Origin: Dillenia suffruticosa | Lineage: Eukaryota > Streptophyta > Magnoliopsida > Dilleniales > Dilleniaceae | DNA length: 64,000 nucleotides | NCBI GenBank assembly: GCA_033439265.1 | Contig: JAVTVX010000017.1 | Span: 6,780,001-6,844,000, forward strand | Reading direction: 5' to 3' | In this document: positions 1 through 64,000 of the stretch, piece after piece | Layout: each line of letters begins with the position of its first letter | How positions within the stretch are numbered: the first letter of the stretch is position 1 | The notes under the pieces: model-generated | What the model was told of the DNA's origin: nothing | Database searches by the model: none | Seen by the model: the letters and a program-made list of their open reading frames with translations, nothing else | Made by a program: the position numbers and the translations under genes

Positions 1-659
1 CATTGAGAAATAGGAAAATTTTGGACCACTTTTTCAGCCATTGCACCTAAAGAGGCAATTCCCAAACTTTTTCATTGGCTGTGCGCAATATAGCTTGTAA
101 AAACTAAAAATTAGAGGAAAAAACTACAGGGTGGAAGGAAAATCAAACTGGCTTCCCATGCATTAATGATAAATGTCAGTTGTGCTATTATCAAATGCTA
201 AATGGTTTTCAATGATCCCTTTTAAGATGTCTTTTTTTCCTTTTTTTTTTTTACCTAAAGTAATTGTAGCAATTAAGGTGTTAAAAAAGGGGAGAGAGAG
301 AGAGAGAGAGTCTTTCTGCAAGCCTACACACAAAGTGGTATGAGAAGCGGCTCTTTTGATGCTCCATGGAATACAGTGTAACAACTCTGTCACAAATTAG
401 CACTTATCTCCACTGAAGAACGAATTTTTTAAGACATGTGAATGCATGCTTTAGGTTGGAATGTGAAACCTGTACCATTTCTGTTTTGATAGGATAGCCA
501 GACAATAAAATTGGCTTGAAATTATGAGGAAAAAAAAGGAAAACAAAATATTGAAAAATGGTATCCTTTTTCCTGTTTTCTTACTGATGCTTATATGACA
601 ATGCTGAATCACTGGAAGTTGAAGAGAAAACATCAAATGCCCTCGGAAAACAGACTTAC
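1..659 (-). other. Putative intron 2 of the DUF218 gene, running off the edge
   Basis: No further exon of the DUF218 gene was recognised between the donor at 659-658 and position 1. The stretch is AT-rich and holds a GA microsatellite at 291-310. Open frames here have no recognisable protein content. Confidence 0.4.
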
Positions 660-2814
660 AGTAATGTTTTTAGGATATGAGCCGGTAAGCTCCCTGAACC
701 GACACACACTGAAAAGCAGATTCTCAAAACTATCTCTTGCATGCTCTTCTGTCAGTGCCCTCCATCTTACACTTTCTTTCCAGCCTACAGATTGTCATCA
801 AAATAATAAGAAAGCATATAAAATCTTCATGCTTTGGACTGAGCAAAAAACCAGAAAATGGGTAACATACTTATATACATGAAATTAAGGAAACAAAATC
901 TAATCTATCTTTTCTTAAGAAATGATCTCAAAATTCAAAGAAACTAACATAGTACTAAACTCTAGGGATCAAGATATCCACCTGCCTCTATATGCATAAA
1001 TAATGAAACTAGCTAACAACATGAGAAACTCAGCACACCAGACAATTTTTTTTTCTTTTTTAATAACACCAGACAAAATTTCCACTATATACAAACAAGG
1101 AATGCATTAATACACAAAACAGCAACACCTCATCAACATCCAAATAGAGTCAATTGCCAAATCCTTTTGTTCTCTATCAAGCACTGAAAATCGTGTCTCA
1201 TTATACCACTCGCCTACTGGGCCAGGCCAGATGGTACTAGGGCTGTCCCCTGACCAAACAAAATGGAAACGATCGTGAGCTTATTTCAAACAGGTGACAA
1301 TCTATCCTTGTGGTGTTGACAACAGCACCAACATTGAAAATTGTACCAAACTATCTAAGGCTTTGATGGTGGTAGTGTGGTGAAATTATGATGCGATATC
1401 AGGATTCTCAACTAGTTTCAAAAGTAAAATTGCAGGATCAGATTGAGACTCAAATAAAAGTTATTCCATGCAGTCATAGAATCATAAGATCAAAAATATT
1501 AAATCAGGATTTTGACAACTAAAAGGAGCAACATGCTACCTAATTCATGGCTTCCAAACCATAAATTGAATAACTTTTCCCTTCTGATGTTGGGGACATC
1601 CAATCCCATTGTTAATATTGTTCACTTATTGCATCTTGTACATTTCCTCCATCCCAAGAAATATATCCCAGGTGCACAAGATATACCGGATTTTGTGGAT
1701 TATAAATCCAAATCATAAGATTATACATGAATATGGAAGAAAACTCAAAGTTTACTCACTTTTGCCTATAAAATGACAACATCTAGCAATCAATAGTTCG
1801 AAATTGGGGCATTCCATGGGAAGAGAAGCTGAGAAACCCCACCTCCCTTCACACACACACTCTCTCTCTCTCTCTCTCTCACACATCTGAACTGCTCTCA
1901 TAAATTAAAAAAAGGCTGTCTGGTGAGGTTCCCCTGCTCCTAGCAGCGCTATTGCAATGAGACAAAAGCTCAAAGTAGGCATATGCTTCAAGAAAGTATA
2001 CACTTCTGCGGCATCTAAATGCAAGTTAAATAAATAGACAACTACATACCATACATACTATACACCAACTGCAACTACCAAATTTTTCAAAGGATAAGCA
2101 GAATGAGACAAGAAACATCAACGAATTGAAAAATGTAGCATCCTCAATATCAGTGAGGGGCATCCAAATTTCTAAGGCATAATTCAACAGATGTGGACAG
2201 CTAGAGAAACTAAAAAACTTACCAAACCATCCTTTTGATTCGGCAACTGCCCAATAACTCTGTGCCTCACTCCGTGGACCAGCATCTTTCCTCGTCTCCC
2301 CACCACTAAATAGAAGTAAAGCCCCATCATCTTTGGCCAAGATATCAATTCCTTCCTGAATGTGAGCCAAGAAAACAGAAGCCTGACCAGGATGCTTCTG
2401 ATAAGATTCCAAAAACCAGGAATCTTCATCCTCGGCTTTCCCACAACTACTACTAGTATACACCGAATGTCCAGCAACCATAACCAGATTATGAAGCATG
2501 GCAAATGGATAACTATCCAATACCACATCCGACTTTTGAAAAGAACTAGTTATTCGGTACCGGCTCCCATAGAGGGATAGAATAATGAGAATTGTTATCC
2601 CAAGTGACAATGAGATCAAGAAAACTAAAAGAGGATGCGTCTGATAATAGTAGTGCAGCCTATTTGTGAGAGGCTTAAACATTTTGATGGGGCCAATAAG
2701 AGAACTCTTCAAATTTCGAACTCTTCGAAATGTCCCAGAGTCTAAATCAAAGTCACCTCTTGGGTATACATTGAAGGACTTTGGACTTGATGACCCAAAT
2801 GAGTGATTGTTCAT
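660..2814 (-). CDS. DUF218 (YdcF-like) membrane protein, 5' part only
   Basis: Two exons are visible on the minus strand: 2814-2223 (start ATG 2814) and 784-660. Exon 1 ends one base into a codon before GTAAGT; exon 2 starts after an AG at 786-785 and restores the frame. Exon 2 ends on a codon boundary before GTAAGT. Residues 1-60 are hydrophilic; a membrane helix lies at about 61-84 (HPLLVFLISLSLGITILIIL). The conserved plant DUF218 block follows, with SGGETRKDAGPRSEAQSYW near residue 170 and LTEEHARDSFENLLFSVCRF in exon 2. Bacterial YdcF-like relatives are thought to bind nucleotide-type ligands; the plant role is unknown to me. The rest of the domain (usually a YDFKEERF-type stretch) was not found between 1 and 659, so the gene should continue past the left edge. 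Confidence 0.8.
785..2222 (-). other. Intron 1 of the DUF218 gene
   Basis: A 1,438-nt GT-AG intron (donor 2222-2221, acceptor 786-785). It contains a mixed CA/CT microsatellite at about 1851-1885 and no recognisable insertion. Confidence 0.7.
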
Positions 2815-3190
2815 TATAGGATAAATTGGGCATACCCAGATGGAAATTCAAGAACAACAGTCATTCCATTCATCAAATTCAACTTTGGGTTTAATTTTTA
2901 GTCAGACATTGATAAATTTGAAAAATCAAGAACAACCCAGGACATTCTAGAGACAACATTAAACAAAAGGCGAAAAATTTAAAAAAAAAACCAAGCAAAA
3001 CACAGTATTGTGTATCAAATATGAAACCAAAAAATGCATAAAATCGATTTAATTTTGGAATGCTTAATCGAATGTAATTGTGAGGAATAAATGGGAGAGA
3101 GAATTTTTAAAGTGGTGTGGACAATAGAGGTGTACAGTTTAAAAGATGTGATCTGATAGAAGCTCACCGACAATGGACGAATTGAAATCT

Positions 3191-3223
<33 letters not shown>

Positions 3224-3717
3224 GAGAGAGAGGACCTGGGACTTTGCAGAGATTTCAACGTTTGCACTCGTCCGCGTGTGGAAAAAATTGTCACGGTTGT
3301 CCAGGGTGCGGTGGAGTTGGCGAAATGGTCCGCCGAGAGTGAAACGACATCGTTTGGTGTGGAACGGATGAATATGACGGGATCCATTGGGGCTGAGATT
3401 AAAATCTTTATCTATGCCCATTTAAACTTGCACCCTTCCATGGATTCCACATAATTATTTTTTAATTAAAATGGGCCTGAGATAACTCCTCTCCCAAAAT
3501 AATTATTTTCTCTCAGGTAACTAATCAGCCATGTCAAACTTAATTTCTTTATATATGAAAAAAAAATTATATCTTTTCTAGTATTAAACATGCCAATCAA
3601 TTAGTGTTTGCACATTATAAAATGTTCATCCCTAGGGTTTTAGGTTTTTCACATTTATTTTTTAATTACATAGACTCTGATTTTGTTATTGTTTACTGTT
3701 GTGGTTTAATTGATTAG
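2815..3717. other. Intergenic spacer with GA microsatellite
   Basis: Upstream region of the DUF218 gene. A GA run occupies 3190-3232. The overlapping Arg/Glu- and Ser/Leu-rich open frames are by-products of that run. No 5' exons of the neighbouring GH9 relic were recognised here. Confidence 0.5.
3190..3232. repeat. GA microsatellite
   Basis: GA run with one CG interruption, about 380 nt upstream of the DUF218 start. Confidence 0.9.
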
Positions 3718-5365
3718 GTTGGAGGTGGTAATGCAACTTAAAATGACATAAATTGTTGGCAAATACCAGAAGATATGCTTTACACGAGACCGTTTTCTAG
3801 TTGCAGTGGCACAGCTTCGGATTGGCAGGGGAAATTGTAGCAGCATTGTCAGCTGCATCCTTAGTATTCAACAATGACAATGGGTATTCATCTAAATTGA
3901 TCGATGTCGCAGAGAAATTATTTTATTTTTCAACTAAAGTAGATGCGAATGATCGAGGAACATATCCAATGATCGATGGGTGTGGAGGAGATGCAAGATT
4001 TTATTCTAATTCAACTTCGTATAAAGATGAGCTGGTTTGGAGAAGTACTTGGTTATTTTTTGCTACTGGGAATCCTGCTTATCTTGGATATGCTACACAC
4101 AACATTGAGTCTGCAGTGGCTGGAGAAGCTGTCTGATTGGAACAACAAGCTCACTGCTACTTCAGTAATTTTCTTCACCATTGATTTAGACCGGGCTAGT
4201 CTGAAATTTTTTCTTTCTTGAACTCGAAATTAAACTTTGCTTCATAAACTCAGCCTAGAAATGCCATGAAAGAAGGGGCTTTTTATTCTTAATATTCCTA
4301 TATGTCTGATCTATCCAGACTTGTTCATGTTTAAGGCTATCAACAGGGTTATTCAATTTAGTTATGATGAGTGTGTAAACTAGGATGACAATTTTTTCTT
4401 TTTTAATTGTAGGTTTTGTTGGCTCAGCTTCTGTATTTTCACGACCTTGGTAAACCTTATGAAGATCTCTCAGTAACATCATCAAACAGGATTGACTCGG
4501 TCATGTGTTCGTATCTTTCTCAGAGGAACTTCAATACAGCACCAGGTAAAGTTTATTGGGAAATTTAACAATAACATGAGTGCTTGTTCATGCCTCGAAA
4601 TGGTCTCTGGTTGGAATTATTGTGGTATAGGTGGGTTGATTTTGCTAAAGCCTGATCATGGAGGACCACTTCAGTTTGCTGCCATGGCATCGTTTCTGAG
4701 TAAATTGTATTGCGACTACCTTGATCTCTTGCGGCATCTGGTAGGAGTTGTAGAATTGGGGGTTTTTCCCTAGAAGAGTTGCATAACTTCTCCAAGTCTC
4801 AGGCAAGTAATTTGTACACATCATCAATCAAACTTTGCTTTATAAATTAGAGAACTGCTATTCTTCAAAACTAGAGCATCCATGATTTTCTAGAGTTTAG
4901 ATAACATGGTCAAATTCTTTTCAGACGTCTTTTATGCAGTAATCTGTTCAATCATAACACAAAGCGTTTTTTCAGCTCAATTACGTATGAGGTGACAATC
5001 CATTGAAGATGAGGTATGTGGTGGGATTGGGAAGACATCATCCAAATCTAGTTCACCATAGGTGTGCATCAATCCCTTGGGATGGTCAATGGCACAGTTG
5101 TGAAGAAGGCAAGAAATGGCTACACTCAGAAGAGAAAAACCCTATTGACCTCTTAGGAGCAATGGTCGCTCAGCCAGTTCAATACGACAATTTCTTAGAC
5201 GAAATGAACAAGCCATGGTTCACAGAACGAAGCATATCAGGCAATGCTGGTCTAGTAGCTGACTTATCGCACATCATGATCCTCCTTGTAACTCTTTGGT
5301 CCAAAAGGACTTCTATTTCGTATAGACCAGATGGGCATCTTTGCCAATATTCATGGAGAGCTTAG
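3718..5365 (+). pseudogene. Decayed GH9 endo-1,4-beta-glucanase (KORRIGAN-like), 5'-truncated
   Basis: Four exon-like blocks match the middle and C-terminal part of plant GH9 endoglucanases of the membrane-anchored (KORRIGAN) type: 3718-4164, 4413-4545, 4631-4802 and 4976 to about 5340. Recognisable stretches are NDINCWQIPEDMLYTRP, FATGNPAYLGYATHN, SVMCSYLSQRNF, FSLEELHNFSKSQ, HHRCASIPWDGQWHSC and SGNAGLV. It is broken: an in-frame TAA at about 3739, a missing base near 3822, a frameshift near 4130 before SDWNNKLTATS, another near 4735, and a TGA near 4988. The N-terminal anchor and the catalytic DAGD region are absent. Remaining splice sites look intact, including a consensus GC donor at 4803 (AG|GCAAGT). 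An intact cellulase is very unlikely. Confidence 0.85.
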
Positions 5366-5708
5366 GTTGAAAATAATGCACATCTTACGTGGCAATGCCT
5401 TTAATTCTCTTACATAGGAATTGCAACGAAGTCCCACAATTCTGATATAACATAAAATATGTGAACACCGCTCGATAAACATCATAGTATTCGGCAAAAT
5501 CAGTGTTTTCTCCATTTTTTGTAGCAACCATTTTTCACCGAAAAAAAAGTAACTAAGATGGTATATTGACGAGGAGAGTTGCTTATATTACTGCTTTCAC
5601 AAGAGAAAGCGGGGTTAATGCAGAGTTAACAGCCTATGAAACCAGAAATCTGTACATCTGCGATTTTTTTTAATAAATACATATATACTCCTCCAGGTTA
5701 TGTAGACT
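5366..5708. other. Short intergenic spacer
   Basis: AT-rich spacer between the GH9 relic and the stop codon of the lipid-transfer gene; probably includes that gene's 3' UTR. Nothing else is seen. Confidence 0.4.
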
Positions 5709-8689
5709 TTAATCTCTCCAAGCCATATGATCTCTGCAGAAAAACAAAGAAAAAAACGACTGGGCACTATGACCTGCAAGTCCTATAGGGTGCAATGTAA
5801 CAAGAGATGGTGCAGAGTAAACTAATGCATGGCTCACCATATTAGCATGGATGTCTTCCAAATAAGGCACGAGCAAGGAAGTTAAGGCCTGAATTTCTTC
5901 TTTCAGTGTTTCATAACTTGCATCTTTGGCCATTAAGAGATGGATAAATTCTTTGTTATCTGGCACTAGTTTGAGAGCCACCTGCAAAAGACTACGTCAA
6001 GGCAAGTTGAAATACAAATTCGTATGACAAAACAATCACCACATTAATTATGCTACCATGGGTGCGTGAGCCAGACTCACAGGCCACCATAAAATTAGCC
6101 ATTTCTTTCTTTCATGGATACCCAAAAAAAAGAAAAAAAAAATGTGAACATGGCTGGCTTTTGTTGTTCAAAGTTGACAAGGCAATTTCCATTTTCTCAA
6201 CACTAGTGATCAAAATGTGCCATATTATGTCCTTGAAATGAAAGTCAATCTAGAATATGCCCACAAAATTTCACTCTCCGACATAGAACAAATTAGCTAC
6301 AAAGGAAACAAGAAGAAAAGTGTAAGAGTGAGTGAGTGTGTGCGCGTGTGTGGGGGGGGGGCACTTGGATGTTAAGGAATAGTTAGAATATTGTTACTCT
6401 ATATGCAGCTGCAGAGATCCAACCATGCCATGGTCTCAAGGTGATGTTGTATGATTCTTCAACTGCTTCTTCCATGTTCTTCTCAGGATCCTTAACTAAT
6501 ATTTGTAGCAAAGCCACTGTGAAGTCCACTGATCTGAAATCAAACAATTTTGTGTGTCCTCTCTTTCATTTTCCGAATTTCCTAACTACTTACTTAAGCA
6601 TTGATCAGAGCAAATCTCAAATAATGGCAATCACCTTTAATCCATAAAGAATGAACGAAAAGCGAGAAGAGGAATTATCAATTTAAGTCACTTTTCGTTT
6701 AGAAATTTAAAAGCGAAAAAATGCTATGCTGCTACTTTTGGCGACAAAAGAGAAGTACAAACTTTATTCATAACTCTGTGAGTGTGTGCGCGTGTATATT
6801 AAGAGAGAGAGAGAGAGAGAGAGAGAGCCCTACGCGTTCCTTTGCCAAAAGCCATTCCACGTAGGAATTTCCTGAAGTGCCAATTTGAATATTTTATGAT
6901 TAAAACAAATAGAAGTTCTATCTTTACCTCGTGGACTCGTCTGGATGAAAAGATTAGAAGGAAAAAAAATATTAAGAGAAAAAGTTATAATTTTTTTTTT
7001 TTTACTTTAAAAATCTAGATATGATAGAAAATTAGAGATTTGAATAGTTTTAAAATCTTTACGAATTTAAAATTTTTTATCTCTCTCACAAGCGGAAAGA
7101 AATGAAGAGAAAAAAAAAATTAGAGTTAAATATTTTTTATATTACAAAAATACCCTTTAAAAGGTGAAGACAACTTTTTATTCTTAACAAGTCTAATTTC
7201 TTTTCCTTTTTTTTTTTATAAAACTTCTAAATTAGAAGTGAAAATTATAATTTTTTTTTCTCTTCTGATTAATTTTTTCTTTTCACTTAAAGGACTAGGA
7301 TTGACATGGCACATTTTGGTCCTGCCACGTGGACTCTAGGGGTGAAGTGAATCCCATTAAATTTAACTAAACTCAACCTTAATTCTGACTTAATTTGCCA
7401 ATAATCTGAAAGCAAAAAAAATGCAGTTAGCTTCAATAAGGATAACAAGGGATCTTGTTTTACCTTGTCAGCCAAAGTATAGCTTTGGAACAACTGTTAC
7501 CCTTTCTTGCACTTCCTTCACTGACCTCTTTCTTTAACATCTCAATCAGAGTTGAATATACCGCCGGATTTGTTTCGTAGAGCTTCTCAATTCTCTACTT
7601 AAATAAAAAAAAGGAAATCATTAGAAAATTCAAGATTAAGTGAACAGTCAGGAACACCCTTCTCAACTATCAAGTTTCTCCCTTTTTTTTGTTTGGGGGG
7701 GGGGGGGGGGTTAGGGTCCCAAGTTTCTTATTAAAGAGTCGAATCCATATGTCACGCACTCGGGCCATCCAAAGCGAATAAATTTTCTTTTAGGCATACC
7801 GCACAGGTTGACAAACTTGGAATATCCCTAAATGGACGAATAAGCCCATGCAATAGGTAACGAGTGATATATATATGAAATATAATAATAGAAGGAGGGT
7901 ACCAAATTTCATGAGAATAGAATAACGAAATTTAGAAGAGTTAATTCTTAAGATACTTTATAATATTTGGATCTAATTAATTAAGCAAATACCGAATAAG
8001 GTTGTTGAAAAGAAAAATTCGTTAATATCAAAAATAAATAATGGAGGGCAAATTTGTCCAAATGGAAAATGAGAGTTGTGCCCTATTGCTAGTCGTCTCA
8101 TTTCATGCAAGTCAAAGGCGCCAGTGGTTTTCACGCTGGTTAAGGATTAAAAGAAAAAAAAAAAAAAAAAAAAAAAAGACCAGAGAGAGATGGGTTTGAT
8201 CAACCAATCAAAAAAAAAAAAGATGTAAAATTCACCTGAATGTTTTGATTTATGTCTTGTCTCAATACAGCCATTGTCGGGCCTATCTTATCTGCAAAAA
8301 GAGAGCAGCATCCAAACCACAAAATTGAGTTTGGAATTCTTACCAATAGATTGAAAATGCAAAGAAAATGGGTGTCGTGAAAAATAGTTTTTAGGGTACC
8401 GGAAAGACCAAAAGAGAAAAAGGGAAAAATCAAAATTTGATTGAGTTGAGACCCTTTTGAAATTAAGCAAAATAGATATCATTATTGATTCAAAAAAATC
8501 AGAGAGAGAGAGAGAGAGCAAACCAAGAAGTTGAATGATCAAGCGGCACACAGAGAGGAGAGGCTTGGTGGGTATGTTGAGAGCAACATGATCACCATCA
8601 TCCCCGGATTTAATCTTGGCCACCAGAGAAATCTCTTCAATGGCAGACCTTATCTCAGACCCCATCTCATTTTCTCTTCTCCTCTTCAT
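5709..8689 (-). CDS. ACD11/GLTP-domain sphingolipid transfer protein
   Basis: Five exons give a complete frame of 253 residues: 8689-8524, 8291-8236, 7594-7464, 6533-6398 and 5981-5709, all GT-AG and phase-consistent. The in-frame codon further upstream is TTG, so ATG 8689 is chosen. Family landmarks are DKIGPTMAVLRQDINQNIQ (lipid headgroup site Asp and following helix), the Arg/Lys-rich segment ARKGNSCSKAILWLTR, and RPWHGWISAAAY, which carries the WHGW His/Trp of the glycolipid-transfer fold. The family shuttles ceramide-1-phosphate or glycolipids between membranes; Arabidopsis ACD11 loss triggers cell death. The N-terminal start MKRRRENEMGSEIRSAIEE resembles the At4g39670 type rather than ACD11 itself. 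Cytosolic, with no signal peptide. Length is usual for the family. Confidence 0.9.
6534..7463 (-). other. Intron 3 of the lipid-transfer gene
   Basis: A 930-nt intron, very AT-rich, with a GA run at 6801-6828. No open frame of note. Confidence 0.6.
7595..8235 (-). other. Intron 2 of the lipid-transfer gene
   Basis: A 641-nt intron with a G-run at about 7696-7711 and a poly-A run near 8153-8177. Such homopolymers are weak points for read accuracy. Confidence 0.6.
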
Positions 8690-9785
8690 TTCAAATGTCA
8701 ATTCTCTCTCTCTCTCTCTCTCTCGGCCCTAGAACCCCAATTCTTTCTCCACTTGTTATATACTACACCCAATTTGGTGTCCTTTCAATATCTTGGATTT
8801 CATTTCCAAAGGTTAAGAAACTTAAAAAATTTTGAAAACTCCCCCCTCCTCACCCCAAATTGATTAATCGAGAGCTGCAATGGTCCCAGTCCCTAAATTA
8901 TAAAATGGGGAAATAGTATAATATAGCTGCGAGAGACTTGAATCTGAAGTTCGATTATTTTTCTTACGATTTAACTGATATAATTTCTTGAGTTTGGACG
9001 GCTTGATGGTGACCTCTTACTCGACCTTGTAGTTATCAGCCATATCCTGTTACCGTGGGCAGCCGCTGCACTTTCGTTATGGACCCTGACGAAAATGACT
9101 GGTCACCACCGTTTGGTTTATCTCTTAGTTTTTATTCACTTGCAGATTATTTCAGGCAACAGAACATGGACTGTGAATTGCTCTTGTACAAATTGATATC
9201 AGAGCGGTCACAGCCCTCTCCTCTAATTCGGGATTTCGAATCCAAATTTTGATATTAAAAAAAAAAAAACTGTAAATCCAAATTGAAATCAGAGCGTCAG
9301 CCTAGCCACATAACCTGGCCGAACAAATTGAAACCTCCAACACTAAGGTTATACCATTTTATGATACAATTCTTCTAAAAAGTAAGAAAAGAAAATCTAA
9401 CTAGTAAGGTCGAGCAAATAGTTAACCAACAGGTATGATATATAAATAGAAATATATCAATAATACATGCATAAAAACAAGGAAAAAGTTGTAGAGAAGT
9501 TCTTAAAGAAATGAATGTAGAGAATGTTGAAAGGTCTCAATAATAGACCTATGACATGGTGGAAAAATGATTACCACCAAAACTCGGGGCTTTCCTAATA
9601 TTCTTGATTATTAGGAGATCTGTAGCTCCAAAAATGCACAATAAAGATTGCTCTTTCGTATATAACCATTATATATATATATATATATATAAATCACTAT
9701 TAAATTTTAAAATTTATTCTCTTAAAAAATTATTGAATATATTAACATTTAATTTATGTCTGTTTTTGCATTGGTTAATTTAAAT

Positions 9786-9821
<36 letters not shown>

Positions 9822-10980
9822 TGAAGTGACTTTTGAGCAAAGATGTGCCAGGGTAGTTTGGGTCTGGGAGCCCATCATTTTACTTATAATTTTGAAAAAG
9901 GGAAATGTTTTTAACAAATTATTTATGGGTAAAAACTACATTTCTTTTAAGCACCTGTATGTTGGGAGATAAAAGAGGGTGAAATGTTACTCCAGTAAAT
10001 TTTCACCTCATTTCACCCCTTTGAAGTCTGTTTAGGTGATTAGAGGTAGGATGGGGGGAGGGGTGGAGCTAAAAAAAATAATATAATTTTTTTGAACAAT
10101 TTCCCTCATCGTTCACCCTCTCTCTCTCTCTCTCTCTCATAGATGAAAATTTGAGTGAAAAATCTGTTTTTTTTTTTTATCCAACCGCACAATTAGAATA
10201 ATTTTTCCGAATTTTTACTCTCCTATCACATATAATATCTTAAAAAATAAGGTTTAAATTTTATAACAGTTATAAAGAGTTTTTGAATAAATCCAATGTT
10301 TTTTTTTCAGCTTCTACCTGATTCTCGTACATTAGGACATAGTAAATTTATCTACGCGTGCTCAATACATTGTAGTCTAGATTTTACCCCAAAAAAAGAA
10401 AAATTAGAGATGCAAATCACAAACATGATAGAATTTTCTTTTTACGATTGAATTTAGAAGAATTTTGAGAATGGCATGAAGGCGTGTTTCATGATAGATC
10501 TCTTGTTTTTTGACAACTGGCCCAGGTGGACTTCAAAGTTGTACATTAAATAAACCCTCTTTGCCATCATCTTTGATCCTTAAAACAAGTTGAATAATTT
10601 AATAGCATTAATTTTGCTTAGATGCTATCAAATTTGATGTCTGTGATGGGATCAATTCCAAGGCTTGTGGTCATAAATGACACTTTGGGACTCTTGGGGG
10701 AAAAAATTGTTTTTTTTTTTTTTTAATTTTTTGATTAAAAGTTTTAACTTGAATAAATTTTAAATAATCTATAATAATTATTCATATTAAAATCATAATT
10801 TTAAAATCTTGTTCCATTATCCAAAAATTGTACTTTTTCTCTCCATAAAATCTTTATGTAGTTATATTCAATGATTTGCTGTGAAATGCAATCGTTTCCC
10901 TTAGAAAATAATAAAAATATTAGTTCACCCACCACCCAGTTATAATTACTAAACAATATCCAAGTTAGATTCCTTGAAAA
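8690..10980. other. Gene-free AT-rich region with microsatellites and PBS-like scraps
   Basis: Upstream of the lipid-transfer gene. It carries CT runs at 8703-8724 and 10118-10138 and TA runs at 9669-9692 and 9788-9819. Two sites near 9195 and 9280 (ATTGATATCAGAGCGGTCA and TTGAAATCAGAGCGTCAG) look like decayed tRNA-Met primer sites of LTR retroelements. No gene is recognised. Confidence 0.4.
9669..9819. repeat. Paired TA microsatellites
   Basis: TA runs at 9669-9692 and 9788-9819 flank about 95 nt of AT-rich sequence. Confidence 0.85.
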
Positions 10981-11277
10981 TTGATTTTGTTCTTATAAAA
11001 CGGTATGCAGGGCTTCAATCATTGACAAATAATACTCAGTCCATCGTCCAATTTCGTCGGATGGAATTTTGAGAGCAAGGCAAGCAATCCAACGGCCAGA
11101 TGTTCAATCATTGATAGCCCTGCATTGCAGGCCCCATCATCCCCTTGATCACATGTTCGTCCAACGTTCCCAAATCCTCTTCTTCGTGCGGGGACCACAC
11201 GGTCCTGCCATTATTTTGGAAAATTTTAAAGGGAAAAAAAATTATCTTTATATCGTTGACAGTTGCAAGTTGGGTTG

Positions 11278-11317
<40 letters not shown>

Positions 11318-13640
11318 TCATTATCTACCGGAAAGAACAGTAGTATTTTAATGCAAGTTGCGGTCCATTCATGAGCCGGATTTGGGACTATGAACATCGA
11401 ACTTGACTATATCAATTCAATATTTTATTTGTATGATGTTTGTGTCATTTTTTTGGACGAAAAATGCCCCTCAGTGAAAACATGTAAGAGAATTTTTCTC
11501 ATCTAATGCTTTTATTTTTTAATTTTGTGAAATTTTTTATCATGATCAATATGGCTCAACAGCTATAAAATACATTTATCTCTTAGGATTTATTTTTTTT
11601 TTTTTTTGGAATGATAAAAGGCATCTTCTTTTTCATATCTATGAAGCAATGGCGTAATCCATTGGGTTGATGACATGACGTGGAAAATGACAGGCAAGGG
11701 ATTTTGATCAACAAGCACCCTGATTTAACAATTTCTCTTAGATAGATTAAATATTAAACAATTCCCAAGTTGACGTTGCTTCTCTAAGTCCGTGTTTGGA
11801 TAACAAGGAGGAAAAGGTTGATTTTGACAAAATATTAATTTAATTTTCTCTAAAAATTTATTTTAGAGTATACATTTGCTAGCTATAAAGTAATAAATTT
11901 CTTGTTTTAATCGATAAATATTATAAACAAAATAAAATAAAATATTTTAAACTCATAAGAGCTGCTCCGGTCAATACTCCTCCTCCACCCCCTTAAATTT
12001 GCCGTGGGTCCAGGGAGCCACGAAGGTCCCTTCCACTATTTTCTTTACCTGTCATTAAGTCGGGTCTGAAACTATTATTATTTTTGTCGAAGAAAAGACA
12101 CGGAACAATTTCAGTGGCGAAATTAGATTTGTGCATAGCGTGAGAGATGACATTTCATTCATGTATGATGATGTTAACAATGTAGAAATCGTTGTTTAGT
12201 GCAACAATTCTTATGCTCACAATCTGGCGTCATAGATTCCTGAAGGAAGTGCGGGCGCCGGTAGTGTCCTTTCAAGGTTGCATCAAATCTTTTCAGAGGC
12301 CACGATTAAGAAGAAAGCGTGACAGGGTCAGCTTGGGTACAGGGAAGAAAAGAAAAGAAAGGAAAAATAAGATAGGAGGGAAACGAAAAGAAAAGCTAAG
12401 AAATACTATTTTATTTGTGAGTTGAAGAAAAAAAAAAGGAAAGGAAACAAACTTTTTTTGTTTGAGAGTTGGATTAAAATGAAAAGAAAATGTTTCAAAA
12501 TATATTAATTTTATCTTTATACCATTAATAATAAGTTACTTAACATTTTAAAATTCAAACAAGTCAATTGATGTCATATAATTGTGAGTGATTAAATATC
12601 TCGTTGAATAAGTCTGAATGCATGCGAACATCGATAAAATTGCACCATAAAGTATGGGTGAGCCCAACTCTTGCTTGACAAAACCATTGAGTGAGTATAG
12701 CATGTTATTAAAATTGACTGAAGCCAAAATCTTACTTTCCACAAGGCCTAATTCATGAGGAGTAAAGCTCCTAGACAAACGACAATACAAATAAACAAAA
12801 ACTCTTAAACTCTCCAAATCTAAAAAAAGATTCAAATCCTATAAAGATAGTGTTCGAATCTGACCAAATAACAAAAATATTACTTGTAATGACCGAACAA
12901 AATCAATCAAAAATATCTCATTCTTGCAAACAAGATACTTACCTTTTGGATTCAAGAGCAGCTGTCAGAACACTAACAAAACTCCATTCTTGGCAATTAA
13001 ACTAAGCAAATAATACAAGAGACTTGCCTAATACAAAAGACTTGCCATCACAGGAACATTCATCACAATGCCCACATCTTCAAATTCCACCAAACTTCCT
13101 TACATGAATATTAATCACAATACCCATGTAAGACTTACCATCCCCACAGGAACATAAGCATAAATATCATAATACAGAACGATTTCTATTAACATTCTTG
13201 TGCTAAACAAAAATATACATTTAAAGATCAATATAGTTCCACAAAAGCTTATAAATTCAAAAGTGATTCTATCAATTAAATTGTAATGAAAAACAAAAAC
13301 AACATATTCAAAAATCTACTTAATAGTAATCTACTCCAATATTTAAAATAAGTTAAACTTCAAAAGTATTTCATCATCTCATAGCAAGTTGATCTTCAAG
13401 AATGTGGTTAAGAAAAAGCCATCAATTTATTCAAAAAAATGTTCTTACCTTATCTGGATTTTTAGTAAGAAACATATAGCAATCCTCATATTTGAATTAA
13501 GAAGATTCCTATCCTAGCCAGAGCCACCCCCCGGTGACCAGTGTTGACAACGAACAAAAAATAAAGTAAGAACTAAAATCGTTAAAAATACAAAAACGGA
13601 CTAATGGCCTCACCTGGGCCAGCCCAGCCCATTAAAATTC
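10981..13640. other. Gene-free region with exon-like relics
   Basis: Holds a TC run (11281-11311), an imperfect inverted repeat (11007-11026 against 11102-11123), and two short minus-strand stretches at 12943-13001 and about 13449-13489 that end in good splice donors (see findings). Open frames at 12192 and 12548 have no recognisable content. Confidence 0.35.
11281..11311. repeat. TC microsatellite
   Basis: About 15 TC units in gene-free DNA. Confidence 0.9.
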
Positions 13641-13689
13641 CACATTTTTGAATTCTCGCGAGGTCGGAACGATCTCGGTCTTGGGGAGG

Positions 13690-13727
<38 letters not shown>
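13690..13727. repeat. GA microsatellite upstream of the redoxin gene
   Basis: About 19 GA units some 50 nt before the ATG at 13776, so probably in the promoter or 5' UTR. Confidence 0.9.
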
Positions 13728-13729
<2 letters not shown>

Positions 13730-13775
13730 TTTTGAGTGGAAGAGGCTCCACCAAGTCTAACCAAAAGGACGCAAA

Positions 13776-16700
13776 ATGGCGGTTACCACCGCTAGAGGCC
13801 TCCTTACAATTACAAGCATCGGAAGTTCACCTCTTCACCCGCGCATGTTAGCGCGCACCGGGTTCTCCTTTCTCTCTCAATGCTCATTTTACCAAGTGAA
13901 CTTCAATTCTTTGCAACACGGATTCACTGTACCCCCAAGAGGACTTGTAATTCGAGGTGCCAGATCAGAGTCCAAAGGCGTTTCGCTAGGGTTTCGAGCC
14001 CCTGATTTTCAGGTTCTTTAATTTGTGTATAATTTTTGATTAATTATTTGTGTTAAGTTTATATTTTCCGAGAAATTGATTGAAATTATGTGGTTGTTAG
14101 CTACCAGAGCCTCTAACCGGGAAGATATGGAAATTGGAAGATTTTGAAGGTTATCCTGCTTTGCTGGTAATCTCTCATTTCTTGTTGTTGATCAACTGTT
14201 GATGGATTTTTATGTTTCGTTGTTGTTGTTTTTCCCCCTTTCTTCCTTCCTTCAATTTTCTCATTCTGTCGATCAAAGTTTCCCAAATAATAGTTTGTCT
14301 CCAAGGGTTTTAGATACAATGAGGCTATATGAAACAAAAAATGCAATGAGACTTAATATCATCATGTAATATAGAGCAAATCATAGGAAAAAAATGCTAA
14401 TATAAGAGAAGAGCCAAGGACGCATGTTTCAGTTCTTAGATTATTGCCGGTCATCTATTTTTAGCGGAAATCTCAGTCACTACTTTATAACCAGTACATT
14501 TATCGGTATGCACAATTGGCCATTAATCACACACATTGGGCTAAAAACCCTCCTAGTTCAAATTTTCAAGGACTGAATATTGGATCTTGCCAAAATGAGG
14601 TGCATCTGTATGACTTGGATTTGGATGCCCTGGTGGTCTAGTTGAGAGGTGGACTTGTCACCCTTTCACTTGGACTGCCATGTTTAGGATCACGGTGCTT
14701 TGAATGGTTGACCATCTAACCTGCCACTGCACTAATGTTCTATGGGTAGCCTGCGCCTACAACATTTAGACACCATGATCTTTGCCACTTTAGCCTTCAA
14801 GTAGCTTGCAAAGGGAAGCCAGTTTTCGAGTTAAACAATTCTGTATATTAGAGCTTATGAATTTTTGGTGGAGTGAAAAGGGCTTGGTCCTCGCTGCCTC
14901 AATTTAGATGATCATATAATGTTCATATATATTAGTGAGAATTTGCACCATAACCGGTGAAGGTGACTAGTTCATGTTTGAAGGGGAGTTACATGTATAC
15001 CTCCCTTGGGAACTTTGGTATCTGATCTTTGTAAGCAACTTTGATGTATATAGTAACAATGTGATGATGCAGGTCATGTTTATTTGCAATCACTGTCCGT
15101 TTGTGAAGCACCTGAAAAAGGACATTGTGAAGCTCTCAAATTTCTACATGAAGGTAACTGAATATGTTTATGTATTATTTTCGATGAGTGATAAGTAATA
15201 ATAAACTTGGATAAATACAATTTATGCCGCAATAATCGAAATTTCTCATTTATGCTGCAGAAGGGACTTGCAGTTGTTGCAATATCTTCAAATTCTGTAG
15301 CTACACATCCTCAGGTTTGAATGACATTAAAACTTGATATCATACCTGTATTTAACCTTTTCTTTACTTAAAACCTAATGGAAGTGTTTCTCATAGGATG
15401 GACCAGAGTTCATGGCAGAGGAAGCTAAACTATTTGATTATCCATTTCCCTATCTTTATGACGAGGTATCCTCCTATCTACCTCTAATTTTAAAACATAA
15501 AATATACAGTAATTGCATAGGTACGCAGCATACTGCCTTAAAATCCTAGATGTTGTATGGTTTATTATAAGTCAGTTTATTTTTTATTTTTCATTAATAC
15601 ATTTTAAGCCACAACCGACCAACTTTGGTGTCTAGTCCAGTTGGATTTGTTGGTTATTATTCAACCATGTGCTCTTAGTAAAATCTGATAGACTACTTAA
15701 GCATTCAGGATTCGTATGATAACATATGATTCCCCATATCAGCACAATAACATTTGATACTTGAAAGTCAAGCTGGTCATGGTGTCTACAGTACAAAGAT
15801 ACGATGCTTAGTCCACTGTTGAGAGATAGCTATATCCTGGATAAACATAATAATGAATTTCTGGTTCAATTTCTAGGCCATTGGTTGGCAACTTATGGAA
15901 TATAGGACCAATATAGAGAAGAGAACGACGACATTGAAGAGTAGGGGAGGAGAGAGGGAGAGTTTAGAGAGACATGAGGGAGTTACAAAGTGATGGATAG
16001 GGATAAGGAGAGCCAAATAGAAAGATAGAAGAAAAGATGATGACAGGGGCTAGTGAGGGAGAAAGGGAGAGGGTTCAGAGAGTGTACTGGGAGGCAAGAA
16101 CAGCCAAAAGATAATCGTATTATTCCACTGCTCAAATGTTTATTCTTGTTACAGGGATCAATTTAGGTCTCTAAACATGCTGTCATGTTTCCAAGGCATC
16201 TCACTAGACTGTAAATATATTATATAATACTGTGGTGATATGAAGAAGGGTGAATTTCTAGAAATGATAGCTTTTGTACCTGACATAATTGATTCTTTAT
16301 CCATATCTGTTCCTGATTGAAATTTCATATATTCTATGGAGTGACTTTATCTGGAAAGGAAATACTTATGTTTTTTGGGAGCATAATCATTGTAACTCAA
16401 CGTGGGAACTGCCCGTTCTCGTATCCAACTAGATTTTTGAAAAAGTGAATGTAGCTTAACCAACATTGTACGAATTAAAGGATTTAAAAGTTCATTCTAT
16501 AGCATTAAACTCTCTACCTGTGACAAGGGGTGGAGTAAGCATGTTCTTGTCATTTTCCTAGCATTGGCAGGGGATCCTTTTGTTTAAAAACATTGTCGGA
16601 TGGTGTTGAGTGTTGGCATATGATTGGCACAATAGAAGTCGGTAGTTGTAATCTATTTTTCCCCTTGTGTTGGTTTCTGTATTGGGTGGGAAGAAGGGGA

Positions 16701-17652
16701 GGAGGGAATGTGTGGGGTTTGGATCACTGTAGTACTGTTTCTTTTTGCTGGACTAAGGCAAAGTGAAATGATATATAATGCACCAACAGTTTCTTATATT
16801 TACAACCTGAATGCATGACGGTAAATCTAAAGATTAGATTTAGTGGATTTTTTCCTTGTTATAGATTAGATTTATTTCTCTAAAGCTTAAACCAGTTTAG
16901 TTACTCTATTGCTTTCGCCCACCTGAAATTAATTTGAGACATTGCTTTGCATTCAGGGGTTTAATTACCCTTTTTGGAGCTGAACGGATTTTGATAATTT
17001 ACTGTGGACATGAATATTGGATCACATATTGTGGCTATAGTTGTTGTACTTTACCATTACTTTCAAATCCTTATTCTCCTACATTTACTCTGATTATCCA
17101 TAAAATATCCAACTGCAGTCACAAGATGTTGCACGGGATTTTGGAGCAGTTTGCACACCAGAGTTCTTCCTTTTTCGGAAAGTAAACATGCGTTCTACAA
17201 TGTTATCCAGCTTCTTGGATGAAGTGCTTTTATCTTAGTTCTTTATTGAAGGGACTTGCACCCCTTATCTGGGATATTCTAAATTTGTAAATGCAAACAG
17301 GATGGACGGAGGCCATTTGAGCTTGTTTATCATGGTCAGTTTGATGATTCGCGTCCAAGTAATGCTGTGCCAGTTACTGGGAGGTTGTTTTCTCTGGTCC
17401 TAACTAGATCTGAAATTCGACCTCTATGAGTCACTAAAATGCTTCAGTAATTTAATAGGGACTTAAGCCGTGCAATTGATTGTGTTTTGAGCTGCCAACC
17501 TGTGCCCACAGTTCAAAAACCAAGGTAACTTCTTTCTTATTTAGGTTGTTGTTGTTGTTGTTGTTGTGTGTTCCTTCATGATCACAAGTAATGAATAAGT
17601 CATTTCTCCATTTCTTAACAGTGTTGGATGCAGCATTAAGTGGCATCCATAG
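13776..17652 (+). CDS. Plastid-targeted thioredoxin-fold (peroxiredoxin-like) protein
   Basis: Nine exons form a complete 249-residue protein: 13776-14012, 14101-14166, 15073-15153, 15261-15314, 15397-15465, 17119-17181, 17301-17383, 17459-17524, 17622-17652. All are GT-AG and in phase. Residues 1 to about 60 are rich in Ser, Arg and Thr and poor in acid residues, like a chloroplast transit peptide. The redoxin core starts at GFRAPDFQLPEPLTGKIW and carries the active-site-like VMFICNHCPFVKHLKKDI, where CNHC replaces the thioredoxin CGPC. Further landmarks are VVAISSNSVATHPQDGPEF and the cis-Pro region VCTPEFFLFRKDGRRPFELVY. It matches the single-domain redoxin family typified by At1g21350 and many bacterial proteins. 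A stromal thiol redox role is inferred; the substrate is unknown. Confidence 0.9.
14167..15072 (+). other. Intron 2 of the redoxin gene
   Basis: A 906-nt GT-AG intron. No embedded gene or clear insertion is recognised. Confidence 0.7.
15466..17118 (+). other. Intron 5 of the redoxin gene
   Basis: A 1,653-nt intron, the largest in the gene. A purine-rich, loosely GA-repetitive part lies at about 15910-16090. No transposon ends were identified. Confidence 0.6.
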
Positions 17653-19900
17653 CTGGGGCTATAATCTGTGATTATTTTATCTTTTGGGTTCTACTTTGCC
17701 AGACGATAAGTCCTTGTGGAAATGTTGCATCAAGGGGTGTGCAGTCTTCTTCGTACATCTCAATATCTTTTAGGGGACTTGTATTATATTTTTGCTTCTC
17801 ATATCCTGTCATATTCTCTTACTATGGCATCAGATTTTGTAAAGCGTGGATGCTGGAGGGATGATGATTTTTTTTTTAATTGTGTTGTGTAATTTATTTA
17901 TCTTGCTTGTAACTAATTTCTGATGCTGGTTTTCATATCCTAAAAATGGAACTCATAATATTGCTTAAAATGATTGAATTTTGGAGACAACATTTGTGGA
18001 AGCTTCAAGGGAAGTCTTCATTCAGTAGATATTGTATTTACTCAACTAAAGGGAGCTAAACCTTCATTTAGTCATAGTGCTTCGGGGCACTATGTATATC
18101 AACTCTTGGTCCTCAAATTTGCTTCCTTTTAGAATGTAAAGATGAATAATTTCCTCCTAGTCACTATTGAGAATCTGAGTCTTTCTTTGGTCTGGAGACA
18201 AACCAATTGGAAAATGTGGAAAGTTTGAAGAATTTGGTTGTAGTGTAAAGTATAAAACCTTGTTTTAGAGTCAGCGGAGGGAATATAAAGTCACAGTCTG
18301 CTGCTGTAATATGGATCTATGCAAATGAATGTTGTGACACTAAAGAGAGAAAATTGAGAAAATTACACAATCTTTTCTGAAACTCATGGCGGGGAAGATG
18401 ATCTCATTAGGGGTTCAGATGATCTAGAGAAACTCGAGCAATGAACTGCTGCCCTTGGGTTATTTGTTCCCTTCATAAGAAAACTTGGCTTTCTTACCAA
18501 AAAAAACAAAAAAAAAGAAAGAAAAAAAGAAACTTGGTTTCTCGGAGTCATCCTTATCCTTTCTGGTGTGTGGGTCAATATTCTAATTTTTTTTAAAGTT
18601 ATGTCGTTATTTTCAAAATCCCATATAATTATTTCGTTTAAAAAATCCCATATATATATATATATATATATTTTAAAATGATATTATTTAAAATGATAAT
18701 TGCGACGCCTTATGCTTAAGAACCTCGTGTATACAGTAGAAAATGGTAAAGCCTTGGGATATTGAGAATATTCTAATTAAAAGAAAGGCCATTGTGGGTG
18801 TTCAAAAATGGATTATGCTCAATGTGGAACAGCTTTCAAGAGAAGATCCTCTCTTTTGTATTATGGCTAAAATGACCGTAATCAGATGGCAATTGGTTCA
18901 TATGATTAACTAAATCACTATGAACAACTATAATAATATTACATACAACTACACTAACTTTTTTATATGATAATTAATTTATGAGTTCTGATCGATTAAA
19001 TTAATTATTGCATGTTATACTAGGTTTGAAGAGAGAGAGAGTCAATGATTAAATTAATCATTTTTTTTTTAATAAAAGTTTTGTATTCGAATCTCTTTAT
19101 ATATATATATATATATATATAAAATCAAGGAGCAAGAGTTCACAATTGCGCGTATAATGAGGGTAGACAACGCGAATGGAGGCAACAAAAGGCAAGTGAT
19201 GGTGTCGAGAAAATCGAGTGAGGTTTGGACTTATTCCAAACTTCCTCAATCACATATGTTTCCCAAATCTAATTTGGATGTCACGTGGACTTCTCTCCGC
19301 CCATTGTAGTCCCCTCCACACAACACACTACTTCCCCACCATTGAATTCTATTCTTTTACAGCCACGACTTTGTGAAGTTATTAATCCTTGTTCAAACTT
19401 CGCTCTTGAAATCTCACACCATCTTAATTTCTTTAGCTTACAAAAGCAAAAACAAAGGGAAAAAAAAATGCAATCGAGGGAAACAATAATTTTGCCACAG
19501 CAAATACTCAAAAAGTGTTGATGACTTTGCTTCTTTAAAGCTTAAACCTGGTTCATATCACAATTTTGATTTGAAATTTAGGGCATTATGTTAGCAGTGG
19601 ATTGTTGACTATGAATAAAATCAAAAGGGGATGCTCAAAACTAATTTGTCAATATCAAAAAAACCCTTACATCATTTTTGTTGAATATACACTTAAAAGG
19701 CCAGAATAAGAATGATATATAGCCCTCCCAAACGGTTGAGTTCAAGAAATAAAATTATGTAATTTCAAAGAAACTGTTACATGTTAAATTCAATCATTCG
19801 ATTATTTATTTATATTGATATTATACAATGTTATTCATTTTTAATGAACCGGCAACTTCATAAAAAAACTCCTTTGTTTTTCATTAGGGGGGCTATGGTA
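17653..19900. other. Intergenic region with TA microsatellites
   Basis: 3' flank of the redoxin gene. TA runs lie at 18650-18671 and 19098-19121. Overlapping open frames around 19281-19521 on both strands have no recognisable content. Confidence 0.4.
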
Positions 19901-19904
19901 CGGA

Positions 19905-20625
19905 TTCATAATTAAGCGGGAGAAAATTACATCTCAAATTTTTAAACTTTATTATGAATTTATGAATTAGTTTTTAAACTTTAAAATGTAATAATTTAAT
20001 AATTAAATTTTAAAATTCGTAATTTATTATTCTCTTTATTATTAATGATGTCAATTCAACCATTAAATGTTAACGTGGATCCATGTGACATGATTTGAGG
20101 CAAACCTTTTGACTTGCCTTTCAACGTGACAAAAATTGTTAATGTGTCGGCTGACACGTGAACATTATGCACATAAAACAGTGCCACATCAACAATAATG
20201 CTGACATGGCATAACACGTCAACCAATTTGCTAACACGGCAGAGCACGTCAGCGTCCTCTTAAAAAAAAATCCTCTCCCTCCTCCCCTCCCCCTTTCTCT
20301 CTCTCTCTCTAATCCCCTCTGTCTAGAATCTATCTCGAGCTCTCTCTCTCTCCAAAATTATGATTTTACCATCCACCCACTCCTAAAACCAAGATCTCTC
20401 TACAAAATCTATCTCAAGCTTTCGATCTCAATTTCAGTTTTTGATCAACATCTCTGTCTTCCTCTTTGCATCCCAGAAGTTTAGTCTTCATCAATTCGCC
20501 AATTTTCACCGCCATTCAGTGCCAATTGCTTTGATTCTTCTTTAGCCTTCTTCGATTTCACCCGATCCTTTTGCTTCTAAATAGTCTTTCCAATGTCCCT
20601 TGAACCGGCCCGGCCCGGTTACAAC
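19905..20625. repeat. Possible decayed non-autonomous transposon
   Basis: A block unlike its flanks: an AT-rich first half with repeated TTTAAACTTTA-type words, then many near-copies of GACACGTG/ACACGTCA/GCCACATCA words at 20070-20250, then a CT-rich leader-like stretch (20275-20560) ending in GGCCCGGCCCGGTT. Clustered subterminal words of this sort are usual for MULE- or hAT-type elements. No terminal inverted repeats or TSD could be fixed. Confidence 0.3.
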
Positions 20626-20628
20626 TCT

Positions 20629-21460
20629 AGATGATTTATCAACAAAATTAGTGATGGCTCAAAATATAAGATAAGGATTAATATGTAGTATTAAAACATT
20701 TAACTGGAAATTGCAGATACCTTAGTTCAAGGTCAACTGAATTGATAGGAATCTAATTTTGAGCGCAAGTCAGGGAGAAAGAAAAATTAAATGGCGGTAA
20801 AGTGAAAACAAAAATATAATACTCATTTGTGGAGTTGAACGAGTGTGGTTCAAATTACATGTTTGATCAGATTTAGGTTCTTTTAAACAAATTTGAGGGC
20901 TACAGAACATTGAAAGTGAGCGTCAAAGGTTTTTACTCGACCTTGAAGGCCTTGGTAATGTTAAATCTGATTCTTATGACATCAAAACCCACAAAGATCG
21001 ATGATTTGAATTAAACTCTTTTGAATTGAATGATTTAGCACTTTATCTCTTTAATCAGAGATCTCGAGTTCAAACTCTGTGAATGGAGAAAAAAAAATTT
21101 TTAAAAACTAATCTCATAATGGACTTTATAGTGTTCGGAACGGATTAGTTGGACGTAATTCAAATACAGATTCTATTTGAGAGTAGAGTGATATATTGAC
21201 ATGGGGTATCAAAGAGTAGAGTGATATATTGACCTATATAATTATAGGGTAATTTTTATTTTTACTTTTGAAGTCTGTTCAGTTTATGAAGAGTATAAAT
21301 TTATTTCACAACAGTTAATAATGTTTCTGGAAAATTCATGTCCAGTTAATAACGTTTATGGAAAATTGAGGTGGACACCGTCGTGGTGTTGACCGGATCA
21401 AAAGCGACCGCTCCATGAGCGTCGTCGTGCACTCCAACGGTCAACCGCCAGGACTAACAT
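20629..21460. repeat. Cluster repeat block X, copy 1
   Basis: Matches 45611-46560 in order and orientation: the GATTTATCAACAAAATTAGTG start, the TTCAAGGTCAACTGAATTGATAG motif, AAAACCCACAAAGA near 20985, and the GTGGACACCGTCGTGGTGTTGACC stretch (matching 46493 onward). A shorter piece is repeated at 33697-34148. It marks the left edge of the duplicated cluster. Confidence 0.75.
21030..21180 (+). mobile_element. SINE-like element, same family as the copy in ABCG intron 3
   Basis: Has a box-B-like GATCTCGAGTTCAAACTC followed by CTGTGAATGGAG and, further on, CGGATTAGTTGGACG. The same landmarks occur in the same order in the element at 61266-61406. It interrupts block X: the alignment with 46150 breaks here. 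Boundaries are approximate. Confidence 0.55.
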
Positions 21461-21730
21461 TATGTGAGAAAAAATAATTAGAGAGAAATAATTATTTTTC
21501 CTATTATTCTCCTTGACAAATAGAGAGATTACAACTCATTATTTTCTCATAATGAATTTTTTCTATTTTTACCCATGATTTTTATCCTAATTTATCTAGA
21601 GGTTTTTCACATAAATTTATGTATTTTATTATTTTGTATTATTATTTCTCAAATTTATTAGTTATAATTTTCCGATTTCACAACATGACTCCCATGGTCT
21701 CATAATTTGTTCTAATTGTTAAATATTCAG
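21461..21730. other. Spacer between block X and unit A
   Basis: AT-rich sequence with no recognised feature. Confidence 0.3.
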
Positions 21731-22165
21731 CTATGTATAAATGGCACCTAGTCCAACACCAGCGACATTAATACAAAAACCATATTTTTTCCTTGAATAG
21801 GTTTGCGGTCTTAAAAGACTAGAAGATCAAGCAAGCATCTAAACCTGTCCACTCATTCCTAGCCACAACCCCACACTCAATTATGCAAAAATTTAAACAG
21901 GGTTGAGGGACAGTTGAAGTAAGACACCCTATGCCCTCTACTTAATGTTTCATAAGTGCAGTAGTCCGACGATTGTTTTATCCAATTGTTACTTATAATT
22001 TGATTTGGAAACGCCATTTAAAGGAAATCATGTGGGAGAGAAAAGAATAAATACCTTTCACGTCTAAGTTTTCTGTATTTTTCAACAAGTTGGTAAGAAA
22101 TCAATTATCTCCAAATTTCTCATCGTAGACCATCTCTATCTCCAGTGAAGTAACACAATAGGATC

Positions 22166-22300
22166 ATGTTTAATGTGCCCATGGTTGTCGTCTTGGTTTT
22201 TTGTGAAAGAAAATTCACATGGATTCATAGTGAGTGACATAGAACTGATGCATATGAGAAGAAAAAAGAAGCCCTCGACAATTCATGCATTGTGCACCCA
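22166..22300 (+). pseudogene. Frameshifted copy of the small ORF at 36496
   Basis: Aligns base for base with the start of the ORF at 36496 (MFNVP... then KENSHGFI.SD.EL.H.RRK), but a small deletion after GTTTTTT near 22202 throws the ATG-22166 frame into a stop after 23 codons. The rest of the coding potential continues in another frame. The family is not recognised. Confidence 0.4.
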
Positions 22301-22649
22301 GCCTTTGTTCTATTTTTTTCTTTCTTTTTTTTTAATCCACCAATATGCTATAATCATATTGGCCGATTAATTCTAATACTAGTTGGATTAGAATCTTAAA
22401 ATATAAATCTCTTTTCATATATATTTTTATCATACATAAAATTTAAATATGAGATTTTATTTAAAAAGTATCAATATATAATACTATAAAGGAGAAAAAG
22501 CATAAAGATTTGACGCTTAGTAATCTATACTCAAAAAGCCATATTATACTGTAAAAAAAAAAAACCCAATATATCTTTTTTGAAACATCATAAACACTTA
22601 ACGCAGGTTGAGCGCCCTTGTCCAACAATATATCCACAATACAAACTCG

Positions 22650-25600
22650 TCATAATTCTAAAAGAGATCTCCTGATGTCAAGCAACTTGGTGAGGGCTTC
22701 TCTCGTGGTCAAGCGATCTTTGGGCAGATAGGCTGCACAGGACAACCCCATTTTTATCAAAGAAGTAAGACACTCTCCGATTCTTCTTTGCCAATTGCAA
22801 TTGCTAGACTCGTTGCTAGCGCTGTTGTTGCTGCCACAGGTGCTCATGCTATAAATCGAAAAGTCATTATCCTTGAAGAGCAGAGGATCAATGATGTCTG
22901 TCACGTCTTGTTGGTTAGCTGAAACAAAGTCTGCTACGCTCAAACTTTCAAATAATCTATCCGTTGGTTTCTTTGCTATGAATATCTCTAGAAGCAGAAT
23001 ACCAAAACTGTAGACATCCCCACTTGTAGAAACTTTGCCTCCCAGGCCATATTCTAAGACAAGGAAAAAATCTCTAGAAAGTGAGAAATAGAAAACAAAG
23101 ATTCATAAGAATTCGACAAATTTTGAGATATGGATGCCTACCTGGAGCAATATAACCAATAGAACCCTTTAGCGCAACTGTGCTACTCTCATTTTGTGAT
23201 GGAGTTTGATCAAGAAACCTCGCCAGCCCAAAATCTCCCACATGAGCTTCCATGTTCTCATCTAACAGAACATTTGCAGGTTTCAAATCGCAATGCACAA
23301 CAGGAGGATCACAGTCATGGTGCAAGTAGTTCATAGCAGATGCTATGTCAATAGTAATGTTGAGCCTCTGAAGCAAATTCAGGCTCATGCTCGATTCTCT
23401 ATCCTCCGGATACAACCATTTGTCAAGATTACCATTGATCATGAACTCTGTGATCAATGCCTTGAATTCAGCTCCGGCATGATCAATGCTAGAGCATGAA
23501 GTAATGACCTTCACCAAGTTCCTGTGTCGAACATTTTTCAAAGCCTCACATTCTGCATTGAAAGTATGAAGGGCTTTGCTTTGCTTCAAGTCGATGACCT
23601 TTATGGCAAATATCCTACATTCATTGTCCACTTCCGAGCAAAAAATTCCCTTGTAAACAGAACCATAGCCTCCTCTACCTATCAAGTTTTCAGGGGAAAA
23701 ATCATCAGTGGCTTGTCGAATATCAGCATATGATATCTTTGGCAGCAATCCTCTAAAAAGAGGAGATGCATTGCCTCTCTTAGCTCTCTTCTTTTGGTAA
23801 ATACAAGACCAAGCAAAACAAAACACTAAGCATATGAGCAGAACAGAGCATAGTATTGGCACCGCAATCTTTATTGCCAAATCTTTGTTTTTCTTGTTTG
23901 TAGCACATGTTGAGATTCCAAGCTTTGAAGCAGACTCTAGGTCAGTGCTGCACAGATTTTCATTTCCTTGGAGTGAATCACGAGAAATGTTCACAAAGAC
24001 TCCATTCCTTGGAACTTGTCCTTCCAAGTCATTGAATGACAACTTCAAACTATTCAAGAGCTTAAGATCTGCCAATTCGTCTGGGATTTGGCCAGAGAGA
24101 TCGTTGAAGGAAAGATCCAATGATTCCAATGCTGATAACTTGCCAATTGTGTCGGGAATTGATCCATTGAAAGTATTATTAGCCAAGACAAGATTGTGCA
24201 AACTTGAGCAACCACCAATTGTTTGCGGTATATGTCCTGACAGTTGATTGTTGGAGAAATCCAGGCTCTCTAGCTGTTTCAAATTACCAACTTCTGAAGG
24301 AAAGGGACCCGTCAATGCGTTATCTGCAAAGATTACATAAACTAGGGTCTGGATGCCAAATATCCCCACTGGTATGCTGCCATCCAGCTTGTTACCAGCT
24401 AAAACTAACGTGGTCAGGCTCTGACATTGCGCTATGCTCTCTGGGATTTTTCCATACAACAAGTTAGTTTCCATTCTGAGCATGAATAATTTGGAAAGAT
24501 TGTCAAAGATATCTGGAATTTCTCCAGAGAACATGTTATCATTCATCAAAAATCTCTGTAATTGCAGGAGCTTTCCAACAGACTTAGGGACTTGACCTGT
24601 AAAGTAGTTTTGCTGTATAGCCAAGGCTGTGAGATTTTCAAACTTCTCAAGTCCTGGGAAGCCACCAGTAAAGAAATTGTCATCAATACAAAGCTCCGTG
24701 AGTTGGGTCGACAGATTTGCGAATGATTTTGGAAGATAACCAGTCAGATTGTTGCTGCTTAGTATGAGTTTTTCAAGCTGAAGACAGTTTGTGAGGTATT
24801 CAAAGAACTGAAAATTGAGGTCTGTGGTAGAAGTAAGATTGTTATAGCCAACATGAAGCCTCACAAGTCCATGCAAACCAGCACCAAACAAAGGCAATGA
24901 GCCTTGAAATTGGTTTGAAGACAAGTCAAGGTCTTGAATGAGTGAAGCATTGACGGTTGTGCTTGGTATTTCACCTTCTAGCATATTCTGAGCAAGATAG
25001 AGTCCGGTGAGATTAGGTAAATGAAGACCAAGGTCAGTAGGTAACTCTCCAACAAGGTAGTTTTTGGAGAGAGATATAAAGACTAATGAAGATATGTTGA
25101 AAATTGAATGAGGTATCTCTCTGGTGAAGTAATTCTCGGAGAGTTGAAGGATTCGAAGATTCTTGAGATTGCCCAATTCATTTGGGAGTTTGTGGGTGAA
25201 GTTGTTTCTCGCTAAGAAGAGCATAGTAAGAGAGGACAGATTTCCATAGGTATGAGGAATTGCACCTGAGAGGTTGTTCAATGCCACGTAGAAAATCGAG
25301 AGCCGTGAAAGATTTCCAAGCTCGTAGGGAAGGGCACCAGTGAGATGGTTAGCATACAAAGTGATTTCTTCAAGACCATGACAGTTGGAGAGACTGCTCG
25401 GGATTGAGCCATAAAAGTTGTTTTGGGCCAGGATTATATGACGAAGATGGGGAAGTTTAAGGAAGTCTAATGATATTTGGCCATAGAATAGGTTGTTTGA
25501 AAGGTCTAGGACTTTAAGGGACGTGAGGTTCGATAAAGAAGAAGGCATGATACCGGAGAGGTTGAGACTAGAAAGTTGAAGTGATTGAACTCGTGACCCT

Positions 25601-25809
25601 TTTGTACAGTTTACACCATACCATGAACAATGAGAAGAGATTGAGTTCCAATCAGATAATGCATCTGAAGGGTCAGAAATTGAGGACTTGAAGGACAAAA
25701 GAGTCTGTTTATCAGTGTTGGCATCCGGTGCTTGCAATTGGGGTATGAACGAATTCACTGTAATTAGGACACTAAAGAAGAGAAGTGACGTGAGATTGAG
25801 GAACTTCAT
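22650..25809 (-). CDS. LRR receptor-like kinase, subfamily XII type (copy 1)
   Basis: Two exons (25809-23142 and 23053-22650, GT-AG, phase 1) encode 1,023 residues. There is a signal peptide (about 1-27), an LRRNT segment with DKQTLLSFKSSISDP, then about 22 extracellular LRRs rich in NxS/T glycosylation sites. A membrane helix lies near 648-670 (VPILCSVLLICLVFCFAW). The cytosolic Ser/Thr kinase has a Gly loop (IGRGGYGSVYKG, about 708), ATP Lys in FAIKV, catalytic loop HCDLKPANVLLDEN (about 838) and DFGLAR. The Cys before the catalytic Asp makes it a non-RD kinase, as in EFR, FLS2 and Xa21 relatives that sense microbial patterns. The single intron inside the kinase domain is typical of that subfamily. 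No frame breaks. Ligand unknown. Faces peptide gene 1 divergently. Confidence 0.93.
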
Positions 25810-26199
25810 TTTTTTGGTTGGCCCAGAAATTGGATTAAAGAATGCAGAAAATGTGAGCCAGTCTACGCATACTTTTTAACTGTACAAGGCACTGAATATT
25901 GAAAGAATAAGCTAAGACTACGGAGGCTTGCTGTCAAATTTCAAATTTCATTCCACCATTTCCTTGTCTTGTTCTGTTACTAATTTGGTTCTTGTAATTA
26001 AATATTAAGGTTGTATTATATAAGCCGCTTATAATATAGACTAACAAACCTGGTTTTGGTATGATTTGCGGGTTGGTATACCAGGCCACAAGACAATATT
26101 TTAAAACCAAATTTGGCTTCTGTTCTCAGAAGTATTTATGACTTAATTAATCTTATTTTAAATACACCTTTTTTAATTACATTAAAGGACTTAATCCTT

Positions 26200-28215
26200 A
26201 TACCAAGTTAATTGATTGGTTTGGTTAGGACCAGGTCTCTTTCGTTGATAAATATGAATTGTATTGAAATTATTTCAAGGGGTAGAAAATTGAAGCTTTG
26301 GCATTAATTACGTTATGAAAAAAGGTTTAAGTTGCATTCTAATCGTCTAAAATGGTTACACCAAAGACTTGTCAATGAAACTGACTCAAATGGAATTGAT
26401 TGCATTGATAGTAGCGTATTCTAGAACATTGAATATCAAAATAATTGATTGATTTGGTTAGAACTATATCTCTTTTATAAGAAGTTCAAGTTGCGTTCTA
26501 ATCGTCCAAAATGGATGCACCAAGACTTGTTGATGAAACTGACTCAAATGGAATTGATTGCATTGATAGTCATATAATTTAGAACATTGAACACCAAAAT
26601 AATTGATTGATTTGGTTAGAACTGGATACCTTTTGTAAAAAGTTCAAATTGCCTTCTAATTTTCCAAAATGATTGCACCAAAGATTTGTCGACAAAATTG
26701 ACTCAAATGGAATTGATTGCATTGATAGTCATGTATTCTAGAACATTGAATACAAAAATAATTGATTGTTTGGTTAGAACCAGATCTCTTTTGTAAAAAG
26801 TTCAAATTGCCTTCTAGTATCCAAAATGGCTATACCAAAGACTTGTCGACGAATCAAACCCAATTTGAATTAATTGCATTGATAGTCATGCATTCTAGAA
26901 CATTGAATACCAAAATAATTGATTGATTTGGTTAGAACTAGATCTCTTTTGTAAAAAGTAAAAAGTTCAAATTGCCTTCTAATTGTCCAAAATGGCTACA
27001 CTAAAGACTTGTCAACACTAAAGACTTGTCAACACTAAAGGCTTGTCAACGAAACTGACTGAAATGGAATTGATTGCATTGATAGTCGTGTATTCTAAGA
27101 CATTGAATTCCAAAATAATTGATTGATTTGGTTAAGACTAGATCTCTTTTGTAAAAAGTTTAAGTTGCCTTCTAATCATCTAAAATGGTTGCACCAAAGA
27201 CTTGTCGATGAAATTGACTCAAATGGAATTGATTGCATTGATAATCATGAATTCTAGAACATTGAATACCAAAATAATTGATTGATTTGGTTAGCACTAG
27301 ATCTCTTTTGTAAAAAGTAAAACGTTCAAGTTGCCTTCTAATTGTCAAAAATGGCTACACTAAAGACTTCTCAACACTAAAGACTTGTCAATGAAACTGA
27401 CTGAAATGGAATTGATTGCATTGATAGTCGTGTATTCTAAGACATTGAATACCAAAATAATTGATTGATTTGATTAAAACTAGATCTCTTTTGTAAAAAG
27501 TTCAAATTGCCTTCTAATTGTTCAAAATGGCTGCATCAAAGACTTGTCGACGAATCTAATCCAAATGGATTTGATTGCATTGATAGTCGTGTATTCTAAA
27601 ACATTAAATACCAAATTAATTGATTGATTTGGTTAGAACTAGATTTCTTTTGTAAAAAGTCCAAGTTGGCTTTTAATCATTCAAAATGGTTGCACCAAAG
27701 ACTTGTCGGCGAAATTGACCCAAATAGAATTGATTGCATTGATAGTCATGTGTTCTAAAACATTGAATACCAAATTAATTGATTGATTTGGTTAGGACCA
27801 GGTCTCTTTTGTAAAACGTTCAAGTTGCCTTCGGATCGTTCAAAATGGTTGCACCAAAGACTTATCAATGATCTGACTCAAATGGAACTGATTTCATTGA
27901 TAATCATGTGTTCTAGAGCATTAAATACCAAATTAATTAATTGATTTGGTCAGGAAATTCAAGTTGGTTTCTAATCGTCCAAAATGATTGCACCAAAGAC
28001 TTGTCTACGAAACCAACCCAAATAGAATTGATTGCATCGATAGTCATGTACTCTAGAACATTAAATACCAAATTAATTGATTGATTTAGTTAGGATTAGG
28101 TCTCCTTCGTAAAAAAGTTCAAATTGGCTTCTAATCGTTCAAAATGGCTACAACGAAGTCTTGTCGATGAAACTAACCCAAATGGAGTTGATTGCATTCA
28201 TAGTCATGTATTCTA
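26200..28215. repeat. About 158-bp satellite array, 12 monomers (array 1)
   Basis: Each monomer contains AATTGATTGATTTGGTTAG, a TCTCTTTTGTAAAAAGTTCA-like word, CCAAAATGGCTGCACCAAAG-like sequence, GACTTGTC and AATTGATTGCATTGATAGTC. Spacing of the last word runs about 141-200 nt, mostly 157-160. Longer monomers contain an extra ACTAAAGACTTGTCAAC repeat (near 27000-27050 and 27365). Confidence 0.9.
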
Positions 28216-28575
28216 GAATATTGAATGGTTCCATAGTTCAAGGTTGAGTGAATTATTGGTAATAATTTAGGCAAAGAGCTACGGGAAATAGGACAAACTT
28301 AAATAATATGGCGAAGCGAAGTAAAACCAAAATATGACGCTCATTTCTTTACTCGATTGCAAATGACATGCGCCCGATGATGATATTTGTTCAGGTTTCA
28401 CTTCTTGAGGGCCTACGACCATTTCAAAATTCTGCAGCAACAATGATTTTCTCCTCTGCTATCACAAAAATAATATATAAAATAGACAGGTGTTCTGGCC
28501 AGATCAGATAATTAGTGATCAGTTGTATTCCTGATACTACTAGTAAAGGAATCCAAATCTCCCAGACCCCAGATT

Positions 28576-28634
28576 AAAAAATAAAAATAAAAACAAAAAC
28601 AAAAATAAAAATAAAAATAAAAATAAAAATAAAA
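28576..28634. repeat. A-rich hexamer microsatellite (AAAAAT)n, short copy
   Basis: About nine units, some AAAAAC. Lies about 55 nt before the orphan TATA box; the matching run in the second copy is longer. Confidence 0.85.
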
Positions 28635-28684
28635 TTCGGGTCTTTGCCACGGGGTAATGAAAAAATAGGAACAGCATTCATCTA

Positions 28685-28730
28685 TAAATAGATGGTCTTG
28701 GTATCCAGACTCGGCGCTCTCATCATAATT
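28685..28730 (+). promoter_or_regulatory. Orphan duplicated promoter of the peptide gene
   Basis: Identical to the peptide-1 promoter at 31492-31540 (TATAAATAGATGGTCTTGG) but cut off before the coding start. Downstream lies the next satellite copy instead of a gene. Confidence 0.6.
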
Positions 28731-29034
28731 CATCATAATTTGGTATCCAGACGGAGGCTTGCTGTCAAATTTCAAATTTCATCCCACCATTTCCTTGTCT
28801 TGTTCTGTTACTAATTTGGTTCTTGTAATTAAATATTAAGGTTGTATTATATAAGCCGCTTATAATATAGACTAACAAACCTGGTTTTGGTATGATTTGC
28901 GGGTTGGTATACCAGGCCACAAGACAATATTTTAAAACCAAATTTGGCTTCTGTTCTCAGAAGTATTTATGACTTAATTAATCTTATTTTAAATACACCT
29001 TTTTTAATTACATTAAAGGACTTAATCCTTATAC

Positions 29035-31045
29035 CAAGTTAATTGATTGGTTTGGTTAGGACCAGGTCTCTTTCGTTGATAAATATGAATTGTATTGAAA
29101 TTATTTCAAGGGGTAGAAAATTGAAGCTTTGGCATTAATTACGTTATGAAAAAAGGTTTAAGTTGCATTCTAATCGTCTAAAATGGTTACACCAAAGACT
29201 TGTCAATGAAACTGACTCAAATGGAATTGATTGCATTGATAGTAGCGTATTCTAGAACATTGAATATCAAAATAATTGATTGATTTGGTTAGAACTATAT
29301 CTCTTTTATAAGAAGTTCAAGTTGCGTTCTAATCGTCCAAAATGGATGCACCAAGACTTGTTGATAAAACTGACTCAAATGGAATTGATTGCATTGATAG
29401 TCATATAATCTAGAACATTGAACACCAAAATAATTGATTGATTTGGTTAGAACTGGATACCTTTTGTAAAAAGTTCAAATTGCCTTCTAATTTTCCAAAA
29501 TGATTGCACCAAAGATTTGTCGACAAAATTGACTCAAATGGAATTGATTGCATTGATAGTCATGTATTCTAGAATATTGAATACAAAAATAATTGATTGT
29601 TTGGTTAGAACCAGATCTCTTTTGTAAAAAGTTCAAATTACCTTCTAGTATCCAAAATGGCTATACCAAAGACTTGTCGACGAATCAAACCCAATTTGAA
29701 TTAATTGCATTGATAGTCATGCATTCTAGAACATTGAATACCAAAATAATTGATTGATTTGGTTAGAACTAGATCTCTTTTGTAAAAAGTAAAAAGTTCA
29801 AATTGCCTTCTAATTGTCCAAAATGGCTACACTAAAGACTTGTCAACACTAAAGACTTGTCAACACTAAAGGCTTGTCAACGAAACTGACTGAAATGGAA
29901 TTGATTGCATTGATAGTCGTGTATTCTAAGACATTGAATCCCAAAATAATTGATTGATTTGGTTAAGACTAAATCTCTTTTGTAAAAAGTTCAAGTTGCC
30001 TTCTAATCATCTAAAATGGTTGCACCAAAGACTTGTCGATGAAATTGACTCAAATGGAATTGATTGCATTGATAATCATGAATTCTAGAACATTGAATAC
30101 CAAAATAATTGATTGATTTGGTTAGCACTAGATCTCTTTTGTAAAAAGTAAAACGTTCAAGTTGCCTTCTAATTGTCAAAAATGGCTACACTAAAGACTT
30201 CTCAACACTAAAGACTTGTCAATGAAACTGACTGAAATGGAATTGATTGCATTGATAGTCGTGTATTCTAAGACATTGAATACCAAAATAATTGATTGAT
30301 TTGATTAAAACTAGATCTCTTTTGTAAAAAGTTCAAATTGCCTTCTAATCGTTCAAAATGGCTGCATCAAAGACTTGTCGACGAATCTAATCCAAATGGA
30401 TTTGATTGCATTGATAGTCGTGTATTCTAAAACATTAAATATCAAATTAATTGATTGATTTGGTTAGAACTAGATTTCTTTTGTAAAAAGTCCAAGTTGG
30501 CTTTTAATCATTCAAAATGGTTGCACCAAAGACTTGTCGGCGAAATTGACCCAAATAGAATTGACCAAATAGAATTGATTGCATTGATAGTCATGTGTTC
30601 TAAAACATTGAATACCAAATTAATTGATTGATTTGGTTAGGACCAGGTCTCTTTTGTAAAACGTTCAAGTTGCCTTCGGATCGTTCAAAATGGTTGCACC
30701 AAAGACTTATCAATGATCTGACTCAAATGGAACTGATTTCATTGATAATCATGTGTTCTAGAGCATTAAATACCAAATTAATTAATTGATTTGGTCAGGA
30801 AATTCAAGTTGGTTTCTAATCGTCCAAAATGATTGCACCAAAGACTTGTCTACGAAACCAACCCAAATAGAATTGATTGCATCGATAGTCATGTACTCTA
30901 GAACATTAAATACCAAATTAATTGATTGATTTAGTTAGGATTAGGTCTCCTTCGTAAAAAAGTTCAAATTGGCTTCTAATCGTTCAAAATGGCTGCAACG
31001 AAGTCTTGTCGATGAAACTAACCCAAATGGAGTTGATTGCATTCA
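29035..31045. repeat. About 158-bp satellite array (array 2)
   Basis: Same 12 monomers in the same order as array 1, showing that the array was copied as a block and did not expand independently. Confidence 0.9.
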
Positions 31046-31364
31046 TAGTCATGTATTCTAGAATATTGAATGGTTCCATAGTTCAAGGTCGAGTGAATTA
31101 TTGGTAATAATTTAGGCAAAGAGCTACGGGAAATAGGACAAACTTAAATAATATGGCGAAGCGAAGTAAAACCAAAATATGACGCTCATTTCTTTACTCG
31201 ATTGCAAATGACATGCGCCCGATGATGATATTTGTTCAGGTTTCACTTCTTGAGGGCCTACGACCATTTCAAAATTCTGCCTGGCCAGATCAGATAATTA
31301 GTGATCAGTTGTATTCCTGATACTACTAGTAAAGGAATCCAAATCTCCCAGACCCCAGATTAAA

Positions 31365-31443
31365 AAATAAAAATAAAAACAAAAACAAAAATAAAAATAA
31401 AAATAAAAATAAAAATAAAAATAAAAATAAAAATAAAAATAAA
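31365..31443. repeat. A-rich hexamer microsatellite (AAAAAT)n, long copy
   Basis: About 13 units, four more than in the first copy, about 50 nt before the TATA box of peptide gene 1. Confidence 0.85.
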
Positions 31444-31492
31444 ATTCGGGCCTTTGCCACGGGGTAATGAATAAATAGGAACAGCATTCATC

Positions 31493-31500
31493 TATAAATA
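31493..31500 (+). promoter_or_regulatory. TATA box of peptide gene 1
   Basis: TATAAATA, 90 nt before the ATG. The same box with similar flanks occurs before peptide genes 2 (43852) and 3 (47178), so it has been kept through duplication. Confidence 0.7.
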
Positions 31501-31582
31501 GATGGTCTTGGTATCCAGACTCGGCGCTCTCATCATAATTCTCCTTTTTGCCTTTCTAAGTCTCTCAAAATCCCAAATCAAT

Positions 31583-31956
31583 ATGTCCCTGATAAGGACT
31601 ACCCGCGATACGGTGATTGCCATCTCTTTTGTGATGATCCTGCTACTTTTCTCCTCTACCATGGCTTCTGGCATGAAATTAATTGGTAATTTTTAAATAT
31701 TTAGATACCTTACATGAAAAAACTTATTTTTTTCTTTGATTTTTTCTTTTTTTGGTACTCTCTTTATCATAAAGAATGGTACCAGATCGTAGATTTGGAT
31801 CATTTTTCCCATGTTTTATTTTCCATGTAATTTGTATAAGGTTGTTGTTTTGTTCATGCGGCAGGAAGAAGAGGTTTGAGCGGATATGTGCCTGATATCC
31901 CAGGCTATACGACTCCTAGTGGTGGGTGGTCCTCCTATGCGCCTCCTTCTCCATGA
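31583..31956 (+). CDS. Small secreted peptide precursor 1 (unrecognised family)
   Basis: Two exons, 31583-31685 and 31865-31956 (GT-AG, phase 1), encode 64 residues. The N terminus MSLIRTTRDTVIAISFVMIL plus LLFSSTMASG is a typical signal peptide. Exon 2 begins at a dibasic site in the conserved motif MKLIGRRGL. It is followed by GYVPDIPGYTTPSGGWSSY and a Pro-rich end APPSP. There are no cysteines. The shape (signal peptide, basic cleavage site, short Tyr/Pro/Gly-rich tail) fits a secreted signalling peptide precursor, but I cannot assign it to CLE, CEP, PIP, PSK, PSY, RALF or SCOOP. Divergent to receptor kinase 1. The role is inferred from form and neighbourhood only. Confidence 0.7.
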
Positions 31957-32685
31957 TGTTCAAAGTTAATTAAACACGAAATTTTCAGATTTCAACAATC
32001 TTAGTATAAGTTTTTAAGGAAATAAAATTCGTAATTATGTACGTCCGAAATGCAACAGTTAATTAATTTTGGTTGGTGAAATAATTGAGATTCAACTCAT
32101 ATGTTATAAATAATAGAACTCAATTATAGGGAGATGGTGTTAGGGGGCAAAATAATGATATGATACAATATTGTTGAATAGTATCTTATATTATAAGCTA
32201 TCAATCAAGCATTTTATGATTTTTTTTTTTTTTTTTTATCAATGAACTTTTGTCAAATCATATTCGATCTTTGGTTTTCTAGTATATCAAACACCATTCA
32301 TCATACATGAGTTGAACATTTGTTTTATGAAGACAAAATCACACTTCTCTTTCTGGACTCCATTTTCAGACCACCCAAATATTTTGATTTTCAATGGCAT
32401 TAATGGTGATGTATTATCAAAGATGCGGTCAAACAAATGAGCATCGAATTCGAAATTGAATCATACGATTAGTCCAAGACTCTGTGAACTGAGAGGGGTT
32501 ACCTTTAACTATCGAGTAGAAGGCAAAATGACATGGACGAAAAATAAAATGTTAATGTTACCGTCCACAGTAAGCCATGTTTCATAAATTCAGATTAAGA
32601 ATAAAACCTAATCAATCTTAAAAGAATACACAACCAGAACTAAAAAAAAATTGTAAAGAAAAAAAAAATTCCTAGAAAAGCTACA

Positions 32686-32723
<38 letters not shown>

Positions 32724-33020
32724 TAAAAATGGCTCCACAAAAGTTATCAAAGATTATTTTAGTTGTAATTTTTATTGAAATCACGTTGATAATGATACAG
32801 CTGAATTAAAATTTAAATAAGTCTATTTGTACAAATGGATTTTATTTTAAATTTGCGTTATTTGATAAATAAAATTAGTTCTGCATTTAATTTGATTAGC
32901 TAAAGTAATGAACCAATTCAACCATTTTAGCAACGGGAACCACGAGCCACCTATAAATGTGTCGGTTGATTTTTTTTTTTTTTTGGTAGAATGTGTCGGT
33001 TGATTTCTTCAATTATATGT

Positions 33021-33696
33021 ACGGATAAGTCAAAACAGAGGTTGCGCCCGTGAACATCCCGAAATGACCGAGCTGGAGTTTGGTTAAACACCCTCAATCA
33101 CTTCTCGGCCAAACCCTCTCGGTTAAACACCATCACCTATATCTCTCCCACGCTGTTCAGAAAAATCTTTCTGCTACGGTCGACCTCTCGGCTATTGCCA
33201 AGTGGTCTCTAACCGAGTAACGTCTATACTTTACAAATCAATATTATGATCTTCAAAGATTTGAACTTTTCATAATTTTGGAACTAATAAGTTAGAGAAT
33301 TTTCATGATATCTTAAATTTTTCTTAATCTATAAGATCTTAAATTTCTTAAAAATTTTTTACTATAATTTCTGTAATTCCAAAAAATCTTCAATGATCTT
33401 CCTATAAGTTAAGTGTCATTGAGTAAGAGACTTGACATATATACATATGTTATATATATTAAGTACAAGCTACCTACAAGATACATTCGATAACTCTATA
33501 TACACGTATTATACAAAGATACTTTGAACTCAGTTTATTCTCTTTTTCTCTCAATTCTCTTTTAAACTGAGTTTTCTCCTTCCGGCTAATATTTGTAGAT
33601 CTCTCCATCAACAAAAGATCAAAAGATACATCAACATCGATTTTCTGTTTGGGTTAGCAGAGCAATTCATTTGTAAAGTAAATCCATCTTCAACAA
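33021..33696. other. Spacer with no recognised gene
   Basis: Between unit A and the block X remnants. No coding or repeat feature was recognised. Confidence 0.3.
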
Positions 33697-34148
33697 AAAT
33701 ATAATGTAAGAATAAATATGTTGTGTTAAAACATCTAAATAGAAATTGCACATATCATAGTCCAAGGTTGGCTGAATTGATAGGAATCTAATTCTGAGCA
33801 TGAGTTAAAAATGGAGGTGGCGCCCATGGCCTAATGCATATAAAGCGTACTTTCAATTGTGAGTTTAAGTCGCCCGATTCCTCAATTGTGCATTTTTCAA
33901 TTGTACAATGCAAATATTTGTAATGAATTTTACGAGGCTTTTCCGCTTAATAATTTTTTTTTATTTATTTTTTATGACAAAATTTATGAGATATTTTTAT
34001 AACAAATAGTTTAGTTTTTCAATTCCGATGAGAATGATTTATTAACAAAATTAGTGTGTGGTTCAAAATATAATGTAAAGATAAATATGTTGTGTTAAAA
34101 CATTTAACTCGAAATCCTAGATATCATAGTTCAAGGTCGACTGAATTG
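33697..34148. repeat. Partial block X remnants (two tandem pieces)
   Basis: The motif AAAATATAATGTAAGAATAAATATG ... TTCAAGGTTGGCTGAATTG occurs at 33697-33800 and again at 34068-34148. Both match 20655-20760 and 45647-45710. They mark the junction between units A and B. Confidence 0.6.
33811..33965 (+). mobile_element. tRNA-derived SINE-like relic
   Basis: GGCGCCCATGGCCTAATGCA followed about 30 nt later by GTGAGTTTAAGTCGCCC resembles boxes A and B of a tRNA head. A similar head lies at 45362. Weak. Confidence 0.3.
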
Positions 34149-35871
34149 GGTGATGGAGTCGTCCTTAGCAAAATAATGAATGCAACAAAAAGGTTTTGGA
34201 GGAAAAAGGCACGAAAACGCGTCCTTAGCAAAACCAGTAGAAAATGCCTTTACAGATTGTAGTGGTTGGGTTGCGTAATTTTGTTCAAGATACGATAATG
34301 ACATAATTTCTCTCACATACAAATTAATTCACTTCGTAGAAGAGTATTTTCTATGAACGTTTACAAAAAAATTTCATATTCATTGATTAGAGACCGGCAT
34401 TAATTCATTATAGCGTGGGAATCCTTGTTTAGTATAAAAATCAAAAGTTGCCTCACCAACAATCTCACTGGGGAATAGAGAGGGAGAAAGGGAGGCGGGA
34501 GGGGAGGCAGACGCATGTACCGTGGGGAGGATGATTGCGAGTGGGCGGTTTGATTGCGAGCCGTCAGCACCAACGAAAGGTGGGAAATCTGACTTCGTGT
34601 CATCTCATCTCATCTCATCTCTCTCTCTCCTGCACTATTATTTTGTTTTGTTATCCACTTCCATAGCCGGATTAAACGTGTCTTAAGTTTTTGATTCACG
34701 TAGTATTTCGTTGTTGGGGGCACTATCCCAGAGTGATTGAGGTTGTTTCTTCTCTCATTGACTTATTAACCCCCCCCCCCCGGCGGCCCGGGGCCCCAAA
34801 AAAAAGCAATAATTGCAAAATGAAGAAAATAAATTTATTCACCGACCCAATTGATTAAAAATTAGGACTTATTTAATAGCAATATTATCCAAAATTTCAC
34901 ATAACATAATAGCAAAATTAACTAAACAAAATTTGAAGTTACAAAGGAGTTTGTTGTGTTGGTGTTTTAGTAAAAATTGTGAGCTTAAAATTCTAAATTA
35001 TGATTTAATACGTAAAAATTCTATGCAATTGAAAAGTTGATTCCAATTCACTTGAGGAAAAAAAAAAAAAAAAAATAATTAATTGAAAGGGTAGTTAAGT
35101 AATTTGAGATGGAAAAATAGAGACGTCGGCATGGGGCAGACCGGAGAAAAACGAACGAAAGAGTAGGGGGATGGGGAAGGGAAGGAAAATGAATTGGATT
35201 GCATGGAAGAGTTAACGTGGAGGCTCACGTGCATGGTAGTATACGTGGCATGCATTCCTTTCCTCTCCCTGTTCTCAATTTTCACAGTCAAATTCATTAT
35301 TATATGTTAAGATTATTTTAATTTATGTGATTTTTCTTTTCAAGTGAGATTGAAAGATTATTTATATGAATTTAATATTGATGATTTCCCAGGTTACGGG
35401 ATGACGTCAACCCACGTCATTCTTTCATTCATCCTTCGAATCCAAAAGGTCTCGTTCCTTAGTCCAGTCCGGTGCCCCTGATGATCACCGCCTTCCGGTG
35501 GAGTGAGGCATAAAGTCAAAAGAATTTGATTTATTGAAAATTACTGATATTTTCCAAAGAAAAAAACATAATTGGAATGACAAAATTTAGTAACAAAAAG
35601 ATTCGTTGCTATTTCACGAAGAATTTAACGATGAATATATCTTTCATTACTGTTTGACAATAAAATTTGTGATAAAAATATATTCGTAACAAAATTAACA
35701 ATGAATATTTTGTTCATAATTAAATTTGTCATTAATTAGTCATCAAAATATTTTTGTCATAAAATTTATAATTAATTAGCGACGAATAAAAATTTCCTAA
35801 TTAAATGTTGTCATGAATCAAGTATTTATCACTAAATTAAATTAAGTGATCGTACTTAAAAATATTTGGAT
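34149..35871. other. Spacer between block X remnants and unit B
   Basis: No gene recognised. It has a short CTCAT/CT repeat at about 34598-34628, a GC-only burst at 34771-34795 and a poly-A run near 35060. Open frames at 34131, 34400 and 35079 have no recognisable content. Confidence 0.35.
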
Positions 35872-35944
35872 TATATAAATGGCACCTAGTCCACACCAGC
35901 GACATTAATACAAAACCATTATTTTCCTTGAGTATGTTTGTGGC

Positions 35945-36150
35945 CTTAAAAGAGGGTATGTTTTAGCGTAACAGTTGAATTACTTGTTTTTTTGTGATCT
36001 CGAGTTCACGAATTCAAAACATGAAAATAATCTCTTTGTAAAAATTCAACGAGAGAATTGCATACATATACGTCAACCCTCTCCCTATCTCTGTATTAAA
36101 TCCAGGAATAATTTATACACGGATTGAACCCTCCATGTTTGTGGTCTTAA
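35945..36150 (+). mobile_element. Au-SINE-like relic
   Basis: TTTTAGCGTAACAGTTGAATT, TTGTGATCTCGAGTTCACGAAT and ATAATCTCTTTGTAAAAATT follow the order of a plant Au-type SINE head and body, heavily diverged. It is absent from the matching place in unit A. Boundaries uncertain. Confidence 0.3.
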
Positions 36151-36495
36151 AAAGATTAGAAGATCAAGCATCCATCTAAACCTGTCCACTCCTTTGCCAC
36201 AACCCCACACTCAGTTATGCAAAAATTTAAATAGGGCTGAGGGACATGGTTCAAGTAAGACCCCCGATACCCTTTACTTAATGTTTCATAAGTGCAGTAG
36301 TCCTACAGTTGTTTTATCCAATTGTTACATATAATTTGATTTAGAAACGCCAATTAAAGGAAATCATGTGACAGAGAAAAGAATGAATGGCTTTCACGTC
36401 TTAGTTTTCTCTGTTTTTAAACAAGTTGGCAAGAAATCAATTACCTCTAAAGTTCTCATCGTAGACCATCTCCAGAGAAGTAACACAATGTGATC

Positions 36496-36681
36496 ATGTT
36501 TAATGTGCCAGCAGTTGTCGCCTTGGTTTTTTCTTTCTTTGCGAAAGAAAATTCACATGGATTCATAGCGAGTGACGTAGAACTGGTGCATATAAGAAGA
36601 AAAAACATGAAGAGAAGCCCTCAACAATTCTTGTATTGTGCGTCTGGCTCTTTTTTCTCAAAAATTATAATATTGATCTAA
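36496..36681 (+). CDS. Small ORF with signal-peptide-like start, function unknown
   Basis: ATG 36496 opens 61 codons. The first 16 residues are hydrophobic (MFNVPAVVALVFSFFA), followed by KENSHGFIASDVELVHIRRK and a basic tail, so it could be a small secreted peptide or the first exon of a lost gene. The upstream 750 nt are conserved with unit A, where the matching ORF (22166) is frameshifted. No known family recognised and no transcript evidence; it may be non-functional. Confidence 0.35.
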   Translation: MFNVPAVVALVFSFFAKENSHGFIASDVELVHIRRKNMKRSPQQFLYCASGSFFSKIIILI

Positions 36682-36779
36682 TTCAATTCATTTCAAATGG
36701 AATTAAATTCTTAAAAAATAAAATTATTTCGATATCTATTTTATCATATATAACATTTGAACTTGATATCTTACGAAGT

Positions 36780-38154
36780 GGGTCTAAGAAATTGGCATAG
36801 TGACTCAGTATTCTTTTTTTTTTATTTTATTTGACGATGAGACCCGGAAAATAAATAATATATGATAAATAAAAAAATTATATATTGTAGGACTATAAGT
36901 AACCAGATAACCTATCAAATCCGAGACATGGCAGGTGGTTTCGGACCGATTTTTTGGGTTCAAACGGCCCATTTTAGATAATAATCGGGTCTCTTGGGCT
37001 GATGCAGGCCTGAGTCATGAAACCCGTACGGAATCCGAACCCGACCGAATGCTAACGCAAGCTATTTTTTTTTTTTTTTTTTTTTTTTTTGCATCTTAGT
37101 ACGTCATCGTTTTTAGCACTAATATATTCTTTATCCTCTCTGCCGTTCCCAACCCTCACCGATTTCACCTCTCTAAATCTCTCTCTCTCTCAGATCCTCT
37201 CTTCCTCTTTCTCTCATTCTCTGTGAAATGCTAAAGGTATAAGTCGTAACTCTTAAGCCCCATGATGAGCTGCTGAGCGTGAATCGTGGGCTACGCGCCA
37301 CGGGATGCCTTCGATCTGAGTTTATGGTTTTCCATTTTTCTTTTTCTCAATCTTTGATCCAGGGGATTTCTTCTATCTTCAGGATTTTCGTTTATGTTTT
37401 TTTTTTTCTTCCTCGTGTATGATCTTTTAGTTTGGGATTTCATGGGTTTTCTTTTTTTTTTTTTCTATATTCATTTCGTTTGAAACGTTGAAATGTGCTT
37501 GGATTTGCACTTTGCATGGCTTTCTTGCCTTGTCTTTCTTGCCTTATTTGCCCTTGGATTTTCGTTATTTTCTCTGTAGTTCTTAGCATGGCTTTTTTGT
37601 TATTAATAAGTGTTGGTTTTTAGTTTATATATAACGATAACGATATAATTTTAGGCCTTCAATTTAAATTAAATGCTGTTTTTATTCAATGTTAAAGGTA
37701 AAAAGTGTAAATCAACCAACGCGCATGAACCCACCCGAACCCGTTAATCCGAAGCATTATCGGTTCCGGCACTCTAGGGTTCGATACTGAATGAAAAAAT
37801 CTCAAGCCAACAGCTATTTGGTCAGACGAGATTTCCCAATTTCTTGTATGGTGCAGAAATTGTGGCCGTATGATATCTTAGTGCAATTATAATGATTGGC
37901 TTTCTTAAACAAGCATTAGTTTTAATTTAAATAATATATTTCATAATAGATAAGTCAACAGAGATTTAAAGACTTTCGTTTTACTTATTTAAAGAAAACC
38001 TTCCACTATGTTCATTCCTATCTGTTCTAATAAAATTTACTTGATTTGCATTTCTTTTTTTATTTGATAATCTTTTTATTTCTGGATGATTTTTATTTTG
38101 ACCAGTAAACTATTAATTTCTCCTGCATTTTAATTACGTCAGAGTCTCTTAACA

Positions 38155-38188
<34 letters not shown>

Positions 38189-39205
38189 GCAGGTCAATTA
38201 TGACTCTTCCTGATTGCTTGCTTTGCCGGGCATTCAGATTTACCTTTTTGGTCATGAATAATTGTTGGTCGACTTTGAAGTGTGGGTGGCTTTGTTCCAC
38301 AAACCCTTTTCAAAACATAAGGTTTAACTTTTGTTGCTAAATAATACGAGGTTTGAAATTTATACTTATTTATCTTTGTTCTGTTGTCTAACTGTAGTAA
38401 CTACAAACTAGGTCAAAGTATGACCAAATCATGTGTAGACCGGATCTTAACTAATAATTTGACTTCGAACAAGTCCTATATACTTTTTCGCATGTTTGTT
38501 CTTTGAATTCACATAAATGCCGAGCCATAAACGAAGGGGCGAGTTTTGAGCCCTACCCAATGTAACCTGTACACGATCTTCTGTGGTGCTTAAGAATTAT
38601 GTCGCGGGGAGGAGCTAGAGGCTTCGCCTCTCAGTGGTCCCAATCTGATCCATACCTTTGGATCGTATGTACAAACATAGATACGTTACGTATGTATGTT
38701 GTAACTTCTTAGGATTTTGATACCCTTTGAGTTTCGGATATGTTAGAGGTTTTTGATAGCTGTTATTATTTTTTTATTTTTTTTTTTATCTTTTTTGATA
38801 CGGTGAATTTGTTTCTCACTTTATCCATGAACTTATATTATTTAATCAAATTATGTAAATTCTATCCATATTTAAGATTTATGTAATTAATTTTAAAGAT
38901 TATTGCTTATTTTTAATATTTTGTTGGTTCCATATTATATATATTTTTATGTCAATACTATTGTGTATAGATATTCACGAAGTTGGTGAGCTATGAATAA
39001 CCATGCAATAATTGCTAATCATCTATTATTTTGGTTTCGCAGGGATTTATTACTGCTGGATATTAGAATACTCATGGAAATGATAGAACAAACGCTTTAC
39101 TAAAAATAATGGAGGGTTGAAGATGCTGATCATTTGTTCATCTACTATGTGTAATAGTTTTCACTTGGTGTCACAATTTTCAAATAGTCCAAAATATATA
39201 TATTC
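36780..39205. mobile_element. About 2.4-kb insertion specific to unit B
   Basis: Interrupts the alignment with unit A between about 22450 and 22505. It contains a poly-T run (37063-37091), a CT-rich leader-like stretch (37130-37240), GGGTTCGGGT-type subterminal words in inverted sense near 36930-37060 and 37720-37790, a TTA microsatellite (38156-38188) and a hairpin AGAGGC-TTC-GCCTCT near 38621. No protein-coding content was recognised. It could be a non-autonomous hAT-like or retrotransposed element; ends and TSD were not resolved. Confidence 0.45.
38156..38188. repeat. TTA microsatellite
   Basis: About 11 ATT/TTA units inside the unit B insertion. Confidence 0.9.
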
Positions 39206-39353
39206 TTATAACATTTGACGCTTAGTAATCTATACTCAAAAAGCCATAGTATACTGCAAAAACCCAACAATATATATATTTTTTTGAAATATCATAAACA
39301 CTTAATGCAGGTTGAGCGCCCTTGCCCAACAATATATCCAAAATACGAACTCG

Positions 39354-42300
39354 TCATAATTCTAAAAGAGATCTTCTAATGTCAAGCAACTTGGTGAGGA
39401 CTTCTCTCATGGTCAAGCGATCTTTGGGCAAATCGGCTGCACAGGACAACCCCATTTTTATCAAGGAAGCAAGACACTCTCTGATTCTTCTTTGCCAATT
39501 GCTAGACTCGTCGCTAGCACTGTAGTTGCTGCGACTGGCGCTAACGCTATAAATAGAAAAGTCATTATCCTTGAAGAGCAGCGGATCAATAATGTCTGTC
39601 ACGTTTTGTTGGTTAGCCAAAACATAGTCTGCGAGGCTCAAACCATCAAATAATCTATCCGTTGGTTTCTTCGCTATGAATATCTCTAGAAGCAGAATAC
39701 CAAAACTGTAGACATCCCCACTTGTAGAAACTTTGCCTCCCAGGCCATATTCTAAGACAAGGAAAAAATCTCTAGAAATTGAGAAATAGAAAACAAAGAT
39801 TCATAAGAATTCGACAAATTTAGAGCTATGGATGCCTACCTGGAGCAATATAACCAATAGAGCCCTTTAGCGCAACTGTGCTACTCTCATTTTGTGATGG
39901 AGTTTGATCAAGCAACCTTGCCAACCCAAAATCTCCCACACGGGCTTCCATGTTCTCATCTAACAGAACATTTGCAGGTTTCAAATCGCAATGCACAACA
40001 GCAGGATCGCAGTCATGGTGCAAGTAGTCCATAGCAGATGCTATGTCAATCATAATGTTGAGCCTCTGAAGCAAATTCAGGCTCATGCTCGATTCTATAT
40101 CCTTTGGATACAACCATTCTTCAAGATTACCGTTTATCATGAACTCTGTGATCAATGCCTTGAATTCAGCTCCTGTATGATCAATGCTAGAGCATGAAGT
40201 AATGACCTTCACCAAGTTCCTATGTCGAACGTTTTTCAAAGCCTCACATTCTGCGTTGAAAGTACGAATGGCTTTGCTTTGCTTCAGGTCGATAACCTTT
40301 ATGGCAAATACCCCACATTCATTGTCCTCTTCCAAGCAAAAAATTCCCTTGTAAACAGAACCATAGCCTCCTCTACCTATCAAGTTTTCTGGGTAAAAAT
40401 CGTCAGTGGCTTGTCGAATGTCAGCATACGATATCTTTGGCAGCAATCCTCTAAAAGGAGGAGATGCATTGCCTCTCTTAGCTCTCTTCTTTTGGTAAAA
40501 ACAAGACCAAGCAAAACAAAACACTAAGCATATGAGCACAACAAAGCATAGTATTGGCACCGCAATCTTGATCGCCAGATCTTTGTTTTTCTTGTTTGTA
40601 GCACATGTAGAGATTCCAAACTTTGGAGCAGACTCTAGGTCAGTGCTGCACAGATTTTCATTTCCTTGGAGTGAATCACGAGAAATGTTCACAAAGACTC
40701 CATTCCTTGGAACTCGTCCTTCCAAGTCATTGAATGACAAGTTCAAACTATTCAAGAGCTTAAGATCTGCCAATTCGTCTGGGATTTGGCCAGAGAGATC
40801 GTTGAAGGAAAGATCCAATGATTCCAATGCTGATAACTTGCCAATTGTGTCGGGAATTGATCCATTGAAAGTATTATTAGCCAAGACAAGATTGTGCAAA
40901 CTTGAGCAACCACCAATGGCTAGCGGTATATGTCCTGACAGTTGATTGTTGGAGAAATCCAGGCTCTCTAGCTGTTCCAAATTACCAACTTCTAAAGGAA
41001 AGGGACCCGTCAATGCATTATCCGCAAAGATTAAATAAACTAGGGTTGGGATGCCAAATATCCCCACTGGTATGCTGCCATCAAGCTTGTTACCAGCTAA
41101 AACTAACGTGGACAGGGTCTGACATTGCGCTATGCTCTCTGGGATTTTTCCATACAACCTGTTAGTATCCATTCTGAGCATGAATAATTTGGGAAGATTG
41201 TCAAAGATATCTGGAATTTCTCCAGAGAACATGTTATCATTCATCGAAAATCTCTGTAATTGCAAGAGCTTTCCAACAGACTTAGGGATTTGACCTGTTA
41301 AGTAGTTTTGCTGTATAGCCAAGGCTGTGAGATTTTCAAACTTCTCAAGTGCTGGGAAGCCACCAGTAAAGAAATTGTCGTCAATACAAAGCTCTGTGAG
41401 ATGGATCGACGGATTTGCGAATGATTTTGGAAGTCGACCCGTCAAATTGTTGCCACTTAGTATGAGAACCTCAAGCTGAAGACAGTTTGTGAGGTATTCA
41501 AAGAACTGAAAATTGAGTTCTGTGGTAGAAGTAAGATTGTTATAGCCAACATGAAGCCTCACAAGTCCATGCAAACCAGCACCAAACAAAGGCAATGAGC
41601 CTTGAAATTGGTTTGAAGACAAGTCAAGGTCTTGAATGAGTGAAGCATTGAGGATTGTGTTTGGTATTTCACCTTCTAGCATATTTTGAGCAAGATAGAG
41701 TCTGGTGAGATTTGGTAAATGAAGACCGAGGTCAGTAGGTAACTCTCCAACAAGGTAGTTATAGGTGAGGGATATTTTAACTAATGAAGATATGTTGAAA
41801 ATTGAATGAGGTATCTCTCCGGTGAAGCAGTTCTCGGAGAGTTGAAGGACTCGAAGATTCTGGAGACGGCCCAATTCATTTGGGAGTTTGTTTGTGAAGT
41901 TGTTTCTCGCTAAGCAGAGCATAGTAAGAGAAGACAGGTTTCCATAGGTAGGAGGAATTGCACCAGAGATGTTGTTCGTTGCCACGTTGAAAATTGAGAG
42001 CCGTGAAAGATTTCCAAACTCATATGGAAGGGCACCAGTGAGATGGTTAGTATGCAATGTGATTTCTTCAAGGTCATGACAGTTGAAGAGACTGCTCGGG
42101 ATTGAACCATAAAGGTTGTTTTGGCCCAGGATTATTTGACGAAGAAGGGGAAGTTTAAGGAAGTCTAATGATATCTGGCCATAGAATAGGTTGTTTGAAA
42201 GGTCTAGGACTTTAAGGGACGTGAGGTTGGATAAAGAAGAAGGTATGATACCGGAGAGCTTGAGACCGGATAGTTGAAGAGATTGAACTTGCGAGCCTTT

Positions 42301-42507
42301 CGTACAGTTTACTCCAAACCATGAACAATGAGAAGAGATTGAGTTCCAATCAGATAAAGCATTTGAAGGATCAGAAATTGAGGACTTGAAGGACAAGAGA
42401 GTCTGCTTATCAGTGTTGTTATCAAGGGCTTGCAATCGGGGTACGAACAAATTCACTGAAATCAGAACATTGAAGAAGAGAAGTGACGAGAGATTGAGAA
42501 ACTTCAT
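39354..42507 (-). CDS. LRR receptor-like kinase, subfamily XII type (copy 2)
   Basis: Two exons (42507-39840 and 39751-39354, phase 1) encode 1,021 residues. Exon 1 has exactly the same length (2,668 nt) as in copy 1. The in-frame codon at 42540 is TTG, so ATG 42507, aligned with copy 1, is the likely start. Domains are as in copy 1: signal peptide, LRRNT, about 22 LRRs, membrane helix (VPILCFVVLICLVFCFAW), and kinase with IGRGGYGSVYKG, HCDLKPANVLLDEN and DFGLAR (non-RD). Exon 2 lacks two codons present in copy 1 (CNWQRR region). Differences are scattered through the LRRs (for example LVKISLTYNY against LVFISLSKNY), so the ectodomains may differ in recognition. Intact. Divergent to peptide gene 2, with about 1.3 kb between ATG and that gene's TATA box. 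Confidence 0.93.
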
Positions 42508-43304
42508 TCTTGTTTTTTTTTTGTTTTTTTTGTTGGCCAAGAATTTAGATTAAAGAATGCAGAGAATGGGAGGCAGTCTAAGCATACGTTATTACTGTAC
42601 AAGGCAGAGAATATTGAAAGAATAATCTATAACTATGGAGGCTAGCTGTCATATTTCAAATTTCATCCGACCATTTCATTGTCTTGTTCTGTTACTAATT
42701 TGGCTCTTGTAATTAAATATCAAGGTTTGAGTATGATTTGCAGTAGGGTATACTAGGTCACAAGGCAATATTTTAAAACAGAATTTGGTTTTAATCATGA
42801 GTATATTTAAACCTAATTATATTTTATTTACCTGGTTTCAACATATGTTGACATTTTCTACCGAAAAGGATCAATTTAAAAAAGATAATTTATGCTAATG
42901 AGTCACTTCAAGATTGACAAGTCTTCAAATATCTCCCAAATAATGCGACAAGCTGTCGTGCCAAGCACATTATATTAAATTGGAAATAATGAGTAACCTA
43001 ATTGAACCGGCAGTGAAATTCAAATCTTCTATAGTTTGTTGAGCACATCATATTAAAGGGAAAAAAAAAAAAGATTTTTGACACAAAATCAATGGAAAAG
43101 CAAAAGACTAAGGTGGGCTCTCAGAAGTATTTATGACTTAATTAATCTTATTTTTAAATGCAAATTTATTAATTACATTGAAAGACTTAATCCTCATAAA
43201 TATGAAATGCATTGTAGAATGAAGCTTTCGCAGTAATTATATTATTATATATATAAAAAAAAATCGTGTCGTCTGCTTTCAAGTCAAGTTTAAGCTAGTA
43301 CCGG

Positions 43305-43430
43305 AGCCTTCTAATCGTCCAAAAAGAAAAAGGACAAAAATGGCTGCACCAGAGACTTGCAGACTAAGCTGACCCAAACGGAATTGATAGCATCGATGGT
43401 GATGTACAATCGTGTTGTGTTCTAAAACAT
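43305..43430. repeat. Single diverged satellite monomer in unit B
   Basis: Carries CTTCTAATCGTCC, AAAATGGCTGCACCAGAGACTT, GACCCAAACGGAATTGAT and GATGTACAATCG in the monomer order. This is the likely unexpanded state from which the unit A arrays grew. Confidence 0.75.
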
Positions 43431-43851
43431 GGAACGGTTCCATAGTTTCAAGGTCGAGTGAATTATTGATAGGAATTTAATTTTGACCGAAGACAAGGAG
43501 TCACGGGAAAAAGGACAAACTAAAATAATGGTAAAGAGGACGCTCATTTCTTGATTCAATTGCAGAAGACATGCACCTGATGATGATTTTTGTTCTGGTT
43601 TCACTTCTTGAGGGCCTATGACCATTTCAAAATTCTGCAGCAATAATAATGATTTCCTCCCATGCTATCATAAAAATAATATATGAAGTAGACTAGATGT
43701 TCTGACCAAATCAAATAATCAGGTGATGAGTTGTATTCCTGATACTACCAGTGAAGGAGTCCAAATCTCCCAGCACCCCCAGATGGGAAAAAAATTAAAA
43801 AAATTCATGTCTTTGTCAAGGGGTAGTGAAAAAATAGGAACACTATTCATC

Positions 43852-43858
43852 TATAAAT
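43852..43858 (+). promoter_or_regulatory. TATA box of peptide gene 2
   Basis: TATAAAT, 86 nt before the ATG, in a context matching peptide genes 1 and 3. Confidence 0.65.
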
Positions 43859-43937
43859 GGCTGGTCTTAGAATCGAGACTTGGTGCTCTTATCATAATTC
43901 CCTTTTGCCTTTCTGTCTCTAAAAATCCCGAATCAAA

Positions 43938-44255
43938 ATGTCTCTGCGAAGGACAACCCGCAATATGGTGATTGCCATCTCTTTTGTGATGATCCTGCCG
44001 CTTATCTCCTCTACCATGGCTTCTGCCATGAAAGTAATTGGTAATTTGTGAATATTTAGATACTTTGCATGAAAAAAACTTCTTTTTCCTTTTTGGTATT
44101 CTCTTTATCAATTTTCCCAAGTTTTATTTTCAATGTAATTTGTATAAGGTTTTTGTTGCGTTCATGTGGCAGGAAGAAGAAGTTTGGGCAAATATGCGCC
44201 TGATCTACCAACCTATGGAACTGGTGGTGGTGGGTACTACGTGCCACCTCCATGA
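43938..44255 (+). CDS. Small secreted peptide precursor 2 (same family)
   Basis: Exons 43938-44040 and 44173-44255 (phase 1, same intron position as copies 1 and 3) encode 61 residues. Signal peptide MSLRRTTRNMVIAISFVMIL continues to about ASA. Conserved junction motif MKVIGRRSL is followed by a tail GKYAPDLPTYGTGGGGYYV and PPP. It shares Y-x-P-D-[IL]-P-x-Y with copy 1 and the Pro-rich C terminus. Intact frame, TATA box and splice sites suggest a working gene. Function not known; secretion and dibasic processing are inferred. Confidence 0.7.
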
Positions 44256-44950
44256 TGTTCAAAGTTAATTAGACATGAAGATTTTCAGATTTCAACAATC
44301 TTAGTATAAGTATTTAAGGAAATAAAATTTGTAATTTTGTACGTCCGAAATGCAGCAGCTAATTAATTTTGGTTGGTGAAAAAATTGAGATTCAACTCAA
44401 GTGTTTAAATACTAGAATTCAATCATAGAGAGATGTTGTTAGGGGGCGAAATAATGATATGATACAATATTCTTGAGTAGTATCTTATATTATAAGTTAT
44501 CATACAAATATTTTATGATTTTTTTTTTTTTATCAATAAACTTGGTCAAATCATATTTGATCTTTGGATTTTTAGTATATCAAACACCATTCATCGTACA
44601 TGGGTTGAACATGTCTTATATGAAGACAAAACTACATCCAAATATTTTGATTTTCCATGGCATTAATGGTGATGTATTATGAAAAATAGTGGTAGTTCCA
44701 TGTACGGAATAAACAAATAAGCATCGAACACGAAATTGATACATACCATTGGTCCAAGATTGTGTGAATTGAGAGGGGTTACCTTTAAATTTTTTATTTA
44801 AAGGCAAAATGACATGGAAGAAAAATAAAATGTTACCATCCATAGTAAGCCTAAGGCATAGTCAATCTTAAAAGCATACACAACATGAACTAAGAAAAAT
44901 GTAAAGAAAACAAAATACCCTAGAAAGCGACGTGTGGCTCCGCTTATCAG

Positions 44951-44952
44951 GA

Positions 44953-45001
<49 letters not shown>
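44951..45001. repeat. GA microsatellite after peptide gene 2
   Basis: About 25 GA units. A shorter GA run lies in the same place of unit A (32692-32721), so it predates the duplication. Confidence 0.9.
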
Positions 45002-45003
<2 letters not shown>

Positions 45004-45361
45004 ATACAAATGGCTCTACAAAAGACTTCGAAGATTATTTTAATTGCAATTTTTATTAAAATCATGTTGATGATAATGTCCCGTGAGATGGTTTCTACAG
45101 TTTGAGAAATAATACTTAGTATGCAAAATTAATTAGTTAAAATAAGTGAATTAAAATTTAAATAAGCCTATCATATAAATGGAATTTATTTTTGAATTCG
45201 CATTATCTAATAAATACTTCTAAAAATTAGGTCTGTATTTAATTTGTTTATTGATGATAAATGAACCAATTAAACCTTTTTAGCAAGGTGAACCGCAAGC
45301 CACTTGGAAATGTGTCGGTTGATTTCTTCGATGATGGCTAAGGATAAACCAACGTACAAAA

Positions 45362-45545
45362 AGTTGGCGCCCGAGGCCTAATGGATCAGGGATCATGGGT
45401 TTGAGTCTCGCCAGGCGTGATTTCTTCGATTATGAAATATATATGTTTGTAATTAATTTTTGTACTCGATTTTTATACTTTTTTTAATAAATTATTTATC
45501 ATTTAATGAATTAAAAAATTATGAAAAACTCAATAAGTTTTTATT
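45362..45545 (+). mobile_element. tRNA-derived SINE-like relic
   Basis: GGCGCCCGAGGCCTAATGGA and CATGGGTTTGAGTCTCGCC resemble boxes A and B about 30 nt apart, followed by a T-rich body. Similar to 33811-33965. Confidence 0.35.
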
Positions 45546-45610
45546 ATTATTTTTTACGACAAAACTTATAAGATATTTTACAACAAAGAGTTTGATTTTT
45601 TTCAATTGGG

Positions 45611-45921
45611 TTGAGTATGATTTATTAACGAAATTAGTGGTGGTTCAAAATATAAGGTAATAATAAATACCATAATTAAGGTCCACTGAATTGATAGAAT
45701 TTAATTTTGGATATAAATCAAAATTTCATTGGAGGTAGGAAAAATTAAATGATAGTGAAGTGAAAACAAAAAATATAAAACTCATTTGTTGAGTACCCTT
45801 ATAGAGTTTGATTTGTAAGACCACAAAATAATTTAATCATGATGATTCCCAAATCAAATAATCAAGCGATGAGTTGTATTCTTCGTAGAGTTGGTGGATT
45901 TCTACAGTAACCAAGAAGAAA

Positions 45922-45952
<31 letters not shown>

Positions 45953-46560
45953 TTTTTCCTTTATACTAATTGGTATTTTCAAAATCATATTTTAATTAAT
46001 TCAATTTAAATATTTATCAAATCCATTTTAAAAATAATTACGATATATTTTTTTCCCAAGAACAAACATATATTATACCTCAACACGTGCGTCAAATATT
46101 TTTGCTGGACCTTGAAGGCCTGATAATGCTAAATTTGATTTTGAACTTACGAAATGAAAACCCACAAAGACCATGACTTGCCATTACACAAATCATTCGG
46201 CCGGTGCCATGAGTTTGAGTGACACGGCACAACGCCATCCAGAACTCGTGTGGCTCGATGTTTCCATTTTAGGAAAAAACATTAAAAGAAATTTCTCAAA
46301 TTTGTCGATGGAAAGAATCACTTCACATACCCAATCATGCCCACAAGAAATGGAAAATTTCTTGCAAATATTTTTGTATTTTTTAAAAAATATTTTAAAT
46401 AAATTAAATACCGAGGCTTTATACACGCACACAATAGGTTATAATGTTTCTGGAAAATTCACGTAGAATTAATAACGTTTGTGGAAGATTGAGGTGGACA
46501 ATGTCGTGGAGTTGACCGCATCAAGAGCGACTGCTCCATAAGCGTGCACTTCACCATCCA
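45611..46560. repeat. Cluster repeat block X, copy 2
   Basis: Matches 20629-21440. Contains a TA run (45927-45952). A segment at about 46165-46290 (CGGCCGGTGCCATGAG ... GATGTTTCCATTTTAG) recurs at 63190-63290 beyond the ABCG gene. Confidence 0.75.
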
Positions 46561-47078
46561 CGGGCCAGGACCAACGTCTATTTTTTATCTTATGGGTGTA
46601 ATTCTTGCAAATATTTTTACTCGTAACCCAATTTTCTTTGATCATTACGAACCCATGACTTGATCAAAGTCAAGCCGGCGCCCATGGCACCAGGAAATAA
46701 ACAGACAAAACATCACAAATAGAAGTGAAGAACATGAAAGTCAATTCAAACCACCGCAGTTTAAGAAACCTAGATTTAGAAATGCAGTAGTAGCTTTATC
46801 AAACATGTTGGTTTTTATCACTTAAAAAAATATATACTATAAAGTAGAAGGGTCGAAAGTATTTCTACAAACATTATTGAATAACAATGGAAGTAATTGC
46901 ACGACTCAGACTATATATGCTGAGCATGACATTGTGCTGCTTTTGTTGAAAGAGTCATCTTACCTCTTTATTTCAAATGGAGCAAGCAATTTTACAGTTT
47001 ATGGCCAGCCAAAAAATGATAATGATAATAATAATAAAGACTTTAATTTCACGGCGTTTATGGAGCATTCGTGAAAGG

Positions 47079-47115
<37 letters not shown>

Positions 47116-47160
47116 TCTGCCCGCCATGAGGTTTTAAAAAATAGGAGAGGTTTGAAAAAA
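46561..47160. other. Upstream region of peptide gene 3
   Basis: No receptor kinase sequence is present here, unlike units A and B. It contains a TA run (47085-47110). An open frame at 46877 is not recognised. Confidence 0.4.
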
Positions 47161-47177
47161 TAGGAGTAGCATTCATC

Positions 47178-47186
47178 TATAAATAG
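47178..47186 (+). promoter_or_regulatory. TATA box of peptide gene 3
   Basis: TATAAATAG, 112 nt before the ATG, preceded by AGGAGTAGCATTCATC as in the other two peptide genes. Confidence 0.65.
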
Positions 47187-47289
47187 TTGGCCTTAGTATC
47201 CAGATTCTGCACTCTCATCATAATTCTCCCTTTTGCTTTTCTAAGTTTCTCAAATTCCCAATTGTCTCGCACAAAAATATTAAATCAAA

Positions 47290-47731
47290 ATGTCTCTGCT
47301 GCGGACTGCCCGCAACAGAGTGATTGCCATCTCTTTAGTGATGCTCCTGCTGATTGTGTCCTCCTCGGCTTCCGGCATGAACCTAATTGGTAATTTGTAA
47401 ATATTTAGAAATTAAAAAAAAAAAAAAAAAAACCTTCTTTTTTGCTTTTTTTCTTAAAGTGTCTTTCATGAAATGTAACGGTGCAACATCATAGATTTGG
47501 ACCATTTTCCCCATGCGTATTTGCTTTTCCAAGTAATTTGTATAAGTTATTCTGTTATGTACCGTGACAGGAAGAAGAGGTCTGAGCACTGAAGCGGCTT
47601 ATGAGACTGCTGGTCGTAGTGGGTACAACGGCGAAACAACTTATGAGACTGCTGGTCGTAGTGGGTATAACGGCGAAACAGCTTATGAGACTGCTGGTCG
47701 TAGTGGGTACAACGGCGAAAATGGGAAGTGA
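47290..47731 (+). CDS. Small secreted peptide precursor 3 with triplicated 14-residue repeat
   Basis: Exons 47290-47389 and 47571-47731 (phase 1) encode 86 residues. Signal peptide MSLLRTARNRVIAISLVMLL then IVSSSASG. Junction motif MNLIGRRGLSTE as in copies 1 and 2. Exon 2 then carries three near-identical 42-nt repeats encoding [A/T]YETAGRSGYNGE[T/N], and ends NGK before TGA. Repeated units after a signal peptide suggest a precursor giving several similar mature peptides, or simply a slippage product. After the stop, the same frame continues with a stretch resembling copy 2 (GKYA.D), so the C terminus has been lost by a premature stop. No partner receptor lies beside it. Confidence 0.65.
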
Positions 47732-48304
47732 GGAAGGGGAGGCGGCAAATATGCGCATGATTGGGAAGCTACTTTACTGGGGTGAAATTTAAAGAAATAA
47801 ATAAATATATATATATATATATATATATGATATATAATTTTAAAAATTATAACCCAGCCTCTTTAAAATTGTAATTTTAAATAAATAAATAGATGTATTG
47901 TACTTCCCCGTCTATAAGTTTATGGCTTTCCTTTGCAGGGTAGTATGTACCATCTCCATGAGGTTCAAAGTTAGACATCAAGAATTATTAGATTTGGACA
48001 ATCGTGGTATTTGTGTTTGTAGGGAGAGAAGTTTTATAGTTATAAACGTTTTGCAATTAAATTAATAATGAAAATAATAATTATGTTTACCTTTTATCTT
48101 TTCCTACTTCTCAAATCCCTGGCTTCACCAAAATTCAATTTTGCTGAGAATTTTGCAACTTATGCTGAAACCGGAAACCCGGTTGTATGGACCGGAAGAA
48201 AAAAGGGGCCTATTCATTTGCTTTTGAGCCGAAAATACACTCTACCACAGGTCAAAAAGATAAGTTGATCACAACCAGAGCAATCCATTCTTTACTTGAA
48301 TATC
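47732..48304. other. 3' flank of peptide gene 3, up to the retrotransposon
   Basis: Contains a TA run (47802-47828), and at 47939-47962 a match to the 3' end of peptide gene 2 (GTATGTACCATCTCCATGAGG against TACTACGTGCCACCTCCATGATG). A 66-codon frame at 48068 starts with a hydrophobic segment but is not recognised. Confidence 0.4.
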
Positions 48305-48309
48305 CTTGT
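48305..48309. repeat. Target site duplication, left
   Basis: CTTGT directly before the 5' LTR. The same five bases follow the 3' LTR at 58767-58771. Confidence 0.9.
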
Positions 48310-48318
48310 TGTAACACT

Positions 48319-48359
<41 letters not shown>

Positions 48360-48393
48360 AAAATTAGGGCTTAAAGCCCTAATTCTTTTTTTA

Positions 48394-48444
<51 letters not shown>

Positions 48445-50886
48445 CCCTCTTTCCCTCTTTCTCCCTTTCTCTTCTCCGCCGCGGCCCCTCTCCCGCCACC
48501 GCACGCCGCCCACTGCGCCACCTTTCTCCCGCGATCCCCGCCGCTGCAGCGCCTCCCGTGAGCAGCCCCTCTCCTCCGCGCAGCGCGATCTCCTACGAGC
48601 TGCGCTAGCCCAGCCGAGTGCGCGACTGTCCGAGCGCTCCACTGCGCGAGCCCACGCCTGCTCGGGAGCTCACTTGCGCACCGCGATCTCCTGCGAACGC
48701 TGCCACCTCGAGCCATCGCGAGCCTTGTGCGCGATCTCCCGTGAGCCAGCACGAGCTAGCGCACGAGCCAGCGCGCGACCCAGCTCGCGTCCCAGCACGA
48801 GCCAGCGCGCGACCCAGCGCGAGCCAGCGCGCGACCCAGCGCGAGCCAGCGCGCGACCCAGCTCGTGACCTAGAGCGAGCCCTAGCCCGTGAGCGGGCCA
48901 GCCCACCAGCGGCCCAAGGCCCAGTCCAGCCGCGGCCCACTGCATCCCGCGAAGCCCGCTGCGACCAGCAAGCCGGGCTGAGAGCCCGTGAGCCACCAGC
49001 GGGCCAGCCCACTAGCAGCCAGCCCACCGGCCCGCGAGCCCGTGACGGCCCGCGAGCCCGCGACCGGCTTTCCCCTGTGAGAGCTCACCTGCATCTTCTG
49101 TACTGCAGGTAACGACTGTATTGATTGAAGTTCTATGGTTTGCTGGTAGAAATTTAGTGGTTTCTAATACATCTGAAGTTTGGGAAATATTACAGGTTTT
49201 AAACCAACCCGACGGGCGAACGACAACTAGGTCTGAAACCCGAGGAACCTTAGGTGAGAGATGAATAAATTTTATTGATAGAATCCCTTATTAGGGTTTT
49301 AATCGTTATAAATTTGACGATTTGATTAGGTTTGTCTTTTGGAGAGTCGTTGAAAAAAATAGGGAGTGACCACCCTCCCTAGATAAGGTGAGTGGGACTC
49401 TAATCTCTTGCATAAAATAGTAAAACGTATTTTCTGTCGCATTTTCGATAAAACATGCTTTGATATGCATTCGTTGACGTGTGATATTAAATTTGGAAAT
49501 CTGTTTTGTGATTTTTGGAGTGTCTTGAATTATATTTGCAATGACTATGCATCCATGGTTTGAGATGAATCAATAGTTGTGCCATTTTTTTGAAAATGTA
49601 TAAATTTCATTTTATACCAATGTAGTGATATGCTGTTTTGAAATGAATTTGATGAGACGTATTGGCACGCAAAAATTTAAAAATGTTTTTGATGAACTAT
49701 GTGGGTTGGATGCCTACTAGTTGTGCGATGATGTGATGATACTCGTGGGACGTTGTGCCCGGGGACGTTGTGCCCTTGTGATACTATGGGACGTTGTGCC
49801 CTTGTGATATTATGATATTCCGTAGCTACGAAGGGCGTTTGTAGAGGCACGGGTTGCCCGGATACGCTTCTGCAGGAGGTATCCGCAAACGTCATTTATT
49901 CTAAAGGCTATAGGCGCGGCCGGTTGAACCCACGTAGGGGGAGGACGTGTGTGACGCCACCGTCTAGCACCGGGCGGGGTCCTATACACGTTGATGAGTT
50001 GGCCCCAGCGAGCTCATGGCCAACGTCGGGGTAGAGAGCGTTTCAAAGTCTATGCATAATAAAACCCCCGACGCGCCTGTCCTTGGTCACGGTTGACCTT
50101 TGCCAGGACTATTTTTGGCTCGCTCTGACATTACTTGATTTTAAATGGATGCATACATGCTTGCTATCGTGTGTTTGATTAAATGATTTCAAAATGATAA
50201 ATATATCATGTTTTGCTGCGAAGTGTAAATTGTTGTTTCGAATGATATTATTTGACACTCCAATTGTTCACCTATGCTATTTATGCTTGATATTACCCCC
50301 CTCACTCACTGAGTATCTTCCCATGATACTCACCCCTCTATTTTCTCTCCTCAGACAGGTTTATTGTGATAGAGCGGTGTTACAGGCTCTAGTGCGGATT
50401 TATTGTTCTGACGGTGAGATTTACTTCTAATTTAGTTTCGACCCTGCGAGGTCTTGACATTGAGGTCCGTAGTTGGCCATGTACTTATTTTGGGATGACT
50501 GTATAGTTTAACTCTCATATTTCATTTGCATTGAGGCGATTGTACGTACTTGAACGTTACTTGGGAAATGTGATATATATTGTATAAACTTAGGTCCGCT
50601 CGATATAGCGGCTGCTCATGCTCTAGTTGGGCATGACAGTAGAGGTCTGTGGCTAGGTTTGTTTATAGCCTTGCGTTGTTCTGAATGTTGGCTGTGGTGT
50701 TTGTTGATTTTGGAGAGGCCGGGATGGCCATTTGTGTATTGTACAGGATGATTTGGATTATACAGGTATAATTGTACATGGGAAACCTCCGATTTATGGG
50801 GAGGTTCTGCCCAATTTTCTGTAAAAATACAGCCGGCATTCAGGGGCAACGGGCGGCTGTTCACGATCCCGGTTTGGGGCGTGACA
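48310..50886 (+). repeat. 5' LTR
   Basis: 2,577 bp, from TGTAACACTGC to GGGGCGTGACA. In order: poly-A run, TTAGGGCTTAAAGCCCTAA palindrome, CT microsatellite, a strongly GC-rich stretch with tandem CGAGCCAGCGCGCGACC-like units (48740-48875), AT-rich remainder, and the CTCACTCACTGAGTATCTTC element shared by many plant Ty3/gypsy LTRs. Confidence 0.95.
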
Positions 50887-50893
50887 GTTCTAT

Positions 50894-50904
50894 TGGTATC
50901 AGAG
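50894..50904 (+). other. Primer binding site (initiator tRNA-Met)
   Basis: TGGTATCAGAG, seven bases after the end of the 5' LTR; matches the 3' end of plant initiator tRNA-Met. Confidence 0.85.
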
Positions 50905-51177
50905 AGTCTAGGTTTGAGAAAAGATCAAAGTTTTCCCAAGTATACGCAAAGTTCTCAATGCATTAGAGAGTTTCATACAGTCATTTAAAGTCCCGTACTT
51001 GGCCATAGGCATATAAGTTCGCCTATTTTATGGAGTTGGATACATAACGCATCTAACTCATTACTTTGCATTCGAATGTTTTAAATTATAGTTCATTTAT
51101 TTTAGGGGGTTAGTTACGGAGCAACTAACCCTAAATCTCGATTTCTATCCGTTGACAATGTATTTTTTCGCAGAATT

Positions 51178-52620
51178 ATGCCACCTAGACGTGGTAGGAG
51201 AGGTGCTAGATTCGCCTCACTTGAGGGCCTTACAGTGCCGGATACACCTAGGGCACCTGAGGCGCCACGAGTACCAGAGGTTGCTTCCTCTACTCGAGCA
51301 CGCTCACCAGCGCCACCCCCAGCACCTCCACCGGCTGCTACAGCCGAGATTCCTCCACCACCACTTGATGCCTTGAGACAATGGCAGGAGTGGTGCAGTA
51401 GATATGGGGCGCAGATGCCACCACCTTCACTACAGACTCCAGCGACCGCACCTGCGGCCGTACCTGCTCCTTCGGCACCGATTCTTCCTTCGGTGGCCGG
51501 CCCTTCCGTGTCTACCCCGACCGACGAGACGTCGGCTACTTTGAGGCGCATCCATGAGCTCACTCAGTTAGTGAAAGAGTCACGGCAGCTCGGATGCACA
51601 GATTTTTCGGGATCCAGTGATGCAGTAGCGGCGAAACACTGGATCAACAGGATTCGTAGGATCCTTACGGATTTGGGGTTGTCAGAGGAGCTCAGATTGA
51701 GAGTTGCTGAGAGACTCCTCGACGGAGATGCCCTCTCGTGGTGGGAGGCTATCCGTGACAGTGCCACACAGACCCTGCGGTGGGAGGACTTTTTACGAGA
51801 GTTCGACCGCAGGTACTTTACCCCGTTCCAGCAGGACCGGATGAGGACGGAGTTCCTGCACTTACGTCAGGGGACGAGGTCAGTTTCAGAGTACGAGGCC
51901 GAGCTTAGACGACTAGCGGCCTTTGTCCCCGATATGGCTACACCGGTTCAGTTGAGGTTCAAGTTTGAAGATGGCCTCCAATTGAGCATCAGGAAATATA
52001 TGACGGTGACTCCCTCTTTTACACTATCGGAGGTGATTGATTCAGCGTATCGGGCGGAGGAGATCGTCCGAGCGGAGGCGAGACAGAGGGAGAGTCACCA
52101 GAAGAGGAAGACTGGGTCACAGAGTGGACAGTCTTCGAAGAGGGGTAGAGGTTCTGGATATCCCGGAGGTTTTTCTAGCTTCAGACCAGCAGCACCGGGA
52201 CAGGGACCTCGACCACAGGGCTTTGGGGCACCAGCCCCTAGTGTCTCTACACAGTCTACTACACAGAGACCGCCCTTCTGCCGTAGATGCAACTGTCACC
52301 ATGCCTTTGGGGCATGTAGAGCACCAGTTACTTGCTTCCAGTGTGGGAAGCAAGGGCACGTTAGGAGTGTCTGTCCCGATTTAGGTCGGGGAGGATTGAC
52401 TTTACAGAGTCGTACTGGTACGTCTGGCACCGGCCAGCAGGGGGCACCTGCGCACTCAGCTCTTACCGCTCCCCGGACTGCAGCCGGGAGTAATACAGTG
52501 CCAGGATCGTCGCGACAGCAGCCTAGGGCCCAGGCTCGTGTGTTTGCGATGACACAGGAGGACGCACAGGCAAACTCTGATGTTATTATGGGTAATCCTC
52601 CCGCAGACCCCTCAGTGTAG
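51178..52620 (+). CDS. gag: Gag of the LTR retrotransposon
   Basis: A 480-codon frame. Basic start (MPPRRGRRG), Pro/Ala-rich segment to about residue 110, then the retrotransposon gag domain (about 130-300, with WWEAIRDSATQTLRWEDF and FLHLRQGTRSVSEYEAEL). A basic linker precedes two zinc knuckles: a degenerate CX2CX3HX4C (CRRCNCHHAFGAC) and a standard CX2CX4HX4C at residues 386-399. The TAG stop at 52618 separates it from pol, which is in another frame. If the intron at 52592-52784 is removed, the last nine codons are replaced by pol. Confidence 0.93.
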   Translation: MPPRRGRRGARFASLEGLTVPDTPRAPEAPRVPEVASSTRARSPAPPPAPPPAATAEIPPPPLDALRQWQEWCSRYGAQMPPPSLQTPATAPAAVPAPSAPILPSVAGPSVSTPTDETSATLRRIHELTQLVKESRQLGCTDFSGSSDAVAAKHWINRIRRILTDLGLSEELRLRVAERLLDGDALSWWEAIRDSATQTLRWEDFLREFDRRYFTPFQQDRMRTEFLHLRQGTRSVSEYEAELRRLAAFVPDMATPVQLRFKFEDGLQLSIRKYMTVTPSFTLSEVIDSAYRAEEIVRAEARQRESHQKRKTGSQSGQSSKRGRGSGYPGGFSSFRPAAPGQGPRPQGFGAPAPSVSTQSTTQRPPFCRRCNCHHAFGACRAPVTCFQCGKQGHVRSVCPDLGRGGLTLQSRTGTSGTGQQGAPAHSALTAPRTAAGSNTVPGSSRQQPRAQARVFAMTQEDAQANSDVIMGNPPADPSV

Positions 52621-52784
52621 TACTTTTGTGTACTTTCTGTATGAGCTTATTGTATATCATGATATCGATGTACAGTTTTGACTAGTTAAAGCTTTAGAAG
52701 CTTAACTAGTTTGATATATATATATATATTCGTTCACTTTTTCTTCGCATTTTAAATGCCGTTGATCTTCTTTCTTACTTTTAG
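52592..52784 (+). other. Candidate spliceable intron joining gag to pol
   Basis: Begins GTAATCC after an ATGG in gag, is AT-rich with a TA run, and ends TCTTTCTTACTTTTAG, a strong pyrimidine tract and acceptor. Its length (193 = 3n+1) exactly brings pol into the gag frame and removes the gag stop. Unspliced RNA would give Gag only. Inferred from sequence alone. Confidence 0.6.
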
Positions 52785-52789
52785 GTACC

Positions 52790-55700
52790 ATGCGAATATT
52801 CGGTATCGATGCCCGTATTCTCATAGATACCGGGTCAAATTTTTCTTATGTGAGCGATACGTTCGCTTGTCATTCTGATAGACCTCTCTCGCCACTTGAT
52901 GCAGAGATTTTGGTAGTCACTCCTCTTGACAAGCATATTGTTCGAGATACAGTCTATAGGGGCTGTGAGGTCGGAATTGGGGAGACAGTATTAGAGGCAG
53001 ATCTGATTCCGCTCCCTATCACGGATTTCGATGCCATCCTAGGGATGGATTGGCTGAGTTTACACCGGGCTTCCGTGGATTGTTTCACGAAGGAGGTTGA
53101 GTTTAGGAGGTCCGAGCAGCCACCGTTAGTATTCCGAGGTGAGAGACGAGTGTTGCCCCGCAGTATTATCTCTGTTATGAAGGCCAGACGTTTGGTACGC
53201 CATGGTTGTGCGGCTTATCTGGCTTATGTTGTTGACACCACCGTTGAGGGACCGAGGCTTGAAGACGTCCCTGTGGTGCAGGAATTTTTAGATGTGTTCC
53301 CCGAGGAGCTTCCCGGATTACCACCAGTTCGGGAGTTCGATTTCGAGATTGATTTAGTACCGGGGACCAATCCTATTTCTATTCCGCCATACAGAATGGC
53401 GCCTGCTGAACTGAGAGAGCTTAAAACTCAGTTACAGGAACTTCTGGACAAGGGGTTTATTCGTCCGAGCACCTCACCTTGGGGCGCTCCGGTACTGTTT
53501 GTAAAGAAGAAGGATGGTACATTTCGGCTTTGTGTGGATTACAGGCAATTGAACAAAGCCACCATCAAGAACCGATATCCCCTGCCTCGTATCGATGACT
53601 TGTTTGATCAGCTGCAGGGAGCTAAGGTTTTCTCTAAGATTGATCTCCGTTCGGGTTATCATCAGTTGAGGATTCAGGCCGAAGATGTGCCCAAGACAGC
53701 TTTTCGCACCCGATACGGCCATTACGAGTTTCTAGTCATGCCGTTTGGGCTGACTAATGCCCCAGCTGCTTTTATGGATCTGATGAACCGAGTTTTTCAC
53801 GACTATTTGGATCGGTTCGTCATCGTATTCATCGATGACATCTTGATATATTCACGGAGCGATGAAGATCATGTTCAGCACCTTCGGGTGGTATTACAGA
53901 TACTCCGTGAGAAGCAGCTATATGCCAAATTCTCAAAATGTGAGTTTTGGCTAAAACAAATTGGATTCTTGGGGCACATTGTCTCCGCGGAAGGTATTTA
54001 TGTTGATCCGCGGAAGGTTGAGGCTATAGTGAAGTGGGAGCAGCCACAAACAGTTACCGAGATTCGTAGTTTTCTCGGTTTGGCCGGGTATTATCGCAGA
54101 TTTGTAGAGGGATTCTCCCGGATAGCTGCCCCGTTGTCGAGATTGACCCAAAAGGGGGTCAAGTTTGCTTGGGATGACCGTTGTGAGGCAAGCTTCCAGG
54201 AGCTCAAACAACGGTTAACATCCGCCCCTATTTTAGCCCTTCCCACTAGTAGTCGGGAGTATACAGTGTACAGTGATGCTAGCCAACAGGGATTGGGTTG
54301 TGTTCTGATGCAGGATGGTCGGGTTATTGCGTATGCCTCGCGACAGCTGAAGAAACACGAGGGTAACTACCCGACACATGATTTAGAGTTGGCAGCCATA
54401 GTCTTCGCGTTGAAGATATGGCGGCATTATCTTTATGGGGTAACCTGCAGGGTATTTACCGACCACAGGAGTTTGAAATATCTGTTTACCCAAAAAGAGC
54501 TGAATTTGAGACAGAGGAGATGGTTGGAGTTATTGAAAGACTATGATCTCATTATTGACTATCATCCGGGCAAGGCAAATGTTGTAGCAGATGCCTTGAG
54601 TCGGAAGTCAGCATCATCCTCACAGTCGACAGAGAAAGCCTACCTTTCTTGTTTAGTGGGACTCCGAGCCTTAGGAGTCAGTTTGACTAACGATGATCAG
54701 GGAGGCTTATTAGCCAGATTTGAGGTCAGGCCGACTTTGTTCGACCGTATCAGGGAGCTCCAGAGTACGGATGAGGAGATCCAGGGTATTGCAGATAGAG
54801 TCCGCAGAGCTGAGGGCGGAGACTTTAGAGTCCGTGATGATGGACTCATGGTATTCAGAGACAGAGTGTGTATTCCGGCCGATAGTGATCTTCGGCGTGC
54901 TATCCTTGAGGAAGCACATTCTTCTGCATATGCTATGCATCCCGGGGGTACGAAGATGTATCGGACCATCAGAGGTAGCTACTGGTGGTCAGGCATGAAG
55001 AGGGATATAGCAGAGTTTGTGGCACGATGCTTGGTGTGCCAGCAGGTGAAGGCCGAACATCAGCGTCCAGCGGGCACACTGCAGCCTCTTCCTATTCCTG
55101 AGTGGAAATGGGAGCATATTACTATGGATTTCGTGATGGGATTGCCGCGGACTTCTACACGGCATGATGCGATTTGGGTGATTGTCGATCGACTCACCAA
55201 ATCTGCGCATTTCATCCCTATCCGCAGTGACTATTCTTTAGAGGCGTTGGCACGTCTCTACATTGATACCATAGTTCGACTTCACGGGGTACCTGTGTCG
55301 ATTGTTTCAGATAGGGACCCCAGGTTCACATCTAGGTTTTGGCCCAAATTGCAGGAGGCATTGGGTACTAGATTGAATTTCAGTACGGCATATCACCCTC
55401 AGACGGACGGCCAGTCTGAGAGGACCATTCAGACCCTTGAGGACATGCTGAGAGCATGTGTGATGGATTTCCGGGGTAGTTGGGATCGGCACCTTCCACT
55501 AGTCGAGTTCGCATATAATAACAGTTATCAAGCCAGTATAGGGATGCCCCCGTATGAGGCACTATATGGCAGGAAGTGCCGCACCCCGATATGCTGGGAT
55601 GAGGTCGGAGAGCGACGTCTCAACAGCGTTGAGTTGATTGAACAAACAAAGGATAAAGTTAAGGTTATCCGTGAGCGGATGAAAGCCGCCCAGGACAGAC

Positions 55701-56167
55701 AGAAGACGTATGCTGATCGTAGGCGGCGACCTCTTGAGTTTGCTACGGGAGATATGGTTTTCTTGAGGATATCTCCCTGGAAGGGAGTTATACGGTTCAG
55801 GCAGAGGGGCAAGTTGAGCCCCAGATATATTGGGCCCTTCCGTATCCTTGAGAGGGTCGGGAGTGTGGCATATAGATTGGAGCTGCCTGATGAACTATCC
55901 CGTATTCACGACGTATTCCATGTCTCAGTACTCAGGAAATACTTGACCGATCCTTCTCATGTACTTGAGCCTCCACCTCTTGAGTTACGAGAGGATCTTC
56001 GTTTTCCAGTTCAGCCCGTGGCTATTCTAGATCGACAAGTCAGGAAGCTACGGAGTAAGGAAATTTCATTAGTCAAAGTTTTGTGGAGAAGTGATCAGGT
56101 CAAGGAGGAGACCTGGGAGCAAGAAGAAGCTATGAGGAGTCAATACCCCCATTTATTTACAGTGTAA
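52790..56167 (+). CDS. pol: Pol of the LTR retrotransposon (PR-RT-RH-IN)
   Basis: An open frame of 1,125 codons from ATG 52790; translation may instead enter through the spliced junction just upstream. Aspartic protease DTG at residues 13-15. Reverse transcriptase with FIDD at 347-350. RNase H with its first catalytic Asp near 496. Integrase: His/Cys zinc region about 716-750, catalytic Asp about 779, Asp about 840 and Glu about 876, the last two separated by 35 residues as in DD35E integrases. A GPF motif of the GPY/F module lies near 1013, and residues about 1060-1125 resemble a chromodomain that would guide integration into heterochromatin. All key residues are present and no stop or frameshift is seen. 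Confidence 0.95.
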
Positions 56168-56195
56168 ATTCTCTTTTAGTTTCGAGGACGAAACT

Positions 56196-56215
56196 TGATT
56201 TTAGGGGGTTAGAAA
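56196..56215 (+). other. Polypurine tract region
   Basis: AGGGGGTTAGAAA directly precedes the 3' LTR; interrupted by TT, so a weak tract. The core TTTTAGGGGGTTAG also occurs at about 51100, upstream of gag. Confidence 0.55.
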
Positions 56216-56224
56216 TGTAACACT

Positions 56225-56265
<41 letters not shown>

Positions 56266-56299
56266 AAAATTAGGGCTTAAAGCCCTAATTCTTTTTTTA

Positions 56300-56356
<57 letters not shown>

Positions 56357-58766
56357 CCCTCTTTCCCTCTTTCTCCCTTTCTCTTCTCCGCCGCGGCCCC
56401 TCTCCCGCCACCGCACGCCGCCCACTGCGCCACCTTTCTCCCGCGATCCCCGCCGCTGCAGCGCCTCCCGTGAGCAGCCCCTCTCCTCCGCGCAGCGCGA
56501 TCTCCTACGAGCTGCGCTAGCCCAGCCGAGTGCGCGACTGTCCGAGCGCTCCACTGCGCGAGCCCACGCCTGCTCGGGAGCTCACTTGCGCACCGCGATC
56601 TCCTGCGAACGCTGCCACCTCGAGCCATCGCGAGCCTTGTGCGCGATCTCCCGTGAGCCAGCACGAGCTAGCGCACGAGCCAGCGCGCGACCCAGCTCGC
56701 GTCCCAGCACGAGCCAGCGCGCGAGCCAGCGCGCGACCCAGCTCGTGACCTAGAGCGAGCCCTAGCCCGTGAGCGGGCCAGCCCACCAGCGGCCCAAGGC
56801 CCAGTCCAGCCGCGGCCCACTGCATCCCGCGAAGCCCGCTGCGACCAGCAAGCCGGGCTGAGAGCCCGTGAGCCACCAGCGGGCCAGCCCACTAGCAGCC
56901 AGCCCACCGGCCCGCGAGCCCGTGACGGCCCGCGAGCCCGCGACCGGCTTTCCCCTGTGAGAGCTCACCTGCATCTTCTGTACTGCAGGTAACGACTGTA
57001 TTGATTGAAGTTCTATGGTTTGCTGGTAGAAATTTAGTGGTTTCTAATACATCTGAAGTTTGGGAAATATTACAGGTTTTAAACCAACCCGACGGGCGAA
57101 CGACAACTAGGTCTGAAACCCGAGGAACCTTAGGTGAGAGATGAATAAATTTTATTGATAGAATCCCTTATTAGGGTTTTAATCGTTATAAATTTGACGA
57201 TTTGATTAGGTTTGTCTTTTGGAGAGTCGTTGAAAAAAATAGGGAGTGACCACCCTCCCTAGATAAGGTGAGTGGGACTCTAATCTCTTGCATAAAATAG
57301 TAAAACGTATTTTCTGTCGCATTTTCGATAAAACATGCTTTGATATGCATTCGTTGACGTGTGATATTAAATTTGGAAATCTGTTTTGTGATTTTTGGAG
57401 TGTCTTGAATTATATTTGCAATGACTATGCATCCATGGTTTGAGATGAATCAATAGTTGTGCCATTTTTTTGAAAATGTATAAATTTCATTTTATACCAA
57501 TGTAGTGATATGCTGTTTTGAAATGAATTTGATGAGACGTATTGGCACGCAAAAATTTAAAAATGTTTTTGATGAACTATGTGGGTTGGATGCCTACTAG
57601 TTGTGCGATGATGTGATGATACTCGTGGGACGTTGTGCCCGGGGACGTTGTGCCCTTGTGATACTATGGGACGTTGTGCCCTTGTGATATTATGATATTC
57701 CGTAGCTACGAAGGGCGTTTGTAGAGGCACGGGTTGCCCGGATACGCTTCTGCAGGAGGTATCCGCAAACGTCATTTATTCTAAAGGCTATAGGCGCGGC
57801 CGGTTGAACCCACGTAGGGGGAGGACGTGTGTGACGCCACCGTCTAGCACCGAGCGGGGTCCTATACACGTTGATGAGTTGGCCCCAGCGAGCTCATGGC
57901 CAACGTCGGGGTAGAGAGCGTTTCAAAGTCTATGCATAATAAAACCCCCGACGCGCCTGTCCTTGGTCACGGTTGACCTTTGCCAGGACTATTTTTGGCT
58001 CGCTCTGACATTACTTGATTTTAAATGGATGCATACATGCTTGCTATCGTGTGTTTGATTAAATGATTTCAAAATGATAAATATATCATGTTTTGCTGCG
58101 AAGTGTAAATTGTTGTTTCGAATGATATTATTTGACACTCCAATTGTTCACCTATGCTATTTATGCTTGATATTACCCCCCTCACTCACTGAGTATCTTC
58201 CCATGATACTCACCCCTCTATTTTCTCTCCTCAGACAGGTTTATTGTGATAGAGCGGTGTTACAGGCTCTAGTGCGGATTTATTGTTCTGACGGTGAGAT
58301 TTACTTCTAATTTAGTTTCGACCCTGCGAGGTCTTGACATTGAGGTCCGTAGTTGGCCATGTACTTATTTTGGGATGACTGTATAGTTTAACTCTCATAT
58401 TTCATTTGCATTGAGGCGATTGTACGTACTTGAACGTTACTTGGGAAATGTGATATATATTGTATAAACTTAGGTCCGCTCGATATAGCGGCTGCTCATG
58501 CTCTAGTTGGGCATGACAGTAGAGGTCTGTGGCTAGGTTTGTTTATAGCCTTGCGTTGTTCTGAATGTTGGCTGTGGTGTTTGTTGATTTTGGAGAGGCC
58601 GGGATGGCCATTTGTGTATTGTACAGGATGATTTGGATTATACAGGTATAATTGTACATGGGAAACCTCCGATTTATGGGGAGGTTCTGCCCAATTTTCT
58701 GTAAAAATACAGCCGGCATTCAGGGGCAACGGGCGGCTGTTCACGATCCCGGTTTGGGGCGTGACA
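56216..58766 (+). repeat. 3' LTR
   Basis: 2,551 bp. Differs from the 5' LTR mainly by fewer GC-rich tandem units, slightly different poly-A and CT runs, and one clear substitution (G at 49973 of the 5' LTR, A at 57853). Confidence 0.95.
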
Positions 58767-58771
58767 CTTGT
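58767..58771. repeat. Target site duplication, right
   Basis: CTTGT, identical to 48305-48309. Confidence 0.9.
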
Positions 58772-59044
58772 TATATGAACTTCGGAAGATAGGGCTTCCA
58801 TTTTGATTGGACAAACTCCGATGAGCCATACTTCTAACGGTGCATTTTTTTTTAAGGAAAAATTATACACAAGTGATAAGAATACTAGTTTTAAGATAAA
58901 GCTTTAAATACGCAAATGTAGAAATAAAAGTAGCATGGTACATATCAAGGATAGGTTACAATCAGAGGAACTGTTCCTCTTGTAATTTTAATTGTACACA
59001 CTGTCTTCGAAGATAATTATGCATCGCATGAGCCATAGGATGTA
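58772..59044 (-). other. 3' flank of the ABCG gene
   Basis: Between the stop codon of the transporter and the retrotransposon; probably 3' UTR. The element therefore landed about 270 nt past the stop. Confidence 0.4.
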
Positions 59045-62000
59045 TTAGATCAATGTTCTTGTTTTCATTCTTCCCAAGAAAAAGTAAGCCAATATCCGGT
59101 ATCCAACAATCATAGTCACCATAGCAGCCACTTCCATCCAACCATTGCCAAGTTTAAGTCCTTTGATCAAGGGCAGTTCACAAGAATCTGATGCTGGAGT
59201 AATTGATCCAGCCGAGCAACCATATTGTATCTTCAGGAGCAGCCGATATGTGTGGTAGTTGAAGGAGATAAACCGCACCCATGACATAAAAGTGGGAACA
59301 TTCTGCGCTCGTAATATATGACATTGGACGTTTACACGTTGATAGTATCATGAAACATGTTTCCTTTTGGCAAAGTAAATCGATACTTACCTGCATAAAA
59401 AATCCACCAGATAACATGAAGGCCATTATGAGTATTGAAGCAAGTGCGGTTGCTTTCTTTACGTCCATGAAAGCTGCACCAATGCATAGTCCAAGAGCCT
59501 GCATTTTTTTGGGGGGGTGGGGTGGGTGATTTTCGTTTAACAGCTTTATCATATCCAATTTTGCAGCTGTAATTAGGATAATAAACTAAAAGGCAGGGAA
59601 ATTTTACCTGCGCAGCCACAATGCTCAGGAAAACTGTGAATGTGCTTAGAGCAAACGCAGAGAAGCTTGGTTTTAATCCCACCATGAAATAGACTATGAC
59701 AAGGAACGCTATAGGCAATATGAGGTCTAGAGGTACATCACTTGTGCTTCTGGCTGCAAAGTATGAGCTAAGTCGATACATGTCCACTGATCTTTCTTTA
59801 ACTAGCATTGCCCTCTCCTGGGGAAATGTGAAGATGGCCGTGAACAGAGGAAAGAAGCCCCAGAACACTGATATGAAAAATAACACCCCTGCCTGCACAA
59901 ACATTTCAAGTCACAGAAAAAGGATAAAAAAGAAAACAATGTTAAACGAATTGCAAATATTATTAGGTAAGACTTTGCCTGATCTTGAAGTCCTTCAGGA
60001 GATGAAGCATCGGAATGCCACCAAAGCAAGCCAACAATCATAGCGGTAGATATAACTTGGATTATGCGGACTTTGCTAAAATATTCATGGCGTCTCTCCT
60101 TAAATCCCCTTCTGACGAGAACTAAAAACTGTTCCCACCAAGATGCTCCCCAGTCCCTTGATTTTGATCTTCCCTGCATCTCAAGTTCAAGCTTCCTTTT
60201 CAAAGCCTTTGCGGGTCTTGTTTTCTTCTTGTTTGCAACTCTGGCTTCATATGCTCCTACAAAATACTGCAATAGACCACTATTATTATCGTATGCTTGA
60301 ATAGAAAAGTACTCCTCGAGAGAAATTGAATGTTTCGTTTTGACAATTTTAAGCAACCTCATGAACATCACCCGGTGAAGGCCTTTCATATGTAGTTTGA
60401 AACTCTTCAGTTTTATCTCTGGCTATATCTTTTGTCAACTCTGAAGGAACTGATTTATCATTCATGTTACCATTAGCAACATCTATAAGAAACTCTGCTG
60501 GATTCATAGCTATGAGTGGAGAGCAACCAATTGAGGAGAAATACAGCATTGCTTCTGAGGCTTTTCCAAAGTACAAAGAACTCCCTTTACCCAAAAGAAT
60601 TAACTTGTCAAATTTGCTGAAGAGTCTGCTTGATGGCTGATGTATGGTTGTCACCACAGTCTTACCAGCCTGCAAAAGAGATTGACAACCTTTTGAGCTA
60701 CAAGTATTTTTCAAATTGAGTTGATTACAAATACATTGTAAGACTGTCAGAGTTTCAGTACATCTGCAATGTTGTGGAGCATTTGGACAATTCGAAGGGC
60801 TGTAGTCGAATCAAGACCAGATGTTGGCTCATCTAAGAACAAGAGAGATGGATTGAGGAGGATTTCAATTCCTATACAGACTCTTTTTCTTTCTCCACCT
60901 GAAATCCCTTTCACTAGTGAACCCCCAACAAGTGTATTTTGGCATCTGAAATCATAAGTGACCAATTTAGGTGAAGACAAAAGTCTGACAGAGGAATCTC
61001 AAAATGAAAAAACAAGCAAAAAAAGAGCAAACCTTTCAAGGCCAAGCTCAAAAATAACAATCATAGCTCTCTCTTTCTTCTGTTCAGTAGTTAAGTTATT
61101 GGGAAGTCGGAGCAACGCAGCATATGTCAATGTTTCTTTCACCGTAAGGTGTGGACATACAATATCATCTTGCAGCACAAATCCGATCCTGCACTTATGG
61201 CAATTAAGTCCATGAGCCTTTAAAAATGACACATTTTCATGTGTACAATGTTCTAATGATAAGTATTAGAGGTTTTGAGTTCGAGGCCTGTGAATGGCAT
61301 GTGAATGGCGAAAAAGGATATGGAAAAATCAATCCTTAAAATGGACCCCACAGTACTCAAAGCGGATTAGTCGGGCAAAACCTGAATACTAGTGATGAAA
61401 AAAAAAGTTCTAATGATAAGTACCTCCTCTTGAGTAACTTGGTGTACGGTTGGTCATCGTAAGTGATAGTACCACTGCTAACCTTGATTCTGCCACCGAG
61501 TATATTAAGCAGAGTTGTTTTGCCCCCTCCTGATGGGCCCATCAAAGCAAGAATTTCACCCGGATGCACTGAACCAGTGACCCCATGCAGTATGAACTTC
61601 TGTGTGTCAGAGCACTTCAAAACTCCCTCCACTTTGGCTTTGTATTTGACATCTTCAAACTGCAAAGTCATGTCTATAGTCATTACAACATACAGGGGAT
61701 ATGAAACAGCTAGTTTATTTAATTGCCTTGAGAGATATAGGCAAGGTAGGTTGAATCTGCATGTTCGTCCATATGGACTGCTCATGATCCTCCACATGTT
61801 CATACTTCGATCGGTCCAGCAGTGTACCATCATCTGGCCATCAGACAAAATAAAAAGGGCCATTACCATTAATTACTAACATTTGATCATAGTCTTGCCA
61901 AAAGATTAAACATGAATGAAATGAGAAGATAATAGAATCTGAGAAGTCATTAGATGAGAAAGTGGATTTATTAAGTGGGAAGGAGAACTGGAACTTATTG

Positions 62001-62311
62001 CTGTAAGCCCTTCTAAGCAGAGAGCTACCTTCACTCGGATTTTGGTTAGCATTGTTAGTAAGTTCATCTATATTGACCAAGAATCGGGGGCTTAAGGACT
62101 TCGAGTTATGGATAAGCATTTTATGCGGCACCTCGTAATTTTTCCTCTCTAATATTTTCATTTTCCCCGTCTCGCGTTCTATTTCAAGGGATGGAATTAT
62201 GCTGAATTTCCTTGTGAGCCCCAAAGCCCTCTCCGGTTTCCCTACCTTTACCATTAAGGTCCCATCAAAACTCTTTGGTCTCTCCCTCTTGTTTTCCATC
62301 TTGGCATCCAT
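59045..62311 (-). CDS. ABCG22-like: ABCG half-transporter, ABCG22/27 clade
   Basis: Ten exons: 62311-61912, 61833-61727, 61659-61424, 61188-61033, 60945-60762, 60669-60358, 60266-59979, 59892-59608, 59498-59391, 59302-59045; 777 residues. All phases agree; the donor of exon 1 is the least certain. The nucleotide-binding domain comes first: Walker [11 protein letters not shown]-loop VLQDD, signature ISGGERKRV, Walker B LLFLDEP, H-loop [29 protein letters not shown] and [20 protein letters not shown] are hallmarks of ABCG22/27. The membrane domain follows with six helices ([57 protein letters not shown]). Such half-transporters dimerise in the plasma membrane; ABCG22 affects stomatal water loss. 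Two introns use GC donors (61726, 59978). A SINE sits in intron 3. Confidence 0.92.
61266..61406 (+). mobile_element. SINE in intron 3 of the ABCG gene
   Basis: A 141-bp insertion, antisense to the gene, with box-B-like GAGTTCGAGGCC, the body motif GCGGATTAGTCGGGC, and an A-run at the 3' end. It is flanked by perfect 16-bp direct repeats GTTCTAATGATAAGTA (61250-61265 and 61407-61422). The 5' tRNA head seems truncated. Without element and one repeat, intron 3 would be 78 nt. Confidence 0.85.
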
Positions 62312-62521
62312 TTTTATTCAAAAGCTGAAAATTCAAGAATCACGCCATTGCATTAGTTGTATATATTAAGGGCCACAAAAAAAGATGATGATGATGATGA
62401 TAACAACAATAATAATATTAATAGTAATAATAACCAATGTTGGAAGAGGATTACATATGAAGCTGTTTATGCTTAGTAGGAGAGAGAGAGACTGTGAACT
62501 TGTGGAATTGGAGAAGCTATA

Positions 62522-62532
62522 GCCTATATATA
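62522..62532 (-). promoter_or_regulatory. Candidate TATA box of the ABCG gene
   Basis: TTATATATAGG on the minus strand, about 210 nt before the ATG at 62311. Confidence 0.45.
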
Positions 62533-62554
62533 AGCCTCTGTTGGCATGTGCCAA

Positions 62555-64000
62555 CTACATTCTCCAGCTGTAGTAGTCCTTGGCACAGTGGCAATGACAA
62601 AGCATAGGGGTCTCACGATTGAAGCTTCCTTACAAATTTAATGTCTGAAAAGTGGCATTCATGTTCCCAGATAACTACACTTCATGTATAGTACCACAAT
62701 GAAAAGGCACTTTTGTTTTTTGCTAACACCTTCTAAATACTCTGTTAACTACATCACCTTCAAGGTTTTACGGGTAAAAATACAAATTTGATGATTAAGT
62801 AATCTGATAAGTGCTGGCTGTCCACTGTTGGGTGTTTCACACAGCACCCTTCACACCCTTCAAATATGAAAGGACAAGCTTTAAAACAAAATTGATGCTA
62901 TGCATAAATTAAAATTCAACAGCTAATCATATGAGTTGGGCGTACATCACCAGCCGACCCAACTTAATGAGATTGGTGGTGCACTACTCAGGTAGATTTG
63001 GTGAGATTTTATAAATTTAAGACCCTAATCAAATTGGTTCAATTAGTCTGAACATATTTATTCAGAAGGACGCAGTGGGCCTGATAATTCTCAACTCAGA
63101 TTACCTTCTGTTGGACCATTACTTTCATCTATGGTGTTAGTTTTGTATTTTTGAAAAGAAACTCCACAAAAACCAAGACTTTGGGATTAGACAACTCATT
63201 TGGCCGGTGCCATGAGCGACGGGGAACAATGCCATCCAGAAATTTCGTGGGGTTTTACTTCTGGGGCCTGGTGTTTCCATTTTAGTAAAAGAAACATTTA
63301 AATCTCTCAAATTTATCTACCAACGGAATCAATTCGCACACAAGAAGAAAAGGACGCATGGATTATTATCACATGGCGGTGGCCATCACAACGAGCGGAC
63401 ATCAATTGAAGTTCTCCGCTTGATTTCAACCAGGAGAAACCCAAAGCATCGAGCCGGCCTCATGTTCAAATTATGCAATTTCAAAATAGTGATAGACTCA
63501 TCAAATGGACACCCTTTCTTTATCGAGCAAGACAGTTTCAGGTGAGGCTGCCATTGTCAATGTCATTGTAAAGCCCTCCTACTCCAACACCTGGAATCGT
63601 CTATTCCAAACTTCAAAAGCTTAAAAGCAAATCCCAACATGATTCCAATAATACACGTAATGTGGAATTTGTAGATGGAAATATTTATCCACATGTTAAT
63701 ATGAAATTTTGAGATAATGTGTCAACTTTTTCATTTTCAAGAAAAAAAATAAATTTGCAAATAATTAGTTTCGCTAATGGTTGACACGAATCTCTCTGGT
63801 GGGGATTATTAGCACTCCACTTTGCCCATTAACATTCTCTATTTTTCATTTTTCCAACTATACCCTTATTCAATTTTTGTTTTTTTGATGCAAAAGTCAA
63901 AACTATTTTATTTTCTTATTATATTAACACTTTAAACTAATTATAATCAATAAATAAAGAGAGAAAATTTAAAATACTTTAAATTTTTTAGAGAGAGTTA
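62555..64000. other. Gene-free right end
   Basis: No coding content was recognised. Positions 63190-63290 repeat part of block X (CATTTGGCCGGTGCCATGAG against 46187-46212, then ATGCCATCCAGAA and GTGTTTCCATTTTAG), in the same orientation. Confidence 0.4.

Follow-up and report, generated by a model that had tools for sequence, protein, structure and literature searches.

Three two-exon genes, c1, c2 and c3, in a 64,000-nt stretch of the Dillenia suffruticosa genome (hereafter the window) share an RRxL site at the start of exon 2; c1 and c2 have each been duplicated in a block with a neighbouring LRR receptor kinase gene, and their peptide exon has diverged fast. We give about even credence to the view that c1, c2 and probably c3 encode precursors of small secreted signalling peptides, which would constitute a young, lineage-restricted, phytocytokine-like family. 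This reading, drawn from the DNA, is supported by the three intact models, all of which share reading frame, intron phase, signal peptide and RRxL site.

Results

Gene models and relatedness of c1, c2 and c3

All three genes lie on the + strand and are paralogues by descent. Gene c1 consists of exon 1 (31583..31685), ending in MKLIG|, an intron of 179 nt (31686..31864) and exon 2 (31865..31956), which encodes RRGL followed by SGYVPDIPGYTTPSGGWSSYAPPSP. In c2, exon 1 (43938..44040) is separated by an intron of 132 nt (44041..44172) from exon 2 (44173..44255), which encodes RRSL and then GKYAPDLPTYGTGGGGYYVPPP. Gene c3 has exon 1 at 47290..47389, an intron of 181 nt at 47390..47570 and exon 2 at 47571..47731, where RRGLSTEA is followed by three near-identical 14-aa units corresponding to a 42-bp tandem repeat (47598–47720). 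Each intron is of phase 1 with GT..AG borders and is predicted to split the Gly codon ahead of RR (G|RR); read unspliced, all three frames stop directly after IGN[FL]. By a hydropathy rule (hydrophobic core, small residues at −3 and −1), exon 1 encodes a signal peptide in every case, and the predicted precursors of 64, 61 and 86 aa (c1, c2 and c3) contain no cysteine. TATAAAT is located 90, 86 and 112 nt 5′ of the respective ATG, and AATAAA follows each stop codon.

We scanned both strands of the window for a signal-peptide exon, a phase-1 GT..AG intron and an RRxL exon in succession. This strict scan returned three models on the + strand, namely c1, c2 and c3, and none on the − strand; ten second-order Markov windows of equal length yielded no model on either strand. 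As sequence models, with splicing predicted, the two-exon genes are thus confirmed. The first-pass annotation had described (i) a common TATA context, (ii) two exons with a phase-1 intron at the same codon, (iii) a signal peptide, (iv) the lack of cysteine, (v) the motif M[KN][LV]IGRR[GS]L at the exon junction of all three products and (vi) Y[VA]PD[IL]P[GT]Y in c1 and c2, and each of these features was recovered.

The repeat of c3 matches exon 2 of c2 at the DNA level (CTGGT.GT.GTGGGTAC.ACG, p 0.003) with no significant match to exon 2 of c1 (p 0.67), and at the protein level shuffling tests of the repeat unit reached significance against neither gene (p 0.35 for c1, 0.27 for c2). Because of the DNA match, we dropped the notion that exon 2 of c3 is unrelated to those of c1 and c2. 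The unit triplicated in c3, an arrangement as in multi-copy peptide precursors, is single in its relative on contig C16. Downstream of the c3 stop codon (47732..48018, + strand) we found c2-like exon-2 remnants with AT-rich sequence between the pieces, a GKYA.D-like one at 47745–47761 and a c2-like 3′ end at 47938–48018; the DNA similarity of this stretch is stronger to c2 (p 0.001) than to c1 (p 0.016). At 28495..28731 (+ strand) the region upstream of c1 recurs as a promoter-only copy, with TATAAAT at 28683 and no peptide-coding sequence.

The RRxL site and predicted processing

RRGL or RRSL is present in all three window copies and in an exon on contig C20, and the motif is lost in the C16 copy. 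PMC13082318 describes RRxL/RxxL as a characterised plant precursor site, exemplified by RALF23 (INRRIL|ATRRY) and PROSCOOP12 (TGRRLM|GSGASG), and places an RRxL site before the mature peptide in some RALFs only. By analogy, R-R-[GS]-L is better read as a putative RRxL/RxxL subtilase site (S1P/SBT3.5) than as a generic dibasic one, so that the predicted peptides more likely start after L than after RR, with 25 residues for c1 and 22 for c2. Plain dibasic processing was ranked lower since plant precursors with an upstream RR have a characterised RRxL/RxxL protease. The dibasic release of 24–27 residues proposed earlier holds numerically for c1 (27 residues after RR) and c2 (24), but not for c3 (50), and gives way to the better-fitting RRxL site.

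The junction motif, also put forward as conserved, is present in all three genes, but across the opening 20 nt of exon 2 conservation does not exceed that of the intron (P 0.87 for c1–c2, 0.13 for c1–c3, 0.23 for c2–c3). We therefore dropped the claim that IGRR is conserved beyond chance, as common ancestry alone can explain the motif.

Receptor kinases adjoining c1 and c2

Two genes on the − strand encode LRR receptor kinases that are ~90% identical: RLK-A (1023 aa; 22650..25809, exons 25809–23142 and 23053–22650) and RLK-B (1021 aa; 39354..42507, exons 42507–39840 and 39751–39354). Pfam models place an LRRNT, LRRs and a kinase domain in the main exon of RLK-B; both proteins carry a non-RD catalytic loop (VVHCDLKPANVLL; noted as HCDLKPANVLL for RLK-B), and their best solved-structure match is FLS2 (PDB, E 2.4e-142). 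LRR subgroup XII receptor kinases are typically non-RD. Judged by sequence, RLK-A and RLK-B resemble FLS2-like, LRR-XII-like receptor kinases, with which they share the LRRNT, LRRs and non-RD kinase. Unlike FLS2-type kinases, they form an isolated pair with a peptide gene beside each member: among the 35 protein matches listed (51 of 2016 candidates scored in the 596-Mb genome), only RLK-A exceeds 44% identity to RLK-B, the next listed paralogue reaching at most 44%.

RLK-B and c2 are divergent and head to head, 1,430 bp from ATG to ATG, with two W-box cores in the intergenic region (42508..43937); the 1 kb upstream of c1 contains no such core and that of c3 three. RLK-A and c1 share the divergent arrangement at a distance of 5.8 kb, which is due to later repeats. 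Comparing c1/RLK-A with c2/RLK-B, receptor Ks is 0.13, against 0.15 for the peptide-gene intron and 0.14 for the flank. Evidently, each of c1 and c2 was copied as one block with its neighbouring receptor kinase. The first-pass annotation had missed the head-to-head receptor kinase beside c1 and c2 and its duplication in the same block.

A DNA search with RLK-B gave three genome matches at E ≤ 1e-30, each with a copy of the peptide gene beside it. The sole other DNA match of the receptor pair, on C20, lies ~0.4 kb from a peptide-gene relic; in the C20 stretches examined, receptor and peptide gene are both relics, and the C20 exon-2 copy contains one Cys. The family is tiny: the genome search recovered six copies of the peptide gene, of which three (on C16 and C20) are broken or partial, plus the promoter-only copy; the 596-Mb genome yielded no intact copy besides c1, c2 and c3. 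The idea that similar peptide genes adjoin other LRR receptor kinases found no support: the strict scan, which detects identical architecture only, gave no model, either at 28 loci where other receptor kinases matched or in the 5 kb upstream of eight of these loci, within 217,685 bases examined in total (L013–L015, L021–L048 for the 28 loci and L049–L056 for the eight upstream stretches).

This arrangement raises the possibility, which we hold only tentatively, that RLK-A and RLK-B recognise the products of the adjoining peptide genes as self ligands and that the genes are kept as head-to-head pairs. As a special case of the phytocytokine reading, it overlaps with the latter in probability. 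The near-simultaneous duplication of two divergent pairs, the presence of a peptide-gene copy at every RLK-B match, the isolation of the receptor pair, the empty scan at other receptor loci and the joint decay of both partners on C20 all speak for such pairing. Yet one duplication accounts for the two pairs, and C20 seems to carry that same ancestral block, so that the linkage amounts to a single observation, and genetic linkage can be hitchhiking. Furthermore, the order of the relics on C20 differs from that in the window, the 9.9 kb examined at the C16 copy showed no RLK, c3 is without an RLK of its own, and subgroup-XII receptors have been implicated in microbial pattern recognition.

Search for a known family

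In agreement with the earlier failure to match the peptides to a named family, none was found in Pfam, PDB or the paper text searched. Neither c1 nor c2 drew a Pfam-A model at E ≤ 10, and the two reported for c3 stayed below threshold (Collagen, 10.8 of 27.2 bits; GRP, 11.5 of 30). Two matches of a PDB profile search (E 0.54 and 0.61) were taken as chance, and a scan of viral_contigs produced 23 pattern matches and no relative. Letter strings of the window peptides occurred in the searched paper text in intein papers only, with no relative among them, and GRR-type strings only as TGRRLM in one review. Judged from titles and the beginnings of abstracts, the open-licence literature searched contained no matching linked peptide–receptor pair or similar family.

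The sub-threshold glycine-rich and collagen matches of c3, together with the end compositions GGGGYYVPPP and WSSYAPPSP, would suit secreted structural or antimicrobial small proteins of a Tyr/Gly/Pro-rich cell-wall type that act without a receptor. We regard this explanation as improbable: the products are very short, c1 and c2 lack repeats, no family model reaches its cut-off, and a processing-like RRxL is common to all.

Divergence and selection

Between c1 and c2, exon 2 shows a Ka of 0.32–0.345, compared with 0.152 in the intron, 0.139 in the 3′ flank and a receptor Ks of 0.13. The peptide exon has thus diverged at more than twice the rate of the neutral flanks; the receptors, by contrast, are under constraint. 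With one gap placement, 16 of 58 nonsynonymous sites differ, whereas intron and flank together differ at 115 of 902 sites (p 0.0045); an alternative placement gives 15 of 57. Within exon 2, Ka/Ks of 1.4–1.5 is indistinguishable from 1 (p 0.57). The excess over the flanks is a post hoc observation, and gene conversion from a lost copy could be its source. The exon of c2 differs from that on C20 at the neutral rate (Ka 0.20, Ks 0.19).

Exon 1 is near neutral between c1 and c2 (Ka 0.103, Ks 0.142). Between c1 and c3 it is more conserved than the intron, with 20 of 100 mismatches versus 61 of 177 (p 0.013), and 12 of 74 at nonsynonymous sites versus the same intron count (p 0.004). Purifying selection is therefore visible only in exon 1 relative to c3, whereas the peptide exon of c1 and c2 is accelerated.

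Since three of the six copies are broken or partial, any intact copy may be decaying as well. It is conceivable, though in our judgement doubtful, that all are decaying or never-functional duplicates of a chance secreted ORF that spread with the receptor block and experienced no selection on the peptide. The lack of purifying selection in exon 2 of c1–c2, and the little seen in exon 1, would be expected in that case. However, none of the three window copies has lost its open frame, splice sites or signal peptide, the exon indels of c1 and c2 are in frame despite many indels in introns and flanks, and the comparison with c3 shows constraint on exon 1 relative to the intron.

Discussion

Among described systems, PROSCOOP/SCOOP of Arabidopsis (receptor MIK2) is similar in architecture. 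PROSCOOP genes encode the signal peptide in exon 1 and the peptide in exon 2 (PMC9784617), and the precursors, like those predicted for c1–c3, are short, secreted and Cys-free, with two coding exons, an RxxL/RxLx site (GRRLM in PROSCOOP12), tandem copies, divergent sequences and duplicated units in some members. Phase-1 introns near the signal-peptide cleavage site are common among secreted proteins (PMC1626468) and hence weak evidence. PROSCOOPs are Ser-rich and SCOOP is defined by an SxS motif (PMC8448819 and PMC11331138), whereas c1–c3 are Tyr/Pro-rich, with no SxS or SxT in their exon-2 products. A divergent PROSCOOP branch outside the known range of that family is very unlikely despite the like architecture, GRRxx site and tandem arrangement, given that SxS is absent from all three products and that PROSCOOPs are reported only in Brassicales (PMC11331138). 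RALF23-like precursors share the RRxL directly before the predicted mature peptide but RALFs are Cys-rich. CTNIP precursors (receptor HSL3) are small, secreted and of similar length, CTNIP4 ending at residue 70, but CTNIP4 requires two conserved cysteines (PMC9191895) and c1–c3 have none.

For the phytocytokine-like reading of c1–c3, we propose that exon 1 would provide the signal peptide for secretion of the precursor, that a subtilase of the S1P/SBT3.5 kind would cut the secreted precursor at RRxL, and that the released Tyr/Pro/Gly-rich peptide (25 aa from c1, 22 aa from c2 and a three-unit peptide of 48 aa from c3) would be perceived by an LRR receptor kinase on the outside of neighbouring cells. 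That c1–c3 are expressed and spliced, and that their products are cleaved and signal, is what we infer. In its strongest form, which we consider rather unlikely, the locus would be a private, self-contained, lineage-specific ligand–receptor module, in which head-to-head genes for an RRxL peptide and a non-RD LRR-XII-like receptor are copied as a unit, the receptor being constrained and the peptide diversifying, and in which the receptor would perceive a private self peptide and not a microbial pattern.

A peptide gene that adjoins a receptor kinase lacking close listed paralogues, and that was duplicated together with it, constitutes a directly testable pair. If the peptides do not bind, the locus would still be a clear-cut case of a very young peptide family with fast turnover. 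If they do, it would show how new plant signalling pairs can arise together at one place, and that receptors of the subgroup-XII type can serve self peptides.

Gene structure of the peptide precursors

Three genes on the + strand, c1 (31583-31956), c2 (43938-44255) and c3 (47290-47731), encode predicted small secreted, cysteine-free peptides. Each comprises two exons, separated by a phase-1 intron that interrupts the glycine codon preceding RR in the junction motif M[KN][LV]IGRR[GS]L. TATAAAT is located 90 (c1), 86 (c2) and 112 nt (c3) upstream of the ATG, and AATAAA is found 3′ of the stop in all three. Gene models and TATAAAT positions thus bear out the first-pass annotation, which had proposed three two-exon genes with TATA context and a phase-1 intron at the same codon. 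Intron retention leads in three of three genes to a stop shortly past the junction (IGN[FL] followed by the stop). A strict anatomy scan of the window returned three models, c1, c2 and c3; the opposite strand yielded no model, nor did any of 10 Markov-random windows. According to the abstract of PMC1626468, phase-1 introns frequently occur close to signal-peptide cleavage sites; the intron alone is therefore weak evidence of kinship.

Copies of the peptide genes in the genome

We determined the number of copies in the genome (596 Mb, 37 contigs; the window corresponds to C17:6780001-6844000) with several queries, and all counts represent lower bounds because the best candidates alone were scored. 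The c1 DNA query yielded at least eight matching stretches that correspond to seven copies: c1, c2, c3, a promoter-only copy, one on contig C16 and two on contig C20. As a protein query, c1 exon 1 yielded at least four matches (c1, c2, c3 and C16); c2 exon 2 yielded at least two (c2 and C20), and a composite c3 exon-2 query, among the best candidates scored, c3 and C16 only. The C16 relative, c4, is 93% like c3 across the first aligned stretch and is interrupted by two stops, one at the exon 1 end and one at the RR position. The terminating stop of c3 is common to c4 and is therefore old. Within c3, positions 47598-47720 hold three near-identical 42-bp units versus a single unit in c4; this array is a recent in-frame expansion.

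A stretch of ~14 kb on C20 follows the order of window 34.5-46.9 kb for the most part, some pieces being displaced. Fetched stretches of C20:7378500-7398300 (L014, L015) form a paralogous block, in which only relics of receptor and peptide genes are left. The block holds c5, an exon-2-only copy (GRRGLWDCAPDISTYGTGGDGYNVTPP), c6, a decayed exon-1 copy, and, at ~0.4 kb from c5, a receptor relic of 198 bp, which lies on the opposite side of c5 compared to the window. This content points to an arrangement, predating the separation of the two blocks, in which receptor and peptide gene already lay side by side, and to a loss of both on C20.

Block duplication and relative ages

Self-comparison of the window reveals a duplicated block, in which the FLS2-like LRR receptor kinase genes RLK-A (22505-26012) and RLK-B (39210-42727), both on the - strand, match by 92.5%, 21801-22295 and 36137-36641 by 85%, and the c1 and c2 regions by 76% with gaps counted. 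Between the coding sequences of RLK-A (1023 aa) and RLK-B (1021 aa), Ks is 0.13 and Ka 0.05. This Ks is close to the c1-c2 values for intron (K2P 0.152), 3′ flank (0.139) and exon 1 (Ks 0.142), and receptor and peptide gene were therefore duplicated roughly simultaneously, in the simplest case as a single unit; K2P is 0.192 for the promoter and 0.086 for the first 225 nt past the stop. Judged from sequence divergence, c3 is older than the c1/c2 split, its intron differing by 0.47 from c1 and 0.49 from c2.

RLK-B and c2 are divergent with 1,430 bp from ATG to ATG, RLK-A and c1 with 5.8 kb, where the gap contains ~159-bp tandem repeats and a recent 2.5-kb duplication of 99% identity. The duplicated segments (25920-28435 and 28751-31280) comprise the AT-rich array of ~159-bp units (26320-28226 and 29151-31071) together with its flanks. 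At 28495-28731, this duplication left the promoter-only copy of the sequence upstream of c1, with TATAAAT and without peptide-coding sequence.

Just beyond c3 lies a Ty3/gypsy-type LTR retrotransposon (48310-58769) with gag/pol-like frames and long LTRs (~2.6 kb, 98.5% identical). An ABC-transporter-like gene (58496-62317, - strand) matches the Pfam model ABC2_membrane with a score slightly under the cut-off; as DNA (59332-62317) it has one other match, short and of 83%, on contig C12.

Substitution rates

Rate tests were picked post hoc, with the data already seen. Exon 1 evolves more slowly than the intron between c1 and c3 (mismatches 20/100 versus 61/177, p 0.013) and between c2 and c3 (20/100 versus 47/132, p 0.013), as do its nonsynonymous sites (p 0.004 and 0.017, respectively); nonsynonymous and synonymous sites inside c1-c3 exon 1 do not differ significantly (p 0.10). 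Between c1 and c2, exon 1 evolves at a near-neutral rate (Ka 0.103, Ks 0.142; 7.5/78 versus flanks, p 0.60), and the peptide exon outpaces all other parts, its Ka being 0.32-0.345 and its Ks 0.22-0.23 according to where gaps are placed. For one gap placement, its nonsynonymous changes (16/58) exceed those of intron plus flank (115/902, p 0.0045) and of receptor synonymous sites (p 0.002). Ka/Ks inside exon 2 is indistinguishable from 1 (p 0.57). The C20 exon is about neutral relative to c2 (Ka 0.20, Ks 0.19) and faster relative to c1 (Ka 0.42, Ks 0.335); the acceleration therefore seems to have occurred on the side of c1. The excess may reflect diversifying selection or conversion from a lost copy.

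The adjoining receptor kinases

The RLK-B main exon contains LRRNT, LRRs and kinase (Pfam), with FLS2 as best PDB match, followed by At4g26540 and MIK2. Both receptors carry the non-RD loop HCDLKPANVLL, and their Ka/Ks is 0.39. They are putatively related to subgroup XII, which passages of PMC10834447 implicate in pattern recognition. A genome DNA search (E<=1e-30, four candidates scored) returned RLK-B, RLK-A and the C20 relic only. A protein search (E<=1e-60, 51 scored of 2016 candidates) listed 35 matches, none of which except RLK-A exceeds 44% identity to RLK-B; RLK-A and RLK-B therefore appear to stand on a branch of their own. At 28 loci fetched for other receptor-kinase matches, the strict scan was negative for peptide genes of this kind, as it was in the 5 kb upstream of eight of these. 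On C16, a region of ~4 Mb (13.1-17.2 Mb) contains nine LRR receptor kinase matches with 38-42% identity to RLK-B, with no peptide gene of the c1-c3 type in the parts fetched.

Because of linkage, co-duplication and co-loss, RLK-A and RLK-B are the first candidates for the peptide receptor. That the peptides form a ligand-receptor system of their own with these adjoining kinases draws on the same three features, but both pairs derive from a single duplication and C20 seems to represent this ancestral block as well. They thus amount to one observation, in which one gene may have hitchhiked with the other. We consider such a dedicated pairing rather unlikely; it falls within the favoured reading of the genes as phytocytokine-like precursors and shares part of the probability given to that reading.

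Processing and likeness to known precursors

The first-pass annotation had placed a dibasic release site at the junction. RR is indeed present there, but the site is better read as an RRxL subtilase site: R-R-[GS]-L, common to c1, c2 and c3, resembles sites at which other plant precursors are processed, as in RALF23, cut by AtS1P at INRRIL|ATRRY, and PROSCOOP12, cut by SBT3.5 at TGRRLM|GSGASG (passages of PMC13082318; PMC13157962). By analogy, RRxL cleavage would release SGYVPDIPGYTTPSGGWSSYAPPSP from the c1 precursor, GKYAPDLPTYGTGGGGYYVPPP from that of c2 and a triple-unit product from that of c3. No published match to the family was found in the open-licence literature searched. PROSCOOP precursors are likewise cysteine-free and arranged in tandem, as described in PMC6382344, but the SCOOP-defining SxS motif is absent from the c1, c2 and c3 peptides, and PROSCOOPs are, according to passages of PMC11331138, reported from Brassicales only. 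The three genes would therefore work like a SCOOP-type phytocytokine precursor, without being called one.
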